Positions 1-64,000 of a stretch of 64,000 nt of DNA are shown here, piece after piece. Position 1 is the stretch's first letter, and each line of letters opens with the position of its first letter. Source of the DNA: Streptomyces sp. NRRL B-3428 (lineage in GTDB: Bacteria > Actinomycetota > Actinomycetes > Streptomycetales > Streptomycetaceae); the NCBI GenBank assembly GCA_000721375.1, contig JOGW01000012.1, positions 186,001-250,000 of the forward strand, in the 5' to 3' direction. The notes under the pieces are model-generated. The model was not told the DNA's origin. It ran no database searches and saw only the letters and a list, made by a program, of their open reading frames with translations. The position numbers and the translations under genes are program-made.

Positions 1-2291
1 AGGCGGGCGCCGTGGCCGGGGTGATGCCGGCCTACAACCTGGTCAACGGCCGCCCGAACCACGTCTCGCCGTATCTGCGCGAGCAGCTGCGCACCTGGAC
101 CGAGGAGGACCTCCTGGTCTGCTCGGACGCGGGCGCACCCTCCAACCTTGTCGACTCCGAGCACTACTTCGACACCCACGAGGAGGCGACGGCCGCCTCG
201 CTGCTCGCCGGCGTCGACAGCTTCACCGACCACGGCACCGACAGCTCGAAGATCACCGCACGGATCCGCGGCGCCCTTGAGCAGGGCCTGTTGACCGAGG
301 CGGATATCGACGCGGCGGTCCGGCGCCAGCTCTCGGTGCGTTTCCGGCTCGGTGAGTTCGACCCGCAGGAGGACCCCTACGCGCTCACCACCGACTTCGA
401 CACCCCTGGCCACCAGGCCCTCGCCCAGGAGGCGGCCGAGCAGGCGGTCGTCCTGCTCAAGAACGACGGCGATGTGCTGCCGCTCGCGCCCCACAGCCGG
501 ATCGCAGTGGTCGGTCTGCTCGCCGACGAGTGCAAGCTCGACTGGTACAGCGGAACGCTGCTGCACCGCAGCACCCCGCTCGCGGGTGTGCGCGAGCGGT
601 TCGGCGCGGACCGGGTGGAGTTCGCGGAAGGTGTGGACCGTGTCCTCCTCAAAGCCTCCGACGGCACGTACCTGCGGGTGCGCCAGGCGGAAGCCGCGGA
701 CGAGGTACGCGGCGCCGAAGGAGCGCTCGACCCGGCCCTGCTCGCGGGCCGTACGGACCTGCCCCCGCTCACCACCGACGCCGACGGCACCGAGTTGTCG
801 CTGGTCGACTGGGGCGAGGGGGTGCTCACGCTGCGCGCGCCCGACGGCCGCTATCTGTCCGTAGCCGAGGACGGCCTTGTCCGCGCCTCGGCCGACCAGC
901 CCGGAGGCTGGGTCGTCCAGGAGACGTTCGCACTGGAACCGCACGAGAACGGACACCTCCTCAAGCACATCGGTACGGGCCGGCCCGTCTCAGTTGCCGC
1001 CGACGGCCTGAAGGTTGCCGACGGGGAGGGAGAAGTTTTCGAGGTGGTCGTCGTCGAGCGCGGCGAGGACGCGGTGCGCCGGGTCGCCGCCGATGCGGAC
1101 GTGGTCCTGGTGGTCGCGGGCAACGATCCGCACATCAACGGACGCGAGACCGAGGACCGTACGACCCTGGATCTGCCCGCCCAGCAGGAACGACTGCTGC
1201 GTGCGGCCCGGGCGGCCAACCCGAACACCGTGCTGGCGCTGGTGTCGGCGTACCCGTACGCGGTCGATCACGCGGAGGTGCCGGCGCTGCTGTGGACGGC
1301 CCATGGCGGTCAGGCGGCCGGCACGGCCCTGGCCCGGGTCCTGGCCGGTGACGTCTCCCCGGCCGGCCGCCTGCCCCAGACGTGGTACGCCGACGACTCG
1401 GACCTGCCGGACCTGCTCGACTACGACGTGATCGGGGGACGGCAGACGTATCTCTATTTCCAGGGCACGCCGCTCTTCCCGTTCGGGCACGGCCTGTCGT
1501 ACGCGTCCTTCGACTATGACGCGCTGGCGACGCAGGTGGAGGCCGGAACACTGCGCGTGTCCTTCACCGTCCGCAACCGCGGTGAAGTCACCGCGGACGA
1601 GGTCACCCAGGTCTACACATGGGCCGTCGAGCCGTCGGTGCCACGGCCGCGCAGGGAGCTGGTGGCGCACCGGCGGGTGACGCTCGCGCCCGGGCAGGCC
1701 ACGCGGATCGCACTCCAAGTGCCGCTCACGGCCTTCGAGTTCTGGGACGTGGCGCAGGGACGTCTGCGGGTGGCACCCGGCGACTATCGGATCGCCGTCG
1801 GAGCGTCCAGCGAGGATCTGCGGCTGACCGCGACCGTCGGGCTCGAAGGCGAGCCGTCGCTCCCCCGGCCGGTCATGGCGAAGGGCCTGGACGCGGTGGA
1901 CTTCGACGAGCAGAGCGACACGGAGATCGTCGACCGCACCAAGACCTCCGGTGACTCGGTGAGCCCGGTGCCGGGGCGCAGGGGTGAACTGGTCTTCCGT
2001 GACTGCGACTTCGCCGACGGAGCCGCTGAGGTCACCGTGGAGGCCACGGGTGCGGGCACGGTCGAGCTGGCGCTGGGTGACGGTCCGGTGCTCGCCTCCC
2101 TGGCCGTGCCGGACACGTCCGGCCCTTACGACTACACCGCAGTGAGCGTCCCCGTGGCCGTGGCTGCCGGTGTGCACGAGGTCCGCATCGGATTGAGCGG
2201 CCGGGTGCGGATCGCGCGCCTCGCCTTCTCCCTCCGGAGCGACCCTCACCAGGCTTCACCGCTCGCGCGACTGGAGGAATCCACCCGATGA
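1..2291 (+). CDS. GH3 family beta-glycosidase (5' end missing)
   Basis: Hydrolyses terminal beta-linked sugars such as beta-glucosides or beta-xylosides. The reading frame is open at the left edge, so the N-terminus is outside the window. Visible GH3 features are the nucleophile motif CSDAGA (Asp codon at 126-128), the second-lobe start (VVLLKNDGDVLPL), the acid/base-region motif GRETEDRTTLDLP and a C-terminal fibronectin-III-like domain. An insert at about 630-1040 carries three repeated DG-Y-L/V strands (ASDGTYLRV, APDGRYLSV, GRPVSVAADG) that look like a fascin/ricin-type beta-trefoil sugar-binding module. A further beta-rich tail at about 1990-2250 resembles a CBM6-like domain. The stop overlaps the start of the GH31 gene by 4 bp, so the two are co-translated, probably for plant oligosaccharides. 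No signal peptide is visible because the start is missing. Substrate is uncertain. Confidence 0.9.
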   Translation, partial: AGAVAGVMPAYNLVNGRPNHVSPYLREQLRTWTEEDLLVCSDAGAPSNLVDSEHYFDTHEEATAASLLAGVDSFTDHGTDSSKITARIRGALEQGLLTEADIDAAVRRQLSVRFRLGEFDPQEDPYALTTDFDTPGHQALAQEAAEQAVVLLKNDGDVLPLAPHSRIAVVGLLADECKLDWYSGTLLHRSTPLAGVRERFGADRVEFAEGVDRVLLKASDGTYLRVRQAEAADEVRGAEGALDPALLAGRTDLPPLTTDADGTELSLVDWGEGVLTLRAPDGRYLSVAEDGLVRASADQPGGWVVQETFALEPHENGHLLKHIGTGRPVSVAADGLKVADGEGEVFEVVVVERGEDAVRRVAADADVVLVVAGNDPHINGRETEDRTTLDLPAQQERLLRAARAANPNTVLALVSAYPYAVDHAEVPALLWTAHGGQAAGTALARVLAGDVSPAGRLPQTWYADDSDLPDLLDYDVIGGRQTYLYFQGTPLFPFGHGLSYASFDYDALATQVEAGTLRVSFTVRNRGEVTADEVTQVYTWAVEPSVPRPRRELVAHRRVTLAPGQATRIALQVPLTAFEFWDVAQGRLRVAPGDYRIAVGASSEDLRLTATVGLEGEPSLPRPVMAKGLDAVDFDEQSDTEIVDRTKTSGDSVSPVPGRRGELVFRDCDFADGAAEVTVEATGAGTVELALGDGPVLASLAVPDTSGPYDYTAVSVPVAVAAGVHEVRIGLSGRVRIARLAFSLRSDPHQASPLARLEESTR

Positions 2292-4570
2292 AGTTCACCG
2301 ACGGCTACTGGCTGATGCGTCCCGGCCACACCGCGGGCTACGCCACGGAGGTCGCGGACGTCCGGGCCGACGAGTACCGGATGACCCTCTACGCTCCGGT
2401 GAAGCACGTGCTCAGCCGCGCCGGCACGCTCAACAGCGCGCTGGTGACCGTCGAGTGCTGGTCACCGGCCGAGGGCGTGATCGGCGTACGCGCCACGCAT
2501 CACGCCGGATCGGTGCGCGGCGGGCCGGACTTCGCGCTGCCGGGGGCGGAGGCGAACGCCGGCAAGGTGCACCGGGACGGCTCGGTGATGGAGCTGAACG
2601 CCGGTGAGATGTCGCTGCGTGTGGACACGTCCCAGCCCTGGCATCTGGAGTTCACGGCCGGTGGTCGGGTCCTCACGACCATCGGCGAGCGCGGCACCGG
2701 TTTCGTCACCGACGGAGAAGGACGCCACTTCATGCTCGGGCAACTGTCGCTGGATGTCGGCGAGTCGGTGTACGGGCTGGGCGAGCGGTTCACGCCGTTC
2801 GTCAAGAACGGGCAGGTGGTGGACATCTGGCAGGCGGACGGCGGCACCAGCAGCGACCAGGCGTACAAGAACATCCCCTTCCATCTCACCAACCGGGGGT
2901 ACGGCGTCTTCGTCAACCACCCGGGCAAGGTCTCCTACGAGGTCGGTTCCGAGTCCGTCGGTCAGGTCCAGTTCAGCGTCGAGGACCAGTCGCTCGAGTT
3001 CTTCGTCGTGCACGGCCCGTCCCCGAAGCAGATCCTTGAGCGCTATACGGCGCTCACCGGCCGCCCCGCGCTTCCGCCGGCCTGGGCGCTCGGACTGTGG
3101 CTGACGACCTCCTTCACCACCGACTACGACGAGGCCACCGTCAACCGCTTCGTCGACGGTATGGCCGAGCGCGGTATCCCCTTGTCCGTCTTCCACTTCG
3201 ACTGCTTCTGGATGCGCGCCTACCAGTGGTGCGACTTCGAGTGGGATCCGGACACGTTCCCCGACCCGGCGGGCATGCTCGGCAGGCTCAAGGACCAGGG
3301 ACTGCGGGTCTCGGCCTGGATCAACCCGTACATCGCGCAGAAGTCGGCGATGTTCGAAGAGGGTCTGCGACAGGGATTCCTCGTGCGCCGCGCGGACGGC
3401 ACCGTATGGCAGTGGGATCTGTGGCAGCCGGGCATGGCCCTGGTGGACTTCACCAACCCGGCGGCGCGCGACTGGTACATCGCCAAGCTCAAGGGGCTGC
3501 TCGACCAGGGCGTGGACTGCTTCAAGACCGACTTCGGCGAGCGCATACCCACCGACGTCGTCTGGCACGACGGCTCCGACCCCGAGCGGATGCACAACTA
3601 CTACACGCACCTGTTCAACCAGGCGGTCTTCGAACTCCTGCGCACCGAGCGGGGCGAGGGCGAGGCGCTGCTCTTCGCCCGCTCGGCCACGGCGGGCGGC
3701 CAGCAGTACCCGGTCCACTGGGGCGGCGACTGCGAGTCCCATTTCAACGCCATGGCCGAGTCACTGCGCGGCGGACTCTCGCTCGGTCTGTCCGGGTTCG
3801 GTTTCTGGAGCCATGACATCGGCGGGTTCGAGGGCACACCGACCCCGGCAGTGTTCAAGCGCTGGGTGCAGTTCGGGCTGCTGTCCTCGCACAGCCGGCT
3901 GCACGGCAGCAAGTCCTACCGGGTGCCGTGGGACTACGGGGACGAAGCGGTCGAGGTCACCCGTGAGTTCACGCTGCTCAAGCACCGGCTCGCGCCGTAT
4001 CTGCAGCGGGCGGCGCAGCAGGCGCACACGACCGGTGTGCCGGTGATGCGCGCGATGGTCCTGGAGTTCCCCGAGGATCCGGCCGCCGCCACCCTCGACC
4101 GGCAGTACATGCTCGGCGACGATCTGCTCGTCGCGCCCGTCTTCACCGACGACGGGACGGTGGAGTACTACGTGCCCGAGGGGATCTGGACGAACATCCT
4201 GACCGGCGCCGAGGTCGAGGGCCCGCGCTGGGTGCGTGAGCAGCACGGCTTCCACACGCTGCCGCTGCTGGCCCGCCCGGATACGGTCCTCGCGCTGGGC
4301 GCCGATGACCAACGGCCGGTCTCCGCCTGGGCGGAAGGGGTCGAACTGCGGGTGCACGCTTTCGCCGACGGCGCCGAGCACACCGTCACGATCCCGCGCT
4401 CCGACGGCCCCGGCGACACGGCCCGCTTCACCGTCCGCCGCCGGGGCGACCGACTGAAGGTGACCACCGACAGCCCGCATGCGTGGCAGCTGCGCATCGG
4501 AGGTCCGGACGGCGCGGTGCATACGGAGCCGTCCGGCACCGCGGAGGCCGACTTTCCGTATCCGGCCTGA
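2288..4570 (+). CDS. GH31 alpha-xylosidase (YicI-like)
   Basis: Retaining alpha-glycosidase of GH31, 760 residues, the size of E. coli YicI (alpha-xylosidase). Visible are the nucleophile motif KTDFGE with Asp415, the acid/base motif VHWGGD with Asp481, the GH31 signature GFGFWSHDIGGF and the substrate-binding FDCFWMR strand. Both catalytic Asp positions lie within one residue of those I recall for YicI. There is no signal peptide, so it should act in the cytoplasm on imported oligosaccharides. The ATG overlaps the GH3 stop (ATGA) after a GGAGG-like site. Together with the beta-glycosidase upstream this suggests xyloglucan- or isoprimeverose-type oligosaccharide breakdown. Alpha-glucosidase activity is the alternative. 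Confidence 0.92.
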   Translation: MKFTDGYWLMRPGHTAGYATEVADVRADEYRMTLYAPVKHVLSRAGTLNSALVTVECWSPAEGVIGVRATHHAGSVRGGPDFALPGAEANAGKVHRDGSVMELNAGEMSLRVDTSQPWHLEFTAGGRVLTTIGERGTGFVTDGEGRHFMLGQLSLDVGESVYGLGERFTPFVKNGQVVDIWQADGGTSSDQAYKNIPFHLTNRGYGVFVNHPGKVSYEVGSESVGQVQFSVEDQSLEFFVVHGPSPKQILERYTALTGRPALPPAWALGLWLTTSFTTDYDEATVNRFVDGMAERGIPLSVFHFDCFWMRAYQWCDFEWDPDTFPDPAGMLGRLKDQGLRVSAWINPYIAQKSAMFEEGLRQGFLVRRADGTVWQWDLWQPGMALVDFTNPAARDWYIAKLKGLLDQGVDCFKTDFGERIPTDVVWHDGSDPERMHNYYTHLFNQAVFELLRTERGEGEALLFARSATAGGQQYPVHWGGDCESHFNAMAESLRGGLSLGLSGFGFWSHDIGGFEGTPTPAVFKRWVQFGLLSSHSRLHGSKSYRVPWDYGDEAVEVTREFTLLKHRLAPYLQRAAQQAHTTGVPVMRAMVLEFPEDPAAATLDRQYMLGDDLLVAPVFTDDGTVEYYVPEGIWTNILTGAEVEGPRWVREQHGFHTLPLLARPDTVLALGADDQRPVSAWAEGVELRVHAFADGAEHTVTIPRSDGPGDTARFTVRRRGDRLKVTTDSPHAWQLRIGGPDGAVHTEPSGTAEADFPYPA

Positions 4571-4576
4571 CGCCCG

Positions 4577-4610
4577 GCGGGGGGAGTCCGATCCGTCGGA
4601 CTCCCCCCGC
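4577..4610. terminator. Bidirectional terminator hairpin
   Basis: A perfect 15-bp inverted repeat (arms 4577-4591 and 4596-4610, loop of 4) sits in the 47-bp gap between the convergent GH31 and xdhC genes. It can terminate both transcripts. No T-tract follows, as is usual in Streptomyces. Confidence 0.85.
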
Positions 4611-4617
4611 AATGCGT

Positions 4618-5427
4618 TCAGTCCCCGTCCGTCTCGAAGACCCGCAGCAGATCGGCCGCCACACTCACGGCGATCGTCGCGGGATCCTTCCCGGTGATCT
4701 CGGGCAGCCCGATCGGCGTCTTGATCCGTCCGATGGCGGCCTCGTCATGGCCGCCCTCCGTGGACAGCCGCTTACGGAAGCGCACCCACTTCGCCGCCGA
4801 CCCGATGAGCCCGATCGACCCCAGATGCGAGGTGCGCAGGGCCGCGTCGCACAGTGCGGCATCCTCCGCGTGATCGTGCGTCATGATCAATACGTGGGTG
4901 CCGCGCGGCAGTTCCTCAAGGACCTCCTCGGGCAGCAGCGGTGTGTGGTGCACGTGGATCTGCGCCACCGAGTCCGCGAGCGCGTCGAGGCGCTGCGCGG
5001 CGAACATGTCCGGGCGGCTGTCGATCAGATGCAGGTCCAGATCCTGGCGGGCGAGGATCCGCGCCAGTTCGAGGCCCACATGGCCGACACCGAACACGGC
5101 CACCGCCCGGACGACCGGCAGGGGTTCGAGCAGCACCTGGACGGTGCCGCCGCAGCACTGCACGCCGTGCTGGTTGGTGACCTTGTCGTTCAGGGCGAAG
5201 TCCACGAGCTCCGGCTCCGCCTTGCCCGCGGCGATCAACTCCCTTGCCCGGTCGATCGATACGGCCTCGACATTGCCGCCGCCGATCGAGCCCCAGGTCT
5301 CGCTCAGCCCCACGACGAGCTTCGCGCCCGCCTCACGAGGGGCGTGGCCGCGCACGGTCGCGACGGTCACGAGCACACCGGGCTCCCGGCGCGCTCGCAG
5401 CCGTGCGACCGCGGCGATCCACGTCAT
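4618..5427 (-). CDS. xdhC: XdhC family molybdenum-cofactor insertion protein
   Basis: Accessory protein that binds and matures (sulfurates) molybdenum cofactor before insertion into xanthine dehydrogenase. It has the N-terminal XdhC/CoxI domain (GGGNVEA; Cys pair in GVQCCGG) and a C-terminal Rossmann domain (VFGVGHVGLELA; IGLIGSAAKW). It is about 269 residues. The ATG at 5427 lies one base after the xdhB stop. A GTG at 5436 overlapping xdhB is the alternative start. Last gene of the xdhABC operon. Confidence 0.88.
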   Translation of the reverse strand: MTWIAAVARLRARREPGVLVTVATVRGHAPREAGAKLVVGLSETWGSIGGGNVEAVSIDRARELIAAGKAEPELVDFALNDKVTNQHGVQCCGGTVQVLLEPLPVVRAVAVFGVGHVGLELARILARQDLDLHLIDSRPDMFAAQRLDALADSVAQIHVHHTPLLPEEVLEELPRGTHVLIMTHDHAEDAALCDAALRTSHLGSIGLIGSAAKWVRFRKRLSTEGGHDEAAIGRIKTPIGLPEITGKDPATIAVSVAADLLRVFETDGD

Positions 5428-5428
5428 A

Positions 5429-9282
<3,854 letters not shown>

Positions 9283-9669
9283 GGAGTTCGCCAATGTCAG
9301 GCAGCTTTCTGTGTGCGCACGCACCCCGTACGAGAGGCGCGCGCAGGAGGACACGCTGGAGTCGCGTGCCGGAAGGACCGGAAGGACCGGAAGGAGGGGG
9401 CTGAGCCTTACGGGGACGTGCCGCGTACGGGCACGTCAGAACGGCGTGGTCAGCAGCCGTGGGCGATCTGACCCGGAACCCAGCCGCAGTGGCGGGCGAG
9501 GCGACCGGGCTCGGAGCAGGTGTTCATCCGCGGGTCGCCTCCTTCGTGGCGTCACAGGTCAGTGATCACCGGAAAGTAATGGCTGGGGCCCGGACTGGTC
9601 AAGAGCCACTGACGTCGATCGTTTAATCTCGAAGGAGGAGACGGCCTCGGTCTCCGCTGGGAGGCAACG
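9283..9669. promoter_or_regulatory. Divergent xdhA / EEP intergenic region with three 9-bp tandem repeats
   Basis: A 387-bp gap between divergent genes. It contains three perfect tandem copies of CCGGAAGGA at 9369-9395 on the xdhA leader side. Next to the rightward gene a GGGAGG ribosome site lies six bases before the GTG at 9670. I see no recognisable riboswitch and no convincing purine-regulator palindrome. It should hold both divergent promoters. Confidence 0.45.
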
Positions 9670-10515
9670 GTGATCGGATCGGGCGTGCGGTGGCTTGCGG
9701 GAGCTCTGGTCCTCGCGTGTGCGGCGATCGTCGGGCCGAGCGCACCGGGAGGTGCGCTCGCCGCGAAGCCGTTGCCGGCCGACGCCGTCCGTAAGGTCGT
9801 CCCGAACCGGGTCATGACCTGGAACATCTGCAATCCGTGCAATGACAGCGGGTTCAATGTCGGCCGGGCATCCGATATCGCGAAGTACGCGCCTCAGGTC
9901 GTCGCGCTGCAGGAGGCCTGCGTCCGCGATGTCGCGGCGATCCGGGACCACCTCGAGTACCTGCACGGGCTGGTCTACCACGTCGAGTACGGGTCGGTCC
10001 TCAAGAGCTGGAACCGCTGCGGCGGGCTGCCGTGGGACGCCGGCGGCTACGGCCAGGCCATCCTGTCCGCGGCGCCGATGACGGACGTGGTGCGGGCGAA
10101 GTACCCCGACGGCGGCTCCGAGGACCGCGGGTACATGGCCGTCACCACCGCCGTGGACGGCCGGCCCGTACGGGTCTTCGCCACGCATCTCGCCCAGCGC
10201 CAGCAGGCGGACATCCGCGAGCAGCAGACCCGGGTGCTCGCACCAGTCGTCGCCCGTCACGAACGGGCCATCGTCCTCGGCGACTTCAACGCACAGCCGG
10301 GCAACCCGGAGCTCGAGCCGATGTGGGCGCTGGCCGATGACGGCGACCCCGGGTGCAATCCCGCGGCCGTCGGCGGCCGGTGCGAGACGACCACCGACTG
10401 GATGAGCAAGTTCGACTACACCTTCCTGCGGGGCATCGCGGCGGTCGGCCACGGGGTGCGCGACTCGCAGTTCTCCGACCACGCCTTGGTGCATGCGGAC
10501 GTGGATCTCGGCTGA
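9670..10515 (+). CDS. Secreted endonuclease/exonuclease/phosphatase family protein
   Basis: Metal-dependent phosphodiesterase of the EEP (DNase I/sphingomyelinase) superfamily, 281 residues. The N-terminus is a Sec-type signal with cleavage likely after about residue 34 (GGALAA). Superfamily motifs are present in order: MTWNIC (Asn), ALQEAC (metal Glu), VLGDFNAQPGN (Asp and Asn) and FSDHALVHAD (catalytic Asp-His). Substrate cannot be told from sequence; DNA, phosphoinositide and sphingolipid hydrolysis are all known in the superfamily. A good Shine-Dalgarno (GGGAGG) supports the GTG start. It stands alone. Confidence 0.85.
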   Translation: MIGSGVRWLAGALVLACAAIVGPSAPGGALAAKPLPADAVRKVVPNRVMTWNICNPCNDSGFNVGRASDIAKYAPQVVALQEACVRDVAAIRDHLEYLHGLVYHVEYGSVLKSWNRCGGLPWDAGGYGQAILSAAPMTDVVRAKYPDGGSEDRGYMAVTTAVDGRPVRVFATHLAQRQQADIREQQTRVLAPVVARHERAIVLGDFNAQPGNPELEPMWALADDGDPGCNPAAVGGRCETTTDWMSKFDYTFLRGIAAVGHGVRDSQFSDHALVHADVDLG

Positions 10516-10571
10516 GGCAGGGCGAGTCGGCCGGTACGCGGTGGGCGACGGTACCGCCCGACTCGCCGGTC

Positions 10572-10745
10572 TCAGGCCGTACGGGGTCGGCCGGGATGGC
10601 GCAGGAAGAGTGCGAGCGCCGCGGCGACCAGTGAGGTCCCTCCCGCCAGCAGGTACGCGCCGTCGTACCCCCAGGAGTCGATGGCCATGGCAATCGCTAT
10701 ACAAAACGGGAAGTTGATCCCGCGGAAGTCGACGCAGAAGCAGAC
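10572..10745 (-). pseudogene. Remnant of an MFS transporter C-terminus
   Basis: Fifty-eight codons, in frame with and directly after the TAG stop of the TOPRIM gene, read as a short hydrophobic region, then WGYDGAYLLAGGTSLVAAAL and a final FLRHPGR before a stop. This is what the last membrane helix and cytoplasmic tail of an actinobacterial MFS permease looks like. No start codon or earlier helices exist, so I read it as the scar of a deleted transporter gene. A stop-codon readthrough tail on the TOPRIM protein is the less likely alternative. Confidence 0.5.
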
Positions 10746-11405
10746 CTAGACGCGCGCGAGCAACTGCTCCAGCGGGCGTGGGGTCCGGTCGAGGTCCAGG
10801 GACTGCACCATCGCGTGTGCGTACTGCGCCTTGCGGCCGCTGTGGGTGCCCATGAAGCGGCGCAGCTGCTGGTGGATGGTGCGCTCGCGCTGGAAGGGCT
10901 GATTCTGGAAGGTGCGGAAGGGCCGCACCTCGTCCTCCGACTCGATGACCCGCTCCACGCCGGCCGGGCCGAGCGCTCGGATCAGTTCGTCCTCCAGGTC
11001 GGCGTCGCAGAGGTAGAAGCCGAGGGACTCCAGATCCTGCGGGGTGTACGGGGAGCCGAACCCCTCGCGTTCCAGGGCGCGTTGGAAGTGCCGCATCTCT
11101 CCGACGTCGCACAGGCCGGCCAGGGGCAGACCGAGCCCCTTGGGTCCGCACACCGAGAGGAAGTGGCCGATGTTGGTGGCGCCCCCGAGGGGAACGACCA
11201 CGACGGACTCCGCGTCGAGGTCACGGCCGCGACGGGACGCCAGGGCGTCGATCGCGCGCAGATCGCTGTCCCCCTCGACGAGGACGACGGTGCGCAGCCC
11301 GATCCGGTCGGCCAGTTCCCTGGCCTCCGCGGCGGCCGCCGAGGCCTCCGTACGGCGCCCGGCCCACCGGGTGACCGCCCGGCGGAACTTCCCCATGTCG
11401 TCCAT
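10746..11405 (-). CDS. TOPRIM-domain protein (OLD-like nuclease fragment type)
   Basis: A 219-residue soluble protein consisting mainly of a TOPRIM fold. The metal-binding Glu is in VVLVEGDSDLRA, followed by the VPLGGATNI strand and an acidic GLCDVGEM strand, in the order seen in OLD-family nucleases and related TOPRIM hydrolases. It lacks the usual N-terminal ATPase half, as do many stand-alone actinobacterial copies. Nucleic-acid cleavage or nucleotidyl transfer is inferred from the fold only. Either of two ATGs (11405 or 11396) could start it. The MFS-like remnant follows its stop in frame. Confidence 0.75.
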   Translation of the reverse strand: MDDMGKFRRAVTRWAGRRTEASAAAAEARELADRIGLRTVVLVEGDSDLRAIDALASRRGRDLDAESVVVVPLGGATNIGHFLSVCGPKGLGLPLAGLCDVGEMRHFQRALEREGFGSPYTPQDLESLGFYLCDADLEDELIRALGPAGVERVIESEDEVRPFRTFQNQPFQRERTIHQQLRRFMGTHSGRKAQYAHAMVQSLDLDRTPRPLEQLLARV

Positions 11406-11453
11406 AGGGTCAGTCTCGCAGTGCGATCACCCGGTGGGGCAAGGCATTTTTCC

Positions 11454-11473
11454 CGGGCGGGCCCGTTCGCCCG
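11454..11473 (-). terminator. Possible terminator hairpin
   Basis: A 6-bp GC inverted repeat (11454-11459 with 11468-11473, loop 8) lies just past the end of the amidohydrolase gene on the minus strand. It is short and has no T-tract, so support is modest. Confidence 0.4.
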
Positions 11474-11491
11474 CGCAGGCACTGACGGGGA

Positions 11492-12838
11492 CTAACGCAC
11501 CAGTCGGCCGTCCCGAGCCACGATCACTCCGCCGTGCACGACCAGTTCACGGGCCGGGGCGTCGACGACGACCTGCGGTACGCACTCGGCGCGCAGCAGG
11601 ACGAAGTCGGCCGGGGCGCCGGGGGTGAGGTCCGCGTGCGCCAGACCCATGACGTCGGCGCCGCCGTGCGCGGCAGCGTCGAAGCAGGCCGTGAGCTCCT
11701 CGTCGAGGCGTACGTCGGTGACCCAGCCCATCTTGTGGGCACGGTCGAACATGTCCGCGTTGCCGAACGGGCTCCACGAGTCGCGGATGCCGTCGGATCC
11801 GACACCCACGTGCACTCCGTGCTCACGCAGCTTGGCGATCGGCAGCACGAGGTCCGCGGACGGGGCCACGGTGGTCAGCGAGATGCCGAGGTCACCCAAC
11901 TGGGCGCCTATGACGTTCAGTTCGCTGTCGTCGAGCTCCGGCACGCAGAACACGTGGCTGACCGTGACCTTGCCGTTCAGGGACAGCGTCCGGGTACGGT
12001 CGATGATGCCGCGCAGGGCGTTGAGGCCTCGCTCGCCGCGGTCGTGGAGGTGGATGTCCAGGCCCACACCGTGCCGGTCCGCGATACCGAAGAGGACGTC
12101 GAGCTGTTCCACGGGCGCCTGGTCGAAGCCGCCCGGGTCGATACCGCCGACGAAGTCGATGGCGCCGCTGCGCGCGGCCTCCTCAAGGAGCTCCTTGGTA
12201 CCCGGCGTACGGATCACGCCGTGCTGCGGGAAGGCGACGATCTGCACGTCGAGCGCGTGCTTCAGCCGCTCGCGGGCGGTGCCGAGTCCCTCGACGCCCG
12301 CGAGGTCGTAGGCGGGAGCGACATCGGCGTGGGCACGCATGCCCCGGGTGCCGCGGGTGACGGCGTGGCTCATCAGACCGTAGGCACGTTCGGCGACGGA
12401 GCGGGTCTGGCTGTTGAACAGCTCCACGTCCTGCGCGACATAGTCGGCGATCCCGTTCGCCGGCTTGCGGGTGACCCAGGAGCCGCCCCAGGTCGTCTTG
12501 TCCGGGTGGATGTGCGCGTCCACCAGCGAGGGCAGCACGGCGCGGCCCCGGCCCTCGACGACCTTGGCGCCGCGCGGTGCGGGGCGGCCGGAGATCCTGC
12601 CGTTCTCGACGACGAGGTCGACGGCCTTTCCGGTGCCGAACGGGCGCACGTCACGGAAGACGACGGCCTTGCCGTCAGGGCTGCCGTGTCCGTCGTGCCG
12701 GCCGGAACGGTCGTCGGCCTGGGCCGGTACGGCGGCTCCGCTCACGGTCGCGGTCGCGGCTCCGGCGAGTGCGGCGGCGCCGGCGAGCACGTTGCGGCGC
12801 GACACGGGGGAGGCGGGGGAAGGGGACGAGGGGGTCAT
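11492..12838 (-). CDS. Tat-exported amidohydrolase, cytosine-deaminase-like
   Basis: Metal-dependent hydrolase of the amidohydrolase superfamily, 448 residues. The N-terminus is a twin-arginine signal (SRRNVLAGAAALAGAA). Visible metal and catalytic motifs are VDAHIHPDKT, MRAHADV, VSHVFC and GVGSDGIRDSWSP, an arrangement close to CodA/atrazine-hydrolase-type deaminases. The substrate is therefore probably a cyclic amide or aminated heterocycle outside the cytoplasm; the exact substrate is unknown. The ATG at 12838 has AAGGAG six bases upstream. It lies 71 bp behind another Tat-exported amidohydrolase, so the two form an operon. The longer open frame to 13426 is an artefact of overlap with that gene. 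Confidence 0.82.
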   Translation of the reverse strand: MTPSSPSPASPVSRRNVLAGAAALAGAATATVSGAAVPAQADDRSGRHDGHGSPDGKAVVFRDVRPFGTGKAVDLVVENGRISGRPAPRGAKVVEGRGRAVLPSLVDAHIHPDKTTWGGSWVTRKPANGIADYVAQDVELFNSQTRSVAERAYGLMSHAVTRGTRGMRAHADVAPAYDLAGVEGLGTARERLKHALDVQIVAFPQHGVIRTPGTKELLEEAARSGAIDFVGGIDPGGFDQAPVEQLDVLFGIADRHGVGLDIHLHDRGERGLNALRGIIDRTRTLSLNGKVTVSHVFCVPELDDSELNVIGAQLGDLGISLTTVAPSADLVLPIAKLREHGVHVGVGSDGIRDSWSPFGNADMFDRAHKMGWVTDVRLDEELTACFDAAAHGGADVMGLAHADLTPGAPADFVLLRAECVPQVVVDAPARELVVHGGVIVARDGRLVR

Positions 12839-12909
12839 CGGGCTCCTTGAGTTGATGGGGGTGAGGGTGCGGCTCAGGTCGATGAGGGACGGGTGCGGCG
12901 AAGAGGCGC

Positions 12910-14181
12910 TCAGAGCGCGATTCCCGCCCGTACGACCTGAGCCGGTCGCTTCAGTACGGTCACGTCGGCCAGCGGATCGCCGTCGACGAGCACCACGTCG
13001 CCGGCGAAGCCGCGGGCGAGGCGGCCCACCGTGCGCTCCAGGCCGAGCAGCCGGGCGGCGCCGGTGGTGGCGGTGCGGATCGCGTCGAGCGAGGAGAGTC
13101 CGGCGGCACGCATCAGCTCGATCTCGCGGCCGATGGGCTTGACCGTGCCGCCGGAGGAGTCGGTGCCCGCGGCCAGCGGGACTCCCCGCTCGTGGGCGGC
13201 GAGGACGGCGCTCTTGAGGATCGGCAGATAGGTACGGCCGCGTTCGGCGAGCACCGGGTTCGAGGACTCGGCGAGGCCCGCGATCGCGGAGAGAGTGGGC
13301 GTGAAGTACGTGCCACGGCGGCGCATCTGCGCGAGGGTGCGCTCGCCGACGAACACCCCGTGTTCGAGCGAGCGGATACCGGCGGTCACCGCGTCGTGGC
13401 AGCCCTGCTCGGCGTAGCTGTGGCACAGCACGCCCTTGCCGCCCCGGCGTGCGGCGGTGACGATCTCGCGCAGCTGCTCATACGAGTAGACCTGAGCGAG
13501 CGGGTCCTGTTCGGGCAGCCCGGCGCGTTCGTTGACCCGGGTCTTGACCACGTCGACCCCGCGGGCGAGGTTCACCTCGACGACGCGGCGCAGCGCTTCG
13601 GCGGAGCGCACGCCCTCCTTGAGCCGGGCCAGTGCGGTGAGGTCCGGGTCGGCGAGGACCGTGTCGCCGAGGTCGGGCGTGACGAAGACACCGGCGGCCT
13701 TGAGCCGTGGCGCGAGGGCGGGGGCCTGGCGGGCCAGTTCCCGTACGGCAATGTCCTGGTAGAAGTTGGTCGAGCCGCTGCGGGCACTGGTGGCGCCCTG
13801 CCGTACGGCGTCGCGCGCCTCGGCCGCGGTGTTGAGGTGGATATGGGCGTCGACGAGACCCGGCAGGATCCACTTTCCGTGCGCGTCGACGACCTGGACG
13901 CCCCCGGGCACGGAGACGGCACGACGGGCGCCGGCGGCGCGGACGACACCGTTCTCGATCACCACCACGGCGTCCTCGATCACGTCACCGGTGGCCGGAT
14001 CGAGCAGCGTGCCGCCCTCGATCACCAGATCTCCGCCGTGCGGCCCGCCTTGTACGGCTCCGCTCGCAGCGGCGGCGGCCGGCGTCACCACGGTCGCGGT
14101 GCCTGCGAGCGCGGCCGCCGCGGCGAGCACCCCGCGGCGGGTCATCCGGCCGGAAGGCGGCGGTGCGGGTTCCACACACAT
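12910..14181 (-). CDS. Tat-exported amidohydrolase, imidazolonepropionase/prolidase-like
   Basis: Amidohydrolase superfamily member of about 423 residues. A twin-arginine signal (MTRRGVLAAAAAL) follows a short leader. Motifs in order are GLVDAHIHL, VVKTRVNER (candidate bridging Lys), GVLCHSYAEQG (metal His), SLEHGVFV (metal His) and AAGTDSSGG (catalytic Asp). This set is typical of the imidazolonepropionase-like and Xaa-Pro/Xaa-Arg dipeptidase subgroup. I start it at the ATG at 14181, where AGGAG lies six bases upstream. The frame remains open to 14247, but that stretch would run into the operator repeats. First gene of the two-gene operon; substrate unknown. Confidence 0.8.
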   Translation of the reverse strand: MCVEPAPPPSGRMTRRGVLAAAAALAGTATVVTPAAAAASGAVQGGPHGGDLVIEGGTLLDPATGDVIEDAVVVIENGVVRAAGARRAVSVPGGVQVVDAHGKWILPGLVDAHIHLNTAAEARDAVRQGATSARSGSTNFYQDIAVRELARQAPALAPRLKAAGVFVTPDLGDTVLADPDLTALARLKEGVRSAEALRRVVEVNLARGVDVVKTRVNERAGLPEQDPLAQVYSYEQLREIVTAARRGGKGVLCHSYAEQGCHDAVTAGIRSLEHGVFVGERTLAQMRRRGTYFTPTLSAIAGLAESSNPVLAERGRTYLPILKSAVLAAHERGVPLAAGTDSSGGTVKPIGREIELMRAAGLSSLDAIRTATTGAARLLGLERTVGRLARGFAGDVVLVDGDPLADVTVLKRPAQVVRAGIAL

Positions 14182-14217
14182 CGAGGGCTCCTGAGAGGTC
14201 GGGGACGCGACGCGATT

Positions 14218-14229
14218 TTTGTATACCAA
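14218..14229. promoter_or_regulatory. GntR/FadR-type operator-like repeat, left copy
   Basis: TTTGTATACCAA, a near-palindrome around GTATAC. It is the exact reverse complement of the copy at 14324-14335. Family knowledge: FCD-type GntR regulators such as VanR bind sites of the form TTGTATACAA. It lies 37 bp upstream of the leftward amidohydrolase start. Confidence 0.55.
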
Positions 14230-14323
14230 ATTGAAGAACGTGATCAAGGGTGTAATCCGTAAGCCGCCGAATCCTCATCGGAGCTGCACATTTGACCGAT
14301 GCGTGACCAATGTCCGCGCAAAG

Positions 14324-14335
14324 TTGGTATACAAA
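14324..14335. promoter_or_regulatory. GntR/FadR-type operator-like repeat, right copy
   Basis: TTGGTATACAAA, the exact inverse of the left copy 94 bp away. It lies in the AT-richer part of the divergent region, 111 bp before the ABC transporter start. No GntR gene is present in the window, so the cognate regulator would be encoded elsewhere. Confidence 0.55.
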
Positions 14336-14395
14336 GTGCTTCGATCTCGGCTTCTGATCACCGAAGCACCCACCGCCCTCCCCCTCGGAGGCAGG

Positions 14396-14414
14396 TCAAG
14401 TTAGCCTTACCTGG
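14396..14414. promoter_or_regulatory. Iron-box-like site (DmdR/DtxR type)
   Basis: The sequence TCAAGTTAGCCTTACCTGG matches the Streptomyces iron-box consensus TTAGGTTAGCCTAACCTAA at 14 of 19 positions by my count, including the central TTAGCCT core. It ends 31 bp before the chosen ATG of the ABC transporter, a position that would allow iron-dependent repression. Confidence 0.55.
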
Positions 14415-14445
14415 CTTTGGAAACGGCCTGGTGGGGAGAGAACTG

Positions 14446-16173
14446 ATGCGGGACGCCGCGCGGCAGGGTGGGCGTGAGGTCCTGCGCACCGTGATCAAGG
14501 GGGAACGGCGCCGAGTCGCCGCGGCCTGTGCGCTCAACGCCTCGCATCAGATCGGCGAGGCCCTGATCCCCGTGCTCATCGGGTTCATCGTCGACCGCGC
14601 CATCGTGCACCCCGACCTCGCCTCGTTCGGGCGCTGGGCGCTGGTCCTCGCGATCGTCTACGTCTTTCTCTCCGGTGGTTTCCAGCTGGGTGCCCGTACC
14701 GCCGAATACGCCAAGGAACATGCCGGGCACACCCTGCGGATGCGGCTGATCCGCCGCGTACTCGATCCGCACGGAGGCGCGGAGCACGGCCGTCCGCCGG
14801 GAGCTCTGGTGTCCGTCACCACCGAGGACGCACGGCGGGCCGGCTCGGTGACCTTCTCCCTGCCGATCGGCTTCGGCGCGGTGGTCGGTCTGGCCGCGGG
14901 CGCCGTCCTCCTGCTGCGGGCCTCCGTTCCGCTCGGCCTGCTCATCCTGCTCGGCACACCGGTCCTGATGGGCCTCGGCCAGCTGCTCGCGCGACCGCTC
15001 GAGCACCGCAGCCATGCGGAGCAGGAGCGTGCCGCGCACGCTTCGGGTGTCGCGGCCGATCTGGTCGCGGGCGTACGGGTGTTGCAGGGGCTCGGCGCCC
15101 AGCGCGCGGCTGCCGACCGCTACCGGCGTACCAGCCGTGCCGCGTTGGACGCGACGGTACGGGCGGCGCGCGCCGAGGCCGTGCAGACCGGGATGATGCA
15201 GGCCCTGACGGGTGTGTTCATCGCGCTGGTCGCACTCGTCGGCGGACACCTCGTCCTGACGGACTCGATCGGGCTCGGTGAACTGGTGGCGGCCGTGGGC
15301 CTCGCACTGTTCCTGCCAGGACCGCTGCACACGGTGGCCTGGGTGGCTGCCGACGTGGCCCGTTCGCGGGCGTCGGCGGGACGCGTCGAGGAGGTGCTGT
15401 CGGCGCCGGGCGGCATAGCGGAGTCCGAGGGAGCACAGGAAACCCGCGCGATACCCGAAGGCACCCCGCCCACCCTGCACCTCTCGGCCCTCACCCACGA
15501 GGGCCTCGAAAACCTCGAACTGACCGTCTCCCCCGGCGAGTTCCTCGGCGTGGTCGTCACCGACCCGGCACACGCCGACACCCTGGTGCGCTGTCTGGCC
15601 CGCCGCACGGATCCGGACGGGGGCCTGCTGTCCCTGGACGGCGTCCCGTTCACCGAACTCTCGCCGCGCGCGCTGCGCTCGCGGATCCTCGTCGCCGAGC
15701 ATGCGGCCGACCTGTTCACCGGGTCGATCGAGGAGAACATCACCGCGGCCAAAGCCGCCGCCCGCGACACCCCCGCGACCACCCACGAAGCAGCCTCGAC
15801 CGCCGCCGCGGCCGACGAGGTGGCCGCGTCCGTGCCCGGCGGCATGGCAGCCCCGGTCGGGGAGCGCGGCCGCTCCCTGTCCGGCGGGCAGCGCCAGCGC
15901 GTGGCACTCGCCCGTGCGCTCGCCGCCGACCGTGACGTGCTGGTCGTGCACGATCCGACCACGGCGATCGACGCGGCGACCGAGGCACGGATCGCCTCGG
16001 GAATCCGCGAGGTGCGCCGTGGCCGTACGACCGTCCTGGTCACCAGCAGCCCCGCGCTCCTCGCGGTCGCCGACCGAGTCGTCCTGATCGACGGCGGACG
16101 CCTCACCGACGAGGCGCGCCACGAAGAACTCGTCCGACGCAGCCCTCGATACCGGACGGCGGTACTGGCATGA
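14446..16173 (+). CDS. ABC exporter-type half transporter, degenerate nucleotide site
   Basis: Membrane plus ATPase half transporter, 575 residues. An N-terminal type IV (exporter-fold) membrane domain of about six helices spans residues 20-300 and is followed by an ATPase domain. The ATPase is atypical. The Walker A position reads VVVTDPAHADTL and lacks the GK-S/T of a P-loop, and Walker B ends HDPTTAID with no catalytic Glu. The signature LSGGQRQR is intact. The next gene has the opposite defects, so the two form an asymmetric heterodimer with one working ATP site. I start it at 14446, where GGGGAG precedes the ATG, rather than at 14299. An iron-box-like site upstream hints at siderophore or iron traffic, but no substrate can be assigned. 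Confidence 0.85.
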   Translation: MRDAARQGGREVLRTVIKGERRRVAAACALNASHQIGEALIPVLIGFIVDRAIVHPDLASFGRWALVLAIVYVFLSGGFQLGARTAEYAKEHAGHTLRMRLIRRVLDPHGGAEHGRPPGALVSVTTEDARRAGSVTFSLPIGFGAVVGLAAGAVLLLRASVPLGLLILLGTPVLMGLGQLLARPLEHRSHAEQERAAHASGVAADLVAGVRVLQGLGAQRAAADRYRRTSRAALDATVRAARAEAVQTGMMQALTGVFIALVALVGGHLVLTDSIGLGELVAAVGLALFLPGPLHTVAWVAADVARSRASAGRVEEVLSAPGGIAESEGAQETRAIPEGTPPTLHLSALTHEGLENLELTVSPGEFLGVVVTDPAHADTLVRCLARRTDPDGGLLSLDGVPFTELSPRALRSRILVAEHAADLFTGSIEENITAAKAAARDTPATTHEAASTAAAADEVAASVPGGMAAPVGERGRSLSGGQRQRVALARALAADRDVLVVHDPTTAIDAATEARIASGIREVRRGRTTVLVTSSPALLAVADRVVLIDGGRLTDEARHEELVRRSPRYRTAVLA

Positions 16174-17984
16174 CCACGAGCCCGGACCTCATGGAACAGG
16201 CGGAGACGACCGCCGACCACTCCCCCGGCGCCGAGCTGCTCCCCGTGGCCACCGCCCGGCGCACCCGCGCCGCCGCGTGGGAACTGCTGCGGCCCGACCG
16301 GGGCCTGGCGCTGCGCTCGACCGTGGTCCTGGTGGCCGCGACCGCCGTCGGCCTGCTCACCCAGCCCCTGCTCGGCCGGATCGTGGACCTCGTCGCCGAA
16401 GGCGCACGCGGCGCCGGTTCCGTGTCGACGGGGGTGCTGACGCTGCCAGTCGTCCTCCTCGTGGTCGTCGCCCTGGTCCAAGGCGCCTCGACCGCACTCG
16501 GTCTCGGCATGGTCGCCCGGCTCGGCGAGTCGGTGCTCGCCCGGCTGCGCGAACGGTTCGTCGAGCGGGCGCTCGCCCTGCCCGCCGACCGGATCGAGCG
16601 CGCCGGTTCCGGTGACCTCACCGCGCGGGTCACCGGGGATGTGGCACGGGTGTCGGAAGCGGTGCGTTCCGCGCTGCCCGAACTGGCCCGCGCCACGCTG
16701 ACGATCCTCCTCACCCTGATCGCGCTCGCCGTGCTCGACTGGCGTTTCCTGGTGGCCGCGCTGCTCGCCGTGCCCGTACAGGCATGGACGGCGCGCTGGT
16801 ACGTGCGCAAGGCCGTGCCCCTGTACGCGAAGCAGCGCATCGCCACGGGTGCACAGCAGCAACAGCTGCTGGAGACCATCGGCGGCGCCGCGACCGTACG
16901 CGGTCATCTGTTGGAGGACGATCACACCGCACGGGTCGAGCGGCGCTCGAACGCCGCGGTCGAGCTCAGCAAGCGCGGTGTGCGCCTCGTGCTCGGCTTC
17001 TACGGGCGGCTGCACATCGGCGAGTACATCGGTCTGGTCGGTGTCCTGCTCGCCGGTCTGATCCTGGTGCGCGAGGACGCGGTCTCCATCGGTACGGCCA
17101 CCGCCGCCGCGCTCTACTTCCACAATCTCTTCGGCCCCATCAACGCGGCCCTGGTCCTGCTCGACGACGCCCAGTCGGCGACCGCGGGCCTGGCCCGCCT
17201 GGTCGGTGTGACCGACCTGCCCGACGAACCCGAACCGCCCGCTTCGGCGCGCAGCAAGGACGCGTTCGTCCACGTGCGGGGCATCACGCACGCGTACGCC
17301 GGCGGCTCTCCGGTACTCCACGAGGTCGACCTCGATCTGCACGAGGGCGAGCATGTCGCGCTCGTCGGCACGAGTGGGGCAGGCAAGTCCACACTGGCGC
17401 GGATTCTCGCCGGGGTGCAGCGCCCCACCAACGGTGAGGTGACGATGCCGGCCACCGCGAACGGGCGGCCCGGCGCCGTCCTCGTATCGCAGGAACTGCA
17501 TGTGTTCGCCGGCACGCTCGCCGAGGATCTGCGCCTGGCCAAGCCGGAGGCGACGGACGAGGAGCTGCGCTCGGCTCTCGCCACGGTCGACGCGCTCACC
17601 TGGGCCGAGGCGCTCCCCGACGGGCTCGACACGGTCGTCGGCGAGGGTGCGCACAGCCTCGACGCCGCCAAGGCCCAGCAACTGGCCCTCGCCCGCCTTG
17701 TGTTGGCCGACCCGCTGATCGCCGTCCTGGACGAGGCGACCGCCGAGGCCGGTAGCGCGGGTGCGCGGGTGCTCGAACTGTCCGCGCGGGCCGCCCTTCA
17801 GGGACGTACGGCATTGATCGTCGCGCACCGGCTCACCCAGGCCGCGACCGCCGACCGGGTCGTGGTGCTCGCACACGGCCGGGTCGTCGAATCCGGTCCG
17901 CACGAGCGGCTGAAGGACGCGGGCGGCCCTTACGCGGCGCTGTGGGCGGCATGGTCCGGTACGCGGGAGCCCGGCACGGTCTGA
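16170..17984 (+). CDS. ABC exporter-type half transporter, catalytic partner
   Basis: Partner of the preceding half transporter, 604 residues, overlapping it by 4 bp (ATGA). A membrane domain (about residues 45-330) is followed by an ATPase domain with an intact Walker A (GTSGAGKST) and a Walker B ending in Glu (IAVLDEATAEAG). Its signature motif is degraded to LDAAKAQQ. The only complete ATP site would therefore combine this Walker A/B with the LSGGQ of the partner. The architecture resembles heterodimeric exporters, and also IrtAB-type siderophore transporters, which share the fold. Likely in the cytoplasmic membrane. Confidence 0.87.
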   Translation: MTTSPDLMEQAETTADHSPGAELLPVATARRTRAAAWELLRPDRGLALRSTVVLVAATAVGLLTQPLLGRIVDLVAEGARGAGSVSTGVLTLPVVLLVVVALVQGASTALGLGMVARLGESVLARLRERFVERALALPADRIERAGSGDLTARVTGDVARVSEAVRSALPELARATLTILLTLIALAVLDWRFLVAALLAVPVQAWTARWYVRKAVPLYAKQRIATGAQQQQLLETIGGAATVRGHLLEDDHTARVERRSNAAVELSKRGVRLVLGFYGRLHIGEYIGLVGVLLAGLILVREDAVSIGTATAAALYFHNLFGPINAALVLLDDAQSATAGLARLVGVTDLPDEPEPPASARSKDAFVHVRGITHAYAGGSPVLHEVDLDLHEGEHVALVGTSGAGKSTLARILAGVQRPTNGEVTMPATANGRPGAVLVSQELHVFAGTLAEDLRLAKPEATDEELRSALATVDALTWAEALPDGLDTVVGEGAHSLDAAKAQQLALARLVLADPLIAVLDEATAEAGSAGARVLELSARAALQGRTALIVAHRLTQAATADRVVVLAHGRVVESGPHERLKDAGGPYAALWAAWSGTREPGTV

Positions 17985-17985
17985 A

Positions 17986-18006
17986 CGGGCGGCTCGATCC
18001 CGCCCG
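17986..18006. terminator. Terminator hairpin between convergent genes
   Basis: A 7-bp inverted repeat (CGGGCGG at 17986-17992 and CCGCCCG at 18000-18006, loop 7) lies two bases after the ABC transporter stop and before the end of the convergent acetyltransferase gene. Confidence 0.55.
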
Positions 18007-18035
18007 GCCAGACCTGCTGTCATGTGCGCACCGGG

Positions 18036-18968
18036 TCAGACCTGCCGGGTCAGCTCCCAGGTGTCCACGGCCGCGTCCAGGGTCATGCCATGGCGTTCGT
18101 AGAGCGCCAGCGCCCGCGAGGTGTTGTCGGTGTCGACGCCGAGGCTGATCCGGTTCCGGCCGAGACCCGCGTAGTACCAGAACGCGTACCGCAGCAGATA
18201 GCCGGCGAGGCCGCGCCCGCGTGCCTCACGCAGCACACCGACATTGCTGATCCACCCCGTGGTGATCCGGTCGTTGCGGGTGCGCATCGCGGCGACGTCG
18301 CCCATGCCGTCGATACGGGCGATCCAGATCAGCGACCAGTCGGTGTTCTCCGCGTCGATGTCGTGCAGCCACTGCTCGTACGTACGCGGCTGGTGGTCGA
18401 AGTGGTCGGCGAACGACTCCTGGAGCAGTGCGTGCGCCTTGCGGCGGTCGGCCTCGTCGGTGCAGGGACGCAGGCACACCCCGGGCGGGGCGACGGGCAT
18501 GGTGTCGGCGTCGGGCGACAACGGACGTTCCATCACCTGATAGCGGCGTACGGTGCGCCAGCCGCGCTCGCGCAGGACGTCCTGGTCCACGGCCGTCGCG
18601 ATGTGCAGCCCCTGGTGCACCACCGCCTGGCGGACGCCGTTCTCGGCGGCCCGTTCCACAGCCCGTGCCTCCATACGCTCAAGGAGCGTGCGGGCGCCTT
18701 CGGGGCGCCCGGGCAGCATGTAGAGATCCACGTCGATGCGTTCGCCGCCGGACTCGTCCCACAACAGGCCGTAGCCGACGAGCCGGCCGTCCTCGTGGAG
18801 CAGCCAGGAGTCGCGGCCGAGGTCGACCTCGGGATGCTTCCAGTCGGCGAGGATCTCGTTGACCTCGGTCTCCGCGCGACCGATCTCGAACACGTCCACC
18901 TCGTTGAGCAGCGCACACGCCGCGGCCGCGTCGTCGAGTGTGGCGGACCGTACGGTGAGGGTCGTCAT
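18036..18968 (-). CDS. Tandem GNAT-fold acetyltransferase
   Basis: A protein of 310 residues containing two GNAT folds. The C-terminal copy is the active-looking one (WISNVGVLREARGRGLAGYL, the acetyl-CoA pyrophosphate loop, then NTSRALALYERHGM). The N-terminal copy is diverged. Tandem GNAT proteins of this size include mycothiol synthase MshD, but the sequence does not let me claim that role. I start at the ATG at 18968. It is transcribed alone, convergent with the ABC genes. Substrate unknown. Confidence 0.78.
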   Translation of the reverse strand: MTTLTVRSATLDDAAAACALLNEVDVFEIGRAETEVNEILADWKHPEVDLGRDSWLLHEDGRLVGYGLLWDESGGERIDVDLYMLPGRPEGARTLLERMEARAVERAAENGVRQAVVHQGLHIATAVDQDVLRERGWRTVRRYQVMERPLSPDADTMPVAPPGVCLRPCTDEADRRKAHALLQESFADHFDHQPRTYEQWLHDIDAENTDWSLIWIARIDGMGDVAAMRTRNDRITTGWISNVGVLREARGRGLAGYLLRYAFWYYAGLGRNRISLGVDTDNTSRALALYERHGMTLDAAVDTWELTRQV

Positions 18969-19040
18969 ACGTCCACTGTCGGGCGACGCGCCACCGGGTC
19001 GCAACGGAATTTCCTCGCGCCCGGCCCCTTGGAGTCCGGG

Positions 19041-20276
19041 CTACCCGATCTCCACGACCCTCGCCCAGTCGGGCACCGGATCGGGTTCGTACGAAGGGTC
19101 GTCCTCGTCGTAACCGCCGCGCGGGAACAGACCGACCACCGTCCGGCCCGGCGGCCGCTCCTTGGGCCACGGTGTCTGGCCGTCCGTGAGGGCCACGATC
19201 ACATCGGGTTTCGGCCCGCTGCGCAGCGCCTTGGCGAAGCCGGCGCGCAGATCCGTCCCGCCGCCGCCGAGCAGCGGAATGCCCTCGCCGCGGCAGAGCG
19301 GATGGACCAGATGGGCCGAGGAGTCGCAGGGCACCACGGTGACCAGGTCGCGACGGCCGCCCAGGGCCTGGGAGATGGCGGCGACCTCGATGAGTGCGGC
19401 GCCGAGTTCCGCGTCGCTCACGGAACCCGAGGTGTCGATCACGACGCTGACCCGGGGCGGCCTGCGGCGCAGGCTCGGCAGGATGATCCCGGGCAGGCTC
19501 ACCGAGCGGCGGGCGGGCCTGCCGTAGGTGTAGTCCTGGCCCACGCCGGGCGCTGTCGCGGCCGAGCGGATCGCGCCGCCGAGCAACTCGCGCCAGGGCT
19601 GCGGAGGTTGGAGCGCGTCCTCCGCCCAGCGCTTCCACCCCCGGGACGCCCGCCCCGGCCGGCCGCTGATGCCCTGCGCCACCCGGAACCGTACGAGCTC
19701 ACGTTCCTGTTCGGACAGTGCGTGCGCGCCGTGGGGGCCCAGATCCCACGGCCGGTCGAGGCCGTCTGCGCCGCTGCCACAGTCCAGCCAGGCGAACGCC
19801 TCGGTGAAATGGCCGAGGCGGAAGCGGCTCAGATACTCCTCCATCACCTGGCCGGCACCGAGGCCCAACGCCTCGGGGTGGACCGCGCCTTCGGGGAACC
19901 TGAGCCCGTCCCCGTACGCGTCGTCGTTGATCTCGCAGTCCGCCGCGATGTTCATCCGCAGCCGCTCGGCCCGACCGGCCAGTGCATGCTTGCTCGCGTA
20001 ACGGTCGCTGCGCCCGTGGTGGTCGCGCAGCAGATGCGACACCTCGTGGACCCAGACGGAGGCCAGGTCCTCGACCGGCGTACGCTCCACGAACCCGGGC
20101 GAGGCATAGCACCGCCAGTACCGGTCGACACCCATGGTCGGCACCTCACGGGAGGGGACGACGTGCAGCGCGAAGAGCGCGGTCGCCAAGTACGGCCGGG
20201 CGCGGACGGCTTGCAGACGGGCGGCGTAGAGCTTGGCCGTGTCCAGCTCCGTCGGGACGGCCGGTTCGGTACTCAA
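19041..20276 (-). CDS. VWA-domain protein with HExxH motif (MoxR partner)
   Basis: About 411 residues. The N-terminal half is a putative metallopeptidase-like domain with HEVSH (His77, Glu78, His81). The C-terminal half is a von Willebrand A domain with MIDAS motif DTSGS (Asp281, Ser283, Ser285). This is the DUF2201-type architecture that follows MoxR ATPases in many bacteria. The start is inferred as TTG at 20276, which overlaps the MoxR stop by 4 bp (TTGA); upstream in-frame sequence reads as a shadow of the ATPase gene. Expected to work with the ATPase in assembly or remodelling of an unknown client. Confidence 0.8.
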   Translation of the reverse strand: MSTEPAVPTELDTAKLYAARLQAVRARPYLATALFALHVVPSREVPTMGVDRYWRCYASPGFVERTPVEDLASVWVHEVSHLLRDHHGRSDRYASKHALAGRAERLRMNIAADCEINDDAYGDGLRFPEGAVHPEALGLGAGQVMEEYLSRFRLGHFTEAFAWLDCGSGADGLDRPWDLGPHGAHALSEQERELVRFRVAQGISGRPGRASRGWKRWAEDALQPPQPWRELLGGAIRSAATAPGVGQDYTYGRPARRSVSLPGIILPSLRRRPPRVSVVIDTSGSVSDAELGAALIEVAAISQALGGRRDLVTVVPCDSSAHLVHPLCRGEGIPLLGGGGTDLRAGFAKALRSGPKPDVIVALTDGQTPWPKERPPGRTVVGLFPRGGYDEDDPSYEPDPVPDWARVVEIG

Positions 20277-21526
20277 CTGCCCGTCCCTGCAGTCGCCTTG
20301 ACCCGTGCCGCGGCCTGGTCCGCTGCACGCGACATGGTCACCACGCCCGCGAGCTGCTCGATCGCCGCGGGTACGGGCCAGTCCTCGCGCCGCAGATGCG
20401 CCAGCGTGGTGGCGGGCACCACCACCAGGTCCGGAGCCCCCGTTTCCAGGGCGTGCACCAGCAGCGCCCAGGCCGCGTCCCACCTTGCGCGTTCCGGGCG
20501 CGCCTTGACCGCCGCGACCACGGAATCGAGTACGGCTTGGCGCAGATCCCCGCGTTCGGGCAGCCGGGCCGCCGTCGGATCGGCGAGCAGCAGCTCCGGG
20601 TCGGGCAGGTCCATCCGGTCGAGGCTCGCGAGCAGTTCGAACCCGGGCCCGTCACCGACCGTCCCTCGCACGAGCAGCGAGAGCACCTCGCGCGAGGCGT
20701 CGGCGGCGGTGGCGAACGCGACCAGGCGCAGTGTCATGTCCCAGGTACGCGGAGAGGGCCAGGCACCGCCGCGCCGGGTCTCGCTCTGCGGCAACTGATG
20801 CACCAGGGCGGCGCGTGCGGCCAGCAGACCGCACACGGCACGGCGTGCGAACTCCACGGAACCGGCGAGCCGCCCCGGATCGAGCATCGGCAGGGTGGCG
20901 CGCGGCCAGGTCCCGCCCAGACCGCGTACGACGACGTCCTGCTCATGCGCCCATTTCAGGTGGACGAACCGGTTGGCGAGCGGGGCGCTCAGCTCCCAGC
21001 CGTCGGCGGCCGAGGAGCGCGGGTTCGCGGCGGCCACGATCCGTACGCCGGGCGGCAACTGCAGCGCGCCGATGCGCCGTTCGAGCACCACTCGGAGCAG
21101 TGCGGCCTGCACGGCGGGCGCCGCGGTGGACAGCTCGTCGAGGAACAGCAGTCCCTTGCCCGCGCGTACGAGCCGCACCGCCCAGTCCGGTGGCGCCATC
21201 GGTACGCCCTGGCGTGCGGGGTCGTCCCCGACGATGGGCAGCCCGGCGAAGTCCGAGGGCTCGTGCACGCTCGCGATCACGGTGGTCAGGGGCAGTTCGA
21301 GCGCTTCGGCGAGCTGGGTGAGCGCGGCGGTCTTGCCGATGCCGGGTTCGCCCCACAGGAGCACGGGCAGATCGGCCGCGACGGCGAGGGTGAGGGCTTC
21401 GAGCTGGGTGTCGGTGCGCGGTTCGGTGGCGGTTGCCCGCAGACGGCCCAACAGGTCGTCCGCGATGTCGAGTTGAGTCGCGCCCGTCGGGCGTGCGGTG
21501 GTTGCGGTGCTTCCTTCAATGGCCAA
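20273..21526 (-). CDS. MoxR-type AAA+ ATPase
   Basis: A 417-residue AAA+ ATPase of the MoxR/AAA_5 class. Walker A is GEPGIGKT (59-66) and Walker B is GLLFLDELST. A sensor-1-like AAANPRS follows. Such ATPases act with VWA-domain partners as chaperones for metal insertion or protein maturation. Here the VWA gene overlaps its stop and an uncharacterised large gene lies 6 bp upstream, forming a three-gene operon. The client is unknown. Confidence 0.88.
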   Translation of the reverse strand: MAIEGSTATTARPTGATQLDIADDLLGRLRATATEPRTDTQLEALTLAVAADLPVLLWGEPGIGKTAALTQLAEALELPLTTVIASVHEPSDFAGLPIVGDDPARQGVPMAPPDWAVRLVRAGKGLLFLDELSTAAPAVQAALLRVVLERRIGALQLPPGVRIVAAANPRSSAADGWELSAPLANRFVHLKWAHEQDVVVRGLGGTWPRATLPMLDPGRLAGSVEFARRAVCGLLAARAALVHQLPQSETRRGGAWPSPRTWDMTLRLVAFATAADASREVLSLLVRGTVGDGPGFELLASLDRMDLPDPELLLADPTAARLPERGDLRQAVLDSVVAAVKARPERARWDAAWALLVHALETGAPDLVVVPATTLAHLRREDWPVPAAIEQLAGVVTMSRAADQAAARVKATAGTGS

Positions 21527-21532
21527 GTGTGA

Positions 21533-23020
21533 TCACCTTTCGTTTGTCCGATTACGGGTGTTGCGGATACGTGCGTTGCGGGGGCTGGTGCGTTCTTCGT
21601 ACAGCCGATGCCAGTACTCCTTGCCGGAGAGCCCCGGCTGCGTGAACCCCGCGCGGTAGAGACCGTGTGCGATCCGGCGGCGCAGCGCCTCCTCCAGCGT
21701 GTCCCGCAGGGGGCCCGCACGCAGCTGGGCTCCCGCGCCGAGCAGGCCCTCCATGACGTCGAACGCTCCGGTGAAGTCTCCGTGCGCGAGGCGTTCGCGG
21801 ATGCCGCCGAAGGACTCGGGGTGGCGGTGTGCGTCGTCGATCGCCTGGAGGCAGGGCATCGGCGGCCCGCCGAGCGCCGCCAGGAGTTCCTCGCGGTGCA
21901 GGTCCGCCGGGTCGTGGTCGAGCGGCGCGAGCACGCCGTCGACCTGGGCGATGCGGTGCCGCGCGCCCCGGCAGTCGACGAGATGGGTGCGGCGCGCCGG
22001 CTCCCGGTCGGCTCCGCCACGCGAAGCCCGTACGCCCAGAGCCTTTGCCACCAGCGGATGCAGCCGCTCGCCGTCGATCATTCCGGCGTCGAGGAGTTCG
22101 AGGTCGGGCGGCACCCAGGTGGCGGCGTCGGGCAGCACCGGGACGTCGCCCGGGTCGGCCGTGATGCGCGAGGTCCGGGTGTCGATCGCGAGGCGCCGAC
22201 CGGATCCGAGGCGGACGCCGACGAGTCCGGGGCCGACGGGCGCGTCCGCCTCGGGCCCTTGTGCCGCGTCCCCGGCGTCCGGCCCGTATCGCCCGGCGGC
22301 GAGCACGAGCCGCGCCTCGGCCGACCATTGCGCCACCGCCCAGTGCGACTCCACCTCCCTTGCCCAGGTGGGCAGTTGGACCGGATCAGCTGCCCAAGAG
22401 GGGCGCTGGGACCCGCGTCCGGTCAAGGACGGAACCCCTGCACCTCCCGGCCCGTCGACCAGACCGGCCCTCTCCCGCAGCTCCCCCGCCCGGCGCGCGT
22501 CCCACAGATGCCGGTGCAGATCGAGCCGGAAGCGGGCGCTCGGCCGCGGGTGCGGATGGGGCGGGCCTTCGGTCAGGGTCCCGTCCCACACGGTGAGGCT
22601 GATCCGCTGTCCGGCGTCGGCCCAGGCCGGCGGGGTCCGTACGACGAGATGCAGCCGACGGCCCGCCACACCTGTTCCGTAGCGCGCGAGGGAGATCGTG
22701 ACGCCGGGCCGCAGCAGGCCGTCAGGACCGATCCGCGGCAGGTGCCAGCGCAGCAGGTCGGGTGCGAAATGCCGTAGATCAGCACGGAGTCGGGCTGTGA
22801 GTTCGCCGCCGTACGTGGCGGCCAGGCGCCGCAGATCGAGATCGACGTCCACGCGTGCCGCGGCGCACGCACCCGCCCAGTCCCCCGCTTCACGGCGGAC
22901 GGTGGCGGTGTCGATCATGGTGGGCGGCACGGCGAACTCTCGCACGCGCCGCCAGAACGCAAGCCGGTGATCACCGGCTTGAACAGTGGGTCGGGTCCCG
23001 GTTCCGGTCTCGGTGAGCAT
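21533..23020 (-). CDS. Uncharacterised protein of MoxR-VWA operon
   Basis: A 495-residue soluble protein that I do not recognise. It is rich in Arg and acidic residues, has no membrane segment and no signal peptide. It contains several WxxP-type motifs (DLLRWHLPRIGP; LPTWAREVESHW; AATWVPPDLELL) and a conserved-looking C-terminal YRAGFTQPGLSGKEYW segment. The ATG at 23020 is preceded by AAGGTGAG. Its stop is 6 bp from the MoxR start, so it is the first gene of the operon and probably supplies the substrate-specific component. No function can be assigned. Confidence 0.7.
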   Translation of the reverse strand: MLTETGTGTRPTVQAGDHRLAFWRRVREFAVPPTMIDTATVRREAGDWAGACAAARVDVDLDLRRLAATYGGELTARLRADLRHFAPDLLRWHLPRIGPDGLLRPGVTISLARYGTGVAGRRLHLVVRTPPAWADAGQRISLTVWDGTLTEGPPHPHPRPSARFRLDLHRHLWDARRAGELRERAGLVDGPGGAGVPSLTGRGSQRPSWAADPVQLPTWAREVESHWAVAQWSAEARLVLAAGRYGPDAGDAAQGPEADAPVGPGLVGVRLGSGRRLAIDTRTSRITADPGDVPVLPDAATWVPPDLELLDAGMIDGERLHPLVAKALGVRASRGGADREPARRTHLVDCRGARHRIAQVDGVLAPLDHDPADLHREELLAALGGPPMPCLQAIDDAHRHPESFGGIRERLAHGDFTGAFDVMEGLLGAGAQLRAGPLRDTLEEALRRRIAHGLYRAGFTQPGLSGKEYWHRLYEERTSPRNARIRNTRNRTNER

Positions 23021-23220
23021 CAGCACTCACCTTGAGCCGACCGGACCCCCCATCTGCCTTCGAAGCCAGCAGCGTAAGTCGTCATCGCGGCGAGCATAGC
23101 CAGAGCGCACCTCGGGGCGACAGCGAATTAACTGCGGGCGGTACATGGCCAGTAGGCCCGGCAGGGGCAAGACTGATGCGGTGAGCACCTGCGCCGCTAC
23201 GGCCGTCGAAGGAGGCCCGG

Positions 23221-23580
23221 ATGAGCACGGAAGCTCCCCGAGTGGAGCTCACCCCCGCAGCCGGTGAGCTGCTGCGGAAACTGCGTGAAGCCCATGGGCC
23301 ACTGATGTTCCACCAGTCCGGCGGCTGCTGCGACGGCAGTTCGCCGATGTGCTACCCGGAGGGCGAGTTCCGCACCGGCGACTCCGACGTCCTGCTCGCG
23401 TCGCTCGCGGTCGAGGGGGTGACGGAGCCGATCGGGTTCTGGATGTCGAAGAGCCAGTACGAGGTGTGGAGTCACACCCGGCTGATCGTCGACGTGGTCG
23501 AGGGCCGCGGTGGCGGGTTCTCGCTGGAGGCACCGGAAGGGGTCAGGTTCCTGATCCGCTCCCGCATGCTCGGGACGTGA
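23221..23580 (+). CDS. DUF779 family protein
   Basis: A small soluble protein of 119 residues belonging to DUF779, which is often found next to aldehyde dehydrogenases. The conserved Cys-rich motif GGCCDGSSPMCY at about residues 38-49 could bind a metal. A strong ribosome site (GGAGG) precedes the ATG. No aldehyde dehydrogenase gene lies beside it here, so it is an orphan copy. Function is unknown. Confidence 0.8.
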   Translation: MSTEAPRVELTPAAGELLRKLREAHGPLMFHQSGGCCDGSSPMCYPEGEFRTGDSDVLLASLAVEGVTEPIGFWMSKSQYEVWSHTRLIVDVVEGRGGGFSLEAPEGVRFLIRSRMLGT

Positions 23581-23587
23581 GCCGTCC

Positions 23588-23643
23588 CAGGGCTTGGCGT
23601 TGCTGACGATGACCCGCGTCAGGGCTTGAGGTTGCTGACGATG
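23588..23643. repeat. Tandem duplication of a gene 3' end (32-bp period)
   Basis: Two 24-bp copies, 23588-23611 and 23620-23643, differ at only two bases. The second is the last codons and stop of the small membrane protein gene on the minus strand. The first is a duplicate downstream of that stop with the stop codon lost. It occupies the gap between the convergent DUF779 and small membrane protein genes. Confidence 0.75.
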
Positions 23644-23813
23644 TTGGCGGTCGCCGTCAGACCGTTCTGGATGGTCGGCGCCATGCTGGTGCTCGCCAGG
23701 TAGAAGCCGAGCAGTACGCAGACGAGCGCGTGCGTGATCTTCAGCGCCCCGTTGCGCAGGAACACGATCGCGAGGATGAGCAGCAGCAGTACAACTGACA
23801 CCGAAATGGCCAT
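23619..23813 (-). CDS. Small two-helix membrane protein
   Basis: Sixty-four residues. Residues 4-20 form a hydrophobic helix (VSVVLLLLILAIVFL), then a short RNGALKITH turn, then a second helix (ALVCVLLGFYLAS). The tail ends SNLKP. Small proteins of this kind are common in Streptomyces, and similar ones sit near conjugation or DNA-transfer genes, but nothing of that sort is nearby. GGGAG lies eight bases before the ATG. Function unknown. Confidence 0.72.
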   Translation of the reverse strand: MAISVSVVLLLLILAIVFLRNGALKITHALVCVLLGFYLASTSMAPTIQNGLTATANIVSNLKP

Positions 23814-23832
23814 CGTCCGGACTCCCTACGCG

Positions 23833-23886
23833 CCTCCGCCACGTCAACACCGCGGCGTTTTCGCCGTCAGTGTGGCGTGGCGGAGG
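23833..23886 (-). terminator. Long compound hairpin after the GDPD-like gene
   Basis: An outer perfect 11-bp stem (23833-23843 with 23876-23886) encloses an inner CGGCG/CGCCG stem. It lies 103 bp beyond the stop of the GDPD-like gene and 20 bp before the small membrane protein start. It could end the former transcript or form the 5' leader of the latter. Confidence 0.6.
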
Positions 23887-23988
23887 GGCCGTCCGGTCGA
23901 CTGACATGTCCTCCGAACGTGTGTTGACGGGGAGTGACGGTCCCCCGCAGAGGTGCCGGTGCGCCTCGTCAGTGCGGGTCGGAGTGGG

Positions 23989-24849
23989 TCAGTGTCCGTC
24001 GTACGCGTCCAGGAAGGCTTCGAGCGCCACCAGGTCGTCGGTGTTGATGTGGTCCGCGTCGGCCGCGATCAGCTCCAGCCAGACGGCTCCGCGTTCGGCG
24101 CCGGGCAGATCGGGCGTGGCCCAGAACCGTACGCGCTGGCCCCGGCTGTGCGCCGTCCCGATGATCTGCTGCAGCTTGGCGCGTTCGGCTGCCGGCATCG
24201 GGCCTGCGCCCTGCCAGGTGAAGTGATTGGTCCAGTTGTCGCTGATCAGGGGCGCGAACGCAGCGGTCGCGGGGCCGCCCAGATCCGCGAGGCGGCCGTC
24301 GTAGAACGCGTACCGCACCTGCTGCGCCTCCATCGGCGCCCGCGCGGCCCGGTCCCCGGAGATCACCGCGGTGACGGCTCCCGGGCGCACCTTTCCGTAC
24401 GCGTACGTGGTGAACAGGCGCCGGTAGCGGTGCAGTTGGCGGTGCAGCTCGGCGTATGCGGCGACTCCGTCGACCTTGATGTCGATCAGCAGTTGGAGGG
24501 GCTTGTGGTGGCCGCGGTACACGGACCCGTGGTGGCGGCGCACCCGTTCGGCCAAGGGCTTCAGATACAGGGATTCGAGGGTGCGTGCGGGGTCGAGGTC
24601 CACCGGGTCGTGGGCGACGAGCAGGTCGCCGTTCACGAGGAAGATGTCCGCTTCGACGCTGGTGAAGCGGTGGTCGAGCGCGTCGAGCAGGGGGCGGGTG
24701 TGCAGATAGTCGTTGTGCGCGTGGGCTCGCTTCAGCGGCCTTCTGTCCGGCCTGCATCCGCTCGCCTGCGCGTACGAGGGGACGGCGAGCGCACCGGCTG
24801 CGGCGGCGAGGGTGGTGACGGCGGTGCGACGGGTCACTTCTAAGGCCAT
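23989..24849 (-). CDS. Secreted GDPD/PI-PLC-like phosphodiesterase
   Basis: A 286-residue protein with a twin-arginine-like signal (TRRTAVTTLAAAAGALAVPSY). The mature part begins with the TIM-barrel PLC-like phosphodiesterase motifs AHAHNDYLH, VEADIFL and LLVAHDP, which supply the catalytic His and metal-binding Glu/Asp. It ends with a glycerophosphodiesterase-like NTDDLVALEAFL strand. The shape matches AIM6-like members of the superfamily. It should cleave phosphodiesters outside the cell, but the lipid or sugar substrate is unknown. Confidence 0.78.
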   Translation of the reverse strand: MALEVTRRTAVTTLAAAAGALAVPSYAQASGCRPDRRPLKRAHAHNDYLHTRPLLDALDHRFTSVEADIFLVNGDLLVAHDPVDLDPARTLESLYLKPLAERVRRHHGSVYRGHHKPLQLLIDIKVDGVAAYAELHRQLHRYRRLFTTYAYGKVRPGAVTAVISGDRAARAPMEAQQVRYAFYDGRLADLGGPATAAFAPLISDNWTNHFTWQGAGPMPAAERAKLQQIIGTAHSRGQRVRFWATPDLPGAERGAVWLELIAADADHINTDDLVALEAFLDAYDGH

Positions 24850-24872
24850 GACTACCTCTCAGAGCGACGGAC

Positions 24873-24900
24873 GGGCGGGACCGAGTATGCGGTCCCGCCC
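24873..24900 (-). terminator. Terminator of the RuBisCO operon
   Basis: A perfect 10-bp inverted repeat, GGGCGGGACC (24873-24882) and GGTCCCGCCC (24891-24900), with an 8-base loop, lies 63 bp past the RuBisCO stop and before the next leftward gene. It marks the operon end. Confidence 0.75.
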
Positions 24901-24963
24901 ACCCCGAGTGGCAGTGTGCTGAAGGGAGTTGGTCAGCCATTCACCCGTGGATCATGTCCGGCC

Positions 24964-26343
24964 TCACTTGACGCCGAGCTCGTCGCGCCAGTTCGGGTAG
25001 AACCGGTCCGCGTCGGCCTGGAAGGACTCGAACGCGCCCTTGAGCTCCGCGTGGTCCTTGGCGTACTCGGTGAGCTTGACGCCCTTCATCCAGGCGTCCT
25101 GCGCCTGGCGCAGCGACTTGGCGCCGGCGGTGCCGCCGTCCTTGTGGCCGAAGGCACCGCCGCCCGAGGTCTGGATCACGTTGGAGTGGCCCAGGTTGTC
25201 GAAGAAGCCGGGCAGGCGCAGGGCGTTCATACCGCCGGAGATGATCGGGGTGGTGGACTTCATGCCCAGCCACTCCTGATGGAAGTACGGGCCGTCGGCC
25301 GAGTCCTGCTCCAGCATGAAGGCGATGGCCTTGTCGGCGGCGTCGCCCTCCATCTTGCCGTAGCCCATCGTGCCGGTGTGCATGCCGGAGGCGCCCTGCA
25401 GTCGGGTCATCTTGCAGTGCACGAAGGAGGTGTAGCCGCGCTGCGACTGCGGGCTGGTGACGGCCCCGTGGCCGGCCCGGTGGAAGTGCAGGAACTGGTG
25501 GGGGAAGTTCCGGCGGGCGGTGGTGACCGAGGTCGGTCCGGCCACGTAGCCGTCGACGAGGAAGGCGACGTGGTCGGCGTTCTCGGCGAAGGTCTCCAGG
25601 ATGAACTCGCCGCGGGCGATCATCTCGGCCGGGTCGTCGGCGGTGATGTTGGCGGAGAAGAGCTTGGCCTCGCCGGTCTCGTCCTGGGCGCGGCGCATCG
25701 CGTCGGCCACGGCCTTCATCGTGTCCTTGAGCGGGGCGAAGACCTGGTTGCCCTGGGGCTCGTCGTTCTTGATGAAGTCGCCGCCGAGCCAGAACTGGTG
25801 GCAGGCGTCCGCGAACGGCTGCGGGCGCAGGCCCAGCTTCGGCTTGATGATGGTGCCGACGACCATGCCGCCGTTGACGACCGGGCGGTCGAGGACCCGC
25901 CACATGTCCTGGATGTTCATCATCGGGCCGTCGAACAGGCGCAGGTAGGCCGGCGGCACGTAGAAGTCGTGCATCTTGGCGTACTCGACGTCGCCCATGC
26001 CCTGGTTGTTGCCGATGGTCAGGGTCAGGAAGGAGGCGATCATCGCGCGGCCGTCGATGATGTTCCGGTCGAAGAGCTCGACCGGGTACGCGATCTTCAT
26101 GAGCTCCTTGGCCTCGTCTATCTCGTAGACGAGCGCGTCGACGCCCTTGGTGAAGTCGTCGGTGGTGCAGACCTCGACGTTGGTGCCGGTCGAGGACTCG
26201 GCGGCGAAGTGCGCGGCGGTGGAGAGGTAGTCGCCGTAGCCCGCCTTGGGCTTCATGGTGTACGCGCAGAGCACATGGCGGCCGCCCTCGATGAGGGCCT
26301 CCTCGGTGAGTGCGAGGTTCGCATAACGGCTCGACTGGTCCAT
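24964..26343 (-). CDS. cbbM: Form II ribulose-1,5-bisphosphate carboxylase (RuBisCO)
   Basis: Large-subunit-only RuBisCO of form II, 459 residues. The first residues ([12 protein letters not shown]) and long internal stretches match what I remember of Rhodospirillum rubrum CbbM, with one extra residue near position 40. Every active-site residue is present: Glu49, Thr54 and Asn55 (loop N-terminus), Asn112, Lys167 (TIIKPKLGL), carbamylated Lys192 with Asp194 and Glu195 ([11 protein letters not shown]), His288 and Arg289, His322, loop-6 Lys330 (GYGKMEG), Ser369 and the GGGAFGH phosphate loop. It is therefore a true carboxylase rather than a RuBisCO-like protein. AGGAG precedes the ATG. It is the last gene of an operon with kinases, phosphatase, dehydrogenase and permease, and without phosphoribulokinase, which points to sugar catabolism rather than autotrophy. 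Confidence 0.95.
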
Positions 26344-26388
26344 GGTTCGTTCTCCTGAAGGGTTGCTGATACGTGTGCGGGGGCTTGT

Positions 26389-27426
26389 TCAGCCCTTGAG
26401 GACCTCGGGGTTGGCGCAGTGCGCGAGGGGCTCGCCGCGCAGGTAGCGGCCGACCTCGCCGGCGACGATGCGGGCCGCCTTGTGCGCGACCTCCTGGCTG
26501 CCGCCCGCGATGTGCGGGGTCATGACGATCCCCGGGGTGGTGAGCAGCCGCGATCCGGCGGGGACGGGCTCCTCGGGGAAGACGTCGAACCCGGCGCCGG
26601 AGAGCTGACCGGAGTCGATCGCGTCGCACACCGCGTCGTAGTCGAGGAGCGCGCCCCGGGCGCAGTTCACCAGGACCGACCCGCGCGGCATCTTCGCCAG
26701 CTGTTCGGCGCCGATCATGCCCTTGGTCTCCTCGGTGACGCGGGCGTGCAGGGAGACGATGCGGGAGCGGGTGAGCAGCTCGTCCAGGGAGACCAGCTCG
26801 GCGACACCTTCGACGAGTTCGGGCTTCACGTACGGGTCGAAGACGAGGACCTCGGCGCCCATCGCCTTGAGGACCTTGGCGACCCGGGAGCCGATCGCTC
26901 CGTATCCGATGAGACCGACGGTGGCGCCCTCGATCTCGATGCCGCAGTTGTCGTAGTCGTAGTAGTCGCCGCGCCACACACCGTTGCGCATCTCGAAGTG
27001 GGTGTCCCCGACTCCGCGGGCGGCGGCGAGCAGCAGCGTGAGGGTGTGCTCGGCGGTGGCCACCGCGTTGCGGCCGGGGGCGTAGCAGACGGCGACGCCG
27101 TGCTTGGTGGCCGCCTCCAGGTTCGCGTTGACCGGGCCGCCGCGGCTGATGCACATCAGCTTCAGGTCGGGGCAGTTGGCGAGCATGCGCTCGGTGAGCG
27201 GGGCGAGCTGGGTGACGCAGACCTCGACGCCCTGCAGTGCCTCGATCATCTCGTCCTCGGTGCCGGAGGCCTCGATGACCTCGGCGACCTTGCCGAACGG
27301 GGTGTGCGGCCAGGGGAGCTTGATCTCCTTGACGTCCACTGCGCCGTCGGTCGCCTGCTCGACCTCGTCGGTCAGCAGGTGCGGAAGGACGAAGTGGTCG
27401 CCCGCTGCGAGGACCTTGGTGCTCAT
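26389..27426 (-). CDS. D-2-hydroxyacid dehydrogenase (phosphoglycerate dehydrogenase-like)
   Basis: NAD-dependent D-isomer-specific 2-hydroxyacid dehydrogenase, 345 residues. The Rossmann loop is GYGAIG (174-179), with Asp197 (VFDP) indicating NAD over NADP. The catalytic residues are Arg257 (NCARGALL), Glu286 (FPEEP) and His305 (TPHIAGGS). The SRGGPVNAN motif resembles D-3-phosphoglycerate dehydrogenases. There is no C-terminal ACT domain, so it is not the housekeeping serine enzyme. In this operon it could reduce glyoxylate or hydroxypyruvate or oxidise 3-phosphoglycerate. I start it at the ATG at 27426 (AAGGAG upstream); the frame remains open to 27624 inside the phosphatase gene. Confidence 0.88.
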   Translation of the reverse strand: MSTKVLAAGDHFVLPHLLTDEVEQATDGAVDVKEIKLPWPHTPFGKVAEVIEASGTEDEMIEALQGVEVCVTQLAPLTERMLANCPDLKLMCISRGGPVNANLEAATKHGVAVCYAPGRNAVATAEHTLTLLLAAARGVGDTHFEMRNGVWRGDYYDYDNCGIEIEGATVGLIGYGAIGSRVAKVLKAMGAEVLVFDPYVKPELVEGVAELVSLDELLTRSRIVSLHARVTEETKGMIGAEQLAKMPRGSVLVNCARGALLDYDAVCDAIDSGQLSGAGFDVFPEEPVPAGSRLLTTPGIVMTPHIAGGSQEVAHKAARIVAGEVGRYLRGEPLAHCANPEVLKG

Positions 27427-27482
27427 GAGGGGTTGCTCCTTGGGTGGTGCACTGTGGGGGTGGTAGTGCGGGTGGTACGTGG

Positions 27483-28112
27483 TTACTTGCCGGGTCCGTA
27501 CGGGGCGTTGAACCTGATGAGGGACGCCTGGCCGTGTCCGATCCGGACCTCGGTGAGGGTGCCGTTGTCCAGGACCGGGAAGACCCGCCGGTACTCGTCG
27601 AGGCCGATGCCGAGCAGTTCGCACAGCAGCACCCGGTACAGGGCGTTGTGCGCGACGACCAGGACACGGCCGCCGGGGTGCTCCGCGGCGATCTCCTCGA
27701 GCAGCACCCGGGCCGCGCGGGCGGCCTTGCGCGGGTCGTTGCCGCCCGGCAGATGGTCGGTGACGGGCCGCAGGACGAACTTGGCGAGTTCCTCTGGGAA
27801 GGCCTCGCGCATCTCGGCGAGGTTCAGGCCTTCACCGCGGCCGAAGTCCAGTTCCAACAGCCGGGCGTCTTCGTGCAGTTCGAGCCCGAGCGCGCGGGCC
27901 GCCGGTTCGGCCGTGCGGCGGGCCCGGGACAGCGGCGAGGTGTACACCGCGTCGATCCGCTGTCCCTCGGCCCAGGTGCCGAGTTCATCGGCCTGACGCC
28001 GGCCGCGTTCGGTGAGCGCCACGTCGGCGCGGCCCGCATAGCGGTTCTCCGCGTGCCAGACGGTCTCGCCATGGCGTACGAGGATGAACTCGGTCGCAGG
28101 CATTCCACTCAT
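27483..28112 (-). CDS. Histidine phosphatase / phosphoglycerate mutase-like
   Basis: A 209-residue member of the histidine phosphatase superfamily. The phosphorylated His14 sits in LVRHGET. The second Arg63 is in SPLSRARRT, the acid Glu87 is in LELDFGRGEG and the second His155 is in VVAHN. All four core residues are present. Members act as phosphoglycerate mutases or as sugar-phosphate phosphatases, and the sequence does not decide between them. It overlaps the kinase stop by 4 bp (ATGA). Beside RuBisCO it may handle 3-phosphoglycerate or 2-phosphoglycolate. Confidence 0.85.
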   Translation of the reverse strand: MSGMPATEFILVRHGETVWHAENRYAGRADVALTERGRRQADELGTWAEGQRIDAVYTSPLSRARRTAEPAARALGLELHEDARLLELDFGRGEGLNLAEMREAFPEELAKFVLRPVTDHLPGGNDPRKAARAARVLLEEIAAEHPGGRVLVVAHNALYRVLLCELLGIGLDEYRRVFPVLDNGTLTEVRIGHGQASLIRFNAPYGPGK

Positions 28113-31100
28113 CGGGCCGCCCTTTCCTTCGCGTGTGTTGCCACCGACTCGTCGAGCCAGCCCCTGCGGACGAGCTCGTCGAGGAACTCCAGGTAACGCG
28201 GGGTCCAGCGCTCATGCCGTACGGCATCGGGCTTGATCTCCGCGCCGCCGCGGACCATCGCGGCGGCCGCCTCCTGCACGGACACTCCGCTGGAGGTGGC
28301 CGCGAGCACCGCCATGCCGATGGCGCCCTCGGCCTGCTCGGGCAGCAGCACCGGACGGCCGAGTACGTCGGCGCGCAGCCGGTTCCAGTAGGGGTTCTTC
28401 GCGCCACCGCCGGTCAGCGTGAGCGGGCCGTCCACCGGCGCGCCGAGCTGGTCGAGGTAGTCGAAGCAGAGCCGTTCGATGAACGCGACGCCGAGGAGGT
28501 GGGCGTGGAAGCGCTCGGCCTCGTCGGCGGGCTCGCCGAGCAGGAAGCCCTCGGCCCGGGGTGCGCGGAACGGGAAGCGCTCGCCGCCGGTGGAGACCAG
28601 CGGATAGGCGACCGCGTCGCTGTCCGACTCGGCTGCCAGGACGGTGAGTTCGTCGAGGTCCGCGCCCTGGAACTCTCGCGAGATCACCCCGGCGCCACTG
28701 CTGGACGCACCGCCCGGCAGCCAGCTCTCGCCGGGGCCTCGGTGGCAGTAGACGACGCCGTTCGGGTCGCGTACGAGATGCGGGCTCATGCCCTTGAACA
28801 CCAGGGTCGTACCGAGCACCGAGTTCCACGCACCGGGGGTCAGCGCGCCCGCGCCGATCTGGGCGGCGCAGCCGTCGGTCATACCCGCGACGATCGCCGT
28901 GCCCGCCGGAATCCCGGTGGCCTCGGCGGCCTCGGCGCACACCGTGCCGATGACCGCTCCCGGCCGTACGACCTCGGGCAACAGCCCTTCCGGTACGTGG
29001 AGTTCTGCCATGACCTCCTGCGGCCACCGCTCCTCGATCAGGTGGTAGCCGGTCTTGAGCGCGTGGCTCGCGTCGCTCGCGACCTGGCGGCCCGCGAGCC
29101 GCCAGGTCACGAGGTCGGTCTGGTGCAGCAGCCGAACCCCTGTACCGGCTGCTGCAACCTTGTGATCCAGGAGCCAGAGCAGCTTCGGCAGCGCCCAGGA
29201 CGGCTGCATCGAGCGGTAGCCCAGCTCCTGCCAGACGGACTCCCCCGCCTGGTTCGCGCGGCCGGCCTGGTCGGCGGCCCGCCCGTCGTCGTACATCAGA
29301 CCCTGTGTGAGCGGGGTGCCGTCCGCGTCCGCGAGGAGGATCGTGCCCGAAGTGCCGTCGATCGCAAGGCCCTTGATCCGGGCCGGTTCGATCTCGGCAA
29401 GCGCTTCGCGCGAAGCCTCCGCGAGGGCGCTCCACCACTGCTCGGGGTCCTGCTCGTGGCGCTTGCCGTCGCGCCGGCTGGTCAGCGGCCGCGAGGCGGC
29501 GGCGAGTACCCGGCCGGTGGAGTCGACGGCGACGCAGCGCGCGGACTGGGTGCCGAGGTCGAGGCCGAGCCAGACGGCGTCGGGAGCGAGTTCAGGCTGC
29601 ACGGAGAGCTCCTTCGAGACCCGCGCCGTCACGCGGACGGGAACGGGGAGGGTGCGACCGGAGGACCAGCCGGCCTCGCGGGCGAGGTTGCGCCAGTTGA
29701 GGAAGTCCTCGTAGCGGGCCGAGTAGAACTGGGACCACTTCGGGCTTGGCTCCCAAGTCGACGTCATCCGGACGTACTTGGCGGCCGCGCTGTGCATCGA
29801 GGACTCTGCGCCGGACAGGACGAGGCCCGTCAGGAACGCCCCCTTGGCACCGAGCTCGGTGTCCCCGGAACGGGCCGTGGGCACCCCGGTGGCGTCCGCG
29901 ATCAACTGGCACCAGTCGTCGTTGTTGGCTCCGCCGCCGCAGAGCCTGAGCTCGGTGACGGTCGTACGGGAGGCCACGAGCGAATCGCGCAGGACGAGCG
30001 AGAGCCCCTCGAAGACCGAGCGGGCCACGTCGGCCCGGCTGTGCTCCAGGGAAAGCCCCCAGAACGCGCCGCGCGCGGTGGGATCCAGGAACGGAGCGCG
30101 CTCACCGGCGGGTGACAGATACGGCATGAAGGAGAGTCCCTTCGCGCCGGGCTCCGCCTTGAACGCCAGCCTGCCGAGCTTCGGCGGGCCGTCCAGATCG
30201 AGCAACTTCGACGCCCAGACCAGGACTTCGGCGCCGTTGAGGGTCGGGAAGGCGCGCAGCACACGCTCGCGGCCCCGGTAGGCGATGTTGATGCCGGAGG
30301 GTTCGCCGCTCGTGTCCACCTCGTGGCGGACGATCTCGGTGCACAGTGTGGTGCCGAGGATCGAGCAGGCCTGGCCCGGGTTGACCACTCCCACACCGCG
30401 CGCGGTGGAGGCGATGTCGTAGGGGGCCATGACCACCGGAAGGCCCTCGGGTAGCCCGAGCTGTCCGGCGGCCTCGCGGGTGATCTCCGCGATCCGCTCC
30501 TCCTCGCCGAGCACCTTCGGCAGGAGCCGGCGGTACGCGGAGAGCCCGAACAGATCGATGATCTCGTCGTCGTAGTCGCCGGTGTCGTGGTTGAGGAACG
30601 GTGCGGAGGCGTCCGACTCGTCCATCGCCATCACACCGGTGAGGTTGTAGAAGAGCCACCCGGCCGCCGTCAGCGAGGACGCCGAGCGCGCGAGGCGCTG
30701 CGGATCGTGCGAACCGAGCCAGCTGAAGATCGCGTTGGGCATTCCGCTGCAGGTGAGCGAGCCGTTGCGGCGGTAGGCGTCCTCGAGGACGCCCTCCTTC
30801 TCCCAGCGCGTGAGGATCTCGCCGGCGCGGCCGTCCGACCAGAGGATGGCCGGTCCGGTGGGCTTGCCGTGCCGGTCCACCAGCCAGGCGTCGTCGCCCT
30901 GCGCGGTGAAGGTGACGAGCCAGACCGGGTCGTCGATGTCCGAGAGGACGTTGCGGACCGTGTAGACGACCGCGTTCCACACGGTGTCCATGTCCTGCTC
31001 GGCCCAGCCGGGGTGCCGGCGCAGCACCTCGGTGCCGATCCGGGAGACGGCGAGTTCGGTGCCGTTGTCGTCGAACACCACGGACTTGATCATCGTGGTT

Positions 31101-31126
31101 CCGACATCGATGGCGAGTACCGACAT
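28109..31126 (-). CDS. Tandem FGGY-FGGY carbohydrate kinase fusion
   Basis: One 1005-residue chain with two complete FGGY kinases. Domain 1 (about 1-490) has the phosphate loop DVGTTMIK at 7-14, catalytic Asp237 (APYDIAS) and the adenosine motif GGGANNDD at 397-404. Domain 2 (about 517-985) has DLGTQSAR at 523-530, catalytic Asp751 (GMTDGCAAQ) and TGGGAKN at 905-911. Both keep the catalytic base, so both should be active. Domain 1 looks like erythritol/AI-2/xylulose-type kinases and domain 2 like ribulokinase-type enzymes, but substrates cannot be fixed. FGGY kinases normally make one sugar monophosphate; two fused active domains could phosphorylate one sugar twice. No frameshift or internal start suggests an annotation artefact. 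It follows the permease by 3 bp. Confidence 0.92.
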   Translation of the reverse strand: MSVLAIDVGTTMIKSVVFDDNGTELAVSRIGTEVLRRHPGWAEQDMDTVWNAVVYTVRNVLSDIDDPVWLVTFTAQGDDAWLVDRHGKPTGPAILWSDGRAGEILTRWEKEGVLEDAYRRNGSLTCSGMPNAIFSWLGSHDPQRLARSASSLTAAGWLFYNLTGVMAMDESDASAPFLNHDTGDYDDEIIDLFGLSAYRRLLPKVLGEEERIAEITREAAGQLGLPEGLPVVMAPYDIASTARGVGVVNPGQACSILGTTLCTEIVRHEVDTSGEPSGINIAYRGRERVLRAFPTLNGAEVLVWASKLLDLDGPPKLGRLAFKAEPGAKGLSFMPYLSPAGERAPFLDPTARGAFWGLSLEHSRADVARSVFEGLSLVLRDSLVASRTTVTELRLCGGGANNDDWCQLIADATGVPTARSGDTELGAKGAFLTGLVLSGAESSMHSAAAKYVRMTSTWEPSPKWSQFYSARYEDFLNWRNLAREAGWSSGRTLPVPVRVTARVSKELSVQPELAPDAVWLGLDLGTQSARCVAVDSTGRVLAAASRPLTSRRDGKRHEQDPEQWWSALAEASREALAEIEPARIKGLAIDGTSGTILLADADGTPLTQGLMYDDGRAADQAGRANQAGESVWQELGYRSMQPSWALPKLLWLLDHKVAAAGTGVRLLHQTDLVTWRLAGRQVASDASHALKTGYHLIEERWPQEVMAELHVPEGLLPEVVRPGAVIGTVCAEAAEATGIPAGTAIVAGMTDGCAAQIGAGALTPGAWNSVLGTTLVFKGMSPHLVRDPNGVVYCHRGPGESWLPGGASSSGAGVISREFQGADLDELTVLAAESDSDAVAYPLVSTGGERFPFRAPRAEGFLLGEPADEAERFHAHLLGVAFIERLCFDYLDQLGAPVDGPLTLTGGGAKNPYWNRLRADVLGRPVLLPEQAEGAIGMAVLAATSSGVSVQEAAAAMVRGGAEIKPDAVRHERWTPRYLEFLDELVRRGWLDESVATHAKERAAR

Positions 31127-31129
31127 GGG

Positions 31130-32497
31130 TCACAGTCCCTTCGAGGAAGTGGCGGCGGCCAGGTCACGACCGTCGGCGGCGGGCTGTGGCAGGGGTTCCA
31201 CCACGTCTTTAGTGGGGGTGGTCTCGGTGGGGGTGGTCGTCTTGAGGAAGAGGGTGAGTACGGCGCTCACCGCGTGGAATCCGGCGAAGATCCAGGTGAC
31301 TCCGCCGACCCCGATCGGACCGAGGAAGAGGCTCACCGTCAGCGGGCCCAGGAAGGTGGACGCGCCGGCGCCGAGGTTCAGGGCGGCCATGGCCTGGCCC
31401 TTGTGGCTGGGTGCGATCGCGGTCATCAGGGCGGAGAGCGGAACGTATCCGGAGAGCGTGGCGCCGTAGAAGACCGCGACGAGCAGACACAGGGCGTAGG
31501 AGTCACCGACGGCGTTCGGCACATAGAAGAGGATCAGCGTGGAGAGCGTGCAGCCGATGCCGCCGCAGTACGCGACCGTCGTACGCCAGCCGATGCGGTC
31601 GCCGATCACACCGAACATCAGGTTGGTGAAGATGTTGGTGCCGAACATGACGGCCACCAGCCGCAGCCACTGCTCGTTGCTCAGGCCCACGGTGTTCACG
31701 AACCAGACCGGCAGCATGACCATGAAGCCGAACTGCGAGGCCGTGTTGAACATACGGACCGCGGCGCCCGCGCCGACCCGGGGGTTGCGGTAGAGGATCG
31801 TCAGCGAGCCGACCAGACCGGCCATCGGGGAGTCACCGGGCGGGGCGAGGCGCTGGGAACCGGTCTTCTCCTTGATCAGGAGCAGCGGCAGTACACCGCC
31901 GACCACGACGACACCGAGCGCGAACCAGAGGGTGGTGTACTCGCCGACGACGGGGATGAGCAGGCTCGCGCAGAGCGAGCCGAGCGTGGGCATACCGGCC
32001 GAGAAGGCCGACCAGAACCAACCCATCGCGCTGCCCATCTGCTTTTGCGGCGCGACGGCGGCGATCCAGACGAGGAAGGCGTAGGCGAAGAGGGGGAAGG
32101 CGAGGCCGCGCAGTGCGTAGGCCAGGAGCAGCAGTCCGTACGACTTGCTGGGTATCGCGACCGTCAGGAAGAAGACGTGCGTGACGGCGAAGGAGATGAG
32201 GCCCAGCCACATGACCTTGCGGGGACCCCACAGATCGGACAGGGCGCCGGAGAACCACGCGGCGATCGCGCCGGTGATGCCGTACACGGTGAAGATCATC
32301 GCCACGCTCGAAGCAGCGATGCCGAGGCCTTCGAGATAGGGCGAGAGATAGCCGGCCTCGATACCCACACCGGTCATGAAGATCAGCAGGCCGAGATAGC
32401 CGTACGAGAGGGAGTGCGGGATACCGAGGCGGCCGAGCGTGCTCGGTGCCTGGTCCGTGCCGGCTGCTTGCGCGGCCGGCATGGGGGTCTTCGTCAT
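31130..32497 (-). CDS. MFS permease, polyol-type (RbtT/CsbX-like)
   Basis: A 12-helix major facilitator permease of 455 residues. The helix 2-3 loop has a variant of the MFS signature (GALSDLWGPRKVMW) and the half-repeat motif is GVIGDRIGWR. The first helix segment FMTGVGIEAGYLSPYLE resembles the GxGxExGxLSP motif I associate with ribitol, D-arabinitol and CsbX-type permeases, so I infer a sugar-alcohol or pentose substrate. It is the first gene of the operon, preceded by the DeoR-type operator region, and divergent from the regulator. Confidence 0.85.
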   Translation of the reverse strand: MTKTPMPAAQAAGTDQAPSTLGRLGIPHSLSYGYLGLLIFMTGVGIEAGYLSPYLEGLGIAASSVAMIFTVYGITGAIAAWFSGALSDLWGPRKVMWLGLISFAVTHVFFLTVAIPSKSYGLLLLAYALRGLAFPLFAYAFLVWIAAVAPQKQMGSAMGWFWSAFSAGMPTLGSLCASLLIPVVGEYTTLWFALGVVVVGGVLPLLLIKEKTGSQRLAPPGDSPMAGLVGSLTILYRNPRVGAGAAVRMFNTASQFGFMVMLPVWFVNTVGLSNEQWLRLVAVMFGTNIFTNLMFGVIGDRIGWRTTVAYCGGIGCTLSTLILFYVPNAVGDSYALCLLVAVFYGATLSGYVPLSALMTAIAPSHKGQAMAALNLGAGASTFLGPLTVSLFLGPIGVGGVTWIFAGFHAVSAVLTLFLKTTTPTETTPTKDVVEPLPQPAADGRDLAAATSSKGL

Positions 32498-32811
32498 TGA
32501 TTTCCCCGATCAGCGTCGATGAGTGAGGGCCTGTGTCATAGCGGATACGACGCAGGCGCTGAGGACCGTGGGGCGGCACGGTCGGCGGACCGGCGACGGT
32601 GGCGGTCCGTGTCCGGGGTGTCGGCGCTACCTCTGCGCTCCGGACATCACCGAGCTAACAAAACGGGCGAAACACGGGTCAACTTTCCGTAAACACCTCC
32701 CCTGGTGGGGTCGGGTGGCCGTGTGAGGAGGACCTACGGCCCCTGCCCCTGACCTGCGGTGTCGACGGACGATCAAGTGAAGTGCCTGAGATCGTCACAC
32801 GGGGAGTTCAC
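32498..32811. promoter_or_regulatory. Divergent control region of the RuBisCO operon and deoR
   Basis: A 314-bp gap. On the minus strand TTGACC (32682-32677) and TTAGCT (32658-32653) are spaced by 18 bp and could be the -35 and -10 of the operon promoter. Two direct repeats, GGCGAAACA (32666-32674) and CCGTAAACA (32687-32695), are exactly 21 bp apart, two helical turns, and sit on either side of the -35. Tandem repeats with this spacing are typical of DeoR-family operators. The predicted leader is about 150 nt; no riboswitch fold was recognised. Confidence 0.55.
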
Positions 32812-33645
32812 ATGGATCCGACACAGGACCAGGGGGTTGAGACCGCTCGGAGCGCAACCGCCAAGGACCGGGGGGACCTGCGCGACGAGCGTCGGCGGCT
32901 GATCCGGGAGGCCGTGATCTCACACGGCTACGTGCGTGCGGCCGATCTCGTCGCCGAGCACGCCGTCTCGTTGATGACGATCCACCGCGATCTGGACCAT
33001 CTGCAGTCGCAGGGCTGGCTGCGCAAGACGCGCGGCGGGGCGACGGGCATGTCCTCCACGCACTTCCACGGCACGGTTGCCGAGCGCGGCAACGCGATGG
33101 CGCAGACGAAACAGCAGCTGGCGCGCGCGGCGGCCCGGCTGCTCGCGCCCGGGCAGACGGTGCTGCTCGACGACAGCACCACCTGCGCCCGGATGACGCG
33201 CCACTTGTGCGAGTTCAACCCGCTGACGGTGATCACCAACTCGCTGCCCGTGCTCCAGTTGCTCTCCAAGGAGCAGGGCATCCAGCTGATCTCGCTCGGC
33301 GGGACCTACTTCCCCGCGTACGAGGCGTACATGGGCCTGCAGACGGCGGACAACGTCGAGCGCTTCCGTGCGGACGTGCTCTTCATGTCGACGACGGCGG
33401 TGACCAAGGGGCGGCTCTATCACACGTCCCCGGAGACGGTGCAGGTGAAGCGGGCGATGATGGCGGCCGCCGGGCGCCGCGTCCTGGTCTGCGACCACAC
33501 CAAGTTCCGCCGCGACGGCCTCTACGCGCTCGCGCCCCTCACGGACTTCGACCTCCTGGTGGTCGACGACGGTCTGCCGCCCGAGGAGATCAGGGCGATA
33601 CGAGGCCGAGGCACGGATGTGCTGGTGGTGCCCCGTACGGCATGA
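32812..33645 (+). CDS. DeoR family transcriptional regulator
   Basis: Repressor-type regulator of 277 residues. An N-terminal DeoR helix-turn-helix (about residues 23-75, ending LRKTRGGATG) is followed by a sugar-phosphate-sensing domain of the ribose-phosphate-isomerase fold (LLDDSTTCARM; VITNSLPVLQLL; VCDHTKFRRDGLY). Members respond to phosphorylated sugars, so the effector is likely an intermediate made by the kinase fusion. The ATG at 32812 has GGGGAG six bases upstream. It is divergent from the five-gene RuBisCO operon, which it most likely controls. Confidence 0.9.
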   Translation: MDPTQDQGVETARSATAKDRGDLRDERRRLIREAVISHGYVRAADLVAEHAVSLMTIHRDLDHLQSQGWLRKTRGGATGMSSTHFHGTVAERGNAMAQTKQQLARAAARLLAPGQTVLLDDSTTCARMTRHLCEFNPLTVITNSLPVLQLLSKEQGIQLISLGGTYFPAYEAYMGLQTADNVERFRADVLFMSTTAVTKGRLYHTSPETVQVKRAMMAAAGRRVLVCDHTKFRRDGLYALAPLTDFDLLVVDDGLPPEEIRAIRGRGTDVLVVPRTA

Positions 33646-33650
33646 AGCAC

Positions 33651-34337
33651 TCAGGATCGGGCTCGGGCCCGCTCAGGGTCGGCGGACCCCAACTCACCCC
33701 AGCGCACCACCCGATCGCACCACCGCTCCAGAAGCACCCGGTCGTGGCCGACCGCGAGCAGACCGGCCCCGCTGTCGGTGCGGTAGTCCTCGACGACCCG
33801 CACCAGGGCCGCCGTGGTGGACGCGTCCAGCATCGCCGTCATCTCGTCGCAGACCAGCCAGCGCGGACGCAGGATCAACGCCCTTGCCAGACATGCCCGT
33901 TGCAGCTGACCGTCGCTGACCTCATGGGGACGACGGCCGAGGAGTTCGTCGGTGAGCCCCACCTTGGCCGCGAACTCCCGTACAGAGTCCTTCTCTTCGA
34001 ACCTCCGGCCGTTGGCGCGCAGCGGTTCGCCGATCAGATCGGCGAGCGTGAGGCGGGGGTCGGCGGACAGCCTGGGCTGCTGGAAGACCACGCCGATGGC
34101 CGTCCGCTGCTCACGCGGCGCCCGGTGGCGCCAGCCGGTCGCCCGGATCCCGTCGATCACCACGCGACCGGCGTCGGGCCGGTGCAGGAGCGCCGCGACG
34201 CGGGCGAGCGTGGACTTTCCGCAGCCGCTGGGGCCGAGCAGCGCGACGGACTCACCGGGCGCTACGGTCAAGGAGACCCCGGAAAGGACGGGCTTGCCGC
34301 GCTCGTAGCCGGCGGTGAGGTTCTCGAGCTCAAGCAT
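33651..34337 (-). CDS. nikE: Nickel ABC importer ATPase
   Basis: ATPase subunit of the dipeptide/nickel ABC importer family, 228 residues. Walker A is GPSGCGKST, the signature is a variant VSDGQLQR and Walker B is LVCDEMTAML. Last gene of the five-gene operon, overlapping nikD by 8 bp. The Nur box upstream of the operon supports nickel rather than peptide as the substrate. Only 5 bp separate its stop from the convergent deoR stop. Confidence 0.82.
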   Translation of the reverse strand: MLELENLTAGYERGKPVLSGVSLTVAPGESVALLGPSGCGKSTLARVAALLHRPDAGRVVIDGIRATGWRHRAPREQRTAIGVVFQQPRLSADPRLTLADLIGEPLRANGRRFEEKDSVREFAAKVGLTDELLGRRPHEVSDGQLQRACLARALILRPRWLVCDEMTAMLDASTTAALVRVVEDYRTDSGAGLLAVGHDRVLLERWCDRVVRWGELGSADPERARARS

Positions 34338-35343
34338 GTCCGGCCTTCCTCGCCTCGGTCAGGGCCTTGCGCAGACCGGGCCCCAGGGCCGAGTGATGGC
34401 ATGCCACACCATCCACCGGCAGCGGTTGCACCCCGCACCTCTCGTCGGCCCGTTCGCAGCGCGCAGCGAAGGCGCACCCCTCCGGCAGCGCACCGAGCTC
34501 CGGCGGCAGCCCGGGGATCGGCTCGAACTTCCGCTCCGGCAGGGCGTCGAGCAGTCCGCGGGAGTACGGGTGGCGGGGGCCGGGCTCCCCGAAGAAGTCC
34601 TCGGCGGCGAGGATCTCCACGATCCGGCCCGCGTACATCACCGCGACCCGGTCCGCGATACGCGACGCCGCCGCCAGGTCGTGCGTGATCATCAGCAAGG
34701 CCCGGGAGTCGCCGGTGTGCCGGGCCAGTTCGTCGACGGTGCGCTCGACCAGTTCACGGTCGAGTCCGGTGGTCGGCTCGTCCGCGAGCAGCAACGGGGC
34801 GTCGCCGATCAGCGCGAGCGCGGTCGCGGCGCGCTGGGCGAGTCCACCGGAGAGTTCATGCGGGTAGCGGTCGAGGTGGTCCACGGGGAAGGACGCCCGT
34901 TCGGCCGCCTCCTCCACCGCCTTGCGGAGGGCGGCCCTCGGAGTGCCCAGCAACTCCTTGACGGTCTCCTCCAGTTGGGACCGCACGGTCCGTACCGCAG
35001 TGAGATGCGCGGCAGGCGACTGCGGCACGAGCCCGACCTTGCGGCCTCGTACGGAGCGGGCGAGGGTGCGCTCGTCGGCGGCGAGCAGATCGACGTCGCC
35101 GCCGAGTACGGCGGAGCCCGCGGTCTCGGCGTTCGCGGGCAGCAGCCCGAGCAGCGCGGAGGCGAGCACGGACTTTCCGCATCCGGACTCCCCCACCAGC
35201 GCGAGCCGTTCACCGGCGTGCAGCGTGAAGTGGGCGTCGGTGACGGCCTTCACATAGCGCTCCCCGCGCATCCGGAACCGTACGGACAGACCCCGCACAT
35301 CCAGGACGGGTGTCTCCGTCGGGGTATCGGCAGAGGTCGTCAT
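34330..35343 (-). CDS. nikD: Nickel ABC importer ATPase
   Basis: Second ATPase of the importer, 337 residues, longer than NikE. Walker A is GESGCGKS, signature LSGGLAQR and Walker B LLLADEPTTGLD. The C-terminal oligopeptide/dipeptide-transporter extension carries the usual Cys cluster (CAFAARCERADERC). The ATG overlaps the nikC stop by one base (TGATG). The longer open frame upstream to 35778 is a shadow of nikC. Confidence 0.83.
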   Translation of the reverse strand: MTTSADTPTETPVLDVRGLSVRFRMRGERYVKAVTDAHFTLHAGERLALVGESGCGKSVLASALLGLLPANAETAGSAVLGGDVDLLAADERTLARSVRGRKVGLVPQSPAAHLTAVRTVRSQLEETVKELLGTPRAALRKAVEEAAERASFPVDHLDRYPHELSGGLAQRAATALALIGDAPLLLADEPTTGLDRELVERTVDELARHTGDSRALLMITHDLAAASRIADRVAVMYAGRIVEILAAEDFFGEPGPRHPYSRGLLDALPERKFEPIPGLPPELGALPEGCAFAARCERADERCGVQPLPVDGVACHHSALGPGLRKALTEARKAGHA

Positions 35344-36209
35344 CACAGCATCAACTCCGATCGCCGACGCGGATTGAGCCGCTCGCGCCACGCCCCCGCC
35401 AGGCCCGCGATCGCGAGGGTCGGCACGATGATGAACAGGCCGGGGAAGAGCGTCGGCCACCAGTCCCCCGCGAGCAGCGAACCGCGCGCGGACTGCACGA
35501 GCGTGCCGAGGCTGGCCTGGTGGGTGGGCAGTCCGAGGCCCAGGAACGACAGTGCGGACTCGTGCCAGATCGCGTGCGGCACCATCAGTACGGCGGCGAG
35601 TCCGGCCTGCGGCAGGACACCCGGCAGCAGATGCCGTACGGCGACCCGCCATCTCGACGCCCCGCCGGAGACCGCCGCGTCGATGTACGGGCGTGAGCGC
35701 AGCGAAAGGACCTCGGCGCGCACGATACGGGCCGTGGACAGCCAGTGCGTCAGCGCCACCGACACCACCACGGGCCACACCCCGGGCCGGAACATCGCCA
35801 CGATGAAGATGCCGAGCAGTAGATGCGGCACGGACGAGAACAGGTCGACGAGCCGCATGACGAGGCGGTCCACCCGACCGCCCGCAGCGGCGGCGGCCGC
35901 GCCGACCGCCGTCCCGATGACGGTGGCCACGACCGCGGCGACCACGCCCACGAGCAGCGAGACCCGCAGCCCGTACACACAGCGCAGCAGCAGATCCCGG
36001 CCCACGTCGTCGGTGCCGAACGGGTGGGCCAGGGAGGGTGGTTGAAGCTTCGACGCGAGATCGACGGCCTGCTCGTCGAGCTGGACGAGCGGCGGTACGA
36101 CGAGCACCGCGAGCACCACGGCGAGCGTGAGCACCGCAGAGGTGCGGATACGCCAGGTCCGCGTGGAGCGCCGTCGCACTCCGCGCACCCGCCAGGCAAG
36201 TTCAGCCAT
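35343..36209 (-). CDS. nikC: Nickel ABC importer permease
   Basis: DppC/NikC-type membrane permease, 288 residues, about six helices. The EAA-like loop is AAVSGGASRWRVAVRHLLPG, and the family motif HPFGTDDVGRDLL occurs near residue 65. It overlaps nikB by 8 bp. Confidence 0.85.
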   Translation of the reverse strand: MAELAWRVRGVRRRSTRTWRIRTSAVLTLAVVLAVLVVPPLVQLDEQAVDLASKLQPPSLAHPFGTDDVGRDLLLRCVYGLRVSLLVGVVAAVVATVIGTAVGAAAAAAGGRVDRLVMRLVDLFSSVPHLLLGIFIVAMFRPGVWPVVVSVALTHWLSTARIVRAEVLSLRSRPYIDAAVSGGASRWRVAVRHLLPGVLPQAGLAAVLMVPHAIWHESALSFLGLGLPTHQASLGTLVQSARGSLLAGDWWPTLFPGLFIIVPTLAIAGLAGAWRERLNPRRRSELML

Positions 36210-37194
36210 CGAAACCCACCCTCGGGTCGGCGAGCCCGTACAGCAGGTCCGCCACGAGATTGCCGAGCAGCACCGCGGCCGTGGCGAGCACGGTGAGCGC
36301 GGCGAGCAGCGGGAAGTCCACGGAGGTGGCGGCCTCGACGGTGGCGGCGGCGATACCGGGCCAGCTGAAGACGGTCTCCACCAGGAGGGCCCCGGTGATG
36401 AGTTCGGGCACGCGCGAGCCGATCAGCGTGAGGACCGGCAGCAGCCCGGAGCGCAGGGCGTGCCCGAGCAGCACGGTCCGTTCTGCGAGCCCACGGGCCC
36501 GTGCGCCACGGACGGGGTCCTCCTCCATCGCGTCGCCGACGCCCTGGCGTACGTACAGGACGAACCAGGGCAACTGCGAGACCCCCAGCACACAGGCGGG
36601 CAACACCAGATGGCTCACCACCTGCCCGGCGCTGATGACGGTCGAGCCGGTGTCCGTGAGTCCGCCGGCCGGCAGCACCCCGAGCTTCAGCGCGAAGAAC
36701 CACACGGCGAGGAGCCCGAGCCAGAACGGCGGGGCGGCTTCGAGGCCGTACGCGAGCGAGGTGACCGCCCGGTCGAGCCAGCCGCCCGGCCGGCGCGCGG
36801 CCAGCACCCCGAGGATCGTGCCGAGCACGATCGCGAGCAGGAACGCCGTCGCGGCGAGCAGCACGGACCAGCCGAGCCGCTCCCCGATGACCTGCCCGAC
36901 GGGCTGGCGCATCACGAGGGAGTCGCCGAAGTCACCGCGCAGGGCGGCGGTCAGCCAGTCCCACCAGCGGGCGACCAGCGGCTGATCGACCCCGAGGTTG
37001 GCGCGCAGCTGCTCCAGGGTCTGTTCGGAGGCGGTGAGCCCGCCCGTACCGGCATAGGCCTTCACCGGGTCGAAGGGCGATGCGGCGGCGATCGCGAAGA
37101 CGCCGAAGGTGACGGCGAGCAGGACGGGGACGGCGACGAGTACCCGCCGCCCCGCCATGCGCGCCATCGACGCCCAGGGGGTACGGGGGGTCAC
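36202..37194 (-). CDS. nikB: Nickel ABC importer permease
   Basis: DppB/NikB-type permease, 330 residues. The N-terminal helix, the LGVDQPLVARWWDWL periplasmic segment and the EAA-like loop (ARGLAERTVLLGHALRSGLL) are typical. I start it at the GTG at 37194, whose GTGA overlaps the nikA stop; the frame remains open upstream to 37224. Confidence 0.85.
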   Translation of the reverse strand: MTPRTPWASMARMAGRRVLVAVPVLLAVTFGVFAIAAASPFDPVKAYAGTGGLTASEQTLEQLRANLGVDQPLVARWWDWLTAALRGDFGDSLVMRQPVGQVIGERLGWSVLLAATAFLLAIVLGTILGVLAARRPGGWLDRAVTSLAYGLEAAPPFWLGLLAVWFFALKLGVLPAGGLTDTGSTVISAGQVVSHLVLPACVLGVSQLPWFVLYVRQGVGDAMEEDPVRGARARGLAERTVLLGHALRSGLLPVLTLIGSRVPELITGALLVETVFSWPGIAAATVEAATSVDFPLLAALTVLATAAVLLGNLVADLLYGLADPRVGFDG

Positions 37195-38792
37195 TTCTTC
37201 GGCTGCCAGTCCTCGACGTTCCACCAGGGCCCGGTCGCGAAGCCGTGGTCGTGCGGCTCGACCTGGGTGGTGAGCTGTGCGAAGTCGTCGCCCACGACGT
37301 AGACATGGTCGATGTGGGTGAGGAAGGTGTAGCCCGGGTTCTTCACCAGCTCGCGCTGCACGGTGTCGTACGCGGCCTTGCGCTCGGCCGCGTCGTCGGT
37401 CTTGCGGCCGTCCTCCAGCGCCTTGTCGACGGCGGGATTGTCGTAGTCGCCCATGTTGTTGAAGTCGTTTCCGCCGACGAACTTCGAGTGCAGCATCGCG
37501 TACTGGTCGAAGTCCGGGTCGGCGGGCGCGCCACCGCCGGCGAGTACCGCGTCACGGTCCATCCGCGGCTGGATGACCTCCCAGGTACCGGCCTGCACCT
37601 TGACCTCGATGCCCGCCTTCTTGGCGTCGGAGGCGTAGGCGAGGGCGTGGTCCTGGCGGAGCTTGTCGCCGGAGACGTACCAGAGCGGGAAGGCGGCGCG
37701 GACGCCGTCCTTCTCGCGGATCCCGTCGTCGCCCTTCTTCCAGCCGGCGTCGTCGAGGATCTTCTCCGCCCGCTTCAGGTCGTGGGCGCGCTCGGTGCCC
37801 TTCGTGAACCACGGGCTGTCGGTCGGCACCGGCCCGTAGGCCTCCTTGCCGGCCCCGTCGAGAATGGCGTCGACCATGGCCTTGCGGTCGACCGCGACAT
37901 CGAGGGCGCGGCGGATGGCTGTGTCGCCCGTTGCCTTGTTGCCGGTCGGCAGGGTCACCACGCGGTAGTCGAAGCTCGTCGCCTCGTACGTCTTCCTGCC
38001 GCTCTCGCCCTTGAAGGTCTTCGCGAGGTTCGGCGGCAGGATCGCGCCGTCGAGGTCGCCGCTGCGCAGCCGGGTGGCGCGCACGTCGTCGTCCTTGATG
38101 ATCGCCATGGTGAAGTTCTTCACCTTCGGCTCGCCGCCCCAGTAGCCGGGGTTGGCCTTGAAGGTGAGCTTCTCGCCCTTGGACCACTTCTCCAGCGTGT
38201 ACGGTCCGGTGCCCACGGGAGCGGTAGTCAGATCGCCGGTGTTCACGTCCTGCTTCGCGGCGATGTGCTCGGGCGCGATGGCCTGCACGGTGCGGTCGGC
38301 GAAGGGCGCGTAGGGGTACTTGAGGTGGAAGGCGACCTGGTCGTCGCCCTTCGCCTCGACGCTCTTGAGGGCGTCGAGCTCCGTCTTGTACGCGTTGTTG
38401 GTCTTCTCGTCGAGGATCGTCTCGTAGGTGTAGACGACGTCCTTGGCCGAGAAGGGCTTGCCGTCGCTGAACTTCACGCCGTCACGCAGCTTGTACGTGT
38501 ACGTCAGTCCGTCGGCGCTCGTGGTCGGCAGCTCGGCGGCGAGCGCCGGCTTCAGCTTCATATCGGCGTCGTGCGTGAGCAGCCCGTCGAAGATCTTCGA
38601 GTTGCCGTCCTTGCCGTAACCGAGGAGCGGGCTGAGGCTGTCCGGTTCGTACGCGATGCCGACGACGACGGAGGCACCGGCGCCCGCTCCGTCGGATCCG
38701 CCCTTGCCCGGCGCCGAGCAGGCGGAGGCGGCGACCGCCAGTACGGCGGTCGCCGCCAGTGCGCCCGCTCCCCGTATCGCTGCGGCCCTCAT
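37191..38792 (-). CDS. nikA: Nickel-binding (peptide-type) lipoprotein of ABC importer
   Basis: Solute-binding lipoprotein, 533 residues, of the SBP_bac_5 family. The signal ends in a lipobox (VAASAC), anchoring it to the outer face of the membrane. Family motifs LRDGVKFSDGKPFSAKDV and PVGTGPYTLEKW are present. First gene of the nikABCDE operon. The start at 38792 is chosen because the signal peptide begins there; the ribosome site (AGGGG) is weak. The Nur box 31 bp upstream is the main reason for calling it a nickel binder rather than a peptide binder. Confidence 0.8.
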   Translation of the reverse strand: MRAAAIRGAGALAATAVLAVAASACSAPGKGGSDGAGAGASVVVGIAYEPDSLSPLLGYGKDGNSKIFDGLLTHDADMKLKPALAAELPTTSADGLTYTYKLRDGVKFSDGKPFSAKDVVYTYETILDEKTNNAYKTELDALKSVEAKGDDQVAFHLKYPYAPFADRTVQAIAPEHIAAKQDVNTGDLTTAPVGTGPYTLEKWSKGEKLTFKANPGYWGGEPKVKNFTMAIIKDDDVRATRLRSGDLDGAILPPNLAKTFKGESGRKTYEATSFDYRVVTLPTGNKATGDTAIRRALDVAVDRKAMVDAILDGAGKEAYGPVPTDSPWFTKGTERAHDLKRAEKILDDAGWKKGDDGIREKDGVRAAFPLWYVSGDKLRQDHALAYASDAKKAGIEVKVQAGTWEVIQPRMDRDAVLAGGGAPADPDFDQYAMLHSKFVGGNDFNNMGDYDNPAVDKALEDGRKTDDAAERKAAYDTVQRELVKNPGYTFLTHIDHVYVVGDDFAQLTTQVEPHDHGFATGPWWNVEDWQPKK

Positions 38793-38822
38793 GCCCACAC
38801 CCCTGTTCAAGATCGGCTGTAA

Positions 38823-38839
38823 TTGCAAACAGTTCGCAA
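38823..38839. promoter_or_regulatory. Nur box (nickel-responsive Fur-family operator)
   Basis: TTGCAA-N5-TCGCAA, one mismatch from the published Streptomyces Nur consensus TTGCAA-N5-TTGCAA, which controls nikA and sodF in S. coelicolor. The larger AATTGC/GCAATT palindrome is perfect. On the minus strand a CATAAT -10 hexamer (38844-38839) abuts it, so Nur bound here would block the nikABCDE promoter. Confidence 0.82.
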
Positions 38840-38887
38840 TTATGCCTGACGTAAGAGGTGAGCCAGCACTGCGGGCCGTACAGCGGG

Positions 38888-38959
38888 CGCGGTCCGGATC
38901 AGAAGAACGCGGTCCGGATCAGAAGAGGACGAACCATCGGATCAGAAGAAGACGAACCA
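38888..38959. repeat. Tandem copies of the protease gene 3' end
   Basis: Two 19-bp copies with a 20-bp period (38888-38906, 38908-38926) and a related pair 38916-38936 / 38939-38959. The last copy is the final codons and stop of the protease gene on the minus strand. The others lie just beyond the stop and repeat the same stop-containing block. Confidence 0.7.
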
Positions 38960-40687
38960 GGTGACGTCGACGGAAGCGCTACCGCCGGCGGTGTCCGTCA
39001 CCGTGATCCGGCTGGTGGTCGAGCCCCACTTGGTGGGCGATCCCGTGATCCGCCCCGAGCTGCGGTCGATGCTCACACCGGCCGGCAGTCCGACGGCCGC
39101 GAAGCCACGCGTGCCGTTGCCACCGGAGGCGACGAGCCGCAGATCCACCGGCTTGCCGATGTAGACGGTCTGGCTTCCGGGGTTCTGCAGCGACAGGGTG
39201 CCGCCGTCGGTGTCGCCGACGGTCCAACTGAAGCTGGTGGAACCGGACTTGCCGCCACTGTCGGTCGCCGTGACCGTCACGGTCGAGGTCCCTTCCGCGC
39301 TCGCCGCACCGGAAATGGTGCCGGTCGACTTGTCTATCGTGAGACCGGCGGGCAGTCCGCCGGCGCTCCAGGTGTACGGGGCGGTCCCGCCCTCGGCGCG
39401 GTTGGCCACCTCGGCCTGCTGGCCCACGGCGGTGTGCTGATCGGAGACGGCGGCGACCGTCACCGTTCCGGGCTGCGGAGCTCCGGTGACCAACGTCGCG
39501 GAGAACGTGCTCAACGCCTCGTTCACCGGCTGGAAGATCGTGAAGGTCTCGCCGGAGCTGCCGCAGGTGTTGCTGCCGCCGCCGGAGTGGATACCGACCG
39601 CCTTGCCGCCCGACGCGGTGACATACGAACCGCCGGAGTCGCCGCCGGCCGAGCAGGCGTCGGTGTACGACAGTCCATCGATGACCACGTTGCCGTAGTC
39701 CACGGACTGGTTCACCTGGGTCACTTCACCGCAGCGGTACTGGCTGGACTGGCCGGAGCGGCACACCAGAGTTCCCACTGTGGCGTCCTGCGAGCCCGTC
39801 AGCGTGACGTCGGTCTGGGTATAGCCCTCGACGCGATTGCTCAGGGTCCAGCCGGCCTGGTCGACATCGACGATGCCGAAGTCGCCTTGGCGGTTGTTGT
39901 AGCTGCCGGTGCCGCCCTTGTTGGAGGTTCCCAGGCGGGTGCCGTCCTTGCCGTACGCCGGCTGGTCGGCGTCGTTCGTGCAGTGCCCCGCGGTCACGAA
40001 GGCCTTGGAGGTGTCGGCGCGGGTCACCGAGAAGCCGATGGAGCAGGGGCTCTCGCTGCCCGGCACCCACTTCTCGCCGCCTGCGACCTCGCCGCCCTGC
40101 TGGCGCGGGGTGTCGACGCCGGTCTCGACGTGTACCCGGTCACCGAAGACCTTCAGGGTCTTGAGGAACCGGGCGTCCGCGCCCTTCGCCACGTCCACCC
40201 GGACCTGGTTGGCGCGCACGTCGACACCCCAACTGTGCACTCCTTCCTTGCCGTTGCCGACGAGCCGGGCGATCTGGTCGGCGACGGCGTCGAGCTCGGC
40301 GGCGGAATGCGCGACCCTGTGCGGTTCCGCTCCCGCGGCGCGCACCTCGGCCGCATCGGCCGCACCCGTCACGGCGGCGGCGAGCTTGCCGGTGTCCGCG
40401 TCGAACCACAGGCCGGCGAGCCGGTCGCCGAGCGCTGCGCGCAGCGCGGTGGCCGTACGGTCGGCGGTCGCTTCGTCGGCAAGCCGTTCCCGGGCCTGCT
40501 TCCCGGTGACACCGAGGTCGTGCTGCACCGCCTCGACCAGGGCCGGATCGGGGCCTGCCGGTGTGGGGGCGGCCTGCGCGGAGTGCTGCAGTGCGCCGAG
40601 CGTCAGGAGTACACCGGCGGCGGCCGCTCCCCACGTGGTGGCCGTACGGGGGCGTCCTGTTCTGCGATGCCTTGGGCGGGGACTCAC
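38942..40687 (-). CDS. Streptogrisin-type S1 serine protease with C-terminal Ig-like domains
   Basis: Secreted chymotrypsin-fold protease, 581 residues. A signal peptide (about 1-40) is followed by an alpha-lytic-type propeptide, then the protease domain. The triad is His in VTAGHC, Asp in GDFGIVDVD and Ser in GDSGGS, with the Cys residues of streptogrisins (CSIGF, VTAGHC, CRSGQ, CGEVTQ, DACSAGG, TCGSSG). After the protease come two putative Ig-like (He_PIG) domains with GLPAGLTIDKSTGTISG and GLPAGVSIDRSSGRITG, likely for binding substrate or cell wall. The GTG at 40687 has GAGAGGA upstream. The longer open frame to 41305 is a shadow. Confidence 0.9.
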   Translation of the reverse strand: MSPRPRHRRTGRPRTATTWGAAAAGVLLTLGALQHSAQAAPTPAGPDPALVEAVQHDLGVTGKQARERLADEATADRTATALRAALGDRLAGLWFDADTGKLAAAVTGAADAAEVRAAGAEPHRVAHSAAELDAVADQIARLVGNGKEGVHSWGVDVRANQVRVDVAKGADARFLKTLKVFGDRVHVETGVDTPRQQGGEVAGGEKWVPGSESPCSIGFSVTRADTSKAFVTAGHCTNDADQPAYGKDGTRLGTSNKGGTGSYNNRQGDFGIVDVDQAGWTLSNRVEGYTQTDVTLTGSQDATVGTLVCRSGQSSQYRCGEVTQVNQSVDYGNVVIDGLSYTDACSAGGDSGGSYVTASGGKAVGIHSGGGSNTCGSSGETFTIFQPVNEALSTFSATLVTGAPQPGTVTVAAVSDQHTAVGQQAEVANRAEGGTAPYTWSAGGLPAGLTIDKSTGTISGAASAEGTSTVTVTATDSGGKSGSTSFSWTVGDTDGGTLSLQNPGSQTVYIGKPVDLRLVASGGNGTRGFAAVGLPAGVSIDRSSGRITGSPTKWGSTTSRITVTDTAGGSASVDVTWFVFF

Positions 40688-40950
40688 AGGCGGTTCCTCT
40701 CGGGGTCGGGCCGGGTGGGAACCCGGCGCGTGCGGAGGTGGTGCGCCCGACGGTGGAGAGGCCACGCTGGTTGACGCAGACACGCCAGGCGCACGTGTGC
40801 AGCGTGCTCCTTCGGCGGGGCGGGAGCATGAGGGGAATCCCTTGCCTGCGGGGGGAGTTGGGGCCGGTGTGGCAGTGGGGGGTCTGGGAAGCCGGCGCCG
40901 GGCGAGTGCGTCGCGTCCGCGGCGGGGCCCGTGCCGTCCGGCAGAACGCG

Positions 40951-43698
40951 CTACGACCGAGCCGCTCGCGTAGCCGCCAGCTGGGCCCGGGACTGGACGC
41001 CGAGCTTGCGGTAGATGCGGGTGAGCATCGTCTCCACCGTCTTCACGCTCAGATGCAGGCGCGCGGCCGCCTCCCGATTGCTCGCGCCCTCGGCCACCAC
41101 ACCCGCCAACTGCTCCTCGGCGGTGGTCAGCCCGTCCGCCGACGCCCGTACGACGCCACCCGCGTCGAGCCGCCCGAGCGCCTCGCGCACCAGCCCCGAC
41201 CAGGCCTCCGCTGCCGCGCCATCGAACAGTCCGAGCGCGCCGGTGAGTGCCTGCCGCGCGGCGGCCCGGCGGCGCTGGCGCAGCCGGGTGCGGGACAGCA
41301 GCCACAGGCAGCGGCCCTGTTCGAGGGGCAGCCCGAGGCCCGCGAACCGGTGCGCGGTCGACAGGAGGAGGTCCGCCGCCTCATCGGGTGCACCCCTCAG
41401 CATGAGCACCACCGCCCGCGCACGGTCGAGGCCGCCGAGCGCACTGCCGCGCCCCAACTCCCGTGCCACAACGGCGTACTCGTCGATCAGCGCCTCTGCC
41501 AGCGCGTCGTCGCCCGTGCGGGCCAGCGCCTCCGCGAGATCCCCCGGCCAGCGCAGCAGCGAGGGGTCCGCGACCTGTTGCGCGGTCTCGGCCGCCCGCA
41601 CCCGCGCGAGCTGTTCGACGGCGTCCGCGGAGCTGCCGGTCACCAGCTGGACCAGGCCGAGGACATGCAGATTGCGGGAGAGGAACACCTGGTCGTGCTC
41701 CTCCTCGGACGCCCGCACGCCGCGCGTCGCGAACGCACGGGCCCGCTCGAAGCTGCCGCCGGCCGCCTCGGCGAAGGCGGCCGAGTACCACGAGGGGCCC
41801 GGTGAGATCCCCGCGTCGGCGCTGATCCGCAGAGCGCGGTCAGCATGCCGCAGCGCGGTCGCGCAGCGTCCCGCGCGGGTCTCCGTCTCGGCGAGGCTGC
41901 GCAGCACTTCGACCAAGTCCTCGGTCTCGCCCGAGCGTTCGGCCACCGGCAGCAGCGACAGGAGACCTGAGCGTGCCCGGTCGAGCCGGTCGTCGAACAG
42001 GTCGTGCCGTATGCGCAGATAGCGCGGCTGGTTGCGCAGACCGTCGGGTCCGGCGGGCTCGGCGGCACCCAGTGCGCGCTCCAGGGTGGCTTCGGCCTCC
42101 GGGTCGCCGAGGATCCGTTCGAACCTGGCCTGCATGGTGAGTGCCATGACGGCGACCTTGGCGTCCTTGCCCTGGCCCGCGAGTACCGCCGCCCGGGCGG
42201 CCGCGCCTCTGGCGCGCACCGGGTCCCCGTCGCAGAGATTCGCCTTCCAGGCACGCCGCAGTTCCACGGCGGCCAGGAGCGCGGGATCACCGGAGGCTTC
42301 ACCGGCCACCCGGGCGAAGACCTCGTCGAGGTCGTCGAGAGCCTGTCCCGCGGCATCGAGGATCGCCAGGAGGGCGTGGACTCGTTCGCCGGCGTCCGTG
42401 GAGTGGTCGAGGACCTCGGCCGCGGCCCGCCGGGCGAGATCGACTCGGCCGGCCCGGCCCGCATCCTCGGCAGCGGCGACGAACCGCCGTACCACCGCGG
42501 CCTGTTGCCGGTGATCCCCCAGGTCGGTGGGGGTGCGGTGGGCCGCCAGGAGTGCGAGTTGCGCCGCCCGGCGCCGGTCACCGCGGGCGCGAGCCGTGGT
42601 CGCCGCGGCCTCCAGGTCGTCGGCCAGGCGGGCGTCGATGTCGTCGGTGGCGAGGGCCCGGTGGCCGGTCGCCGCGACGGGATCGGTGACCGCATCCGAC
42701 AGCGACCGGTGAGCCGCCGAGCGGTCGGCCCAGCTACTGTCGTCGATCAGCTGGGACGCAAACACCTCTGCGGTGAAACGGAGTTCATTGCCCTCGGTGG
42801 TGACGAGCCCGGCCCTCGCGGCCGCGCGCAGCTCCTCCTCGACGTCCCGCCCCGCACTGCGCCGCAGGAGCGTGGGCGTGGGACGCTCGGCGAGTGCGGC
42901 GGTCAGCAGCACCCGTCGCACCGGCGGCCCAACGGCATCGAGACGGCGCCGGGCCATCACGCTCACCCGTTCGGGCAAGGGGAGTTCGTCCAGGGGACGC
43001 AGAGGTCCGGGCAGCGCGGCGACGGCGCGGGCGATGTCCAGCGTGACCCTCGGGTTCCCGCCGCCGCAACGGTGCACGCGTCCGGCGAGCCGTGCGGGTA
43101 GCCCCTCGGCGGTCAGCAGGGCGGCCACTTCATCGACGGTGAGCGGTGGCGGGGTGAACTGCGGTGCGCCGTAGAGGAATTCGGGTGCGCCACCCGCGTC
43201 CGGGCAGGCCACCAGCACCGCTGCCGGCAGTGCCTGGACACTCGCGAGCGCGGCGGCACTGGCGGGATCCGCCCACTGGACGTCGTCGAGGACGATCAGC
43301 GCGGGAGCTGCCGCCTTCAGGACAGCACCGAGGGCGAGCCGGATTCCCAGCGGATCGGGGCCGCCGTCCGGTGGCACCTCATGGCGCAACAGCTGCTCGA
43401 CGGCATGCCGCTGAGGCACGGGCAGACACTCCAGGTGACATCGCCCGACGTCGATGAGCAGGTCGGCGACGAGAGCGAACGGCACATCACGGTCCGGTCG
43501 TCGAGGGCGCAACCGGTGGACCGCGCCACCCCCTTCGGCGGCCCGCTCGGCCAGCGCGTCCAGGAGGGTGCTCTTGCCGATACCCGGTGGACCGGTGACA
43601 ACCAGAGCCCGTTCTCGCAGCAACTCGGTCTCGGCCCGGGCGATCCGGGGGTTCCCGGTCTGCAGGGCAACCGTCGCGGACGCTCCTGTCCCCACCAT
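40951..43698 (-). CDS. Large ATP-binding LuxR (LAL) transcriptional regulator
   Basis: A 915-residue regulator of the LAL/MalT type. An N-terminal AAA/NACHT-like ATPase has Walker A GPPGIGKS (36-43) and Walker B LIVLDDVQWAD. A long alpha-helical TPR-like middle follows, and a C-terminal LuxR helix-turn-helix (NREAAARLHLSVKTVETMLT) ends the protein. Such regulators activate catabolic or specialised-metabolite genes on ligand and ATP binding. The ATG at 43698 is favoured over the GTG at 43707 because GGAGG lies at a proper distance from it. The adjacent secreted protease (263-bp gap) is a possible target. Confidence 0.9.
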   Translation of the reverse strand: MVGTGASATVALQTGNPRIARAETELLRERALVVTGPPGIGKSTLLDALAERAAEGGGAVHRLRPRRPDRDVPFALVADLLIDVGRCHLECLPVPQRHAVEQLLRHEVPPDGGPDPLGIRLALGAVLKAAAPALIVLDDVQWADPASAAALASVQALPAAVLVACPDAGGAPEFLYGAPQFTPPPLTVDEVAALLTAEGLPARLAGRVHRCGGGNPRVTLDIARAVAALPGPLRPLDELPLPERVSVMARRRLDAVGPPVRRVLLTAALAERPTPTLLRRSAGRDVEEELRAAARAGLVTTEGNELRFTAEVFASQLIDDSSWADRSAAHRSLSDAVTDPVAATGHRALATDDIDARLADDLEAAATTARARGDRRRAAQLALLAAHRTPTDLGDHRQQAAVVRRFVAAAEDAGRAGRVDLARRAAAEVLDHSTDAGERVHALLAILDAAGQALDDLDEVFARVAGEASGDPALLAAVELRRAWKANLCDGDPVRARGAAARAAVLAGQGKDAKVAVMALTMQARFERILGDPEAEATLERALGAAEPAGPDGLRNQPRYLRIRHDLFDDRLDRARSGLLSLLPVAERSGETEDLVEVLRSLAETETRAGRCATALRHADRALRISADAGISPGPSWYSAAFAEAAGGSFERARAFATRGVRASEEEHDQVFLSRNLHVLGLVQLVTGSSADAVEQLARVRAAETAQQVADPSLLRWPGDLAEALARTGDDALAEALIDEYAVVARELGRGSALGGLDRARAVVLMLRGAPDEAADLLLSTAHRFAGLGLPLEQGRCLWLLSRTRLRQRRRAAARQALTGALGLFDGAAAEAWSGLVREALGRLDAGGVVRASADGLTTAEEQLAGVVAEGASNREAAARLHLSVKTVETMLTRIYRKLGVQSRAQLAATRAARS

Positions 43699-43904
43699 CC
43701 GCCCCACCCTCCGCGAAGCCCCCAGCCGACCGGCATGCGGAGAGTACGCCCGCTGCCGGTGCGGCGGCCGGGAGATCGCGGAGTTCGGCCGGAACCACGC
43801 CTCTTCCGGGCGGTGTCCGGGCCGGGTGAAGGGTTCTCGGCCCGTGGCCTTACGGCCGGTCCACGACCGGGCCCGTCACCCCGACCACGCCAAGAAGGGA
43901 CCCG

Positions 43905-44408
43905 TCACCTCGCCCCCTGCAAGAAGTACGAGCAGCGATACGGCCCCAGGGCGCTCGCCTCGGATGCCAGCGTGACCTGGACATCGTCCGGCCGGACCCC
44001 GTCCTCCAGGACGGACTGCGTGCGGGCCGCCGTGCACACCAACTGCCCGAGCAGCCCGGTCTCTTCGGGATCGACCCTCGCCTCGCCCAGGGCGATGGTG
44101 ACCCTGTTGCCGTCACCGGACGCGTTGATCGGGAGATCGCTGCTGACGAGCGTCGTGAGGCCCGCCGCCCGTTCCGCTTCCGAGGGCCCTTCGTGCAGCA
44201 GCTTGAGCGCGGCGTCGAGGCTGTCCACCCGCCGTTGCGGCCGGGATACGGCCTGCAGCCCGCCGTCGCCGACGAAGTACAGTCGCAGCGCCGTGCTCAC
44301 CCCGGTCGCGGCCTCACCGGCATCCACCACCCCGGTCGTGGGAATGCCGCACCCGGACGCCACCGCCGCTACGACCAGCAGACCTGCGGCACGCGTGACC
44401 CTCTTCAT
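43905..44408 (-). CDS. GerMN-type lipoprotein of two-component operon
   Basis: A 167-residue lipoprotein with signal and lipobox (VAAVASGC). The mature part resembles the GerMN (sporulation/LpqB-type) domain: a compact fold with LRLYFVGDGG and NRVTIALGEARVD strands. Its ATG overlaps the sensor kinase stop (ATGA). Lipoproteins encoded beside Streptomyces sensor kinases, such as CseA and LpqB, modulate the kinase, so this is probably an accessory sensor on the outer membrane face. Confidence 0.75.
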   Translation of the reverse strand: MKRVTRAAGLLVVAAVASGCGIPTTGVVDAGEAATGVSTALRLYFVGDGGLQAVSRPQRRVDSLDAALKLLHEGPSEAERAAGLTTLVSSDLPINASGDGNRVTIALGEARVDPEETGLLGQLVCTAARTQSVLEDGVRPDDVQVTLASEASALGPYRCSYFLQGAR

Positions 44409-45943
44409 GCCCCGCCCTCCGGACTCGTCGAGCCTTCGGCACTCTGCCCACCCCGGCCCGCACGAGGCAGTCGCAGCGTGAAACACGCCCCGCCCTCGGC
44501 CCGGTTGGCCACGGTGATGGTCCCGCCGTGCAGCCGCGCGTTCTCCAGCGCGATCGCCATCCCGAGTCCGCTGCCCTGCTCGCCCACCGCTTCACCTTCC
44601 GTACGGGTCCGTGCCGCGTCCGCCTTGTAGAACCGGTCGAAGACGTGGGCCAGCGCGTCGGGGGGGAGCCCCGGCCCGTTGTCGGTGACCTCGATGACCA
44701 CCTCACCGGCGTCGCCGGCTGCCGCGCCGTCCACGACGAGCCGTACGCGAACGGGCGGTGCGCCGTGCCGCAGCGCGTTGCCGACCAGGTTCGCGACGAT
44801 CACGTCGATCCGCCGCCGGTCGACCGACACCCGTACCCCGTCGGCCAGTTCGGCGGAGACGAGGGCGCTCCAGCCGCGGACCGCCAGCGATCCCCGTACG
44901 ATCTCACCGAGATCACCCACATCGAGCGCCAGGGCCGCGACGCCCGAGTCGAAGCGGGAGATCTCCATCAACTCGTCGACCAGGCGGGTCAGGCGTGCCG
45001 TCTCCAGGCTCACCATGCGGGCGGCCTGCGCGGTGTCGCGCGGCATGGTGTCCGCGTCCTCGTCGAGGACGGTGGCCACCATCGTCATCGCCGCAAGGGG
45101 TGTGCGCAGTTCGTGCGAGACGTCGGCCACGAAGCGGCGGGCGCGCGCCTCCTGCTCGCGCAGTTCGGCGACGGAGTCCTGCAAGCCGTCCGCCATGCCG
45201 TTGAACGTCCTCGCCAGGGAGGCGAGTTCGTCGCGTCCCCGTACGTCCACCCGGGCGCCGAGATCGCCCGCCGCCAGCTGCCGGGCGGTCCGCTCCAGTC
45301 TGCGCACGGGGCGCAGCACGGCGCCGGCGGCGAGCAGGGCGAGGACGGCGGTGAGGGCGAGGACGGGCAGGGTGCCGTCACGGACCGCGGTGAGCAGGGC
45401 CTGGGCGTCGTACTCCTCGCGGTCCAGGGAAACGATCGCGTAGACCTGGAGGCCGGACGGCTCCCCGCTGTCGGCCGAGGTCACGGTGGTGCCGGTCACC
45501 AGCCAGGGCGTGTTCTGCCAGGTCACCCGCTGGAAGGCGAGGCGGCCGCGGTCGCGGACGTCCGCGCGCAGCTCGGGGGTGATGCGGTCGTAGTTCGCGA
45601 GGCGGTCACTGGTGCCCGTGAGCCGGCCGCCGGTGCCCGTGAGTCCGTCGTAGACGGCCGCGATCTTGAGGTCACCACCGAGCCGGGTGGCCAGCCGGTC
45701 GGCGAACCCGGTCAGCGTGGCCTGGTCCGGCGGGACGTCGAGGTCGGGCGCCAACTCGGCGATGGCGCCGCGCAGTTGGGTGGCGGTGTTGACCTGGACC
45801 CGGTCGAGGATCGCGGTGCGCGCCTCCCGGTAGGCGAGCGCGGTCGCGGTCACCGCACTGACCACGGCGACCAGGACGAACGCGGCGACAAGCCGGCCCC
45901 GCAGGCCGCCAAGACCGGAAAGAAGCCGTCGCACGGTACGCAT
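44405..45943 (-). CDS. Two-component sensor histidine kinase
   Basis: A 512-residue membrane kinase. Two helices (about 17-38 and 191-211) flank an extracytoplasmic sensor of about 150 residues. HAMP follows, then the phosphorylated His277 in FVADVSHELRTP, the N box VGNALRHGAP and ATP-lid motifs DNGPGLP and GSGLGMAI. The ATG overlaps the response regulator stop by one base (TGATG). Signal unknown. Confidence 0.9.
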   Translation of the reverse strand: MRTVRRLLSGLGGLRGRLVAAFVLVAVVSAVTATALAYREARTAILDRVQVNTATQLRGAIAELAPDLDVPPDQATLTGFADRLATRLGGDLKIAAVYDGLTGTGGRLTGTSDRLANYDRITPELRADVRDRGRLAFQRVTWQNTPWLVTGTTVTSADSGEPSGLQVYAIVSLDREEYDAQALLTAVRDGTLPVLALTAVLALLAAGAVLRPVRRLERTARQLAAGDLGARVDVRGRDELASLARTFNGMADGLQDSVAELREQEARARRFVADVSHELRTPLAAMTMVATVLDEDADTMPRDTAQAARMVSLETARLTRLVDELMEISRFDSGVAALALDVGDLGEIVRGSLAVRGWSALVSAELADGVRVSVDRRRIDVIVANLVGNALRHGAPPVRVRLVVDGAAAGDAGEVVIEVTDNGPGLPPDALAHVFDRFYKADAARTRTEGEAVGEQGSGLGMAIALENARLHGGTITVANRAEGGACFTLRLPRAGRGGQSAEGSTSPEGGA

Positions 45944-46632
45944 CACAGCGGCCCGAACCGGTAGCCGAACCCGCGCACCGTCTGCACATACCGAGGCCGC
46001 GCCGCCACCTCTTCGATCTTGGCCCGCAGCCGCCCCACCGCCGCGTCGACCAGGCGCGAGTCCCCGAGGAAGTCGTGGTCCCAGACCGTCTCGAGGAGCT
46101 GCTCCCGGCTGAAGACCTGCCCCGGCGACGCGGAGAGTTCGAGCAGCAGCCGCAGCTCGGTCGGCGGCAGCTTCACCTGCTCTCCGCCGACCGTGACCGT
46201 CAGTCCCGCCCGGTCGATGACCAGCCGGTCGTACGACTGGGTGGCCGCGGGCGTGCGCACGGCGGGCTCGACGCGGCGCAGCGCGGCCCTGATCCGTGCT
46301 TCGAGTACCCGGGCCGTGACGGGTTTGACCACATAGTCGTCGGCGCCCGCCTCGAGGCCGCTGACGATGTCGAAGTCGTCGCCCCGCGCGGTGAGCATGA
46401 TGATCGGCATCGCGCTCAGCGCCCGGATACGGCGGCACACCTCGAAGCCGTCGAGCCCGGGCAGCATCAGGTCGAGCACGACGACCTCGACCGGCGACGA
46501 CGGCCGGGCGATGAGCGCGAGACCTTCCTCGCCGGTGCCCGCGGTGTCCACGCCGTGCCCGTGTCGGCGCAGCACGAGCTCCATTCCGTCGCGGACGGAA
46601 CGGTCGTCTTCGATCAGCAGGACGTGCGGCAT
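45943..46632 (-). CDS. OmpR-family response regulator (AfsQ1-like)
   Basis: A 229-residue response regulator. The receiver has the acidic pair in LIEDD, phospho-acceptor Asp54 (VVLDLMLPG) and Lys103 (VVKPV). The winged-helix DNA-binding domain ends RTVRGFGYRF. The whole chain closely resembles AfsQ1 as I remember it (GDSRLVDA, LEAGADDYVVKPV), so it may be a paralogue. No sigma-factor gene like sigQ is adjacent. First gene of an RR-kinase-lipoprotein operon. Confidence 0.9.
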   Translation of the reverse strand: MPHVLLIEDDRSVRDGMELVLRRHGHGVDTAGTGEEGLALIARPSSPVEVVVLDLMLPGLDGFEVCRRIRALSAMPIIMLTARGDDFDIVSGLEAGADDYVVKPVTARVLEARIRAALRRVEPAVRTPAATQSYDRLVIDRAGLTVTVGGEQVKLPPTELRLLLELSASPGQVFSREQLLETVWDHDFLGDSRLVDAAVGRLRAKIEEVAARPRYVQTVRGFGYRFGPL

Positions 46633-46766
46633 GCCTTCGAGTATGCGGGGCGATCCGCCCTGCTCAGGGCCGGTGGCCAGGCCTGATCGACTGCGCCGGG
46701 GATTTGTTACGTACTCATCATGTGGTCATGCACAACCCACCATGAACACCTTCCACCGTGGCATCC

Positions 46767-47399
46767 ATGATCGCAACGAAGCCCACCGGGGCCCGCCGCC
46801 ATCAGGCGCTCATCGCCCTGGTCGCCGCCCCCGTACTCCTCTTCTCCGCGGCCTGCCAGGGCGAGGACAACACCAAGGACGACGGCATCGCCTCCGCCGG
46901 CGACGCCCCCACCGCGAAGGACACAGGGAGCGACGCTCCGGCCGCGGGGCGGCCCGCCGGCCAGGACGCGTATTACGACGCGATGCTCACGTACGCCCAG
47001 TGCATGCGCAAGGAAGGTCTCAAGGACTACCCGGACCCGCCGCTCGACCCCGGCCCGTACGCCTACATGGAGGACGCGAAGGCGGCCTCGGGCACCACCA
47101 GCGCGGATGCCGAGAAGTTCCGCAAGGCGTTCGACGCCTGTCAGCCGGAGTTCGACAAGGCCGCCGAGAACGCCCCCAAGGTCGACGAGCAGAAGCTCTA
47201 CGAGGAGCTCCTCGCGCACGCCCAGTGCATGCGCAAGCAGGGCGTGTCCAAGTTCGCCAACCCGCAGATGCAGTCCAACGGCAAGGTCCTGCCCGGCGGT
47301 CTCGACCCGACGAGCGGCGGCGATGACTCGCCGGCCGTGAAGTCCGCTCGTCAGGTGTGCGACGCGAAGCTGTCCAAGTTCGGCAAGGGGCGGCAGTGA
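46767..47399 (+). CDS. Lipoprotein with paired CMR motifs
   Basis: A 210-residue lipoprotein with lipobox LLFSAAC. The mature domain has two copies of an AQCMRK motif (YAQCMRKEGL and HAQCMRKQGV) and two further Cys (DACQPEF, QVCDAKL), suggesting two disulfides. Such proteins are often encoded with peptidoglycan-binding adaptors and MacAB-type transporters, as here. Its stop overlaps the adaptor start (GTGA). The ATG at 46767 is chosen over an in-frame GTG at 46758. Role in the export system is inferred. Confidence 0.78.
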   Translation: MIATKPTGARRHQALIALVAAPVLLFSAACQGEDNTKDDGIASAGDAPTAKDTGSDAPAAGRPAGQDAYYDAMLTYAQCMRKEGLKDYPDPPLDPGPYAYMEDAKAASGTTSADAEKFRKAFDACQPEFDKAAENAPKVDEQKLYEELLAHAQCMRKQGVSKFANPQMQSNGKVLPGGLDPTSGGDDSPAVKSARQVCDAKLSKFGKGRQ

Positions 47400-48457
47400 A
47401 GCGTCGTACCGCAGGCGTCGTCGTCATGGCGTCGGTGCTCGCCGCGGGAGGCGCCTCGTACGCGCTGATCGTCCCCGGTGACCGGAGTGCGGCGAGCGCA
47501 GGTCACGACCGGCTTCCCCCTGCCACGGACACAATCAACCGTACGACTCTGACCGACGCCACGACCGTCGACGGCCGCCTGGACCACGCGGGCCGCACGC
47601 CGGTGAAATCCGCCGTCGAGGGGACCATCACCAAGGCCGCCGAACCGGGAAAGACGGTCCGCCAGGGCCAGGCCCTCTACGGCCTGAACGCCGAGCCGGT
47701 GATCCTGCTGTACGGCTCCGTGCCGATGTTCCGCGAGATGAAGCCCGGCATCAACGGCCCTGACGTGGCCCAACTGGAGCGCAATCTGCGGGACTTGGGC
47801 TACGGCCCCGACCTGGCCATCGGCCCCAAGTACGACGCGCACACCAAGGCTGCCGTCAAGCGCTGGCAGCAGGCGCTCGGCATCCAGGAACCGTCCGGCG
47901 AACTCGCCATGGGCGATGTCGTCTTCAAACCGGAGGCGGTCCGCGTGGTCGCCGCCGACGCGGCGCTCGCGGACCGGGTATCCCCGGACAAGACGGTGCT
48001 CACGGTGGCCTCGACCGATCCCGTCGTCCGGGTCGCGCTCGACCCGGACGACGAGGGCCTGGGCAAGAAGGGCGCCCGCGTCGACGTCGCGCTGCCGGGC
48101 GGCAAGTCGGTCAAGGGCCGGGTCAGCGGCCCGGTGCAGGTGCCGGACGGCGCCGAGGACCCGCAGGCCGGCACGGCATCGGGCCAGGAGATCGAGATAG
48201 CTCTCGACGGAGCTGTAGCCGGCGACGCGACGGGCACGGTCAGCGTCACCTTCACCAAGGAGCGCAGGGAGAACGTGCTCACGGTCCCGGTCGACGCGGT
48301 GGTCGCGCTGCGGGAGGGCGGCTACGGACTCGAGATCGTCTCGGGCACCACCGTCAGCACGGTGCGCGTGCGGACCGGCATGTCGGCGGACGGGCGCATC
48401 GAGGTCACCGGGACCGGCTTGAAGGAAGGCCAGAAGGTAGGAGTGGCCGCCCCATGA
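47396..48457 (+). CDS. Peptidoglycan-binding periplasmic adaptor (MacA-like)
   Basis: A 353-residue membrane-anchored adaptor. After an N-terminal helix it has a lipoyl/biotinyl-like hairpin (VKSAVEGTITKAAEPGKTV), a peptidoglycan-binding domain (GPDVAQLERNLRDLGY, about 110-165) and a beta-barrel C-terminal part. It links the MacB-like transporter encoded downstream to the cell wall or to substrates. The GTG at 47396 overlaps the lipoprotein stop and the gene overlaps the next ATPase by 4 bp. Confidence 0.85.
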   Translation: MKRRTAGVVVMASVLAAGGASYALIVPGDRSAASAGHDRLPPATDTINRTTLTDATTVDGRLDHAGRTPVKSAVEGTITKAAEPGKTVRQGQALYGLNAEPVILLYGSVPMFREMKPGINGPDVAQLERNLRDLGYGPDLAIGPKYDAHTKAAVKRWQQALGIQEPSGELAMGDVVFKPEAVRVVAADAALADRVSPDKTVLTVASTDPVVRVALDPDDEGLGKKGARVDVALPGGKSVKGRVSGPVQVPDGAEDPQAGTASGQEIEIALDGAVAGDATGTVSVTFTKERRENVLTVPVDAVVALREGGYGLEIVSGTTVSTVRVRTGMSADGRIEVTGTGLKEGQKVGVAAP

Positions 48458-49176
48458 CCTCCATAACGCTCCCGCAGATGTCCACGGAGACCCTCCCGCC
48501 CGTCATCGAACTGACCGGGGTGACGAAGTCGTACGACGGTGCTGTCCAAGCCCTTCGCGGAGTCGATCTGCGCATTCACCAGGGCGAGTTGGCGGCGATC
48601 GTCGGCCCGTCGGGCTCCGGGAAGTCCACGCTGCTCAACCTGATCGGCACCCTCGACCGGGCGACGACCGGGCGGGTCCGCGTCGCCGGACACGACGTGG
48701 GCGCGCTGAGCGATGCCAGGCTGTCGGCCCTGCGGGCCCGGCACATCGGCTTCGTCTTCCAGCACTTCCACCTGGCCGCGGGCCGCGACGCGGTCGACAA
48801 CGTCGCGGACGGACTGCTGTACGCGGGCGTCGCCCTCAAGGAACGCCGGGCCCGGGCGCGTACCACCCTGGAATCCGTACGCCTCGGCCACCGCCTCAAC
48901 CATCGGCCGCACCAGCTGTCGGGCGGTGAGAAGCAGCGCGTCGCCATCGCCCGCGCCCTGGTCGGCGACCCCGACCTGCTGCTCGCGGACGAGCCGACCG
49001 GGGCCCTGGACACAGCGTCGGGCGAGATCGTCATGGAGCTGCTCCATGAACTGCACCGCGCCGGCACCACGATCTGCGTGATCACGCACGACAACGAGAT
49101 CGCGGACTCGCTGCCCCGGCGCATCCGCGTCCGCGACGGCGAGATCGTCTCCGACACCACGGGGGTGCGCGCATGA
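48454..49176 (+). CDS. MacB-type ABC transporter ATPase
   Basis: A 240-residue ATPase of the LolD/MacB class: Walker A GPSGSGKST, signature LSGGEKQR and Walker B LLLADEPTGALD. Overlaps its neighbours by 4 bp each (ATGA). Drives the FtsX-type permease encoded next; probably exports a peptide or antimicrobial or senses envelope stress. Confidence 0.9.
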   Translation: MTSITLPQMSTETLPPVIELTGVTKSYDGAVQALRGVDLRIHQGELAAIVGPSGSGKSTLLNLIGTLDRATTGRVRVAGHDVGALSDARLSALRARHIGFVFQHFHLAAGRDAVDNVADGLLYAGVALKERRARARTTLESVRLGHRLNHRPHQLSGGEKQRVAIARALVGDPDLLLADEPTGALDTASGEIVMELLHELHRAGTTICVITHDNEIADSLPRRIRVRDGEIVSDTTGVRA

Positions 49177-50399
49177 GCACACATCGGGGCCCGAACGCTC
49201 ACGGCGATGCTGGGCCCCTGAGACCCGCCCGCCTGACCTGGATCGACATCCTGCGCACCGGAGCCGTTGGCCTGCGCGCCCGCCGCGCCCGGGTCGTCCT
49301 CTCCGCGCTCGGCATCGCGATCGGCATCGCCACGATGGTCGCCGTGGTCGGCCTCACCACCTCGAGCAAGGCCCATGTCATGGCCCAGCTGGACCGTCTG
49401 GGCACCAACCTGCTGACCGCGGACGCCATCGCGCCTCAGGAAGGGGATCCGGTCGCCGAACTGCCGAAGAACGCCGTCGCGATGGTCAAGCGCATCGGCC
49501 CGGTGGAGCAGGCCACCGACATGGGGCGGGTGGACGCCCAGGTCCGCCGCAGCGCGGCCGTACCGCCGGAACTCACCGCGGGCATCGGCACCCAGGCCGC
49601 CCGCCCCGACCTCCTAGACACCCTCAACGCCCGTATGGCACAGGGGAGATGGCTCGATCGGGCCTCCGAACGGATCCCGGCGGTAGTCCTCGGCAAGGTG
49701 GCCGCGGACCGGGTCGGGGTCTCCGCCCCCGGCGCGCGGATCATGATCGCCGAACGCGACTTCGTCGTGATCGGCATCCTCGACCGGGTCGAACTCGTCC
49801 CGGCTCTGGACCGGGTCGCGATGGTCGGCTTTCCCGCGGCCGAGCGGTACCTGGGCTTCAACGGCCACCCCACCACGCTGTTCGAGCGCTCATCGGACGC
49901 CTCCGTCGAGGCGGTACGGCAGGTACTCGGCCCCACCATCAATCCAGGCAGGGACGGCACGGTCAAGGTCTCCCGCCCCTCCGACGCCCTGGCCGCCAGA
50001 GCCGCGACGGACAAGGGCCTGACCACCCTGATGCTGGGCCTGGGTGCGGTGGCCCTGCTGGTGGGGGGTGTGGGCGTGGCCAACACCATGGTCATCTCGG
50101 TGCTCGAGCGACGAGCGGAGATCGGTCTGCGCCGGTCGCTCGGAGCGACCCGGGGCGCCGTCCGCCTGCAGTTCCTGACGGAGTCCCTGCTCCTGTCGGC
50201 GCTCGGCGGGGCGGTGGGTGCGGTGCTCGGCACGCTCGCCACCCTGACATTCGCCCATGCACAGCGATGGATACCGGTCGTGCCGCCCTCGTCCCTGGCG
50301 GGAGGCCTGGCGGCCACGCTCGTGATCGGAGCGCTGGCGGGCCTGTATCCGGCGATCAGGGCCTCGCGCCTGGACCCGACGGTGGCCCTGGCCGGCTGA
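49173..50399 (+). CDS. MacB/FtsX-type ABC permease
   Basis: A 408-residue permease with one N-terminal helix (about 36-60), a large extracytoplasmic MacB_PCD domain and three C-terminal helices (LMLGLGAVALLVGGVGVANT; a second after SLLLSALGG; a third near VIGALAGLYPAI). The conserved RRAEIGLRRSLGATRGAV loop is present. It completes the lipoprotein-adaptor-ATPase-permease operon. A good hairpin terminator follows. Confidence 0.9.
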   Translation: MSTHRGPNAHGDAGPLRPARLTWIDILRTGAVGLRARRARVVLSALGIAIGIATMVAVVGLTTSSKAHVMAQLDRLGTNLLTADAIAPQEGDPVAELPKNAVAMVKRIGPVEQATDMGRVDAQVRRSAAVPPELTAGIGTQAARPDLLDTLNARMAQGRWLDRASERIPAVVLGKVAADRVGVSAPGARIMIAERDFVVIGILDRVELVPALDRVAMVGFPAAERYLGFNGHPTTLFERSSDASVEAVRQVLGPTINPGRDGTVKVSRPSDALAARAATDKGLTTLMLGLGAVALLVGGVGVANTMVISVLERRAEIGLRRSLGATRGAVRLQFLTESLLLSALGGAVGAVLGTLATLTFAHAQRWIPVVPPSSLAGGLAATLVIGALAGLYPAIRASRLDPTVALAG

Positions 50400-50435
50400 T
50401 CCTGCGGGCTGCACCGATGCTCCCGTGAACAGAAC

Positions 50436-50467
50436 GCCCCTCCCTCCACAGCCTCGGAGGGAGGGGC
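50436..50467. terminator. Bidirectional terminator hairpin
   Basis: A perfect 12-bp inverted repeat (50436-50447 and 50456-50467, loop 8) lies between the convergent permease and acyl-CoA dehydrogenase genes. Confidence 0.85.
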
Positions 50468-50480
50468 AGTCCGAAACCGT

Positions 50481-51572
50481 CTACGGCGCCTGCAGATCCA
50501 CCAGTTCGGCCACCGCCTCGCGATGTGCCCCCGCCGACCCCAGCGCGATCGAGTCCGACTTGGCACGCTTCAGGTACAGGTGGACCGGGTGCTCCCAGGT
50601 CATCCCGATCCCGCCGTGCAACTGCACCGCCTCCTCGGCCGCGTGCACCGCGACCGGCGAGCAGTACGCCTGGGCCAGGGACGCGGCGAGGGGAGCCTCG
50701 TCGGAGCCGGTGGCCAGCGCGTCCGCCGCGTTGCGTGCGGCTGCGCGGGCGTGGACGGTCTCCAGCCACAGCTCCGCGAGGCGGTGCTTGAGCGACTGGA
50801 AGGAGCCGACGGGGCGGTTGAACTGGTTGCGGGTCTTCAGATACGTGACCGTCTCGGTCAAGCACCAGTCCGCGAGGCCGAGTTGCTCGGAGGCGAGCAA
50901 GGCCGCGCCCGCCGTGAGACCGCGCCGGACGGGCGCGGAGGCGTCCGCCGCGAGCAGTCGGCCCTGGGCGCCGGACAGCTGGACTGTCGCCAGCGGGCGG
51001 GTCAGGTCGAGCGGGGTCTGCGCGGTGAGCGAGACGCCCTCCGCCCCCGTGTCGACCGCATAGAGCCCGTTCGCCGTCGCCACCAGCAGCACATCGGCCG
51101 CCGTAGCGTCCGCCACCGCGGAGATCCGGCCCGTCAGCTGTCCGTCCGACGTCGTGAACCCTGCGTACGAAGTGGTCGGCGCCGTCGTCAGCGGCAGTGC
51201 GAGCACTCCGATGGAGCGCCCCGAAGCGAGGGCCTTGAGCAGCTCGTCGGCCGCCGGCGTGGCGCACCCGAGCAGCGTCTCCGTGGCGATGACGGCACTG
51301 GTCAGATATGGAACCGGGGCGACGAAGCGTCCCAACTCCTCCAGTACGACCGCCGCTTCACGCGCGCTCGCACCCTGGCCACCGAGCGACTCGGGGACCA
51401 GCAGTCCCGCGAGTCCCATGTCGGTGGCGAGGGTCTTCCACAGGTCGGGGTCGTGCGGCTGGTCGGACTCGGCGCGGGCCAGGACCTGCGCCGGGTCGCA
51501 GCGGTCGGTCAGCAACGAGCGGACCGCCGAACGGAGTTCGTCCTCGGTCTCCGAGTACAGCAGATCGCTCAT
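50481..51572 (-). CDS. Acyl-CoA dehydrogenase, short subunit
   Basis: Flavin-dependent acyl-CoA dehydrogenase, 363 residues. N-terminal helical domain (DMGLAGLLVPESLGGQGAS), a middle beta domain and a C-terminal domain (QFNRPVGSFQSLKHRLAELW; QLHGGIGMTWEHPVHLY). It is shorter than usual and paired with a second, distinct acyl-CoA dehydrogenase by a 4-bp overlap. That matches alpha2beta2 enzymes such as mycobacterial FadE pairs for steroid side chains. Last gene of a three-gene operon. Confidence 0.87.
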   Translation of the reverse strand: MSDLLYSETEDELRSAVRSLLTDRCDPAQVLARAESDQPHDPDLWKTLATDMGLAGLLVPESLGGQGASAREAAVVLEELGRFVAPVPYLTSAVIATETLLGCATPAADELLKALASGRSIGVLALPLTTAPTTSYAGFTTSDGQLTGRISAVADATAADVLLVATANGLYAVDTGAEGVSLTAQTPLDLTRPLATVQLSGAQGRLLAADASAPVRRGLTAGAALLASEQLGLADWCLTETVTYLKTRNQFNRPVGSFQSLKHRLAELWLETVHARAAARNAADALATGSDEAPLAASLAQAYCSPVAVHAAEEAVQLHGGIGMTWEHPVHLYLKRAKSDSIALGSAGAHREAVAELVDLQAP

Positions 51573-52750
51573 CGAGCCAGGTCCTTCCAGGCGACGTCCT
51601 TGTCGGTACGCGGTTCCGAGGGCAGGCCGAGCACCCGCTCGGCGACGATGTTGAGCAGCACCTCGCTGGTGCCGCCCTCGATGCTGTTGCCCTTGGAGCG
51701 CAGATAGCGGTAGCCCGCCTCACGGCCCACAAAGTCCACCAGCTCCGGCCTGCGCATGGTCCAGTCGTCGTACAACAGGCCTTCCTCGCCCAGGAGTTCG
51801 ACCTCCAGACCGCTGATCTCCTGGTTGAGGCGCGCGAAGGTGAGCTTCATGCCCGAGCCCTCGGGACCGGGCTGACCGGCCACCAGCTGCTGCCGCAGCC
51901 GTTCGCCGCTGAGGCGGGCGACCTCGGCCTCCACCCACAGCTCGACGAGCCGCTGGTGCAGATCGCGGGTGCGCAGTTCGGGGCGCTCGCGCCAGGCGGC
52001 GGCGACCGGCCCGATCATGCCGCCCTCACGCGGAAGGCGCATGCCGCCGATGGCGACGCGCTCGTTCATCAGCGTGGTCTGGGCGACCTTCCAGCCGTCG
52101 CCGATCTCACCGAGGCGGTGGGCGTCGGGAATCCGGACGTCGGTGAGGAAGACCTCGTTGAACTCGGCCTCACCGGTGATCTGCCGCAGCGGCCGCACCT
52201 CGACGCCGGGGTCGGTCATATCGCACACGAAGTACGTGATGCCGCGGTGCTTGGGCAGGTCCGGGTCGGTGCGGGCGATGAGGATGGCCCAGCGCGCGTT
52301 GTGCGCGTTGGACGTCCACACCTTCTGCCCGGTGACGATCCAGTCTTCGCCGTCCCGTACGGCACGGGTCCCGAGGGCGGCGAGGTCGGATCCGGCGCCG
52401 GGCTCGCTGAACAGCTGGCACCAGACCTCCTCACCGCGCCACAGCGGCCCGAGGAAACGCTGCTTCTGCTCATCGGTGCCGAACGCGAGGATCGTCGGCG
52501 CCGCCATCCCGAGCCCGATGCCGATCCGCCGGGGATCGTTGTCGGGCGCGCCCGCCGCCTCCAGCCCGGCATCGACCACGGCCTGCAGTGAGCGGGGTGC
52601 GCCCAGACCGCCGAGGCCTTCCGGGTAGTGCACCCAGGCGAGCCCCGCCTCGAAGCGCGCCTTGAGGAAGTCCTCGCGCGCGGTCGTGGCGGGCGGGTTG
52701 GCGGCCAGGAATTCCTGTGTACGCGTGGTCAGTTCGGCAGCGTCCGTCAT
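51569..52750 (-). CDS. Acyl-CoA dehydrogenase, long subunit
   Basis: A 393-residue acyl-CoA dehydrogenase. The flavin and substrate motifs QLFSEPGAGSDLA, KVWTSNAHNARW and GGTSEVLLN are intact. It overlaps both its neighbours by 4 bp. With the shorter partner it probably forms a heterotetramer that desaturates an acyl-CoA, passing electrons to ETF. Substrate unknown. Confidence 0.9.
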   Translation of the reverse strand: MTDAAELTTRTQEFLAANPPATTAREDFLKARFEAGLAWVHYPEGLGGLGAPRSLQAVVDAGLEAAGAPDNDPRRIGIGLGMAAPTILAFGTDEQKQRFLGPLWRGEEVWCQLFSEPGAGSDLAALGTRAVRDGEDWIVTGQKVWTSNAHNARWAILIARTDPDLPKHRGITYFVCDMTDPGVEVRPLRQITGEAEFNEVFLTDVRIPDAHRLGEIGDGWKVAQTTLMNERVAIGGMRLPREGGMIGPVAAAWRERPELRTRDLHQRLVELWVEAEVARLSGERLRQQLVAGQPGPEGSGMKLTFARLNQEISGLEVELLGEEGLLYDDWTMRRPELVDFVGREAGYRYLRSKGNSIEGGTSEVLLNIVAERVLGLPSEPRTDKDVAWKDLAR

Positions 52751-53715
52751 GCCTGCGCCCCTTCCGGTACGACGGCCACTCGGCCGGTGGTGAGCCCGTC
52801 GGCGAGCCGCTGCACGGCGTCGGCCGCTCCTGACAGGGGCACCCGCTCGCTGATCAGCGGCTTGATCGCGCCCTTGGCGGCGAGCTCGGTGAGCTGCTCA
52901 TGGCAACGCAGCACCGCCGCCGGGTCCTTGGTGTTGTACAGACCCCAGTGCAGGCCCATGATCGAGTAGTTCTTGATGAGGGCGTGGTTCAGCCCCGGCG
53001 CCGGTACGGAACCGCTGGCGAACCCGACGAGGACGATCCGCCCCTCGAACGCCACGCACTTGGCGGACTGCGCATAGGCCTCGCCGCCCACCGGGTCGTA
53101 GACCACATCCACGCCGCGGCCGCCCGTGGCCTCCTTGACGGAGGCGATCACGTCGTCGCCGCGCCGGTCGATCACCACGTCGCAGCCGAGCTCCTCGGCG
53201 ACCCGTACCTTCTCCGGGCCGCCGACCACGCCGATGACCCGCGCACCGGCCGCCTTGCCGAGCTGCACCGCCGCGCTGCCGACGCCTCCCGCGGCGGCGT
53301 GCACGAGCAGGGTCTCGCCCGCCTGAAGATGCGCCCTGCGGTGCAGACCGAACCAGCCCGTCTGATAACCGATGTGCAGCGCGGCCGCCTCGGCGTCGTC
53401 GAGGGAGTCGGGCGCGGCAAGCACGGCCGCCTCGTCCACCAGGGCGTACTCGGCGAAACCGCCGTACGGGAGCGCGGGGTTGGCGATGATCCGCCGGCCG
53501 TCCTCGGTCTCGCCGCAGATCTCGACACCCGGGGTGAACGGCAGCGGCGGCCGCATCTGGTATTGGCCGCGGCAAAGGAGCGCGTCCGGGAAGTTGATGT
53601 TGGCTGCCCGCACCTTGACGAGCAGCTGCCCGTCGCCGGGCGTGGGGGTGGCCACCTCGTCGAGACGCATCACCTCCGCCGGCTCACCGTTCTCGTGCAC
53701 TCGCCATGCCTGCAT
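52747..53715 (-). CDS. NADPH:quinone oxidoreductase (MDR family)
   Basis: Zinc-free medium-chain dehydrogenase/reductase, 322 residues. The NADPH-binding motif AAAGGVGSAAVQLG and the quinone-oxidoreductase strand GYQTGWFGLHRRA are clear. No catalytic zinc ligands are seen. First gene of the operon; GTGGAGG lies six bases before the ATG. Confidence 0.88.
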   Translation of the reverse strand: MQAWRVHENGEPAEVMRLDEVATPTPGDGQLLVKVRAANINFPDALLCRGQYQMRPPLPFTPGVEICGETEDGRRIIANPALPYGGFAEYALVDEAAVLAAPDSLDDAEAAALHIGYQTGWFGLHRRAHLQAGETLLVHAAAGGVGSAAVQLGKAAGARVIGVVGGPEKVRVAEELGCDVVIDRRGDDVIASVKEATGGRGVDVVYDPVGGEAYAQSAKCVAFEGRIVLVGFASGSVPAPGLNHALIKNYSIMGLHWGLYNTKDPAAVLRCHEQLTELAAKGAIKPLISERVPLSGAADAVQRLADGLTTGRVAVVPEGAQA

Positions 53716-53758
53716 GCGGGGCCTCCACAGAGGGGGTGGACAGTCTCCAGCGCATACT

Positions 53759-53770
53759 AAGCGGTCGCTT
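53759..53770. promoter_or_regulatory. Palindromic operator candidate before acyl-CoA dehydrogenase operon
   Basis: AAGCGGTCGCTT, arms AAGCG and CGCTT. On the minus strand it directly precedes a TAGTAT -10-like hexamer, 44 bp upstream of the quinone oxidoreductase ATG. A TetR-type repressor site is a reasonable guess; no TetR gene is nearby. Confidence 0.4.
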
Positions 53771-53822
53771 GCCTTCAGGGAACGGCCCGGCCAAGACTTT
53801 CCCGCGTACGCGAGCAGCGCGC

Positions 53823-54431
53823 TCAGTCCCCCGAGGCCTTCTTCGGCTTGGCCCGCACATGCATCCGCTCCCCCTGCGGCCCGAACAGGCTGAGCATCTC
53901 CACGGGCCCGTCCACCGCGTCGAACCAGTGCGGCACCCGCGTATCGAACTCGGCCGCCTCACCGGGACCGAGCACCACATCGTGATGGGCGAGCTTGAGG
54001 CGCAGCCTGCCGGAGATGATGTACAGCCACTCGTAACCCTCGTGCGTGCGCTGCTCGGCATGCTCGTTCTTGGGGTCCGGCGCTTCGATGATGACCTTGT
54101 AGGCCTGCAGTCCGCCCGGCTGTCCGCCCAGCGACAGATGGGTCCGGTTGTGGCGCACGATCGGCTTGGAGCGCACCCGCGGATCACCGACCTCCGGTGC
54201 GCCGACCAGTTCGTCCAGCGGCACCTGATGGGCGCGGGCGATCGGCAGCAGCAGTTCGAGGCTGGGCTTGCGATGGCCCGACTCCAGGCGGGACAGCGTG
54301 CTCACCGAGATCCCGGTCGCCTCGGAGAGTCCGGCCAGAGTGGAACCGCGGTCCTTGCGGATACCGCGCAGCCTGGCGCCCACCTCGGCAAGGACCGCGT
54401 CCGTCTCCTCGACACCCTCGGGTTCGGACAT
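53823..54431 (-). CDS. XRE-family regulator with C-terminal cupin
   Basis: A 202-residue regulator. The XRE helix-turn-helix covers about 13-75 (LRGIRKDRGSTLAGLSEATG; STLSRLESGHRKPS). A cupin sensing domain covers about 110-195 (THEGYEWLYIISGRLRL; LGPGEAAEFDTRVPHWF). Divergent from the flavoprotein gene across an 88-bp gap that carries an inverted repeat, suggesting control of both. Confidence 0.88.
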   Translation of the reverse strand: MSEPEGVEETDAVLAEVGARLRGIRKDRGSTLAGLSEATGISVSTLSRLESGHRKPSLELLLPIARAHQVPLDELVGAPEVGDPRVRSKPIVRHNRTHLSLGGQPGGLQAYKVIIEAPDPKNEHAEQRTHEGYEWLYIISGRLRLKLAHHDVVLGPGEAAEFDTRVPHWFDAVDGPVEMLSLFGPQGERMHVRAKPKKASGD

Positions 54432-54459
54432 CGCAGGCTCCCTCGGCTTTTGCGGTTAC

Positions 54460-54475
54460 GGCAACATTGTTTGCC
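54460..54475. promoter_or_regulatory. Inverted repeat between XRE-cupin gene and flavoprotein gene
   Basis: GGCAA-N6-TTGCC in the middle of the 88-bp divergent gap. Likely the binding site of the XRE-cupin regulator. Confidence 0.45.
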
Positions 54476-54519
54476 CATTCTGCCGTACCGGGCGCACAGT
54501 CGCAGCGGAGGTGGTCGTG

Positions 54520-55554
54520 ATGACCCGAAGCACCAAGGCCGAGCGGCAGACGTACGACGTGGTGGTTGTCGGAGGCGGAACAGCGGGACTGAGCGCGGCG
54601 CTCGGGCTCGGCCGCAGCCGGCGCAGCGTCCTGGTGGTCGACGCGGGTGAACCCCGTAACGCGCCCGCCGCCCATATGCACGGTTATCTGTCGCGTGACG
54701 GCATGCCGCCCGCTCAGTTCCTGGCGATCGGACGCAAGGAGGTCGAGAAGTACGGCGTGGAGATCGTTTCCGGCCGTGTGACGAAGGTCGAGCCGGACGC
54801 CGCGGGCGAGGTCGACGTGACGCTCGCCGACGGGACCGTGGTGCACGGCAGGCGCGCGGTCGTCGCCACCGGTCTCGTCGACGAACTGCCGCAGATCAAG
54901 GGCCTCGCGGAGCGCTGGGGCCACGATGTCCTGCACTGCCCCTACTGCCATGGATACGAGGTACGGGACCAGGCCTTCGGTGTGATCGCCGGTCGCGAGA
55001 TGGGCGCCCACCAGGCGTTGCTCGTCACCCAGTGGTCGCAGGACGTGACCCTCTTCCTGCACCAGGTCGAGGAGCTGCCCGAGGAGCAGTGGCAGCAGCT
55101 GGCCGCCGCGGGGGTCCGGGTCGTGTCGGGCGAGGTGGCCGAAGTGCTCGTCGAGGAGGACCGGTTGACGGGGGTGCGGCTCGCGAGCGGTGAGGTCTTC
55201 GCACGGGAGGTCCTGTTCACGGCCACCCGCCCCAAGCCCCGTACGGACATGATCCCCGGCCTGAGCGGTGACGCCGTGACGGAGACACCGTTCGGGCCGT
55301 ATCCCGCGGTGGACGAGATGGGGCGCAGCCGGATTCCCGGGGTGTGGGTGGTGGGCAATGCGATGAGCCCCATGGAGATCGTCGTCAGTTCGGCCGCGCT
55401 CGGCTACCGGGCGGGCACGATGATCAACGCGGAGCTGACCTTCGGCGATCTGGCCCGGGCCGCCGAGGAGCGCCGGGCCGGCGGGTTCACACCCGAGGCG
55501 GAGCGTGAGGTGTGCGAGGCGACCACGGCGGAACGCCGCCACGGGCTGGGCTGA
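54520..55554 (+). CDS. Thioredoxin-reductase-like FAD/NAD(P) oxidoreductase
   Basis: A 344-residue flavoprotein with the thioredoxin reductase fold. FAD motif VVVGGGTAGLSAALGLG at about 14-30, redox-active CPYC in LHCPYCHGYE, and a C-terminal FAD motif GVWVVGNAMSP. Its CPYC differs from the CATC/CAVC of housekeeping TrxB, and a non-TrxB substrate is probable. GGAGG lies eight bases before the ATG. Paired with the divergent XRE-cupin regulator. Confidence 0.88.
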   Translation: MTRSTKAERQTYDVVVVGGGTAGLSAALGLGRSRRSVLVVDAGEPRNAPAAHMHGYLSRDGMPPAQFLAIGRKEVEKYGVEIVSGRVTKVEPDAAGEVDVTLADGTVVHGRRAVVATGLVDELPQIKGLAERWGHDVLHCPYCHGYEVRDQAFGVIAGREMGAHQALLVTQWSQDVTLFLHQVEELPEEQWQQLAAAGVRVVSGEVAEVLVEEDRLTGVRLASGEVFAREVLFTATRPKPRTDMIPGLSGDAVTETPFGPYPAVDEMGRSRIPGVWVVGNAMSPMEIVVSSAALGYRAGTMINAELTFGDLARAAEERRAGGFTPEAEREVCEATTAERRHGLG

Positions 55555-55646
55555 GACGGGGAGTTGCGTACGAGTGGTGTGCACGGGCCGCGGCTGTGGA
55601 GCTTCGCCTATGGAGCTTTGCGGCCCACCCGTGTATCGATGCGCCC

Positions 55647-56537
55647 ATGACGGACGCAGCCACGCCCCCGGGCCTTCCCACCCCTCCCCCGCTCGGCGAG
55701 AGCGCACTGCCACCGGGCACGTACGACGGGGTCACCGTCCTGGTGACCGGTGGCGGCACGGGCCTCGGCAAGGCGGTCGCGGCCGAATTCGCCCGCCTGG
55801 GCGCCGACTTGGTGATCGCTAGCCGCAAGGCCGAGCACCTCAAGGCGGCCGAGGACGAGCTGTCGGCGCTGGGCGGCCGCGTGCTCACCGCGGCCTGCGA
55901 CATCCGCGACCCCGACCGCATCGCCGAGGTCTTCGAGCTGGCCGCGGAGGCGTACGGCCTGCCGCAGGTCCTCATCAACAACGCGGCGGCGAACTTCCCC
56001 GTCCCCGCCGAGGACATGTCCCCGAACGCCTGGCGCTCGGTCGTGGACATCACGCTGACCGGCACGTACTTCATGGCCCGCGAGTTCGGCCGCCGCCATC
56101 TCGCGGCCCGCACCCCTGGCTCGATCGTCAACGTCGGCGCCTCGTACGCCTGGACCGGCGGTCCCGGGTACGCGCACAGCGCGGCCGCGAAGGCCGGGGT
56201 GAAGAACCTGGTCGAGACGCTGGCGGTCGAGTGGGGACCGTACGGCATCCAGGTCAACGGGCTGGTCCCCGGCCTGATGCCGCACGAGGACATGACCGCC
56301 GACATCCGCGCGAACCTCGACCGCGTACGGGCCGCGGACGTCCGTCAGCCCGCGCTGAGGGTGGGCGCCCCCCGCGAGCTGGGCTGGGCGGCGACCTTCC
56401 TGGCCTCCCCGTACGCCCGATTCATCAGCGGCCACACGCTGGTGGTGGACGGGGCGAACTGGCAGCGGCGCGATCTGGTGACGCCCGAAGTGGTGCCGAT
56501 ACGGGAGCAGTTGGGGCGGGGCCCGTTCGGCGGCTGA
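55647..56537 (+). CDS. SDR oxidoreductase, 2,4-dienoyl-CoA-reductase-like
   Basis: A 296-residue short-chain dehydrogenase. Cofactor motif VTGGGTGLGKA, NNAAANF strand and C-terminal SGHTLVVDGANW. The usual catalytic Tyr of YxxxK is replaced by Ser (AHSAAAKAGV), the pattern of 2,4-dienoyl-CoA reductases, where the Lys is kept and the Tyr lost. The ATG at 55647 has no clear ribosome site. It is near an enoyl-CoA hydratase gene with dienoyl-CoA isomerase-like residues, so an auxiliary role in beta-oxidation of unsaturated acyl chains fits. Confidence 0.85.
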   Translation: MTDAATPPGLPTPPPLGESALPPGTYDGVTVLVTGGGTGLGKAVAAEFARLGADLVIASRKAEHLKAAEDELSALGGRVLTAACDIRDPDRIAEVFELAAEAYGLPQVLINNAAANFPVPAEDMSPNAWRSVVDITLTGTYFMAREFGRRHLAARTPGSIVNVGASYAWTGGPGYAHSAAAKAGVKNLVETLAVEWGPYGIQVNGLVPGLMPHEDMTADIRANLDRVRAADVRQPALRVGAPRELGWAATFLASPYARFISGHTLVVDGANWQRRDLVTPEVVPIREQLGRGPFGG

Positions 56538-56559
56538 CCGCGCACGCGCACTGCCGCGC

Positions 56560-58044
56560 TCAGCCGCCCGCGCGCACGATCTCGGCGAGGGCACGCTCGG
56601 CGAGGGCTGTGATGGTCAGCGACGGGTTCGCGCCGCCCGCGTTGCCGGGGAGCAGGGTGCTGTCCATGACGTACAGGCCCTTCATGCCGCGCACCCGGCC
56701 CGCCAGATCCGTGACCTGGCCGATCTCGCAGCCGCCGAGCGGATGCGCCGTGGGCAGGAAGCGCAGGGTGTCGGGCAGTGGCTCGCAGCCCGGGGAGGCT
56801 TCGGCGATACGGGCGTTGGCGGCGAGCGCGGCCCGGCGCGCCGCTGCCGTCCGCTCGGCCGACCAGTCGGTGAGCCGGACGGTGCGGGTGCCCGGGTCGT
56901 AGCGGAAGGTGCCGCGGTGGTCGGTGTCGACCGTCATCGCGAAGGTGACCGCGAGGGCCCGGTCGCCGGAGGGCGGGAAGTGACCGCATTCAAGGGTGAG
57001 CGGGAGCTCGAAGCCTTCGCGCAGCCGCACCATCGAGGCGATCGGCGCGCCCTGGGTGGGGCCGGACTCCGCGGCCGGGATGACGCAGCCGGTGAACTGG
57101 TCGCCGTTGTCCCCGAACCCCGTACCGACCGCAGCGGGCAGATCGGGCAGTGCGCCGCTGTCGCGTGCCGCGACGAGCAGCCGGTTGGTGCCGAGCGTGC
57201 CGGCGGCGAGGAAGAGCAGATCGCAGGTGACGGCCTCGGTGGCGAGCACGGACTTGTCGGGGGCGAGCCGGCGCACCTGGAGTTCGTAGCCGAGCCGGGT
57301 CCGCTCGATGCCGGTGACCTCGTGGCGGGCGCGCAGCTGCACGTGGCCGGTGGCCAGAGCCGCGGGGAGATAGGTCTGACGCAGCGTGCGTTTGGCGCCG
57401 GTGGTGGTGGCGCCGATCGGGTCGCCGACGGTGACCACCGAGCGGGCGCGGCCGGTGAGTTCGTCCCGTACGGCCTCCCAGTCGAAGGCCGCGTCGAGAC
57501 CGGACGGTGCGAAGCCCGCGCGCCGCATCCGGGCGTCCCAGGAGCGCACATGCGTGTAAGGAACCGCGTCGTAGACATCTCGCGGCATCGCTGATGCCCG
57601 CAGCATGCGCCTGGCGAGCGGGAACCAGGTGCGCACGAACTCCTCGTAGCGCAGGCCCTTGGGGTAGAGGCGCTCGAAGTAGCGGCGCTCGGGTGCCAGG
57701 GTGATGCCGTAGTACCCGACCGAACCACCGCCGACCGTCGCCCCGGCGAGCATGCCCAGACCCGATTCCCGGACGTGCTCGACTCCCCCGAGCAGGCCCG
57801 GCTCATCGGATCCCCGCTCCAGGATCAGAGTGTCGACCCCGGCACCGCCCAGGCGCAGCGCCGCCACGGCCCCGCCGAAGCCGGAGCCGACCACCACCGC
57901 GCGGAAGTGCCTGCGGCGTGCGGTCGCGGCGGCCGCGCGATCGGAGCCGGGGAGCACGGCCGCGGCGAGCCCGGCGAGGGCCCCGCCCGCGCTCAGGCCG
58001 AAGAGTTCACGGCGTCCGTACGTGCGAAGAGAAGCTGCTGCCAT
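56560..58044 (-). CDS. Tat-exported GMC oxidoreductase (cholesterol-oxidase-like)
   Basis: A 494-residue flavoprotein. A twin-arginine-type signal (GRRELFGLSAGGALAGLAAA) leads to the FAD motif VVVGSGFGGAVAALRLGGAG. The GMC C-terminal residues are AHPLGGCEIG (His) and NPSLTITALAER (Asn), as in cholesterol oxidases, and the GVGYYGIT-like loop (GGGSVGYYG) is typical. It would oxidise an alcohol, perhaps a sterol, outside the cell. The ATG at 58044 has GGAG upstream. Convergent with the SDR gene. Confidence 0.85.
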   Translation of the reverse strand: MAAASLRTYGRRELFGLSAGGALAGLAAAVLPGSDRAAAATARRRHFRAVVVGSGFGGAVAALRLGGAGVDTLILERGSDEPGLLGGVEHVRESGLGMLAGATVGGGSVGYYGITLAPERRYFERLYPKGLRYEEFVRTWFPLARRMLRASAMPRDVYDAVPYTHVRSWDARMRRAGFAPSGLDAAFDWEAVRDELTGRARSVVTVGDPIGATTTGAKRTLRQTYLPAALATGHVQLRARHEVTGIERTRLGYELQVRRLAPDKSVLATEAVTCDLLFLAAGTLGTNRLLVAARDSGALPDLPAAVGTGFGDNGDQFTGCVIPAAESGPTQGAPIASMVRLREGFELPLTLECGHFPPSGDRALAVTFAMTVDTDHRGTFRYDPGTRTVRLTDWSAERTAAARRAALAANARIAEASPGCEPLPDTLRFLPTAHPLGGCEIGQVTDLAGRVRGMKGLYVMDSTLLPGNAGGANPSLTITALAERALAEIVRAGG

Positions 58045-58166
58045 ACGTCCGCTCCGGAGTCGGGCGGCGCCGGCGAAGGCCGGGCCGCAGATGCGGACGA
58101 AAGGTAACAAATTGCAGCGTCGGCCCCATGCTTTCGTCAGCGCCCGGCGCGGATGCCCCCGCGCGT

Positions 58167-59000
58167 CTACTTGCCCTCGAACTCCGCCGGCCGCCGCGCC
58201 GCCTTCGCCGCGTACCCCTCACGGGAGTCCTCGGAGGTGAGCGTGAGGGCGGCAGCGAAGGCCGTACGCTCCAGGGCTTCGGCCAGGCCACGGTCCGCGA
58301 AGAGGTCGATGTCACGCTTGATGCCCTGCACGGCGAGCGGGGCGTTGGCCGCGATCTCCGCGGCGACCGACCGGGCCGTCTTGTCCAACTCGTCGCGCCC
58401 GGTGACCACTTGGAGCAGGCGGAGCCGCTCCGCCGTCGGGGCGTCGATCCGCCGGCCGGTCAGCGCGAGGAACTTGGCCCAGCCCGCGCCCGCGTCCCGG
58501 GCGATCCGCAGATCGCCGCCCGCGTCGACGGCCACGCCGATCTGAGCCTCGGGCAGCGCGAAGACCGCGTCGTCGGCGGCCACCCGGATATCGGCCATGA
58601 GGGCGAGCTCGAAGCCGAAGCCCAGGCAGTACCCCTGCACGGCGGCGACGACCGGCTGCGGCAGGCCGGCGAAGACCCGCATCCGCTCATGGACCCAGCG
58701 GATGCCCTCGTAGTAGTTACGGGTCCGTTCGGCGCCGGAGCGCCCGGTGATCGCGCCGCCGGGTGCGGTCACGTCGATGCCCGCACAGAAGGCCCGGCCC
58801 TCGGCGCGAAGCAGCACCGCCTTGATGGAGTCGTCGAAGCGGATCCGGTCGGCGAACAGGCCCAGCTGGCGAGTCGACTCCCAGCTCCAGGCGTTGAGCT
58901 TGTCCGGGCGGCAGAGCGTGAGGATGCCGAGTCCGTCCTCGACGTCGAGGCGCAGCCGCTCCTCGCCCTCGGCGATCTCGGTGCTCGTGGTGTCGATCAT
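58167..59000 (-). CDS. Enoyl-CoA hydratase/isomerase family protein
   Basis: A 277-residue crotonase-fold protein. The oxyanion loop is AFCAGIDVTAPGG, and the second active-site loop reads PEAQIGVAVDAGG. The Glu and Asp placement in that loop resembles delta3,5-delta2,4-dienoyl-CoA isomerase more than the two-Glu hydratase pattern. It may isomerise rather than hydrate unsaturated acyl-CoA. Transcribed alone. Confidence 0.85.
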   Translation of the reverse strand: MIDTTSTEIAEGEERLRLDVEDGLGILTLCRPDKLNAWSWESTRQLGLFADRIRFDDSIKAVLLRAEGRAFCAGIDVTAPGGAITGRSGAERTRNYYEGIRWVHERMRVFAGLPQPVVAAVQGYCLGFGFELALMADIRVAADDAVFALPEAQIGVAVDAGGDLRIARDAGAGWAKFLALTGRRIDAPTAERLRLLQVVTGRDELDKTARSVAAEIAANAPLAVQGIKRDIDLFADRGLAEALERTAFAAALTLTSEDSREGYAAKAARRPAEFEGK

Positions 59001-59064
59001 CCGCGCCCCCTACCGTTTCTGACGTCGCGTCAGGGTAGGGGGCCTGGTCCGCACATTGAAGAGC

Positions 59065-59089
59065 CCGGCCCGCACAGGTGAAGGGCCGG
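59065..59089 (-). terminator. Possible terminator hairpin
   Basis: A 7-bp stem (59065-59071 with 59083-59089) just beyond the PIG-L gene stop. Moderate support. Confidence 0.4.
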
Positions 59090-59100
59090 CACGCCGGGTG

Positions 59101-59832
59101 TCAGCGCTCGAACACCTCGAAGGCCACGGCGGGCTTCCCGCCGAACCGCTCGGCGTTCCACTGGCTGGTCATGGTCAGGAACCCGCGCACATACGTCTCG
59201 GGGTCCTCGTCGGTCAACGCCTCGATATAGGCGCGGTGTTCGAGCAGCGAGCGCACCGAGCGCTCGAAGCCCGGCCCGGCGTCCACCGCATGAGTGGAGC
59301 GCTCGGATCCGGCGATGGCGATCCACTTCACACCGTTCCAGGGCGCGAGTCCCTCCTCGATCAGATCGGGGAAGATCCAGCGGTTACCCGCGTCCGCCAC
59401 GGCGTCGATCGTGGCCTGCCCGATGGCACGGTGGTCGGCGCTGTTCAGGAAACGGCCGCCGAAGCTCTCCCGGTGGTTGAGCGTGATCACCAACTCGGGC
59501 TTGTGGCGCCGGATCGCGGCCGCGATGTCACGACGCAGCGCGGTGCTGTACTCGATGACGCCGTCGGCGTGGTCGAGGAACTCGACGGTCTGCACGCCGA
59601 CCACGGCGGCACTGGCCAGCTGCTCCTGTTCGCGCAGCGGGGCGCACTTCTCCGGTTCCAGGGTGTCGATTCCGGCCTCGCCCCGGGTGGCGAGCAGATA
59701 GACGACCTCACGGCCGCCGTCCGTCCACCCGGCAACCGCTCCGGCGCAGCCGTACTCCAGATCGTCGGGGTGGGCGACAACGGCGAGGGCGCGCTGCCAG
59801 TCCTCGGGCATGGGAGTGAGCTGTTCGGTCAT
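59101..59832 (-). CDS. PIG-L (LmbE) family deacetylase
   Basis: Zinc-dependent N-deacetylase fold, 243 residues. The metal/catalytic motif AHPDDLEYG is at about residues 21-29 and the second zinc His is in NSADHRAIG. Related enzymes include mycothiol MshB and GlcNAc-PI deacetylases; the substrate here is unknown. I start it at the ATG at 59832. Confidence 0.87.
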   Translation of the reverse strand: MTEQLTPMPEDWQRALAVVAHPDDLEYGCAGAVAGWTDGGREVVYLLATRGEAGIDTLEPEKCAPLREQEQLASAAVVGVQTVEFLDHADGVIEYSTALRRDIAAAIRRHKPELVITLNHRESFGGRFLNSADHRAIGQATIDAVADAGNRWIFPDLIEEGLAPWNGVKWIAIAGSERSTHAVDAGPGFERSVRSLLEHRAYIEALTDEDPETYVRGFLTMTSQWNAERFGGKPAVAFEVFER

Positions 59833-59900
59833 GTCGGCAAATCTAACTCCCGCCACCGACAAGGGCACCGGCTACGACGGACCGGTCCCGCACCCCGCGC

Positions 59901-60545
59901 TCAGGCGCCCGGTACGTAGAACTTCGTGGTCGCGTCCGCCATCGCCGCCGCCACCTCGGCCGACTCACCGTTCGCCACGTTCGCCGCACGCCAGGCCTCA
60001 CTGCTGGCCGTCATCATCACTCCGGCCTCGGCCGACTCGCTCCAGGCCAGCGCCTGCGTACGGTCGAAGGCGGCGCCCTGCGCCAGGTACATCCCGAGCC
60101 CCACGAGGCTCAGATCCCACCCGACGCCGGTGGCCCCCGGCCCGAACTGCCCCCAGAACTCGGCCGGCACGATCGCGATGTGCTCCAGCTCGAACCGCGT
60201 ACGGTCGGCGCCCTCCGGCGTCAGCCGCACCTCGACCTCGCTGAAACTGTCCTCCTGCTGCGGACCGTGGATCCAGCTGACCCGCAGCAGCCGCGGCTGT
60301 TCGCAGCGCAGGATCTCGCCGCCCGCATTCCCCTCCAGCTGATAGGACCCGCCGAGCTTGAACTCGCCGGTCACCGGCATGAACCAGCGGGCCAGGCGCT
60401 CGGGGTCGGTGCAGGCCTCCCAGATGTCCTCGGCCTCGGCCTCGTAGACCCGGCTCAGGACGATCGAGCGTGCCTGCCCCTTGGGGGTGTCGGCGTCGCG
60501 TACGACGCGGTGCATGGCGTTGATGGTGTCGACGATGTCAGTCAT
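59901..60545 (-). CDS. SRPBCC (AHSA1-type) domain protein
   Basis: A 214-residue ligand-binding fold protein. It has the AHSA1-like sequence VYEAEAEDIWEACTDPERLARWFMP. It lies 22 bp downstream of an ArsR-type regulator and is co-transcribed with it, a common actinobacterial pair. Function unknown. Confidence 0.85.
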   Translation of the reverse strand: MTDIVDTINAMHRVVRDADTPKGQARSIVLSRVYEAEAEDIWEACTDPERLARWFMPVTGEFKLGGSYQLEGNAGGEILRCEQPRLLRVSWIHGPQQEDSFSEVEVRLTPEGADRTRFELEHIAIVPAEFWGQFGPGATGVGWDLSLVGLGMYLAQGAAFDRTQALAWSESAEAGVMMTASSEAWRAANVANGESAEVAAAMADATTKFYVPGA

Positions 60546-60567
60546 CGGATGTCTCCGTGGTCTGTCG

Positions 60568-60918
60568 CTACGTTTCCCTCTGGCTATCACGCACGCGCCT
60601 GGCCCGCTTGCCGCGCGCCAGCTCGGTACCGAGGGCGTCGAGGCGCTGACTCCAAAAGCCCCGGAACTGTTCGAGCCAGGCGTCGACCTCCCGCAGCGGT
60701 CCCGCGTCCACGGCGTACAGCCGCCGCGCACCCTCGGCCCGCACGGAGGCGAAGCCGCCCTCCCGCAACACCCGAAGGTGCTGCGATACGGCGGGTTGGG
60801 AGATCCCGAACTCCGCACGGATCGTCTCGGTCAGCGAACCGGAGCTCTGCTCGCCCTCAGCGAGCAGCTCCAGAATCCGGCGCCGCACGGGGTCGCCCAG
60901 GACATCGAATGCGTGCAC
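60568..60918 (-). CDS. ArsR-family regulator
   Basis: A 116-residue winged-helix repressor (FDVLGDPVRRRILELL; GISQPAVSQHLRVLREGG). It lacks the metal-binding Cys motifs, so it is not a metal sensor. The GTG at 60918 is chosen because the upstream in-frame extension would cover the operator palindrome. First gene of the regulator-SRPBCC operon. Confidence 0.85.
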   Translation of the reverse strand: MHAFDVLGDPVRRRILELLAEGEQSSGSLTETIRAEFGISQPAVSQHLRVLREGGFASVRAEGARRLYAVDAGPLREVDAWLEQFRGFWSQRLDALGTELARGKRARRVRDSQRET

Positions 60919-60939
60919 ACACCGATCGTGCCACCTGGC

Positions 60940-60951
60940 ACTTATATAAGT
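60940..60951. promoter_or_regulatory. Perfect palindrome, likely ArsR operator
   Basis: ACTTATATAAGT, a perfect 12-bp palindrome 22 bp before the ArsR GTG start. On the minus strand it follows TTG and includes a TATATA-like -10. Autoregulation by the ArsR protein is likely. Confidence 0.6.
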
Positions 60952-61038
60952 CAATTCTTATACGACGGGACGCCTCCCCGAGCGGCCCGGTGCCGCGTAC
61001 GCTGCACCCATCCGATGATCTGAGGAGGGGAAGCCGCG

Positions 61039-61791
61039 ATGCGTGTCGCTCTGTTCCTGACGTGCGTCAACGACACGCTCTATCCCGACACCGGCCGCGC
61101 CGTCATCAAACTCCTGACCAGGCTCGGGGTCGAAGTGGACTTCCCGATGGCGCAGACCTGCTGCGGACAGGCCCACTACAACACCGGCTATCGCCGTCAG
61201 GCCGAACCTCTCGCGCGGCACTACTCCGATGTCTTCGGTGAGTACGACGCGATCGTCACCCCGTCCGGCTCATGCGCGGCGATGGTGCGCGAGCTGTATC
61301 CGCGGCTCGGCGAGCGGGCCGCGGCGGAGGGCCGTGGCGACGAACTGGCGCGGGTGCTTGCCCCGGTGATCCCCAAGACGTACGAACTCACCGAGTTCCT
61401 GGTCGATGTGCTAGGTGTGGTCGACGTGGGCGCGTACTACCCGCATCGCGTGACGTACCACCCGACCTGCCACGGACTGCGCTCGCTGCGACTGGGCGAC
61501 CGCCCGCGCCGACTGCTCGAAGCGGTCAAGGACCTGGAGTTGGTCGAACTGCCGGGCGCCGAGGAGTGCTGCGGCTTCGGTGGCACCTTCGCCGTGAAGA
61601 ACGCCGACGTGTCGGCGGCGATGGGCCTGGACAAGGTGCGCAACGCGGAGTCGACCGGCGCCGAGCGGCTGTGCGCGGCGGACAACTCCTGCCTGATGCA
61701 CATCGGCGGCACGATGGCCCGGCTGCGTACGGAGATCAGACCGGTGCACATCGCGGAGATCCTCGCGAACACCCAGGAGGACGCGTCGTGA
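61039..61791 (+). CDS. lutA: L-lactate oxidation subunit LutA
   Basis: LutA/YkgE-type iron-sulfur protein, 250 residues, with two CCG domains (QTCCGQAHYN and EECCGFGG). With LutB and LutC it forms the membrane-peripheral complex that oxidises L-lactate to pyruvate. AGGAGGGG precedes the ATG. Overlaps lutB by 4 bp (GTGA). Confidence 0.92.
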   Translation: MRVALFLTCVNDTLYPDTGRAVIKLLTRLGVEVDFPMAQTCCGQAHYNTGYRRQAEPLARHYSDVFGEYDAIVTPSGSCAAMVRELYPRLGERAAAEGRGDELARVLAPVIPKTYELTEFLVDVLGVVDVGAYYPHRVTYHPTCHGLRSLRLGDRPRRLLEAVKDLELVELPGAEECCGFGGTFAVKNADVSAAMGLDKVRNAESTGAERLCAADNSCLMHIGGTMARLRTEIRPVHIAEILANTQEDAS

Positions 61792-63168
61792 GTGGGACTT
61801 TCGTGGGGATGCCCGCCTTCCCGAAGGCCGCGCACGAGGCCGTCGCCGACAGCACACTGCGCGCCAATCTGCGCCATGCCACCCACACCATCCGCGACAA
61901 GCGGGCCCGTGCGGTCACCGAACTGGACGACTGGCCCGAACTGCGGCAGGCCGGCAAGCGGATCAAGGATCATACGCTGCGTCATCTCGACACGTATCTG
62001 CTGCAGTTGGAGGCCTCCGTCACCGCGGCGGGTGGCACGGTGCACTGGGCAGCCGACGCCGACGAGGCCAACCGCATCGTCACCGACCTCGTACGGGCCA
62101 CGGGCGAGAACGAGGTCGTCAAGGTCAAGTCGATGGCCACCCAGGAGATCGGCCTCAACGAGGCCCTCGAAGCAGCCGGCATCCGCGCGTACGAAACAGA
62201 CCTCGCCGAACTCATCGTGCAGCTCGGCAACGACCGGCCCTCCCACATCCTCGTCCCCGCCATCCACCGCAACCGCGGCGAGATCCGCGACATCTTCCGC
62301 CGAGAGATGGCCAGTTGGGGCCGCCCGGCACCGGAAGGCCTCGGCGACACCCCCGCCGAACTGGCCGAGGCGGCGCGTCTGCATCTGCGCGAGAAGTTCC
62401 TGCGCGCCAAGGTCGGCATCTCCGGCGCCAACTTCATGGTGGCCGAGACCGGCACCCTGGTCGTCCTCGAATCCGAGGGCAACGGACGGATGTGCCTGAC
62501 ACTGCCCGAGACGCTGATCTCGGTGGTCGGGATCGAGAAGATCGTGCCAACCTGGCGCGACCTCGAAGTGTTCCTGCAAACTCTGCCGCGCTCGTCCACG
62601 GCCGAGCGCATGAACCCGTACACCTCGACATGGACCGGCACTTCGGACGGCGACGGACCACAGACGTTCCACCTCGTCCTACTCGACAACGGCCGCACCG
62701 ACACCCTCGCCGACGAGGTCGGCCGCCAAGCGCTGCGCTGCATCCGCTGCTCGGCCTGCCTCAACGTCTGCCCGGTCTACGTCGCTGCCGTACGCCTCCT
62801 CGCTCTGCGGCGCCTGCTACGAGGTGTGTCCAGTGGCGATCGACATCCCCGAGGTGCTCGTCCACCTGCGCGAGCGGGTGGTCCAGGGCGGTGAGGTCGT
62901 ACGCAACGGCGTGAAGATCACGGTGCAGCCCGCGAAGGGCCATGCCGCCGAGCGGGCCGCCATGCGGGCGGCGGCCTGGGCCTTCGGCCGACCCGGAGTC
63001 CTGCGCACCGGCCAGCGGCTCGCCTCGCGCACCCGCCGCCTGCATCCACGGAAGCTGCCGGGTCCGGGCAAGGCCTGGGGCGAGAGCCGTGATCTGCCGA
63101 AGGTGCCACAGGAGTCGTTCCGCGACTGGTGGCAGCGGACCCGGAGCACGAAGGGTGAAGCGAAGTGA
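61788..63168 (+). pseudogene. lutB: lutB, broken by an internal deletion with frameshift
   Basis: LutB iron-sulfur subunit of L-lactate oxidation. The frame from the GTG at 61788 encodes a normal protein through the first 4Fe-4S motif (CIRCSACLNVCPVY, ending 62780). It should continue with the conserved GGHAYGSVYPGP segment, but that is absent. One extra base later the downstream part resumes in the +1 frame: SLPYASSLCGACYEVCPV (from 62782) and on to a normal C-terminus at 63168. Judging by LutB proteins I recall, about 33 codons, roughly 98 bp, are missing. As read, translation in the first frame runs into unrelated sequence ending at 62894. Both cysteine clusters survive but cannot be made in one chain. 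lutA and lutC on either side are intact, so the break may be recent or an assembly error. Confidence 0.85.
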
Positions 63169-63806
63169 ACAGCAGGGACCGGGTACTGGACCGGGTACGG
63201 CGGGCCCTTGGCGACGCACCGCGGGAGACCGCCTCGTACGCACAGGACGTGCCCCGCGACTACGCCGAACAGCACGGCACCCTCACCACCGCCGAGACCG
63301 CCGATCTGCTCGCGGAGAACCTCGCCGACTACCGGGCACTCGTGCACCGTACGCAGGAGGCCGAGCTCCCCGCTCTCATCGCCCGCCTCCTCACGGAGCG
63401 CGCGGCGGCCTGCGTCCTCGTGCCGCCCGGGCTCCCGAAGGAGTGGTTGTCCGCCACCGCGACACCGCTCGTCGAGGACAGCGCGGACAGCACCCCGCAC
63501 GCGCTCGACGAGGTGTCGGCCGTGGTGACGGGCTGCGCCCTGGCCATCGCCGAGACCGGCACGATCGTCCTCGACGGCTCCCCCGACCAGGGCCGCCGCC
63601 GGATCACCCTGATCCCCGATCACCACATCTGCGTCGTACGGGTGCCTGAGCAGCTGGTCTCCTCCGTACCGCAGGCGCTGCCACGACTCAACCCGCGCAA
63701 GCCCCTGACCTGGATCTCCGGCCCGTCCGCGACCAGCGACATCGAGCTCGACCGGGTCGAGGGCGTGCACGGGCCGCGCACGCTCCAGGTCATCCTCGTG
63801 GAGTGA
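63165..63806 (+). CDS. lutC: L-lactate oxidation subunit LutC
   Basis: LutC/YkgG family protein, 213 residues (LUD domain). Shows the conserved ALAIAETGTIVLDGSPDQGRR strand region and the C-terminal GPSATSDIELDRVEGVHGP signature. GTG start overlaps the lutB stop (GTGA). Last gene of lutABC. Confidence 0.92.
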   Translation: MNSRDRVLDRVRRALGDAPRETASYAQDVPRDYAEQHGTLTTAETADLLAENLADYRALVHRTQEAELPALIARLLTERAAACVLVPPGLPKEWLSATATPLVEDSADSTPHALDEVSAVVTGCALAIAETGTIVLDGSPDQGRRRITLIPDHHICVVRVPEQLVSSVPQALPRLNPRKPLTWISGPSATSDIELDRVEGVHGPRTLQVILVE

Positions 63807-63847
63807 CCCACCGGGCGGCCCGCTCCCCGCGCTCTTAGCGTGAGGGC

Positions 63848-64000
63848 ATGATCCGGTTCGAGCGGGTGACCAAGCGGTACGCCGACGGCACCACGGCCGT
63901 GGACGATCTCTCCTTCGAGGTGGCCGAGGGCGAACTGGTGACGCTCGTCGGCCCCTCCGGCTGCGGCAAGACCACCACGATGATGATGATCAACCGGCTG
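63848..64000 (+). CDS. Osmoprotectant-type ABC ATPase (3' end missing)
   Basis: The first 51 residues of an ABC ATPase of the ProV/OpuCA class: [14 protein letters not shown], then Walker [11 protein letters not shown] followed by MMMINRL, typical of glycine-betaine/choline/carnitine importers. The gene runs off the right edge. Assigned by the N-terminus alone. Confidence 0.7.

Follow-up and report, generated by a model that had tools for sequence, protein, structure and literature searches.

A form II RuBisCO at the end of an FGGY-kinase operon in Streptomyces suggests a role in sugar breakdown outside the Calvin cycle

We found that Streptomyces sp. NRRL B-3428 carries a form II RuBisCO gene as the last gene of an operon for carbohydrate kinases and a sugar-type permease. 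Streptomyces are aerobic heterotrophs, and RuBisCO is usually taken as a sign of CO2 fixation through the Calvin cycle. Since there is no sign of that cycle, and since RuBisCO appears to be a late addition behind genes for the use of five-carbon sugars, the arrangement suggests that the enzyme in the window (the whole stretch of 64,000 nucleotides that was analysed) may take part in sugar breakdown and not in growth on CO2. The reading that we prefer, with a probability of about 0.4, is that of an acquired RuBisCO in an operon free of the Calvin cycle, in which a pair of FGGY kinases would supply ribulose 1,5-bisphosphate (RuBP) and RuBisCO would convert it to 3-phosphoglycerate. The features of the locus, in window coordinates, are:

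24873..24900, minus strand: terminator-like perfect hairpin of 10 pairs, 3' of RuBisCO (folding, alignment with the related genome G081)
24964..26343, minus strand: form II RuBisCO, 459 amino acids, last gene of the operon (family models, PDB matches, tree, residues)
26351..26356, minus strand: AGGAGA, resembling a ribosome-binding site, with 32 nt between it and the stop of the dehydrogenase and 7 nt between it and the RuBisCO ATG (by eye)
26389..27426, minus strand: D-isomer-specific 2-hydroxyacid dehydrogenase, most similar to phosphoglycerate dehydrogenases and glyoxylate reductases
27483..28103, minus strand: histidine phosphatase, branch 1, nearest solved relative phosphoserine phosphatase 1
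28109..29596, minus strand: FGGY kinase domain B, C-terminal half of a 1005-residue fusion, nearest solved relative SePSK
29597..31126, minus strand: FGGY kinase domain A (XylB/GntK-like, motif TAQGD) with the linker, N-terminal half of the fusion
31130..32497, minus strand: MFS permease, RbtT/DalT/CsbX family, with which the operon begins (TIGR00897, 510 bits, cut-off 375)
32812..33645, plus strand: divergent regulator of the DeoR/GlpR family (11 models matched, all under cut-off)

From RuBisCO back to the permease the genes are separated by gaps of 45, 56, 5 and 3 nt, and a regulator similar to the DeoR-type one of the window adjoins the operon in relatives. The hairpin 3' of RuBisCO has no T run and is absent from a consensus terminator scan; the stretch after RuBisCO folds moderately well in the window (z = -2.05 against shuffles, 5 of 200 being as good), and z is -4.46 for the matching stretch of S. 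mesophilus and -3.82 for that of G081. A consensus scan, which says little in Streptomyces, found no sigma-70-like promoter at 23500-33000, and family models found neither a polyol (pentitol) dehydrogenase nor mtn genes in the window operon. For the phosphatase and the dehydrogenase we weighed the apionate, carboxyarabinitol and 2-ketogluconate pathways, none of which is favoured by the data.

The RuBisCO reading frame lies on the minus strand, a point left unstated in the original prediction, and starts with ATG, the plus-strand reading of 24964-26343 being an unrelated frame. Its protein scores 872 bits over nearly its full length against PRK13475 (NCBIfam equivalog 'ribulose-bisphosphate carboxylase', cut-off 489), which we take to be the form II model, and the type III, large-subunit, OiaX and MtnW models all fall far under their cut-offs. 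The top PDB match is 7t1j (892 bits), followed by a chimera of R. palustris and R. rubrum; 5c2c, named Form II RubisCO, is also among the top matches, and the remaining top entries are presumably form II. The original prediction had described a complete form II enzyme with K167, K192, D194, E195, H288, H322, K330, S369 and the GGGAFGH loop, all of which are present at these positions, and family models and residues also set the protein apart from the RuBisCO-like proteins, a grouping that it had named as contrary to its claim. All 17 catalytic positions, with roles in carbamylation, Mg and RuBP binding (spinach numbering), are conserved in 42 of 42 form II proteins (four Streptomyces proteins, window included, and 38 others), and the four agree with all 194 columns that do not vary among the 38 non-Streptomyces proteins. 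A RuBisCO-like protein (form IV) is excluded by the OiaX and MtnW scores and by the 17/17 catalytic residues; the separation from other forms rests on family models and PDB matches, as the tree holds form II rows only. The window protein is thus, as far as sequence can tell, an authentic form II RuBisCO. Contamination is unlikely as its source, because its GC3 (0.976) is only slightly higher than that of the other operon genes (0.89-0.97), a ribosome-binding site precedes it, and orthologues occupy the same operon in other Streptomyces.

No phosphoribulokinase (PRK), LysR/CbbR or carboxysome family was found among 50 of the 52 window genes, scanned at cut-offs from 1e-3 to 1e-10 (the other two lie at 23619-23813 and 43905-44408, and weak matches below the cut-offs are not displayed). 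Across the window genome PF00485 matches a single gene, which codes for a type I pantothenate kinase (448 bits), and in the three other RuBisCO-bearing Streptomyces genomes, G205 (taken as S. mesophilus YC504), G278 (taken as Streptomyces sp. TBY4) and G284, the matches are pantothenate kinases, apart from one P-loop kinase of G278 that is under all NCBIfam cut-offs (24 bits with the PRK model). These negatives come from four draft assemblies, each rated 100% complete, with the window genome in 74 contigs, and the same search was positive in 11 of 14 control genomes. We rejected a Calvin cycle on the lack of PRK in the four genomes and of CbbR or cbb neighbours among the scanned window genes. 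The R15P route to RuBP was likewise rejected, as the search for its isomerase (e2b2, TIGR00511) in the window genome returned a sole match, MtnA (TIGR00512, 342 bits, cut-off 279). What had been read from the letters, namely a RuBisCO at the end of a kinase/permease operon and a window free of PRK, a cbbR-type regulator and carboxysome genes, is therefore borne out by gene order and the family models, and the genome-wide search for PRK that had been proposed as a check found none in any of the four genomes.

Within the genus, RuBisCO is rare. Among 295 Streptomyces genomes (window genome included, drawn from a larger set), nine gave a match at E <= 0.001: four hold true orthologues (4/295, window included) with 91-100% identity, and the matches in the other five are 28-30% identical. 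All four carriers have RuBisCO directly after the operon dehydrogenase. Proteins 91-93% identical to that of the window are found, among the best 120 of 3494 matches, in Streptomyces TBY4, NPDC059917, NPDC001941, YC504, mesophilus and N35, where the YC504 and mesophilus entries are probably one strain (L011), and form II relatives outside Streptomyces are 65-88% identical. Among 80 form II loci, kinases or dehydrogenase of this kind (1e-10) were near RuBisCO at only two, both of Streptomyces, many of the other contigs being short.

A dehydrogenase at least 75% identical to that of the operon, a cut chosen after viewing the match list, is present in 24 of the 295 genomes, and 20 of these are without RuBisCO. 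We opened 11 of the 20 RuBisCO-free loci and five more distant ones (L113-L117). Kinase B and the phosphatase stand beside the dehydrogenase in 11/11 and RuBisCO in 0/11, and kinase A and the permease are found in 10/11; in L104 (G081) the contig stops short of the permease, regulator and kinase A, L103 and L112 have their permease on the far side of the regulator, and the L110 dehydrogenase, missed by the gene caller, was placed there by protein search. At the distant loci kinase B is again accompanied by the phosphatase and the dehydrogenase, RuBisCO is missing, and the transporters are mostly of the ABC type. One RuBisCO-free operon, with generic annotation, is carried by a 578-kb linear plasmid of Streptomyces sp. 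KN37 (L141, 4399-10055). Since the operon is found without RuBisCO more often than with it, the enzyme is an add-on to a pentulose/pentitol-type pathway. Dihydroxyacetone kinase genes adjoin the RuBisCO-free operon of G089 (L103, 3910-7275; DhaK by model, neighbours by eye).

The RuBisCO-free operon of G081 (L104) lies at the same chromosomal site as that of the window: its dehydrogenase is followed by a hairpin and then by the genes that come after RuBisCO in the window, with two extra genes among them. The hairpin regions of the window and G081 align (GCCAACTCC ... CATACTC), and this empty site, together with the aligned hairpin, shows that RuBisCO lies between the dehydrogenase stop and an old terminator-like hairpin. 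In G284, a transaldolase (531 bits; L091, 15901-17010) lies between RuBisCO and the downstream genes, with an extra hairpin between RuBisCO and transaldolase.

A midpoint-rooted tree built from 42 form II proteins groups the four Streptomyces copies in one clade (support 100/97), whose sister is a Rhodocyclaceae MAG (99/95), among Pseudomonadota, and the form II proteins of four other Actinomycetota loci (L067, L069, L071, L076) form a separate clade. Given this placement beside Rhodocyclaceae, the Streptomyces gene was apparently acquired from Pseudomonadota. The gene looks to be in use, since its dN/dS is 0.08-0.20 across the six pairs of the four Streptomyces genomes, with 0.07-0.38 for the other operon genes; it is the lowest of the operon in three of the six pairs, and lies above four of the five other operon genes in the pair of the window and S. 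mesophilus. Furthermore, GC3 of RuBisCO is 0.96-0.98 across the four genomes, and no stop interrupts it. On a kinase B tree the RuBisCO-bearing operons need two changes, and a single origin is recovered in 42% of bootstraps. The window RuBisCO is nearest to that of G284 (97%), but S. mesophilus has the closest dehydrogenase, permease and kinase domains (A and B), a mismatch that could be due to transfer between strains or to fast evolution on the S. mesophilus branch.

Among solved structures kinase B is closest to SePSK (172 bits over 427 residues). It falls under all NCBIfam cut-offs and keeps D8, T11, S72 and D221 of SePSK (numbering anchored on the T11A entry), with the ligand residue Ser222 changed to Gly. 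SePSK, of Synechococcus elongatus, is described as a probable D-ribulose kinase, its ATP use increasing with D-ribulose and dropping in the D8A, T11A and D221A mutants, whereas the similar kinase AtXK-1 shows hardly any response to D-ribulose (PMC4880283). Given the Gly at position 222 and the score of 172 bits, D-ribulose is a candidate substrate of kinase B. For kinase A the closest families are XylB and GntK, all models staying under cut-off; its motif is TAQGD in 17 copies out of 18 and TGQGD in the remaining one. Two other members of the FGGY family, FucK and RhaB, produce ketose 1-phosphates (PMC3245297).

Fusions of kinases A and B occur in the window and in P0004, P0005 and P0007, that is in at least two proteins besides the window (P0004, P0005), and an A-like domain is fused to a 2-hydroxyacid dehydrogenase in P0011 and P0012, in opposite orders; together these fusions point to a single predicted pathway. 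In S. mesophilus, TBY4, G284 and the opened relatives without RuBisCO each kinase has a gene of its own, and at the A-B linker (junction about 29597-29690) the window frame differs from that of S. mesophilus, a difference on which the fusion depends. Positions that separate RuBisCO-bearing from RuBisCO-free copies (four against 10 or 11 copies) number seven in kinase A and two in kinase B, with 20 in the permease, five in the dehydrogenase and four in the phosphatase. Since the kinases of RuBisCO-free operons are nearly identical, either the making of RuBP would predate RuBisCO or the kinases would do something else. A-like kinases adjoin genes like those of ketose-1-phosphate aldolases in L119 and L123, and of those tested in L119 the one with the highest score comes closest to ribulose-1-phosphate aldolase (185 bits, cut-off 300). 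Both loci (L119, 8929-16782; L123) hold kinase B, the phosphatase, the dehydrogenase and two more FGGY kinases, both of which have an aldolase-like gene behind them. Upstream lies an ABC transporter of sugar type, and L123 also has an alcohol-dehydrogenase-like gene.

Among 396 actinobacterial genomes, 17 have kinase B (E <= 1e-80), 28 a RuBisCO above 400 bits and 11 both; without the window genome the numbers are 16, 27 and 10 of 395 (Fisher p = 2e-9, uncorrected for kinship). The 400-bit threshold was set after viewing the match list, and the form of RuBisCO was checked in L126 only, where it matches the large-subunit model and has a CbbX-like gene nearby (by eye). In three of the genomes with both, PRK (355-375 bits, cut-off 236) lies a few kb from kinase B (L126, L129, L131). 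Such a neighbourhood ties kinase B to RuBP metabolism and, at the same time, argues against kinase B alone as the maker of RuBP; there it may be a D-ribulose salvage partner of RuBisCO in Actinobacteria. The kinase B-like genes near PRK are found at L126 9452-17137, L129 1500-6957 and L131 4414-9810.

In the pathway that we prefer, a RuBisCO gene from Pseudomonadota was fixed at the 3' end of an older Streptomyces operon, before the terminator-like hairpin, as the tree, the empty-site comparison and gene order show. The older operon would handle a ketopentose or pentitol, and D-ribulose would be imported or made internally. By family, kinase B could phosphorylate it on O5, and kinase A might, with less assurance, act on O1; RuBisCO, by its established chemistry, would then add CO2 and split RuBP into two 3-phosphoglycerates bound for lower glycolysis. 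The histidine phosphatase and 2-hydroxyacid dehydrogenase would belong to the older pathway, and it is a speculation that they could handle 2-phosphoglycolate from oxygenation. For the pathway we count the intact enzyme and its purifying selection, the tree, the constant place of RuBisCO in the operon, the empty site, the short gaps between genes, the failure to find PRK in the four genomes or R15P isomerase in the window genome, the SePSK kinship, the kinase fusion, the transaldolase after RuBisCO in G284 and the co-occurrence of kinase B with RuBisCO; the chemistry of FucK and RhaB and the aldolase-like genes of L119 and L123 speak for the O1 step. Against the pathway we count the greater frequency of the operon without RuBisCO, the near identity of its kinases there, the change of Ser222 to Gly, the poor response of AtXK-1 to D-ribulose, the lack of a polyol dehydrogenase, the phosphatase and dehydrogenase, which it leaves unexplained, and the PRK near kinase B in three genomes, where mere D-ribulose salvage would suffice. 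To our knowledge no FGGY kinase has a RuBP-forming activity, and the kinase step is the weak point of the proposal. In its bolder version, which we regard as rather doubtful, the 1005-residue double kinase would be a PRK-independent RuBP synthase, with one domain for O5 and the other for O1 of D-ribulose, and the operon would encode a pentose bisphosphate pathway of bacteria in which sugar is burnt by a form II RuBisCO; if true, it would be a new way to RuBP and apparently the first bacterial form II pathway of its kind.

RuBisCO could instead serve as a sink or repair enzyme, recycling minor, dead-end RuBP that arises from a side activity of the operon's or another kinase as pentulose phosphates accumulate, with the main flux going through the pentose phosphate pathway. 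That the operon runs without RuBisCO in relatives (11/11 opened loci), that few kinase substitutions accompany it and that its presence is patchy (4/295) all speak for such a role, but purifying selection in several genomes and the position in the operon favour a flux worth selecting, and a build-up of RuBP would have to be assumed; we hold this reading to be less likely than the preferred one, though a serious rival. RuBisCO-like proteins act in the apionate and methionine pathways, and an enzyme with a form II sequence might catalyse another reaction, of enolase or transcarboxylase type, on a branched or other pentulose bisphosphate. We hold this to be improbable: the OiaX and MtnW models of such pathways do match weakly, and several sugars are candidate substrates of the operon, but the model scores are far under cut-off, the operon has no mtn genes, and 17/17 active-site residues and 194/194 invariant columns are retained.

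Ordinary Calvin-type CO2 fixation, with a PRK missed or lost in an assembly gap, would fit an assembly in 74 contigs and the occurrence of PRK beside form II in four other Actinomycetota loci, by model in L067 and L076 (at least 490 bits) and by eye in L069 and L071. It is nevertheless very improbable, given four genomes rated complete in which no PRK was found, a search positive in 11/14 controls, and an operon regulator of DeoR and not LysR type. Least credible of all is a useless passenger gene, recently acquired and drifting: the patchy distribution would suit it, but it is largely refuted by selection, with dN/dS of 0.08-0.20 within the operon range, no stop, the catalytic residues kept and GC3 of 0.96-0.98.

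Known systems offer partial parallels to the proposed pathway. The archaeal RuBisCO of Thermococcales is of form III. The pentose bisphosphate pathway of Thermococcales is described as using RuBisCO, with a non-carboxylating form in halophilic archaea; pentoses are broken down via RuBP instead of the pentose phosphate pathway, and RuBP comes from nucleosides via R15P isomerase (PMC9700705). It is the closest known parallel, and it shares the idea, proposed here for Streptomyces, of RuBP used for pentose breakdown; Streptomyces differs in its bacterial form II, FGGY kinases and pentitol-type permease, and the window genome is without R15P isomerase. The Calvin-linked form II of Pseudomonadota and some Actinomycetota is the same enzyme form as the Streptomyces copies. 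Unlike these, the RuBisCOs of L067, L069, L071 and L076 have PRK beside them and form their separate clade, and an FBPase-like gene is present at the four loci (283 bits in L067, under cut-off). The Klebsiella ribitol and D-arabitol (rbt/dal) operons combine an RbtT/DalT-type permease, FGGY pentulose kinases and a polyol dehydrogenase; the window operon shares the permease type (TIGR00897) and FGGY kinases, but is without the polyol dehydrogenase and has instead the phosphatase, the 2-hydroxyacid dehydrogenase and RuBisCO.

Form II has been reported, with Calvin-cycle genes, in three Actinomycetota species, of Flaviflexus, Propionicicella and Propionicimonas, in a paper whose main text does not contain the word 'Streptomyces' (PMC12999727). 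In open-licence papers we found no report of RuBisCO in an FGGY operon or of form II in Streptomyces, in agreement with the earlier impression that the arrangement is undescribed in this genus, and we place it among the probable uses of RuBisCO apart from the Calvin cycle, in a form that seems new. It raises the question of whether bacteria use RuBisCO in sugar breakdown like some archaea, and, with related strains carrying the operon with and without RuBisCO, a RuBP source that does without PRK is directly testable; if real, such a source would be useful for engineering RuBisCO bypasses. It also cautions that RuBisCO alone is insufficient to call a genome autotrophic.

We also considered a CbbQ/CbbO-type activase, for which the window offers a MoxR-like ATPase (20273-21526) and a VWA protein (19041-20276), and set it aside: the VWA protein matches DUF2201 families, and neither gene is near the RuBisCO copy of TBY4. 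The set at 19041-22945, of MoxR-like ATPase, DUF2201/VWA protein and a further protein, lies 2-6 kb downstream of RuBisCO and resembles the CbbQ/CbbO pair in domain type only. Elsewhere the window holds a xanthine dehydrogenase-type gene set with XdhC (4618-9282) and a LUD-domain/CCG set resembling those for lactate utilisation (61039-63806).
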